Source: a virus
Reading direction: 5' to 3' (one strand)
Length of the DNA: 21,172 nucleotides
Virus record (IMG/VR): IMGVR_UViG_3300006923_000159
Coordinates: 1-21,172 of that record
The notes beneath the pieces are model-generated. The model saw only the letters and a program-made list of their open reading frames with translations. It searched no databases and was not told the DNA's origin. The translations under genes and the position numbers were made by a program. Below are positions 1 through 21,172 of the stretch, piece by piece; within the stretch, counting starts at the first letter, position 1; every line of letters starts with the position of its first letter.

Positions 1-315
1 CTCTCCTTCGTCGGCATCTAAATCTGCATCTTCTTCATCGGTAAGCTCTAGGTCATCAAAGTCTTCTTCATTGTCATCAGCAGCTTCATCTTCATTCTCT
101 GCTGCTGCCTGGCTAGCTTCCCAATCAGGATCCTCTTCAGGACCATCGCCACGTTCACCTGTAGGATCAATACCGGCGATCTTTGCTGCAACCTTTTGCC
201 TTATTGCTTCAACACTGTCATTGACTTTGTCGTGCATAATCTTTCCAAACTCTGCACCAAACTTAGCAGCTTTGCCTGCTCCGGCAAACTTAATCAAATG
301 ACTCGTATCTGGCAT
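1..315 (-). CDS. gp67: gp67-like prohead core protein (partial, C-terminus off the left edge)
   Basis: The frame stays open from an ATG at 315 to the window edge, giving 105 codons with no stop. The N-terminal half (about 55 residues) is Ala/Lys-rich and probably helical (LIKFAGAGKAAKFGAEFGK). From about residue 58 it becomes extremely acidic, ending in runs such as NEEDFDDLELTDEEDADLD. A short helical head plus acidic tail directly downstream of the portal gene is the T4 arrangement 20-67, where gp67 (PIP) is a prohead scaffold core protein. A ribosome site, GGAG, lies 7 bases before the ATG, and a late promoter precedes it. The identification rests on position and composition, because this family has little conserved sequence. 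It could be another acidic core protein. Confidence 0.7.
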   Translation of the reverse strand, partial: MPDTSHLIKFAGAGKAAKFGAEFGKIMHDKVNDSVEAIRQKVAAKIAGIDPTGERGDGPEEDPDWEASQAAAENEDEAADDNEEDFDDLELTDEEDADLDADEGE

Positions 316-337
316 ATTACTTCTCCATTATCTATGT

Positions 338-345
338 TATTTATA
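338..345 (-). promoter_or_regulatory. T4-type late promoter before the gp67-like gene
   Basis: The minus strand reads TATAAATA, an exact match to the T4/cyanophage late-promoter octamer. It lies in the 31-base gap after the portal stop and 22 bases before the ATG at 315. In T4 this element is read by the phage sigma factor gp55. Activity here is inferred from sequence and placement. Confidence 0.7.
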
Positions 346-346
346 G

Positions 347-1948
347 TTATTCTTTGCTAGAGGGGGCAGAATTACCATTCTTACCTGTTAACGCTGCTAA
401 CTGTGCATCCGTCTCGTCTGGCGGTCTTGGTGTACCGGCTGGATCGAGATCCGAATGAATACCCCCTTCTTCTTGCTCACTAGCAATTTCTTGATCCATC
501 TGAGCGATTTCTTCTTCGGTAAATCTTAGAATCTGTTTCTTGACCCAAGCATTAGAGAAATACCTACCAACGTGTGGCTCAAGATTGTTAATTGTATTAA
601 CACGCTCGGTGGTAATTTCCATATCCTTTAACTCAGTAAAGTGATTGTCTTCCATGAAGTCGTATCTGATATCAGGTTTGATCTCTTTATACTCTTCTGG
701 AGTCATTACACCTTTAAGAACCAACTGCTTTTCCATAGCAGATTCGAAGAACATACTAAACCTTAGACGACATCTTGAAATAAATTTCTGGAATTTTAAC
801 TCATCCCTATTAATTTCTGATGCTCTGCCTAATGAAAATCCAGTATCAGGCTCTAACCTTGACACAGGAACATTCAATGACCTGTATAATTTCTTCTGGA
901 AGTATGTTACATCTTCCATTTCACCGAGATTAGTTCCGCCAGGAAGCGTAGTAATCTCTGTGCCTCTTCCACCTTCTCTTCTAGGCAACCAATAATCTTC
1001 AAGCATTGTCATAAATTTACGATCATCTCTGACCTCGCCAGTCGATGCATCATATACTAATCTATTTTTATGCTTGACCATCATGTCTCTAAGATACTGT
1101 TCTGCTTTCATCTTAGGTAGATTGCCGACATCAATATAAAAGATTCGACGTTCTGGTGCTCGAGATATCCTATAAATCACAGATGCGTCTTCAAGAATCC
1201 GCAACTGGTTCAAAGGTTTGATAGCTTTATGAAGATGAGAAAGAACAATCCTATTATCTTCACTTACTAATCCCGACGTACAATGTACAATCGAATCGGT
1301 TTGAATCTTAACTCCTTGATCCTGACCAGCAGATGTTGGAGATCCACCAGGATAACCTGTGAATCCCTTTTCATTATACATGAAATATTCTTCTTTGGTC
1401 TTCGAGATTTGAACACCGGCAGCACCAGGTCCAATTCTTCGCTTCCTAATTGCTCTTACTTTTTTAATCTTTCTCGGATCAATGTACCGAAGTTCTTTGA
1501 TACCTTCATCAGGCTTGTCTTTGTCAATAATTACATGATAGAACAATCGCCCATCAACATACCAATGTCGGAATATATCATAGCCTTTATTGTTAAAGTC
1601 CATCAATTCCTTGACTTGATCAAATTCTTCGGTTACAATCTTCTTGACTCTAGTAGGAATGTTGACACTGTCAAGATTGATTTCCACCAATTTGTGTTCT
1701 TGACTATAGATAATTGTCTCATTGACAATGTCATCAATCGCTAACTCGCACTCTGGCTGCAAGGCCATTCTACGATAACGAGTAACCAATTCTGATTCTG
1801 TTCTGGTAGATCCTTCAAGGTCAACGTAGGTGCCGTAGACGCCGCCTTCGGCAACGACTGCGGCACCATCGTCTTCGACCTTTGGCGCAAAAGAACCAAT
1901 TTCTTTTTCGTCCTTGCGCGTTATTTTAAAACCAAATAGCTCAGCCAT
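347..1948 (-). CDS. gp20: Portal vertex protein of the head
   Basis: 533 residues, close to the T4 gp20 length. The portal forms the dodecameric ring at one head vertex. DNA enters through it, the terminase docks on it during packaging, and the neck joins it afterwards. Family-typical stretches include RRMALQPECELAIDDIVNE near the N-terminus, the segment RHWYVDGRLFYHVIIDKD, RYIDPRKIKKVR, and the region around LYRSLNVPVSRLEPDTGFSL. The C-terminal 40 residues are acidic and Pro/Asp-rich, as is common in this family. It lies between the tube gene and the gp67-like gene, as in T4. Its own late promoter is 33 bases upstream; the ribosome site is weak (GTGAG). Identification is by family recognition and synteny. 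Confidence 0.95.
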   Translation of the reverse strand: MAELFGFKITRKDEKEIGSFAPKVEDDGAAVVAEGGVYGTYVDLEGSTRTESELVTRYRRMALQPECELAIDDIVNETIIYSQEHKLVEINLDSVNIPTRVKKIVTEEFDQVKELMDFNNKGYDIFRHWYVDGRLFYHVIIDKDKPDEGIKELRYIDPRKIKKVRAIRKRRIGPGAAGVQISKTKEEYFMYNEKGFTGYPGGSPTSAGQDQGVKIQTDSIVHCTSGLVSEDNRIVLSHLHKAIKPLNQLRILEDASVIYRISRAPERRIFYIDVGNLPKMKAEQYLRDMMVKHKNRLVYDASTGEVRDDRKFMTMLEDYWLPRREGGRGTEITTLPGGTNLGEMEDVTYFQKKLYRSLNVPVSRLEPDTGFSLGRASEINRDELKFQKFISRCRLRFSMFFESAMEKQLVLKGVMTPEEYKEIKPDIRYDFMEDNHFTELKDMEITTERVNTINNLEPHVGRYFSNAWVKKQILRFTEEEIAQMDQEIASEQEEGGIHSDLDPAGTPRPPDETDAQLAALTGKNGNSAPSSKE

Positions 1949-1981
1949 CTATGCTTGCTCACTTTCTATTCATATTATATG

Positions 1982-1989
1982 TATTTATA
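1982..1989 (-). promoter_or_regulatory. T4-type late promoter before gp20
   Basis: Exact TATAAATA on the minus strand, in the 43-base gap between the tube-gene stop (1992) and the portal ATG (1948), 33 bases before the ATG. It would drive portal and downstream head-gene transcription late in infection. Confidence 0.7.
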
Positions 1990-1991
1990 CT

Positions 1992-2543
1992 TTACGCAGC
2001 ACCCGCGTTACCAGTAAGTCCTCCTGAAACTTCCCAGAAGTCATACTGGAATGTCACTGTGAATTCCTGAATTAAATCAGTCGCGTTCCAATCAACATCC
2101 ATCATTGAGACTTCCGTTGGGAATAAACCATTAAACGTATACTCTCTTAATGGAATGCCGGTTTTACTAAACTGTATAACCTGTGCATTAGCTTTATAAA
2201 GACTGGGAGTAGCAGCACCCAGTTGTCTCACGTTACCAACATGGCCATTAATTGCTTGCGACCACTGCTCCATACCATTACGAATCAACATATCTTCATC
2301 GTTCATAATGGTTACTGTCCACTCTGCAAATGTTCTATCACCAGCAATCTTGATCTTTCTACCAAAATATGGTATTTCAATCGTTCCCAATGTAGACGCT
2401 GGAACCTGCGCAGTCCGGCACATAAAAGGCATCTTTGCATCACCAGCTGGATTAACTGGATTATTCAACAACACCTGAAATAGTGCAGGACGCACACCAC
2501 CTAGAGCTAGCTGTCCTCTGATTTCATTAATATTTAAAGCCAT
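1992..2543 (-). CDS. gp19: Tail tube protein
   Basis: 183 residues, slightly longer than T4 gp19 (163). This protein stacks as hexameric rings to form the inner tail tube through which DNA passes. Typical features are the N-terminal MALNINEIRGQLALGGVRPALFQV region, PFMCRTAQVPASTLGTIEIP, the segment GRKIKIAGDRTFAEWTVTI, and the C-terminal ATDLIQEFTVTFQYDFWEV strand pattern. It sits directly after the sheath gene, as in T4. A strong ribosome site, AAGGAG, is 8 bases before the ATG, and a late-promoter-like GATAAATA lies just upstream. Confidence 0.95.
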   Translation of the reverse strand: MALNINEIRGQLALGGVRPALFQVLLNNPVNPAGDAKMPFMCRTAQVPASTLGTIEIPYFGRKIKIAGDRTFAEWTVTIMNDEDMLIRNGMEQWSQAINGHVGNVRQLGAATPSLYKANAQVIQFSKTGIPLREYTFNGLFPTEVSMMDVDWNATDLIQEFTVTFQYDFWEVSGGLTGNAGAA

Positions 2544-2568
2544 TTACTTTGCTCCTTCTTTCTCTGAA

Positions 2569-2576
2569 TATTTATC
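2569..2576 (-). promoter_or_regulatory. Variant late promoter before gp19
   Basis: The minus strand reads GATAAATA, which fits the looser NATAAATA consensus described for cyanophage late promoters but not the strict T4 octamer. It abuts the sheath stop codon and lies 25 bases before the gp19 ATG. Weaker support than the TATAAATA sites. Confidence 0.45.
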
Positions 2577-4778
2577 TTAGAACTTGCCTACGACTTCAGA
2601 GAATTCAACTCCTGTGCGCACTGCAATGAAATTTAATTGAATAAAGTTGATTGCTCTAGCAGGCTTAATATAGATGTCTCCTATAAACCTACGCTGTTCA
2701 ATAACCTCACCTGTATTGTTTGTTTCATCACAGACAACCCGGAAGTCATAAATGCCTCTCCGACCTTGAATGTCCCTCAAGAATGGCTCAACCATATTGC
2801 GGAACTGTGCTCTTGTAAACTCATCATTGAACTCAAACAATGTAAACTTGGCAGCTGTCGCGATTGCTTTTTCTAGAACAATGAACAATCTACGAACATT
2901 GATTCTATCAAAAGCACTGGGCCGATTCAAAGCTGTTTTATCACCAAACAATACCGTACCCTGACCCGCTTGAGTCATGACAGGATTGACAGAGTTCTTA
3001 TAAAGATGATCCCTATCTGCCTTGTCCGGATTGTAAGGCAACTTAACAACATTCTTGATCACGCCTCTGTTATAACCAGCTGGAGACCACCAAGGATCTC
3101 TAAGATCATCTGTTCTAGCAGTTACACCAGCAATATCTCCATTCAAAGGAATGTATCGATATACATCACTATATTTGTCATATTGATACTTGTAACCACT
3201 ATCACATACTGCATATGAAGAAGGCGTCAACGAGCCACGGAAATCTGTAACAGATGTGTGCTCGAGACCAGCATTATTAACAACATCTCCCTTTTCTGGA
3301 GATGCAAATACCATGCAATCTTTTCTCATGTCAGCAATATTATCAATTAGATAATTTGCCCACTGTGTGCCATTTGTACCATCTCTTGACTTACCAGCCA
3401 GTATTAGAGAGATATCAATGTCTTCAGCATTCTTGAAAACATCTACCGCAGTCTGTAACTGTGCGATCGCGATATTAGATTCATTTGGATTCGTGCCATC
3501 AGAACCTACCAAGAAGCTCTTTGTATAAGGCTTCTCGGCATTGACATAGTTGTTTAGATTTAGTGCTGTATTGGTATACGCTTCGGCTGCAGTATTAACA
3601 TTCGACGTTGCGCGAATATCTGCACCACCAACATACATCCAACGTGATTGATCATTAATAACATCTTTATAATAGATCGATTCGCCACTCTCATTCTTGG
3701 CATCGCTGGCGCGGGACAGACCTTCCCAAACTTCCAGAACTGTATCACGAGTACCTGTAATTGTACCATCTTGGTCCCAAACAACAATGTGCAACTCATC
3801 ATTAGCTGTGTTGTTTGCAACATTGTTTGAATAATCGGTCTGGCCAGGAGCAACATCTGTAAGATTATGTCCTTCCCAGAAGCGAGTAAGACCACCAGAG
3901 TTAATACCATCACCGACAGTACTGTTCGCTCCGTAAGCAGTAGACAAACGATACTTGTCATCGATAGTTAGGTTACAAGTAGCAGTCCACTCTGTAGTAG
4001 TATTACCACTGTGGTATTCTGCAGAAACACTCGTAGCACCAATCGCTGTAATTTGAGCTTCTTGAAGACCAATTGAGCTGTTGCCCAAACGAACAATATC
4101 ACCAACCGTGAAAAATGTTTGCGCATTGTTCATTACGTTGTTGGCCTTAAGCCGAATAGCGTTACTGGTCTGACTAGACGAATCGCCTGATTCCCGACCA
4201 TATGCCTTCATAACAATAGCAGTATTACCAACTGTACAGTTAGCTACAAAAGTGTTGTTCGCATCACCATGGTCTACCGAACTGTTTGTTGTACCTGTAA
4301 ACGAGCCTGTAAACACAAGAGGACCGTCACAAACACTCACTTTAAGACTATTTCCAACTGCACCAGGATACTTAGCTATGAATGTTGAATCCGAAGCAGC
4401 AGACGACATCGTAATAGACTCAAAAGCGTCTCTGTTCTTTACCAACTCAACATGATCAGCATTGCTGCCTGATGGAGTTGTGGCTTCGGTTTGTAGGGTA
4501 GTCGCATTCATTGCATCTGATGGAATAGCTCTAGATACAAACAATTTGCTAGAATACGATAAGAAATTTGCTGCGGTGAAAAATGTTTCAAAGTTAGTAG
4601 AATCTGGCTCACCAAACGTAGCGGCCAATTCTTCCTCTGACGAGATTAGAATTGCGGTCTCTGCAGGACCCCAACGATACCAACCAGTTTGAGCACCTTC
4701 CGTAGTAGATACGGCTGGGATCAACGTGGTTAGATCAACCTCTGTAACATTAACACCTGGACTGACTTGAAATCCCAT
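2577..4778 (-). CDS. gp18: Contractile tail sheath protein
   Basis: 733 residues, somewhat longer than T4 gp18 (659). The sheath polymerises around the tail tube and contracts on infection. The N-terminus is diagnostic: MGFQVSPGVNVTEVDLTTL, then TEGAQTGWYRWGPAETAILI and FLSYSSKLFVSRAIP. The C-terminal third carries the conserved sheath core: RDPWWSPAGYNRG, the stretch NPVMTQAGQGTVLFGDKTAL, FDRINVRRLFIVLEKAIA, FEFNDEFTRAQFRNMVEPFL and the final FIQLNFIAVRTGVEFSEVVG. The middle is Asn/Thr/Ser-rich (about residues 150-330) and probably holds the variable surface domains that account for the extra length. Ribosome site AAGGAG, 7 bases from the ATG; late promoter about 52 bases upstream. Confidence 0.96.
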   Translation of the reverse strand: MGFQVSPGVNVTEVDLTTLIPAVSTTEGAQTGWYRWGPAETAILISSEEELAATFGEPDSTNFETFFTAANFLSYSSKLFVSRAIPSDAMNATTLQTEATTPSGSNADHVELVKNRDAFESITMSSAASDSTFIAKYPGAVGNSLKVSVCDGPLVFTGSFTGTTNSSVDHGDANNTFVANCTVGNTAIVMKAYGRESGDSSSQTSNAIRLKANNVMNNAQTFFTVGDIVRLGNSSIGLQEAQITAIGATSVSAEYHSGNTTTEWTATCNLTIDDKYRLSTAYGANSTVGDGINSGGLTRFWEGHNLTDVAPGQTDYSNNVANNTANDELHIVVWDQDGTITGTRDTVLEVWEGLSRASDAKNESGESIYYKDVINDQSRWMYVGGADIRATSNVNTAAEAYTNTALNLNNYVNAEKPYTKSFLVGSDGTNPNESNIAIAQLQTAVDVFKNAEDIDISLILAGKSRDGTNGTQWANYLIDNIADMRKDCMVFASPEKGDVVNNAGLEHTSVTDFRGSLTPSSYAVCDSGYKYQYDKYSDVYRYIPLNGDIAGVTARTDDLRDPWWSPAGYNRGVIKNVVKLPYNPDKADRDHLYKNSVNPVMTQAGQGTVLFGDKTALNRPSAFDRINVRRLFIVLEKAIATAAKFTLFEFNDEFTRAQFRNMVEPFLRDIQGRRGIYDFRVVCDETNNTGEVIEQRRFIGDIYIKPARAINFIQLNFIAVRTGVEFSEVVGKF

Positions 4779-4830
4779 GGTGACTCTCCTTTTATTCGGA
4801 CTTTAATCCGGTTGACAATTGGTTCGTATT

Positions 4831-4838
4831 TATTTATA
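4831..4838 (-). promoter_or_regulatory. T4-type late promoter before gp18
   Basis: The minus strand reads TATAAATAAATA, so a perfect TATAAATA overlaps a second ATAAATA shifted by four bases. It lies in the 75-base gap between the terminase stop (4854) and the sheath ATG (4778), the longest gap in the structural block. High-level sheath expression from its own promoter would be expected. Confidence 0.7.
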
Positions 4839-4853
4839 AAATAGAGGGGTTCA

Positions 4854-6512
4854 CTAAAAAATTTCAAACTTATCTAATTCGTACGGATTGTGTGTAATCA
4901 ATGAGTCTCCATGTCTGAATTCATCATTATCTTTGATATCGGTTTGGCCATCATCCATAAATCCGAACGGTAACATATCTTCTTCCAATGCATGAATGTT
5001 AGCATCGTATAGATTTTTTCGTATATCTATATCTGTTAGCTCTTTAAAGTATTCTTGGTTAGTCAACCAAGCAAATAGTACTAAACTCATCACTAAATCG
5101 TCGTGATGTCCTTCTTCTGCTTGATAACTCGTTCCTTTTACAGCAAATGCAGTAAGCTCCTGGAAGATATCGAAATCATTAATCTCTAGTTTATCATTCT
5201 CGATGATTGTCTTCAATGAAGCACAACCAACTCTTTTTAATTGTTTTGTTGTTCTTACACCTAATTGCTGAGATCCACCACCAAATCCAGCATTAACTAT
5301 CTGGCCAGCACGGCCTCTCCACTGTGCTGTCATTAGATTAGTGTACTCTAAATCGTGGTGCAATATGTCTGCTACCTGTTGACCTATATCATTTATCTCA
5401 ACTAAACATATGGCTTCGTTGTATCTATGACCAACTTGATTGATAATATTTGGGTATAACATAGGACTAATAATATTTGATCTATAAGTGCACACTACTT
5501 TATAAGGTACAACAGAGCAATCAACAACAGTAAATGCACTATAATCATTACCTATACCACGAGAAGTATCAACTGATATAGCATAGACGTGATCTTTTAT
5601 TGGGTCTTCAAATACCTTTACATTATCATTTTTATACTTAGGATCATGAAAAACCAACGTTGCTAGCTTCGAAGGTGAGATAAGTGTACTTGAAGATCCT
5701 AAGAATTCACATTCAAACTCTTGTCTGAATTGGTCTTCAGATGTATTCTTAATTGTTGTTTCTTTCCAGGCCGCATCTCTTCCTGGAATAGCTGACCAAT
5801 GAACATCAATTGGATGATATTCGTTTCTACCTTCTTGTGCATCAATCCATAACTTATAGAATAGATTCATTCCCTTTGGTGTTGATGTAACCATAACTCT
5901 GGTTGTATCACCAGATGAAATTGTAGGATATGTAGAAGCAAAAAACTCTTCTTGCATCTGTGCTGGAACGAATGCAAACTCATCAAGATATATCAAGTTA
6001 AATGAACCACCACGAATAGATCCAGATGACGTTGAACCAGCCATTATCTTTGATCCATTTTCTAATTCTATATTACCTTTGTTCCATTCAACAATACCCT
6101 GTTGTAGCCAAGATGGTAAATGTTCAAATGCAAGTTGAATTCTATGAAGAATCTCTCTAGCTGTTGCTGCCTTATTCGCTAGAACAGCAATACTAAATGC
6201 TTCATTGAATATAGCAAAGTACAATATCAATGCAGCCATTGTTGTAGTCTTACCAGACTGTCTAGGCATCTTACATATAGTAAAACGATTAGACATCACA
6301 GAGTCCATAATATTATCTTGAAAATCATATGTTTCAAAGTTCATCATGCCAACGTCAACATTAACGATTTTCATATACGTATTACAAAAGTAATGTATGT
6401 CATTCCTACACTTTACGAGCTCAGCAACTTGCTCTTCTGTGTAATCTATCTTTACATTAGCTTTTTTTAGCCTTGGATTTCCAAGGTATATTTCGTTAGA
6501 CGATAATGCCAT
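4854..6512 (-). CDS. gp17: Terminase large subunit (packaging ATPase and nuclease)
   Basis: 552 residues, two domains. The ATPase that pumps DNA into the prohead shows Walker A around residues 84-90 (RQSGKTT), Walker B at about 173-178 (LIYLDE) and a coupling motif TSTPKG near 209-214. The RNase H-like nuclease that cuts the concatemer has candidate acidic metal ligands D315 (ISVDTSRG), E372 (CLVEIND) and the pair D471/D472 (GHHDDLVMSL). The residue order and spacing match T4 gp17. The start ATG lies inside the end of the nuclease-like gene upstream (17-base overlap), with only a weak AAAGAG ribosome site, so translational coupling is likely. Downstream comes the gp18 promoter region. Confidence 0.96.
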   Translation of the reverse strand: MALSSNEIYLGNPRLKKANVKIDYTEEQVAELVKCRNDIHYFCNTYMKIVNVDVGMMNFETYDFQDNIMDSVMSNRFTICKMPRQSGKTTTMAALILYFAIFNEAFSIAVLANKAATAREILHRIQLAFEHLPSWLQQGIVEWNKGNIELENGSKIMAGSTSSGSIRGGSFNLIYLDEFAFVPAQMQEEFFASTYPTISSGDTTRVMVTSTPKGMNLFYKLWIDAQEGRNEYHPIDVHWSAIPGRDAAWKETTIKNTSEDQFRQEFECEFLGSSSTLISPSKLATLVFHDPKYKNDNVKVFEDPIKDHVYAISVDTSRGIGNDYSAFTVVDCSVVPYKVVCTYRSNIISPMLYPNIINQVGHRYNEAICLVEINDIGQQVADILHHDLEYTNLMTAQWRGRAGQIVNAGFGGGSQQLGVRTTKQLKRVGCASLKTIIENDKLEINDFDIFQELTAFAVKGTSYQAEEGHHDDLVMSLVLFAWLTNQEYFKELTDIDIRKNLYDANIHALEEDMLPFGFMDDGQTDIKDNDEFRHGDSLITHNPYELDKFEIF

Positions 6513-6921
6513 TCTCTTTTAACTTTGTTCTGTTGGCTATATGTTGTTCTTGTATGACGTCTTTGCTTTGGCCGTTATACGGAACGCCATATCCTTCTTT
6601 AATCATAATCTCCGTTGCACCACACCACCTATTCTGTACACTATAAAATACTTCTACATCACCAAGTATTCTACCATACTTGCCTTTTTTGTCAAGAAAG
6701 GTTTTTAAAAATCTACCTCCAGCAACAAGTTCAATTAACTTATCTTTGGCTAGCAGTCCATACTTTTTTTCTTCAAGGTCTCTTGTTCGAGACTCCGGAG
6801 TATCAATGCCCATCATACGAACGCGTTGTTTTCTTAACCATACACCAAAACCCAAGTCAATGTCAACATCTATTGTGTCGCCATCAACCACTTTTATAAG
6901 TTTAAAGTTATAATCGTACAT
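6496..6921 (-). CDS. Staphylococcal-nuclease-like (thermonuclease) protein
   Basis: 141 residues with the full catalytic pattern of the SNase family: VVDGDT (Asp13/Asp15), the segment QRVRMMGIDTPES giving Arg35, Asp40 and Glu43, and KYGRIL giving Arg84. These correspond to the Ca2+-binding Asp/Glu residues and two catalytic arginines of the micrococcal enzyme, so it is probably active on DNA or RNA. There is no signal peptide, so it should act in the infected cell. It starts 2 bases after the stop of the MscS-like gene and overlaps the terminase start by 17 bases, so it is made with the packaging proteins. Its role could be host DNA degradation, trimming during packaging, or a virion-carried nuclease; the sequence does not decide. 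Confidence 0.88.
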   Translation of the reverse strand: MYDYNFKLIKVVDGDTIDVDIDLGFGVWLRKQRVRMMGIDTPESRTRDLEEKKYGLLAKDKLIELVAGGRFLKTFLDKKGKYGRILGDVEVFYSVQNRWCGATEIMIKEGYGVPYNGQSKDVIQEQHIANRTKLKENGIIV

Positions 6922-6922
6922 A

Positions 6923-7366
6923 TTACATTCCGTTCTTTAGTTTTTCTATTTCTTCTTTGTTTGTAGAAATTGCTTTATCTTGACCAGCATCTAATATTGC
7001 TTGGATCCTTTTTGCTTCTTCGAGTGGTGTATCTCTGTGTACATCTTTTGCAACAACTTTTTCCAATTTAAGCATAGCAATTCTTTCATTAGGAACATAT
7101 CTCCATGTATATCCTCTGTCACCGTATATTCCAAACACAGTATTCTTTACACCTATCTTAACTATAATAGCATCTACGCCATCTAATATTACCTTATCAC
7201 CTTCGTTGAAAGCCTTGCTCATAGAGAATGCTATTCCTTTAGCAAAGCTAGTCGCAAAATCTTTAAACCATATCGCAACAACTAGCGATATAAGAACCGA
7301 GATCCAAGGCAATATTAAATCTGTGAAGTCAGTCGTCAGGCCCTGTAGGGATGGTTGCTCCAACAT
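6923..7366 (-). CDS. Small MscS-channel-like membrane protein
   Basis: I place the start at the ATG at 7366 because AAAGGA lies 8 bases before it; upstream GTG (7402) and ATG (7396) codons lack a spaced ribosome site. This gives 147 residues. One strong hydrophobic helix spans about residues 15-34 (LILPWISVLISLVVAIWF). It is followed by FAKGIAFSMSKAF, then a beta region with FNEGDKVILDGVDAIIVKIG and RYVPNERI. This order matches the pore helix and Sm-like beta domain of MscS channels (compare the FRAGEYVDLGGVAGTV and IPNGKI patterns). The two outer MscS helices and the cytoplasmic alpha/beta domain are missing. The C-terminus is charged and helical. It overlaps the gp16 end by 38 bases and sits in the packaging operon. 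It might form a small pore or act as a membrane-anchored factor; function unproven. Confidence 0.65.
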   Translation of the reverse strand: MLEQPSLQGLTTDFTDLILPWISVLISLVVAIWFKDFATSFAKGIAFSMSKAFNEGDKVILDGVDAIIVKIGVKNTVFGIYGDRGYTWRYVPNERIAMLKLEKVVAKDVHRDTPLEEAKRIQAILDAGQDKAISTNKEEIEKLKNGM

Positions 7367-7769
7367 GAGTTTTTCCTTTAAGGGAATTTCTTGCATTGCC
7401 ACCCAATAATTTGGTTAGCTCAGAAGTATTACCCACAAATAGATTGTTGTTTATTGTTTTAGGATTCTTCTCATCAAATAAATCTTTTGCCTTTTTCTGT
7501 AAATCAATTAAATCTCTATTAGTTTCTCCTACCACCTTGATAACTTGAGCAACAACTTCATATGCTCTAGGCGATTGGCTTTGTTGTGCTAGATCCATAA
7601 TACCATCTAAAGCATCGCGGCCGCGTTCTATTAAATGAATGATGTTCTCACGAGAATAGTCAACATCATTTTCCACTTCGGTCGGTTCTGCCTTCGCCGG
7701 AACTTTTGGCTCCTCAACTATAGGTATCATGTTTAAACTGTCTGCTATTTTATCCACTTGTGTTGGCAC
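7329..7769 (-). CDS. gp16: Terminase small subunit
   Basis: The start is the GTG at 7769, because GAGGAG lies exactly 7 bases before it; a TTG at 7784 has no ribosome site. The product is 146 residues. The N-terminal 40 are Pro/Glu-rich and probably flexible. The central helical part, from about DYSRENIIHLIERGRDAL to RDLIDLQKKAKDLF, matches the T4 gp16 core with its central SPRAYEVVAQVIK motif (T4 has SPRHMEVFATLM) and TNRDLIDL. In T4 this subunit forms a ring that recognises DNA and regulates the gp17 ATPase. The C-terminal tail is Gly/Asn-rich. It overlaps gp15 by 20 bases and the MscS-like gene by 38 bases, which suggests translational coupling. Confidence 0.88.
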   Translation of the reverse strand: MPTQVDKIADSLNMIPIVEEPKVPAKAEPTEVENDVDYSRENIIHLIERGRDALDGIMDLAQQSQSPRAYEVVAQVIKVVGETNRDLIDLQKKAKDLFDEKNPKTINNNLFVGNTSELTKLLGGNARNSLKGKTHVGATIPTGPDD

Positions 7770-8664
7770 TAAAATACTCCTCAAAATCTTGTATTATTCC
7801 ATAATCATCATCTTCATCAATTAATGTATAGTCTACAGTTAAACTTGAATTTGTTGTTGGGCTACCATTAGCTAACATCCCAGGCGTTGTAAGTGTCTTA
7901 CTATGTAGAGCAAAAATAGATGAATTGCCTATACTTGTATTTACTGTAGCAAAGACTGTATTACTTGGATGCGAGTTGGCAATAAGTGTATTTGCTCCAG
8001 TCCTAAGTCTGGCATCGTCGACATAAAAACTTGTGTTTGCTTGTTTGATAACACCAGATTTCTTCAATGGGCCCCACAGATATCCCTTTAGTGTAAATTG
8101 CAGAGTATGAATTAGTGCACGTCTAGTTTCAAAGTCACCATCATATGTATCTTCCATACTCACAGAATTAAGAATAATTGGGATATCATGCTTCCAGCTC
8201 ATCTCTGGGATTACAGTTATAGTGGCTGTAAACTCTGGTGTAAAGAATGGAAGAATCTGTTCAATTATCTTTGTCGAATCTTCTGCAAACTTGGTATATA
8301 TGTTGAGCGAGAACCCTATATCATATGGTACAGGATTGTACGAAGCATATATCTTAGCCTTATCATCTTCATATGCACTAACATTTCTATGAATAGTGTT
8401 CAATTTTCTCTCTGCTGCATATTGAAACGATTCCATTTCAAATGACATTCTAGGTAATACTACAGCTGGCTCGCGATCAAGTTGAGGATCTTCAATTAAC
8501 CTCGATAACATTTTCTCCCTAGGAGCATATGCGAGAGGTACTTTGATATCCTGAACGATATTGTTCGAACTATTTTTTCGCTGCACTATTATATCATTGA
8601 ACAATGTGCCAAATGTTATAACATACCTTCTTAATGTTTGATGATAATATGTTTGTCCTAGCAT
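7750..8664 (-). CDS. gp15: Tail completion / sheath terminator protein
   Basis: 304 residues. T4 gp15 caps the finished tail, stabilises the contracted sheath and connects the tail to the neck. Recognisable family features are the N-terminus MLGQTYYHQTLRRYVITFGT, the segment KVPLAYAPREKMLSRL, AVVLPRMSFEMESFQYAAER, YNPVPYDIGFSLNIYTKFAED, and the strand pair PIILNSVSMEDTYDGDFETR. The C-terminal 80 residues are Asn/Ser/Thr-rich and then acidic, ending DEDDDYGIIQDFEEYF; this tail appears to be an extension. The start overlaps the gp14 stop as TAATG, so translation is coupled. Confidence 0.93.
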   Translation of the reverse strand: MLGQTYYHQTLRRYVITFGTLFNDIIVQRKNSSNNIVQDIKVPLAYAPREKMLSRLIEDPQLDREPAVVLPRMSFEMESFQYAAERKLNTIHRNVSAYEDDKAKIYASYNPVPYDIGFSLNIYTKFAEDSTKIIEQILPFFTPEFTATITVIPEMSWKHDIPIILNSVSMEDTYDGDFETRRALIHTLQFTLKGYLWGPLKKSGVIKQANTSFYVDDARLRTGANTLIANSHPSNTVFATVNTSIGNSSIFALHSKTLTTPGMLANGSPTTNSSLTVDYTLIDEDDDYGIIQDFEEYFSANTSG

Positions 8665-9434
8665 TAGAACGTACCGCCTTCACTAAATGGATCTGCATCA
8701 CTGAAGTCAACAATTGCATCCGCTTGCGTTTCAATATAGATGTTTTCAGAATCTGTAATCGTATCAAAGTCTTTAGATGCAGTAGTACTACTATCACTAC
8801 GATCTTCTTCTTCTGATAACAGTCTTACATTGTCTTCTGTAAACATTGCTGTAAATCCGTCTTCAGTAGTCAATTGAACATCCAGGTATATATCAGTACT
8901 AAATTCTGTTTCTATACTATCAATCTCTGTTATACCAGTGTTTAATCTCTGGTTAGTATATTCAAACAGTTCAACTGATAGAGTATAAAATTGCAGTGCA
9001 CCCATTTGATAGAATACAGGCTCATGCTCAACATGCTTTACTTGAAAACACTTTGTATTGAGAGGAAGGTAAATTAGATCACCTTCTTGCGGACGATCAA
9101 TATTTTGTGGAGTTCCTACAGCAGATGCAAATGATCGACGACCAACGGCCAATGTCATTTGATCTCTAATCTCCAAACCAAATCTACCAAGCAAGTCTCC
9201 TTCACCACCAAATCCTTCAACATTAACTATGTACATCTCTACATCATCTGCTTGGTTGAAGTATTCTTTTGGACTCTCAGTATAGAGAGCATCGTACCCT
9301 TCCTCTTGTAGCGTACGCGCACAGTAGGTAATATCAATACCATATATTCGAATAGACTCTAGAACAAGATCTTCGACCAGACTTTGTTCTTGGCTATTGC
9401 CATAATTATTGAAGTGTGTGCTTGTTCCGAACAT
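8664..9434 (-). CDS. gp14: Neck protein gp14
   Basis: 256 residues, the same length class as T4 gp14. With gp13 it closes the filled head and attaches the tail. Family-typical stretches are the N-terminus with SQEQSLVEDLVLESIRIYG, then TYCARTLQEEGYDALYTES, FGGEGDLLGRFGLEIRDQMT and GDLIYLPLNTKCFQVKHVE. The C-terminal 50 residues are acidic and Ser/Thr-rich. The protein ends SEGGTF, and the codons for this end supply an AAGGCGGT ribosome site for gp15, whose ATG overlaps the stop. A ribosome site AGGA lies before the ATG at 9434, 3 bases after the gp13 stop. Confidence 0.94.
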   Translation of the reverse strand: MFGTSTHFNNYGNSQEQSLVEDLVLESIRIYGIDITYCARTLQEEGYDALYTESPKEYFNQADDVEMYIVNVEGFGGEGDLLGRFGLEIRDQMTLAVGRRSFASAVGTPQNIDRPQEGDLIYLPLNTKCFQVKHVEHEPVFYQMGALQFYTLSVELFEYTNQRLNTGITEIDSIETEFSTDIYLDVQLTTEDGFTAMFTEDNVRLLSEEEDRSDSSTTASKDFDTITDSENIYIETQADAIVDFSDADPFSEGGTF

Positions 9435-9437
9435 TTA

Positions 9438-10184
9438 TTATCCTATCATGTCCATGACAGGCAAGGAATGCCCGACTATTACTTCGTCCTCTATTTTATT
9501 TTTTTCATCTAATCCTTGTTGTAGAATCGTTGCACCATCAAATTGAACACCGCCAGGCAATTGCATTCCAGTAAATTTAGACAAGTTCTGGCCCCACTGT
9601 ACTTTCATCAATGCTGTGGCATAGTTCTGCAACCACCTCTCGCTCCACATATCTGTGTATGTGTCAGGATCAAGACGGCGATATACCTCTGCGATCATAT
9701 AATTTCCCGCTTCGATGTTGCCCCAATCCATATCAACGTGTAATCTATTCTTATGTCTATTGAATCTCAATGGCTGCTTACCAACGAGAATCTCTTCAAT
9801 AAACCTAATGTTCATAAAGTTCATATAAAATGGTACAAGATCATATCTTGATAAGTCATATAAATCATTCAATGCAATTTGATATCGAATGTTAAACAAA
9901 TTATTTGTGCTTAATGCATCTCCAAGATCAAACAAATTAATGACACCTTCAATTAGTTCGCCCGAACCAATGGTGATATATTTGTTTGTTTTGTCGTCTG
10001 CAGTGACTATATGCTTAAAGAAGTCTCTTTCTAAGCCATCAAAATGATAGTCTGTATAGAACTTTAATGCTTCGTCTATTCTATCTTCTGCTTGATCGTC
10101 ATCTATATTGATTTCAATGACAGGCTTACCCAGACGGCGTAAGCAATATTCTTTAAATGCAGCTCGTGTTGCTGGAACAGCCAT
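9438..10184 (-). CDS. gp13: Neck protein gp13
   Basis: 248 residues; T4 gp13 is longer (309). The N-terminus is highly characteristic: AFKEYCLRRLGKPVIEINID, then DDQAEDRIDEALKFYTDYH. Further on are RHKNRLHVDMDWG and YRRLDPDTYTDMWSERWLQN. In T4 it works with gp14 as head completion / neck protein, forming the connector between portal and tail. It starts 3 bases after the stop of the preceding small structural gene, with GGGGGT serving as ribosome site. The order gp13-gp14-gp15-gp16-gp17 is exactly that of T4. Confidence 0.94.
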   Translation of the reverse strand: MAVPATRAAFKEYCLRRLGKPVIEINIDDDQAEDRIDEALKFYTDYHFDGLERDFFKHIVTADDKTNKYITIGSGELIEGVINLFDLGDALSTNNLFNIRYQIALNDLYDLSRYDLVPFYMNFMNIRFIEEILVGKQPLRFNRHKNRLHVDMDWGNIEAGNYMIAEVYRRLDPDTYTDMWSERWLQNYATALMKVQWGQNLSKFTGMQLPGGVQFDGATILQQGLDEKNKIEDEVIVGHSLPVMDMIG

Positions 10185-10187
10185 TTG

Positions 10188-10589
10188 TTACCCCCATGCT
10201 ACGTCGCCATTTGCATATAAGATCTGCAAAGCAACGCCATTTTCGTCTTTTAAGTTTCCTCTGAAGTGTACATTATATAGATTAGCCGTCGATGTAGCGG
10301 TCATTGTAATATTAGCTTCGGTATTTACATCTTGTTTAATTGTATCAAAGTATACATTAGCTGCCTTAATTTCATTTATCGAAGATGAAGAGTTAGCAAC
10401 AAGTGCTTGATTGGCTGTTAGTGTACCAGGTGTTCTTGCTCCACCAACAGCAATAGTATTAGCTGTGTCAGCCTTCTCTCTACCAATTGTTAATATTTGA
10501 CCATTTGATGACCAAGCTAATTCTCCAAACTCCAGTGTCGAAGGCGCAGCTGTATTAGCTGATCGCTTTATTTGAATTGTACCAGCCAT
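10188..10589 (-). CDS. Probable virion protein with a tail-fibre-type N-terminal motif
   Basis: 133 residues. The first 40 (GTIQIKRSANTAAPSTLEFG, then ELAWSSNGQILTIG) follow the pattern 'I-Q-x-K-R ... GELA ... G-x-L-x-I-G' seen at the N-termini of many phage tail-fibre and receptor-binding proteins, like the first domain of the Bordetella phage major tropism determinant. The rest is Ala/Asn/Thr-rich and likely beta structure, ending LQILYANGDVAWG. No Cys. The ATG overlaps the stop of the preceding gene as TAATG, with a GGAGG ribosome site 9 bases upstream inside that gene. In T4, fibritin (wac) precedes gp13; this small protein may fill a neck or fibre role here. Exact function unknown. Confidence 0.7.
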   Translation of the reverse strand: MAGTIQIKRSANTAAPSTLEFGELAWSSNGQILTIGREKADTANTIAVGGARTPGTLTANQALVANSSSSINEIKAANVYFDTIKQDVNTEANITMTATSTANLYNVHFRGNLKDENGVALQILYANGDVAWG

Positions 10590-10828
10590 TAAAACCTACC
10601 TCCATCTAGTTCTCTATTATTTGTTGTATATGTATCATTAGCAGCTAAATAAATCAATACCTGAGAATTGGATGGACTAGATGCGGACACATCGTCAAAC
10701 GCATCCACAGTGTCTACCATACGTGTATCAAAATGCTTCGAAAATCCAGATGCACCAGACAACGGACTCGTTGATGTACTTACCTGTACTGTTATTGCTT
10801 GCGAAGGACTTGTCCTAATAGTTGCCAT
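10589..10828 (-). CDS. Small virion-type protein, paralogue of the next gene upstream
   Basis: 79 residues, Ser/Thr-rich and without Cys. It shares a pattern with the 65-residue protein encoded at 10828-11025: 'VD.FDDV' versus 'LDAVDDVV', then 'NSQVLIYLAANDTYT' versus 'NGNILVYNSTTGNYV', then a GG-x-F end (LDGGRF versus DADGGTF). The two look like tandem duplicates. The start overlaps the upstream stop as TAATG and uses a GGAGG site encoded in the upstream gene's last codons. It is probably a minor structural or fibre component, judged only by composition and by lying in the structural operon. Confidence 0.65.
   Translation of the reverse strand: MATIRTSPSQAITVQVSTSTSPLSGASGFSKHFDTRMVDTVDAFDDVSASSPSNSQVLIYLAANDTYTTNNRELDGGRF
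10595..10603 (-). promoter_or_regulatory. Ribosome site embedded in the C-terminal codons of the preceding gene
   Basis: The minus strand reads GGAGGTAGG here, encoding part of the C-terminal DGGRF of the 79-residue protein. Its GGAGG lies 9 bases before the ATG at 10589, which itself overlaps the TAA stop. The identical arrangement, also with 9-base spacing, occurs at 10838-10842 before the ATG at 10828. Confidence 0.7.
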
Positions 10829-11025
10829 TAAAATGTTCCTCCATCAGCATCAGGAGCAGACAATACATAGTTCCCAGTAGTCGAATTATACACCAAAATA
10901 TTACCATTCGACTTTGCTGATTCCACAACATCATCCACTGCATCGAGACGAGCAGATGTTCCTCCTGCCATTGATCCTGCAACTCTAATAGATAGTCCTG
11001 TAGTGTTTACCAGTTGTGTTGCCAT
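10828..11025 (-). CDS. Small virion-type protein, paralogue of the following gene
   Basis: 65 residues: an N-terminal part with Thr/Gly/Ala (LVNTTGLSIRVAGSMAGG), then SARLDAVDDVVESAKSNGNI and a C-terminal beta-type segment ending DADGGTF. Its similarity to the next protein is strongest in the last 40 residues. The start overlaps the stop of the 11025-11360 gene (TAATG), and its own last codons form the GGAGG ribosome site for the next gene. No known domain recognised; probably a minor virion component by context. Confidence 0.65.
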   Translation of the reverse strand: MATQLVNTTGLSIRVAGSMAGGTSARLDAVDDVVESAKSNGNILVYNSTTGNYVLSAPDADGGTF

Positions 11026-11360
11026 TAGGCTCTTGTTACCTCCGGTGTTACTGTAACGATACCCTCTACAACTCTTGTTTTAACATTAGCAGCTGACAAA
11101 ATCTCAACATCATATACATATCTTCCAGAAGAAATAGCTGCTGTGTTTGCATGATTGAGAGCAAGTGTCAGCGTACCAGCTGTTGTACCGTTTGTAATGG
11201 TGAAAGAGGCAGTAGCGTTTGACGAAGTGTGGTGCTTTCTTATTTGTCCTGCGGCCGTGTAATTAGTGAGATCAATTTTATCACCATTTGAATCTGTAAC
11301 TGTTACAACCGTTTCAAAATTAGCACCTTGGTCTACGACCATATCTGCACGTGCAGCCAT
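11025..11360 (-). CDS. Ig-like / BppU-type virion protein
   Basis: The start is the ATG at 11360, because AAGGAG ends 9 bases before it; an ATG at 11369 would abut the ribosome site. This gives 111 residues. The pattern 'D-x-G-A-N-F-x-x-V-V-T-V-T-D-x-N-G', 'DLTNYTAAGQIRKH', 'G-T-L-T-L-A-L', 'SGRYVYDVEI' and 'VVEGIVTVTPEVTR' is that of a small beta-sandwich protein common in phage structural operons, similar to the N-terminal domain of baseplate upper proteins. It is the first gene after the late promoter and opens the neck/packaging operon. Probably a virion component; the exact location is unknown. Confidence 0.7.
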   Translation of the reverse strand: MAARADMVVDQGANFETVVTVTDSNGDKIDLTNYTAAGQIRKHHTSSNATASFTITNGTTAGTLTLALNHANTAAISSGRYVYDVEILSAANVKTRVVEGIVTVTPEVTRA

Positions 11361-11394
11361 TATATGCATCTCCTTGAAATAAATTAGCTAAATA

Positions 11395-11402
11395 TATTTA
11401 TA
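11395..11402 (-). promoter_or_regulatory. T4-type late promoter for the neck/packaging operon
   Basis: Exact TATAAATA on the minus strand, in the 82-base gap between the divergent units, 34 bases before the ATG at 11360. No further exact octamer occurs before the gp18 gap, so this promoter probably serves everything from here through gp17. I see no convincing plus-strand promoter in the same gap. Confidence 0.7.
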
Positions 11403-11442
11403 TGAACACAATCATGGAGTTCCTGTAAGTGGAGTTTATAGT

Positions 11443-12384
11443 ATGAAAATGGGCACAATAGAGCCAGAAAACAACCCCTTTACATCTCTTGTTTGCGATA
11501 TTACACACCGGTGTAATATGGAATGTGCGAATTGCTATATTCCAAACCGAGAAATTCCTGATATGGACATCGAAAAACTCTATGCCCTTATTAAGCGCCT
11601 TCCTAAAAGAGTATATATTAGATTGATAGGTGCAGAGCCAACAATGAGAAATGATCTGTTTGATATTATAACAACAGTCAGATCTCTCGGTCACAAGGTC
11701 AGTGTTACTACAAATGGATTAAAATTAGCCTCTCCTAACTATGCAGCTAAACTTAGAAAAACGGGATTGAAGTTAATTTTAATTAGTATGAATGGTGCAG
11801 ACGATGATCCTGTATATCGAGTATTAGATAATGGACCATATGGTGAATTAAAAGTCAAGGCTCTAATCAATGCGTTTAAAAACAACTTTACAGTTAATAC
11901 TGGAACAATTATTGCTAAGGGAGTTAATGAGTTTACGATTAGAGAGCAGGTAAGGACTGTTGTCCAGGCGGCAAAGATAGCTGATTATAAGTTTGATAGG
12001 CGTCTTCCTCCTGTATTAAGAATGAAAAGCATAGGAGCAATAGGCAATTATAGAGAGGACAGTACATATTCGTTTGATGAATTGTGTAACTTAGCTTCTG
12101 ATTATTTGGATATACCAATTGAAAAAGTTAAAGCTACACCAGTAGAAAGCGGCTTAAATAGAATTTCATATGTAGATGAAGACACATACAAATATAATGA
12201 ACCAGCCAGCTATGCGTTTAATTATGAAACAGAATTGGGCAACATTATTATAAGATTAATTAACTGGGAAGTTGATGGTGATGGCGTACCAGATGCTAAC
12301 AACGAACATAGAGGCAGAGTAACACAAGATTTTAAAATTGCTCCCTTCTTTGCTCATGTAAAGGAGAATGAATTTGGATATTAA
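11443..12384 (+). CDS. Radical SAM enzyme
   Basis: 313 residues. The CxxxCxxC iron-sulfur motif is at Cys24, Cys28 and Cys31 (HRCNMECANCYIP). It is followed by GAEPT at about 63-67 (the 'GGEP' SAM-binding motif) and VSVTTNG at about 87-92. These place it in the MoaA/PqqE-like branch of the radical SAM superfamily, which uses a 4Fe-4S cluster and S-adenosylmethionine to start radical chemistry. There is no C-terminal Cys cluster of the SPASM type, and the C-terminal part has a single Cys, so it probably holds one cluster only. Substrate unknown. It is first in a tightly packed plus-strand operon with an oxygenase, glycosyltransferases and a methyltransferase-like protein. Ribosome site GGAG, 8 bases before the ATG. 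Confidence 0.88.
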   Translation: MKMGTIEPENNPFTSLVCDITHRCNMECANCYIPNREIPDMDIEKLYALIKRLPKRVYIRLIGAEPTMRNDLFDIITTVRSLGHKVSVTTNGLKLASPNYAAKLRKTGLKLILISMNGADDDPVYRVLDNGPYGELKVKALINAFKNNFTVNTGTIIAKGVNEFTIREQVRTVVQAAKIADYKFDRRLPPVLRMKSIGAIGNYREDSTYSFDELCNLASDYLDIPIEKVKATPVESGLNRISYVDEDTYKYNEPASYAFNYETELGNIIIRLINWEVDGDGVPDANNEHRGRVTQDFKIAPFFAHVKENEFGY

Positions 12385-13042
12385 GGATAAATTTTTTAGA
12401 GATGGCTTTGTTGTTGTAGAAGATGGAGATTTAGAAGAACTTGCAAGCATGTTTGTGCGATCATTAAAGGTTGACAAACATATACATCCTAGCAACAATA
12501 CAATACAAATTCTTAGTAACAACGAAATGTTTGGCACTGACGAGGTTCCATGGCACAATGATTTTAGTCACAGTCGTGGCAAGTATGATGGATCATTGTT
12601 AAAGTGTATTAAAAATGAACCAGATGTTGCTACTACTTTTGTTGATGGCCAAAAAATTGTTGAGAAACTTAGTGAAGAAGAAATAGATGAATTAGAACAA
12701 ACTACAGCATGGTACTCGCGACCAGCTATATATGAGAGTTGCTTTACTGAACGGCAAAACAAAATCATAAACAAACTAAGCATAAAGCGACCTCTAATAT
12801 TTAAACATCCAATAAGCAACAAGAAAGTATTATACTTTAGTCCATCTACAATGGTTGGTGTTGACAAACCTTTCGATATACCATACTATATGTCACTATG
12901 TGAATCATTTGCGTTTCACCATGTATGGAAAGAAAACCAAGTTGTTATGTGGGATAATTTGAGATTTATGCATAAAAGGAAATCATTTGCAGATTCTGGG
13001 TATAGAGAAATGCACAGAATCCAATTTAGGTATGTTGCATGA
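12368..13042 (+). CDS. TauD/TfdA-like Fe(II)/2-oxoglutarate dioxygenase
   Basis: 224 residues. It carries a complete facial triad: His63-x-Asp65 (PWHNDFSH) and a distal His202 in QVVMWDNLRFMHKR, a hallmark TauD/TfdA segment, plus an Arg at about 217 (HRIQFRY) suited to bind 2-oxoglutarate. It should hydroxylate, desaturate or otherwise oxidise a small molecule or polymer unit; the substrate cannot be read from sequence. It overlaps the radical SAM gene by 17 bases. The ribosome site AAGGAG ends only one base before the ATG at 12368, whereas an in-frame TTG at 12374 sits 7 bases away. The true start may therefore be that TTG, making the protein two residues shorter. The downstream gene begins inside its stop (ATGA). 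Confidence 0.85.
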   Translation: MNLDIKDKFFRDGFVVVEDGDLEELASMFVRSLKVDKHIHPSNNTIQILSNNEMFGTDEVPWHNDFSHSRGKYDGSLLKCIKNEPDVATTFVDGQKIVEKLSEEEIDELEQTTAWYSRPAIYESCFTERQNKIINKLSIKRPLIFKHPISNKKVLYFSPSTMVGVDKPFDIPYYMSLCESFAFHHVWKENQVVMWDNLRFMHKRKSFADSGYREMHRIQFRYVA

Positions 13043-13461
13043 AAAATATGATAGACGAAGAGGTTCCCGAGCATTGGAAAACAGCTCGAGGGACAATGTT
13101 AAATTATTATAGACAAATTGTTAATGCTCAGAAATGGCGGAACTATCTTGTTGTAACATACAAGGATTTATATGAAGCCTATGACAATGTTCACAAGTTT
13201 AAAGTGATGTTGGAAAAGAGAGTTCCCTACAATTATAATCAAGAATTAAGACAACACCTTGTGTTCAAAGCAAACCAAAAGTTTGTTAATCATGGACAAC
13301 GTCGTTTATTGATTAGAGACTTTATGGAAGATCATCATACAATGCACACCATCATTGTTGCAAAATCAGTAACTCCACTAGTAGTGTTATATGAAGAACA
13401 TGTACCATTCGAGCAAGTAGATGAATATTTAACTATCGAAAGAAATTACTATTATGAGTGA
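13039..13461 (+). CDS. Unknown protein in the modification operon
   Basis: 140 residues; I do not recognise a family. It is basic, Tyr/His-rich and probably mostly helical, with an N-terminal MKNMIDEEVPEHWKTARG and a His-rich stretch MEDHHTMHTIIVAKS. The last third is strand-like (SVTPLVVLYEEHVPFEQVDE). There is no signal peptide or membrane helix. The ATG overlaps the dioxygenase stop (ATGA), and its own stop lies 8 bases inside the next gene, so it is a real, coupled member of the operon. Given its neighbours it could be a small accessory or scaffold protein for the oxygenase or glycosyltransferases, but nothing in the sequence shows that. Confidence 0.75.
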   Translation: MKNMIDEEVPEHWKTARGTMLNYYRQIVNAQKWRNYLVVTYKDLYEAYDNVHKFKVMLEKRVPYNYNQELRQHLVFKANQKFVNHGQRRLLIRDFMEDHHTMHTIIVAKSVTPLVVLYEEHVPFEQVDEYLTIERNYYYE

Positions 13462-14338
13462 TCAGATTAATGTTTTTTGTGTTAAGTGGGTTCCTCTTGA
13501 AGAACCGTGGCGGCATAACGGATCAATGTATCTTGATGTTCATGTATATGATCTAAAGAATCAACTGTTTAATACCATGAATGGAAAGGACTTTAATTTT
13601 TATTTGTTAACCAACCACACTGGTATTACTGATCCAGACATAACAATTATTGATATAACGAAATGGGGATATGAAAAATGGTGGAATAAGATGCTTCTTT
13701 TCAATCCAGACATTAGTAAAGAAGGCATCAATCTATATTTTGATTTAGATGTAACACTTGATGGTCTTGAAGGAACACCTCAATACCCAACTCCAGAAGA
13801 TATTGATAATAATTGTTGGGTATCGGAGAAATGGAAAAGTGAAGGCAAATGGAAGAACTATGAAAAATTTCCACGACAGATTGATTGGATGATAGATTGG
13901 GTTAAAGCACAACCAGACAAGCTAAGATGCATATACAAGTATTGGACACCTGTAGAATTTAAAAGAAATGCATATTATAACTCTGGATGGAATCCAAGGT
14001 TCGCATATCCTACATTAATCAATACATCGTTTATGGGCTGGAATGGTCGTTCACTAAAAGACATGTGGTGGGACTTTGAAAAGGATGCAGATTTTAATAT
14101 GACAAGATTTTGGGGCAATGATGATTATCTTGAACATCTGTGGCCCGATCGTCTTGCTGTCATGCCTCGTAAAATATTTTATTCATATTTCTATGGAGCA
14201 GAGCATGGATCAGAGTTCTTTGATAAAGATAAGGAAATGTTTATTAAAAGACAAGATTATTACGTCAGGCTTCTCAATGGTAAAGGAAAGAGAATCGATT
14301 ATTCAGATGAAATGGAGGTAGGCGGCTGGCGTGATTAA
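13454..14338 (+). CDS. GT-A-type glycosyltransferase (first of three tandem paralogues)
   Basis: 294 residues. A metal-binding DxD motif (Asp97-Leu-Asp99 in LYFDLDVTLDG) follows a beta-alpha-beta start (INVFCVKWVP) and the block EKWWNKMLLFNPD. Later blocks are LINTSFMGWNGRS, then FWGNDDYLEHLWPD, which may supply the acceptor-side acid, and KIFYSYFYG. These blocks occur in the same order in the two downstream genes. The enzyme should transfer a sugar from a nucleotide-sugar; donor and acceptor are unknown. It differs from its paralogues by an insertion of about 60 residues after the DxD (around residues 110-170). No membrane segment, so cytoplasmic. It overlaps the genes on both sides by 8 bases. 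Confidence 0.78.
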   Translation: MSDQINVFCVKWVPLEEPWRHNGSMYLDVHVYDLKNQLFNTMNGKDFNFYLLTNHTGITDPDITIIDITKWGYEKWWNKMLLFNPDISKEGINLYFDLDVTLDGLEGTPQYPTPEDIDNNCWVSEKWKSEGKWKNYEKFPRQIDWMIDWVKAQPDKLRCIYKYWTPVEFKRNAYYNSGWNPRFAYPTLINTSFMGWNGRSLKDMWWDFEKDADFNMTRFWGNDDYLEHLWPDRLAVMPRKIFYSYFYGAEHGSEFFDKDKEMFIKRQDYYVRLLNGKGKRIDYSDEMEVGGWRD

Positions 14339-15065
14339 TTTATTGACAATGAAATGGGGTACAATGTTTGTACCAGAGTATCCCAATCTTATTCATAGAA
14401 TGGCTAAAAGATGGATGCCGGGTGAGTTTAATTCATACTGCATGACAGATGATTCAACAGGATTAGATCCGGAAATAAATATCGTCGAATGCTCAGAGAA
14501 GTGGTTGTGGGATGATATAACAACTATGGAACAATGGTGGTTTTGGGACGCTATAAAGATGTCGTTATTTGCTCCTCGACTTTGCGGCATTGAAGGAAAG
14601 ATACTTTTTTCGGATCTGGACAATCTATTTCTTGGCCCACTAGATAGAATCGTAGATACCCCTACACCAGCTATGATTGCTTGCGATTGGATGCCTCCTT
14701 GGCATGTAGGCATGCACGGTGGTAATTATTTTCTTACAATGATGTACAATGCAAGTTTGATTTATGTTGATAATACTCAACCAATCACAAATGAGATATG
14801 GGAACACTTCTGTAAGAATTATGAAAAAGCTAAGCATTCATTGTATAGCTCTGATGCTTATTTGTGGAGAAACTGGAGACACAAAATGAACAGATATCCT
14901 GAACGTAGTGTATATTCATACAATCGCGGGACAGTATATCCTGAAAAGGAAAAATACAAACACAGACCAGACCATGCCGTATGTGTTTTTATGGAGGATC
15001 ATGAACCAGATCCATTAGATATTAAAGAAGGGTGGGTAGCAGACATATGGAAACAGTATGTGTAA
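14331..15065 (+). CDS. GT-A-type glycosyltransferase (second of three tandem paralogues)
   Basis: 244 residues, starting at a GTG inside the previous gene's end; a GGAGG lies 12 bases upstream, a rather long spacing. An ATG at 14349 would remove the first strand. Shared blocks: SYCMTDDSTGLDPEINIVE (compare YCMTEDREGIDSNIQILE in the third gene), QWWFWDAIKMSLFAP, the DxD motif at about 95-97 (ILFSDLDNLFLG), YNASLIYVDN, SDAYLWRNW and VYSYNRGTVYP. The C-terminal VCVFMEDHEPDPLD places an acidic/His motif where such enzymes often coordinate metal. A hydrophobic/aromatic stretch around 130-140 (PWHVGMHGGNYFLT) is specific to this copy. Donor and acceptor sugars unknown. Confidence 0.78.
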   Translation: MINLLTMKWGTMFVPEYPNLIHRMAKRWMPGEFNSYCMTDDSTGLDPEINIVECSEKWLWDDITTMEQWWFWDAIKMSLFAPRLCGIEGKILFSDLDNLFLGPLDRIVDTPTPAMIACDWMPPWHVGMHGGNYFLTMMYNASLIYVDNTQPITNEIWEHFCKNYEKAKHSLYSSDAYLWRNWRHKMNRYPERSVYSYNRGTVYPEKEKYKHRPDHAVCVFMEDHEPDPLDIKEGWVADIWKQYV

Positions 15066-15679
15066 AGTTCGGTGATCTGTATAGTTCAGAATATGTAAAC
15101 CAACTGTATAAGCAGGTTGGCGATCCTTTCTATTGCATGACTGAAGATAGAGAGGGAATAGACAGCAACATACAAATACTAGAAGCTAATGATGAATTTC
15201 CAGAACGAAAGTGGTGGAATAAAACAAAGCTATTTAAACCAGGATTAATGGAAGGACCGTTTGTATATTTTGATTTAGATTGTTATGTCAATAATCTAAA
15301 AGACATTAGATGGACTGAGAGCCCTCAATTTATTAAAACCGTGTGGTTTAGTGATGATGTTGCAAGAAAAGTTTTCAGTGTCAATGTTAACAGTTCCGTC
15401 ATGGTAATTAATAACAATGCCGATTTCTTATGGAAAGAGTGGTACGACAATAAACAAAAACTGTTCAAATCATTTTATGGAATAGATGCATGGATTTATA
15501 GACGATGGTTATCAAACATACAATTTATAGATCCACAAATAGTCTATTCGTATCGTTACGGGCACTCGTGGCCAGACGATGTTGAAACAAATATTTTTAG
15601 AGATATACCAATTTGTATATTTGATAATGTAGATAATAGAGATGAAGTATTAAAGGATATTTGGAATGGCCGATCATAG
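15047..15679 (+). CDS. GT-A-type glycosyltransferase (third of three tandem paralogues)
   Basis: The start is the ATG at 15047: alignment to the second copy begins here (METVCVKFGDLYSSEYVNQL), while an upstream GTG at 15032 adds residues with no counterpart. 210 residues, the shortest copy. Blocks in order: FYCMTEDREGID, RKWWNKTKLFKPG, the DxD motif at about 76-78 (VYFDLDCYVNN), NSSVMVINNNADF, YGIDAWIYRRW, VYSYRYGHSWPDD and CIFDNVDNRDEV. In the WWNK block it is closest to the first copy, and in the CMT-D block to the second. Lacking the insertions of the other two, it may represent the minimal fold. The next gene begins 14 bases before its stop. Confidence 0.78.
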   Translation: METVCVKFGDLYSSEYVNQLYKQVGDPFYCMTEDREGIDSNIQILEANDEFPERKWWNKTKLFKPGLMEGPFVYFDLDCYVNNLKDIRWTESPQFIKTVWFSDDVARKVFSVNVNSSVMVINNNADFLWKEWYDNKQKLFKSFYGIDAWIYRRWLSNIQFIDPQIVYSYRYGHSWPDDVETNIFRDIPICIFDNVDNRDEVLKDIWNGRS

Positions 15680-16286
15680 TAAACTAATTAGCAATAACGA
15701 TACCATACAAAAATTATTTGTAAAGGGATTAAAGTACACAAGCGACAATCATGTATATAAACTCAAAGATTACTGCGAGTGTGTATTTGATACCCAGATA
15801 CAAAGTAAGGAATGGATGGTATCAACAATTAGAGATTTAGGTTACTATCCCAAGCATGTTACAGTACTTGCAGGTTGGTACGGCATGGTTATCATCCCAC
15901 TGCTTTACAAAGCATTTGGTGAAATAAAAATTGATCTATATGATGTAGATGAATATACTATCGACATTGCATCACACGTATTCAATGATTGGCCAAACGT
16001 CAACCTATTCTGTAAGGATGTTGTCTTTGATGAAATCGACTTTCAAGGAGACCTGTTAATCAATTCATCATGTGAACATATGATGGACATGAAGGAAATA
16101 ACAGAAGCCAATGAAGGTAAGGTATTTGTATATCAAAGCAACAATAACAGAAATGTAAAGTGGCTTCATATCAACTGCGTCGAAGAAACAGACGAATTGG
16201 TTGAGCAAGCCGGACTTACAAGAGTTTTTTATGCCGGCAGCTGCATGATATATCGCAATAAAAGAATTATGGTGATTGGACAATGA
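15666..16286 (+). CDS. Class I SAM-dependent methyltransferase-like protein
   Basis: 206 residues. A Rossmann-type motif I occupies about residues 65-74 (VTVLAGWYGM), followed by an acidic strand end at about 90-95 (IDLYDVDE) and a motif IV-like LLINSSCEHMMD near 130-141. The glycine loop is sparse (AGWYG rather than GxGxG), so SAM binding is likely but not certain. The substrate is unknown. Lying after three glycosyltransferases it might methylate a sugar product or a peptide. Ribosome site AAAGGA, 8 bases before the ATG inside the previous gene; the following ATG overlaps its stop (ATGA). Confidence 0.72.
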   Translation: MADHSKLISNNDTIQKLFVKGLKYTSDNHVYKLKDYCECVFDTQIQSKEWMVSTIRDLGYYPKHVTVLAGWYGMVIIPLLYKAFGEIKIDLYDVDEYTIDIASHVFNDWPNVNLFCKDVVFDEIDFQGDLLINSSCEHMMDMKEITEANEGKVFVYQSNNNRNVKWLHINCVEETDELVEQAGLTRVFYAGSCMIYRNKRIMVIGQ

Positions 16287-16705
16287 ATATAGAAGTTAAT
16301 CCAAAAGTATTTGCCTTTACGATGTTGTTGTTTAGTCAACAAATGATGCATCGAATGTTTAATCCTGAGAAGGATAATGAATGGATAGCTATCCAACCTG
16401 TATTTCAAGAACTAGCAGAAGCATTATCTGAAGAAAACAAAGCTCTAGCTATGGTCCGCCTTATGGAATACGACGGGCTGAGTCCTTTAGTCCTTACAGG
16501 CTTCGAGGATCTATGGTTCATCATGTTGGCCATATCTAATTTTAGAGTAACGATTCTAAGATTGCATGATCAAAGCAATGAACTAGAGCACTCCGAACTT
16601 GAAGGTACTAACGATCCATTATCATTAATGTATCTTACTTTATGGAATGTAATTATGAAAGGTTATAAATTCGACAAAAGCGAATATAACTCCAGGCACA
16701 TTTAA
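16283..16705 (+). CDS. Unknown helical protein, last gene of the plus-strand operon
   Basis: 140 residues, not recognised. Acidic overall and apparently all-helical, rich in Met and Leu (FTMLLFSQQMMHRMF near the N-terminus; LWFIMLAISNFRVTILRL in the middle). The hydrophobic stretches are interrupted by polar residues and look amphipathic rather than transmembrane. The ATG overlaps the methyltransferase stop (ATGA), so it belongs to the same operon. Its stop codon TAA shares bases with the stop of the convergent oxygenase-like gene. No terminator hairpin is visible at this convergent junction. Confidence 0.72.
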   Translation: MNIEVNPKVFAFTMLLFSQQMMHRMFNPEKDNEWIAIQPVFQELAEALSEENKALAMVRLMEYDGLSPLVLTGFEDLWFIMLAISNFRVTILRLHDQSNELEHSELEGTNDPLSLMYLTLWNVIMKGYKFDKSEYNSRHI

Positions 16706-17604
16706 CGAGGTGCTTGGTTGTAACGAGCCTCGCGAGGTAATTGATTGTAGAGCTTTTCTGGCTCACCTTTTTGTTCTTCTGGGAACATCCGGGAGCGACG
16801 TGCTTGGCCAACTCCACCTTTATGACTATCGTAAGGACCAACATAGCCCGCATCTGGAATGCTATCTGGATTCCATTTTGCCAGAGGCCACACTTGCTCT
16901 TTTCCAGTAATCTCCTCGATCATCATTTGCCACATTTTTTCATCAAAGATGACATAGCCGAGTGTTATTCTAGGTCCACCAACGGCGGCGTGCCACATAA
17001 CCTTATCATGCTCAGATGACTTACCATAATAGCCAGTTTTAAGATGCCAGCCTTTAACATCAGGAATATGTACTAGTTTCGAATCATCACTAATATCATT
17101 AATGATTCCTGTTGATCCTTCTGGATCAATATGTCTCCAATAACCATCACCAGTATGGTTATATGTAAACAGCAAGTTATAGCCTGGAACATTGTGATTA
17201 GTGTGCCATGCAATATATCCATTCTTCGGATAGTATATTTTAAGCGCACAGAACCTACTATTAATTAGCCCGCCAAGTTCCTTGTCAAGCCACTGGCTCT
17301 TTTCCATCACTTCTCTGGCCAACTTAATGTCAACATCATCATGTTTAATCCACGTTGCCATTTGGTTAAAGTCATAACCATGCGCGTCGGGTGGAAAACC
17401 ATCATGTCGATCGCCGCCGCCATCAGCAACAAAGTTTCGCAAGCATTCCATTGAACAGGAATACTCACTTCTGCCTTCTTGAAAGAACTTACCGCCCTTT
17501 CCTTTTCGGCTCATAAAATAATCTAGATCTAGATCAAATACATATCGCTGCCATTCATTTAACAACTCCAGAATGTCTGGTTGAATATCGTATATTGGTG
17601 TCAT
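16702..17604 (-). CDS. Fe(II)/2-oxoglutarate oxygenase-like protein with an HxN site
   Basis: 300 residues. The jelly-roll core lies at about residues 115-225. The first metal motif reads His134-Thr-Asn136 (YIAWHTNHNVPGYNLLFTY), the distal His205 is in VMWHAAVGG, and Arg212 (GPRITLGYVIF) is placed to bind 2-oxoglutarate. The usual HxD/HxE carboxylate is thus an Asn, so it is either a family variation, a different ligand set or reduced activity. The overall look is prolyl/lysyl-hydroxylase-like, of the kind found in T4-like marine phages. The C-terminal 60 residues are basic, Gly/Pro/Arg-rich and probably disordered. A ribosome site AGGAG precedes the ATG. It is last in a unit with a glycosyltransferase and the repeat protein. 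Confidence 0.72.
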   Translation of the reverse strand: MTPIYDIQPDILELLNEWQRYVFDLDLDYFMSRKGKGGKFFQEGRSEYSCSMECLRNFVADGGGDRHDGFPPDAHGYDFNQMATWIKHDDVDIKLAREVMEKSQWLDKELGGLINSRFCALKIYYPKNGYIAWHTNHNVPGYNLLFTYNHTGDGYWRHIDPEGSTGIINDISDDSKLVHIPDVKGWHLKTGYYGKSSEHDKVMWHAAVGGPRITLGYVIFDEKMWQMMIEEITGKEQVWPLAKWNPDSIPDAGYVGPYDSHKGGVGQARRSRMFPEEQKGEPEKLYNQLPREARYNQAPR

Positions 17605-17640
17605 GTTACTCCTTTCTCCGGGACAGAACGTCGCGGATAT

Positions 17641-18510
17641 CTACCTAAAAACGTCGAAACGTCCGATTGAGTTTGTTATCTTGGGATGCTCCAATTGCTC
17701 ATTATCTATTTTCTTTTTTGGTATTGTATAGTGCCAAAAAACTTTCTGGTTTTCATCATCTAGTTCTTCGGCGTCTCTATACCCAGATACATAATTCCAC
17801 TTTGCATGGATTTCTTTAATATTAACTTGGTAGTCGACATCAAAGTTTGTTCTCCAAAATGCGAAAGTGTCCCAGAACCATAATGTTTTAGGATATGGAT
17901 ATCCCCAATTTTTATTCGGATTCATTTCAATTTGTTCTGCATAATTTTGATACCACATATTTAACATTTTTAATGTGCGTTCATTATTTTTATACAAGAA
18001 CATACCACAGTGCCATTTAAACCTATAGACACCTTTATCGCCTTCCCACTTATGTACAACAGCATCCTTAATCATACTTTTGTCTGGCTCTTTCCAATGC
18101 CTTAGTTCTTTATCGTTTGTAAAATAAACAACCTTGGCATTGTAGGGTCTGTTGCATGTCATCGCCATGTCGTATTCATCATCGTGTTCCAATTGATCAA
18201 AGATGTGTCTTATATCTTCAGATTCACAAAAGGTATCTGCGTCCATAAAACAAGTAAGATCGTATGGCGTTCTTTCTAATGCCCACAACTTGGCTCGACA
18301 ATGTACTGGAATATCTAGGATTACATTATCAAAAATATCTCGATACTTTTCGTCCCACCAGTCTTTATGTGTAAAAAGTGTAATTTTTGCATCTGGCCAG
18401 AAGTCTTTAATCGAATCAGCTGATTGTATAGCTGCATCAAAATAAGGCCTTGTAAGAGATGCTACGTAAATAAAGCCTCTACTCGGCTGTGACAGTTGCG
18501 TCCCCACCAT
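17641..18510 (-). CDS. GT-A-type glycosyltransferase
   Basis: 289 residues from the ATG at 18510; GGAGG lies 9 bases upstream, inside the end of the preceding gene. An ATG at 18516 is only 3 bases from it. The N-terminus is a typical first strand (GFIYVASLTRPYFDAAI). The metal-binding motif is Asp-Ala-Asp at about 90-92 (CFMDADTFCES), preceded by AKLWALERTPYDL as in other small phage and bacterial GT-A enzymes. Later blocks are FKWHCGMFLYKNNE, the aromatic TLWFWDTFAFWRTNFDVD and KVFWHYTIPKKK. It is a different subfamily from the three plus-strand copies, which have DLD and the WWNK block. No membrane segment. It lies between the coiled-coil-prone unknown and the oxygenase-like gene, so it may act on a product of this unit. 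Confidence 0.78.
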   Translation of the reverse strand: MVGTQLSQPSRGFIYVASLTRPYFDAAIQSADSIKDFWPDAKITLFTHKDWWDEKYRDIFDNVILDIPVHCRAKLWALERTPYDLTCFMDADTFCESEDIRHIFDQLEHDDEYDMAMTCNRPYNAKVVYFTNDKELRHWKEPDKSMIKDAVVHKWEGDKGVYRFKWHCGMFLYKNNERTLKMLNMWYQNYAEQIEMNPNKNWGYPYPKTLWFWDTFAFWRTNFDVDYQVNIKEIHAKWNYVSGYRDAEELDDENQKVFWHYTIPKKKIDNEQLEHPKITNSIGRFDVFR

Positions 18511-19255
18511 CAACATTAACCTCCACCATATTATCTAAAGCAATAACAGCTCCAATGTTTGCTGTCACTTCCATCAAAGTTTTCGATCGTCTGATTGCAG
18601 ACTTCAATTTCTTATGTGGAGAGTTTCTCACAACATCCAATTCGAATGCTTCAATCTTGGCCTGAAACAGTTCCTCGGTTATTTGTTTTGCTGTTGCGTC
18701 TTTGTCCGCTAACTCAGCCTTTTCCCTAAGCCTATTTAGCTTGTTGATCTCGCGTTGCGTATTTTTCTGGATTTGCTCATTACCAAATTCTTTATGAATC
18801 CAATACCAAGCAGCCCGATGTTGATCGGCTTTATCAATCCTAATTGTTTCAATTGGACCGGGACCGATCGGTGTATCAGGTTGTCTAAGAACAAAGAACA
18901 ATACATTCTTTGCATCGTCTCCATAATATGCATAGACTACCTCGCCGTCTCCAAATGGAAACTTCCATTCTTTAGTGTCGGCTAATTCACTATCTTCTTC
19001 GTTTGCCCGTCTTTGAGCAGACTCGCTTTCTTCCGCAATTGCCATTCTTGTCTCCTCTTCGTGAGGGTTTGCTTCATTGACTCGTTGCCAATATGTAACC
19101 GCTGGAACCTTTTTAACTAGTCCCAATCGATCGACTTCTTCGTCTACTTCTAATCTTTGTTTTGGTTGAGCCTGCTCCTCGTTGAGGACTGCAGCTACGC
19201 TCATATCAACAGATTGGTTGGCACCATCTGCTTCGGTTGCTTCTATATTTGACAT
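18479..19255 (-). CDS. Unknown acidic, coiled-coil-prone protein
   Basis: 258 residues, not recognised. The first 95 residues are very acidic and low in aromatics. Residues 97-155 look folded (EWKFPFGDGEVVYAYYGDDA, then AWYWIHKEFG). Residues about 160-225 form a long charged helix likely to be a coiled coil (NKLNRLREKAELADKDATAK), and the C-terminus is beta-like (NMVEVNVDGGDATVTAE). It starts 12 bases after the repeat-protein stop, with GAGGT as ribosome site, and overlaps the glycosyltransferase gene. In phages the gene just after a fibre gene is often an assembly chaperone or adaptor; that is possible here but not shown by the sequence. Confidence 0.75.
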   Translation of the reverse strand: MSNIEATEADGANQSVDMSVAAVLNEEQAQPKQRLEVDEEVDRLGLVKKVPAVTYWQRVNEANPHEEETRMAIAEESESAQRRANEEDSELADTKEWKFPFGDGEVVYAYYGDDAKNVLFFVLRQPDTPIGPGPIETIRIDKADQHRAAWYWIHKEFGNEQIQKNTQREINKLNRLREKAELADKDATAKQITEELFQAKIEAFELDVVRNSPHKKLKSAIRRSKTLMEVTANIGAVIALDNMVEVNVDGGDATVTAE

Positions 19256-19267
19256 TATTGTACCTCA

Positions 19268-21172
19268 TCATGCTGTTCTTACCCACAAAGATACCGTACT
19301 CACTGTTTCTACGGTATCATTAATATTTGTGCCAACGTATGCTTTTTCGTACCCTTTAGTATAGGTACCTTGCCAAACCTTTGTATAAGTTTTTTGATAA
19401 GTTTTAACATAGTTGGCCGCCCACGCTTTACCATATGCTGCGGCATAATCTTTAGACCAATCTCCTCCATATTCTTTAGCCCATATCTTGGTGTACGTTT
19501 TATTGTACACGCCAGTATATGTTTTCACATAGTCTTTGCTGTAATCTTTTGAATATGTTTTGATGTAATCTGATGAATAATCATGCTCGCCGGCATAATC
19601 TTTAGACCATAGTCTACTATAGACCTTAGTATATATCTTTTCATAATTCTTGTCAAACGTACCTTCATATGTTTTACTATATGTTTTTGTATATGTCTTC
19701 GTATAATCTGCATCATAATTGGTTGAATAATTTACATCGCTTCCATATGAACCAAGAAATGCTACGGCACTTGTATAGGTTTTTGTATAATCCTTGGACC
19801 ACACCTTAGTGTATGTTTTAGTGTAGTCTTTTGAATATGCTCTATCACCTAAGAATGTACCTGTATATTCCTTTTCATATGCCTTACTATACGACAAAAA
19901 GCCTCTGTTGGCAACATATATTTTTGCATAATCTGCGCCATATGTCTTAAAATAATTGCGATCACCGGCAAACGAACCTTCGTAGCTGTTAGACCAGCCG
20001 CCACTATACGTCTTGGTATAGTCTTTTGTATAGGTGGCTTCGTATTTCTTCACATACTGCTTTGTATAGTCTTTTGTATAGGCGGCTTCATAATCACCAA
20101 CATATGTTTTGGTGTACGCTGCAACATAGTCTGCACTATAATCTTTATTCCAATGTCTGGTATATACTGCTGCAAAATCTTTCGCCCAGGCTTTCCTATA
20201 TCCTCTAACATAATTGGTAGCATAGTCGGCCGTGTATATTGTACTATACTCTCCTAGATACGTTACAGTTCCAGTATATGTTCCCTCATATGTCTTTGAA
20301 TATGATTTTGTATAATCTCTATCGAAGCCACCACCATAAGATCGATCACCATGATATGTTGCTTCATATCCTTTTACCCAGTTTTTATCATATGCAGCTT
20401 CGTATTCTTTAGCAAAGTTCTGTGTATAAACTTTTGTATAGGCTTTTTCATACGCAGCTTCGTAATTTTTTTCATAAGTACCAATATACAGTTTGGTCCA
20501 AATCTTAGTATAATCAGTATCAAATGATCCTTCATATGCTTTTGAATATATTTTTGACCAAACTTTGGTATAGTCTGCGGCATAGTCTTTTGAATATGCT
20601 TTCGTATAATCCGTACTATAATTTGTTATGTAGTCCTTAGAATATGTAGCATCAAACAATCCTGTATATACACCAGTGTATGTTTTTGTATATGCCTTCA
20701 CATATGCTTTCTCATAGTCTGTGCTATAATCTGTTGAGTAATCTTTGGTATATGTGGCATCGAATAAACCAACATAATCTTTAGCATAATCTTTAGACCA
20801 GAGTTTTGAATATTCTGTGCTATAATCTTTAGACCAGATTTTAGTATATGTGGCATCAAATAGGCCGGTGTAGTCTGTTGAGTAATCCTTAGACCAAATT
20901 TTAGTGTAATCACCTGACCATTGTTTAGCATAGTCTTTGGAATAAGAAGCATCAAACAAGCCAGTATATACTGTCGAGTAGTCCTTAGACCATATTTTAG
21001 TGTAATCGCCTGACCATTGTTTAGCATACACTTTTGTATATGTGGCGTCGAATGCACCACCATAATCTGTGCTATAGTCCTTAGTATATACACCAGTGTA
21101 TGTTTTTGTATAGACCTTCGTATAAACTTTTGTCCATATCTTAGTCCATACCTTGGTATAGTTTGCACCATA
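19268..21172 (-). CDS. Giant Tyr/Lys tetrapeptide-repeat protein, probable fibre or adhesin (N-terminus off the right edge)
   Basis: The frame is open to the window edge: 634 residues visible, no start seen (an in-frame GTG at 21031 is inside the repeats). An aromatic occurs every fourth residue (YTKI-WSKD-YSTD-YTGL-FDAT). From the edge to about 20354, 69 consecutive tetrads keep this register. From about 19577 to 20356, eight six-residue steps interrupt it, with fillers HGDRS, TGTVT, AGDRN, VANRG, LGDRA, TSAVA, GSDVN and AGEHD. One step of three (FLSY) is the only odd spacing. Regular tetrads then resume until 19337, and a non-repeat tail of 22 residues ends VETVSTVSLWVRTA. There is no Cys, Pro or Met. 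Consensus: aromatic, Ser/Thr/Ala, Lys/Gly, Asp/Thr/Val. I recognise no named domain. A long, repetitive, late-type phage gene is most often a tail fibre or surface adhesin, but this is inference. Confidence 0.8.
   Translation of the reverse strand, partial: YGANYTKVWTKIWTKVYTKVYTKTYTGVYTKDYSTDYGGAFDATYTKVYAKQWSGDYTKIWSKDYSTVYTGLFDASYSKDYAKQWSGDYTKIWSKDYSTDYTGLFDATYTKIWSKDYSTEYSKLWSKDYAKDYVGLFDATYTKDYSTDYSTDYEKAYVKAYTKTYTGVYTGLFDATYSKDYITNYSTDYTKAYSKDYAADYTKVWSKIYSKAYEGSFDTDYTKIWTKLYIGTYEKNYEAAYEKAYTKVYTQNFAKEYEAAYDKNWVKGYEATYHGDRSYGGGFDRDYTKSYSKTYEGTYTGTVTYLGEYSTIYTADYATNYVRGYRKAWAKDFAAVYTRHWNKDYSADYVAAYTKTYVGDYEAAYTKDYTKQYVKKYEATYTKDYTKTYSGGWSNSYEGSFAGDRNYFKTYGADYAKIYVANRGFLSYSKAYEKEYTGTFLGDRAYSKDYTKTYTKVWSKDYTKTYTSAVAFLGSYGSDVNYSTNYDADYTKTYTKTYSKTYEGTFDKNYEKIYTKVYSRLWSKDYAGEHDYSSDYIKTYSKDYSKDYVKTYTGVYNKTYTKIWAKEYGGDWSKDYAAAYGKAWAANYVKTYQKTYTKVWQGTYTKGYEKAYVGTNINDTVETVSTVSLWVRTA
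20016..20089 (-). repeat. Short direct repeat (48-base period) in the same gene
   Basis: The plus-strand string GTATAGTCTTTTGTATAGG, followed by a variable base and GGCTTC, occurs at 20016-20041 and again at 20064-20089. The spacing is exactly 48 bases, or four tetrads, so the reading frame and aromatic register are kept. Confidence 0.75.
20741..21028 (-). repeat. Three in-frame 96-base repeat units in the Tyr/Lys repeat gene
   Basis: Three consecutive blocks of 96 bases (20933-21028, 20837-20932, 20741-20836) each encode eight tetrads with GLFDA[ST] at the same place. The first two are nearly identical at the protein level, both starting YAKQWSGDYTKIWSKDYST. The third keeps the WSKD and GLFDAT positions. 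A related block ending GAFDAT lies upstream toward the edge, and another GLFDAT occurs downstream one tetrad out of step. This suggests amplification by recent unequal exchange. Confidence 0.85.

Follow-up and report, generated by a model that had tools for sequence, protein, structure and literature searches.

A tetrad-repeat protein of uncultured T4-like marine phages as one arm of a proposed giant beta-hairpin fibre

In the long tail fibres of T4 and the YadA-type fibres of cyanophages, three chains assemble into beta-helical or coiled structures. Fibre genes of the T4-like/YadA type in the cyanophages S-BM1 and S-CAM8 occupy the same genome position as the gene described here, between VrlC/gp8 and gp13, but those compared show no sequence similarity to it and contain no tetrads. 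The nearest physical analogy to the structure we propose, taken as a lead only, is the single-layer beta-sheet of Borrelia OspA, which is extended, two-faced, rich in Lys and Thr and without a classical core; the two are not homologous and differ in scale by one to two orders of magnitude. T4-like pelagiphages have a host recognition cluster between the baseplate/VrlC and neck genes, where fibres and glycosyltransferases gather, and some of their tail fibre proteins could not be identified (PMC7029224). GP38 adhesins (T2, S16 and PP01 type) are small proteins with short loops, and in PP01 these loops decide host binding and host range (PMC12892980). The closest described protein is CDS0201 of phage C48C1 (OQ984149, Kyanoviridae), annotated as hypothetical and 3,347 aa long, which belongs to the only record among 50,697 phage records matched by our protein. 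It shares an N-terminal anchor domain (about 30% identity), tetrads, an LYVRVA end and the downstream gene order with the family described below, but its tetrads read Tyr/Phe-x-Gly/Arg-x, spacings of 8 residues are frequent, and globular domains have been inserted.

The window, which is the whole 21,172-nucleotide stretch of viral DNA analysed here, carries at 19268..21172 on the minus strand an ORF that is open for 634 codons, includes its 3′ stop and runs off the contig edge at its 5′ end; a 46-base probe for extending the gene matched no contig. Judged against its relatives, the ORF is the C-terminal portion of a longer protein, here called protein B, and not a complete protein: the C-arm, the C-terminal end and the downstream genes are present, and the N-terminal domain and N-arm would lie past the contig end. 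Residues 1-273 (20354..21172, minus strand) form 69 uninterrupted tetrads in one register, with an aromatic at every fourth residue as originally noted, whereas shuffled residues reached at most 10 (2,000 shuffles). Cys, Pro and Met are indeed absent from the whole 634-codon protein. The tetrad consensus given originally holds in its register but not in an invariant Lys at position 3, which is K in 77, G in 29, A in 21 and T in 12 cases (n=149). The outer C-arm (19301..20353, minus strand) is interrupted by breaks of the mirror type treated below (YHGDRSY, YTGTVTY, FAGDRNY, YVANRGFLSY, FLGDRAY, YTSAVAFLGSYGSDVNY and YAGEHDY), and its outermost run of 20 tetrads has the same length in the related loci L002, L004 and L016. 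The protein ends in the strand STVSLWVRTA (19271..19300, minus strand). Aromatic spacings in the window protein (n=151) are 4 in 139 cases, 6 in eight, 3 in two, and 1 and 18 once each; since nearly all are even, nearly all aromatics would fall on one face of an extended strand. The 29 YTK triplets use 12 different codings, and this varied codon choice between tetrad copies indicates that most of the regularity is held at the protein level and does not reflect recent DNA duplication. Single-tetrad indels are common in the array, and 96-bp repeats are found at 20714-21084, at the contig end.

Neither the window protein nor its alignment gave an above-chance match in Pfam, NCBIfam or PDB, and the protein gave none in PHROGs; with its period of 4 the array also had no profile match to pentapeptide, RTX or beta-solenoid families (Pfam, PHROGs, NCBIfam). 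The view that no named repeat family accounts for the tetrads was therefore upheld in each library searched, and for the suggested analogy with mussel foot proteins we found no support beyond sequence likeness. A Prion_octapep match of the window protein (E 0.03, under cut-off) is a composition effect. PHROG 5353, of unknown function, matches the tetrads of the related locus L004 (E 4e-12). Searched against the 50,697 phage records, the C48C1 anchor, the C48C1 tetrads and the L004 tetrads each match only C48C1, the L004 anchor has no match at 1e-5, and the shortest family member (351 aa) has none. AlphaFold2 models of the array and of the anchor with tetrads reached a mean pLDDT of only 27 and 41, respectively, and neither was usable; a Foldseek search with the weak anchor model gave a meaningless best E of 0.36.

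Scanning viral contigs allowed us to obtain full-length relatives, and anchor, tetrads and C-terminal end are all present in L002, L004, L016, L024, L034 and C48C1. Protein B relatives range from 351 to over 3,000 aa. Their common plan puts an N-terminal domain of three modules first, followed by the tetrad array, which is 85 to about 3,000 residues long, and by the strand LWVRTA at the C-terminus. The N-terminal domain, or anchor, spans about 240-265 residues, starts PLKIK...LQEM... and is predicted with modest confidence to consist of repeated strand-strand-helix-strand-strand modules. Modules 1 and 2 close with a strand like SYNLYRKTSV, and module 3 lacks such a strand before the tetrads. 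The C-terminal end, conserved in all complete relatives as LWVRTA, LYVRVA or LWMRTA, resembles this closing strand: STVSLWVRTA ranks 1st to 9th of 1,112-3,103 sequence windows against the module-2 strand profile, although the tetrads themselves score nearly as high. The C-terminal strand thus appears to close module 3. Short homologues, located through the adjoining glycosyltransferase-like gene, have 351-482 aa and share the gene position, the anchor (HMM E 1e-21 to 5e-53) and the end, with loops of only 85-216 aa. These short forms are the key evidence for anchoring at two ends, for which the C-strand rank is support and not proof because the tetrads score so close, and they strongly suggest that the array is a loop anchored at both ends. 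The anchor tree separates short-loop from long-loop forms (97/95). Two further loci, L127 and L128, hold Tyr-x-Gly-x arrays of at least 663 aa with a C-terminal end like that of the short L109 form (211-aa loop), which suggests a second, independent lengthening. Divergent members occur in L147, L148, L150 and L151; some are 467 aa long and have a break at the centre, and others, 669 aa long, resemble C48C1 and carry Arg in third position.

Protein B is usually in tandem with a second tetrad-rich gene, its paralogue protein A. Protein A matches PHROG 2056 ('tail fiber; host specificity') and ends in a GP38 adhesin domain (PF05268; E 1e-10; 41.8, 32.7 and 40.6 bits against a gathering cut-off of 25), and L024:6671-6901 holds a GP38 half-domain (34.7 bits). 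A large tetrad-bearing segment sits between the GP38 Gly-rich motifs in L008, L009, L019, L024, L027, L029, L033 and L036, at a loop of the type that sets host range in PP01, and the same site holds a short loop in L002, L004, L006, L025, L034 and L035. The likeness to GP38 adhesins thus belongs to the domain of paralogue A, and the proteins differ in that GP38 proteins are small whereas the paralogues reach 3,741 aa, and in that protein B has no GP38 match; the window protein shows neither an HMM match to PF05268 nor a Gly-rich motif. Protein A additionally contains a LamG domain in some phages (PF13385, 1.2e-17). This concanavalin-like domain lies inside protein A at L024:3491-4192 and in the same region in L029, L036 and L019. 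Two genes, protein B of L025 (5667-13687) and protein A of L007 (1-6581), occupy two frames compared with their relatives, from either a contig error or a real frameshift.

The genes downstream of protein B form a conserved cassette. Wherever a locus extends far enough, the gene directly following protein B encodes an acidic protein (18479..19255, minus strand; 150-313 aa in relatives), for which a chaperone-like role is our guess. It is followed by a glycosyltransferase-like protein (17641..18516, minus strand) with an invariant DxD (D92, D94) and a weak GT2 match, at 17.7-21.4 bits under the Pfam cut-off of 23.3; a bacteriohemerythrin match of its profile in PDB (E 0.0009) is chance-like and conflicts with the DxD signature. 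The next conserved protein (16702..17604, minus strand) is oxygenase-like, its H134-x-N136...H205...R212-x-T214 residues resembling the core of 2OG-Fe(II) oxygenases but with HxN in place of HxD and no Pfam match; the PDB matches of its profile are chance-like. A protein resembling the L-shaped tail-fibre assembly protein LtfC (11025..11369, minus strand; PHROG 3304, E 2e-23; PHROG 1084, E 2e-26) closes the cassette in nearly all relatives. This order, from protein B through the acidic, glycosyltransferase-like and oxygenase-like genes to the LtfC-like gene, recurs in nearly every long-enough locus, whether the form is short or long, and also in C48C1. Members of the glycosyltransferase-like and oxygenase-like families were matched only in C48C1 among the 50,697 phage records, and the glycosyltransferase-like family is absent from the 84,980 prokaryote genomes searched and gives no host hint. 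Inside the cassette lies an accessory block (11443..16705, plus strand) with a radical SAM protein (PF04055), a TauD dioxygenase (PF02668), three glycosyltransferase-like proteins and one methyltransferase-like protein. The block runs opposite to the structural genes, is kept in most relatives and flips orientation between loci (L002 versus L007). T4-like neck, sheath stabiliser, terminase, sheath, tube and portal genes fill 347..10184 (minus strand), and 6923-7402 (minus strand), in the terminase region, has a weak, sub-cut-off match to a mechanosensitive channel beta-domain (PF00924) not seen in the related loci searched.

The tetrad gene is located between the VrlC/baseplate and neck genes. 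It had been described as next to virion genes, which is not borne out: the nearest clear ones start with neck gp13 and lie below 10184; about 9 kb, with the conserved host-recognition block, separates them from the tetrad gene. The original prediction of a host-recognition fibre gains support from context, namely the cluster position, the GP38 paralogue and LamG in some phages, and from this context we also infer its location in the virion. Protein B is most likely a very long and thin virion fibre for binding or searching the host, and its acidic, glycosyltransferase-like and oxygenase-like neighbours probably assemble or modify it. The wealth of glycosyltransferase-like genes, which in this region have been proposed to change the host surface (PMC7029224), would also suit a hairpin protein acting in the infected cell, as a surface coat or in superinfection exclusion, with the neighbouring enzymes altering host O-antigen. 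This role is unlikely in view of the position in the tail-fibre segment, the LtfC-like assembly neighbour, the GP38 tip of the adjacent paralogue and the anchor, which on direct reading has no signal-peptide-like start.

The arrays of the relatives are symmetric about their centres. Short loops read as arm, break and arm, of 30-12-29 aa in L120 and L126, 41-17-37 in L066 and about 62-16-57 in L119 and L121, and the L066 break YTGPTYYSGFAGAPTKA resembles a motif that recurs in long arrays, GPTYYGGFASGSDTTN. The centre of the array is occupied either by the motif GPxYYGGFxSGSxTTN or, in its place, by a domain about 80-105 residues long. Tetrad runs on the two sides are palindromic, for example 10-5-5-5-5-2-4-5-79, turn, 79-3-5-5-3-2-4-5-10; L019 has 10-5-5-5-5-5-5-5-78 mirrored by 78-5-5-5-5-5-4-5-10, L002 has 20-16-5-5-17-82...90-5-5-16-20, and L055 has 111-7-7-3-2-146 mirrored by 145-6-4-2-8-111. 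Run-order shuffling gave p 0.0002-0.01 in 11 of 12 long proteins (tolerance 4 or 12), to be read knowing that the symmetry and covariation tests were devised after the symmetry had been noticed in the same data. The exception is L023, whose outer arms are not mirrored and which fails because its N-arm differs. Outermost runs shift equally in both arms, from 53/53 in L035 and L057 to 111/111 in L055 and L068. The arms are not reversed copies of each other, as positions 2 and 4 are only 2-11% identical.

Residues facing each other across the mirror also covary. When each clade was represented once (L057 and L068 belong to one clade), position 3 covaries at the mirror register with z 22.6, while z does not exceed 5.0 at any of twelve other registers; in three clades taken singly, z at the mirror register is 11.6, 6.8 and 23.0. 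Because the relatives are akin these z-scores overstate independence, and the clade-wise and cross-trained tests give the safer numbers. Observed over expected position-3 pairs are 100/51 for G-G, 75/42 for K-K and 15/93 for G with K. Covariation of position 2 with position 4 is also strongest at the mirror register, and one diagonal, joining an aromatic to position 3 at j+2, is favoured, a feature of twisted beta-ladders. In a cross-trained scan, a pairing table from the Gly-type clade was applied to Lys-type loops and vice versa, with about 1,500-1,900 diagonals per scan, rising to about 3,000 for the longest loop. The top diagonal lay no more than 2 residues from the geometric centre in six of seven protein B loops (best diagonal/centre: L002 966.0/965.5, L019 784.0/784.5, L024 788.0/788.5, L034 1533.5/1532.0, L035 1161.5/1159.5, L055 1436.5/1436.5), and L023 alone was off-centre, at 877, its own GP turn, versus 833. 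All seven exceeded each of 40 within-run shuffles, which served as the control, a one-string shuffle of the L002 tetrads being unsuitable as it gives longer runs. L034 has 824 residues paired in a single register, and L004 shows several competing hairpins. The L024 and L023 arms each have 5 Gly, and 5/5 coincide across the mirror where 0.3 are expected. When arms were swapped, phage-specific Gly residues of the N-arm were mirrored in 12/24 cases in the phage's own C-arm and in 2/24 in a foreign one (p 0.003), with L024 and L023 sharing a pattern and so not independent. Own and foreign arms were told apart in one of three groups, the pattern being conserved in the other two; strict Gly keeps the signal in one clade, and merging Gly with Ala/Ser/Thr loses it. 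Protein A pairs significantly in L036, where 392-764 pairs with 1207-1579 on either side of LamG (771-987), and in L027, L009 and L033, and not in L024 or L012 (N-part). The mirrored breaks and mirror covariation are found in the relatives, the window holding one arm only; used as a control, this single arm showed no self-pairing.

We consider it reasonably probable (roughly 0.7) that the window ORF is the C-arm of a protein B whose two antiparallel paired arms form a giant beta-hairpin, serving as a host-binding fibre. According to this proposal, the aromatic tetrad array would stand in place of the loop that precedes the final strand of module 3; it would extend, turn at its centre through GPxYYGGFxSGSxTTN or the domain of about 80-105 residues, and return antiparallel to itself, so that protein B would end with the last strand of module 3 (LWVRTA). 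On the rungs, aromatics would face each other, as would position-3 residues (Gly-Gly, Lys-Lys), and position 2 would face position 4, along arms of 30 to about 1,400 residues. The N-arm of the window phage would then begin at its base with about 20 unbroken tetrads, of which numbers 3, 11 and 15 would carry Gly at position 3, mirroring the C-arm KKGKKKAKAKGKKKGKKKKS. Composition and spacing point to a beta conformation of the arms. A single hairpin would explain together the two-ended anchoring, the central break, the palindromic runs, the paired length differences and the register-specific covariation. An extended strand rises about 0.33 nm per residue, so arms of 550-1,280 residues would measure about 180-420 nm if fully extended. 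The GP38 and LamG domains of paralogue A suggest that binding domains ride on such hairpins.

Mirror covariation alone would fit equally a pairing between molecules, as an antiparallel homodimer or multi-chain sheet in which residue i faces C-i of another chain. We regard this as rather improbable and as the less natural arrangement, since both array ends lie in the same small domain, which would place the arms next to each other from their base, the array has a turn-like motif or domain at its centre, and the short forms reduce to 30-residue arms and a 12-residue break; the arms are more likely to pair within one chain. A sticky, disordered Tyr/Lys/Gly-rich linker of low complexity, its regularity being composition bias, would account for the AlphaFold pLDDT of 27, the very low sequence complexity and the common single-tetrad indels. 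It would give no reason for register-specific covariation between residues hundreds apart, mirrored interruptions or paired arm-length differences, and we hold it to be quite improbable. The suggested new solenoid or cross-beta fold has given way to one antiparallel beta-hairpin, to which the mirrored interruptions and cross-arm covariation point. A beta-solenoid or cross-beta stack with fixed tetrads per coil would suit the strict four-residue period, the aromatic stacking of a ladder and the alternation of position-1 and position-3 residues on one face, but common one-tetrad indels speak against a fixed coil size, no solenoid family matches and the mirror pairing is antiparallel over long distances, leaving this fold with very little probability. 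Mirrored arms would be expected of an antiparallel helical hairpin (coiled coil) as well, yet the Gly, Thr, Asn, Asp and Tyr content, with position 3 being 40-70% Gly in some clades, and spacings of 4 and 6, which line aromatics up on a single face in a strand but not in a helix, make it scarcely credible.

The beta-hairpin reading can be extended, tentatively and with less than even odds, to a virion whisker of adjustable length: one beta-hairpin, its arms at most about 1,400 residues long, with an aromatic zipper, Gly-Gly/Lys-Lys rungs, decoration by its own glycosyltransferase and oxygenase, and lectin/adhesin domains at the turn in paralogues. With arms of about 1,400 residues, such a whisker would reach several hundred nanometres when fully extended. 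It would represent a fibre-building principle for which we found no prior description in the open-access literature, a kilo-residue hairpin grown from a loop with arms co-evolving rung by rung, and fibre length would be modular, a common anchor carrying anything from 85 to about 3,000 residues. Natural sequences would then report the register of a beta-ladder over hundreds of residues, offering a test bed for beta-pairing rules and for structure prediction, which fails on protein B. Protein B would also be a candidate for the tail fibres left unassigned in T4-like pelagiphages. The novelty would lie in the architecture, and the function would be more modest, a new kind of fibre for the familiar job of host recognition.

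The window phage and its relatives appear to be uncultured T4-like (Kyanoviridae-related) marine phages. None of nine relatives' records searched, mostly fragments, contains psbA, and in the portal tree the short-form phages join HTVC008M (94/92) with the window clade apart; from these two observations, the hosts are probably not cyanobacteria. The pelagiphage HTVC008M (L047, 7562-9557) carries annotated curli genes (csgF, csgG and csgB), as reported by others before. C48C1 has its own tRNA-Tyr gene (L043:5335-5418, equal to C48C1 55335-55418), which would suit a Tyr-rich fibre.
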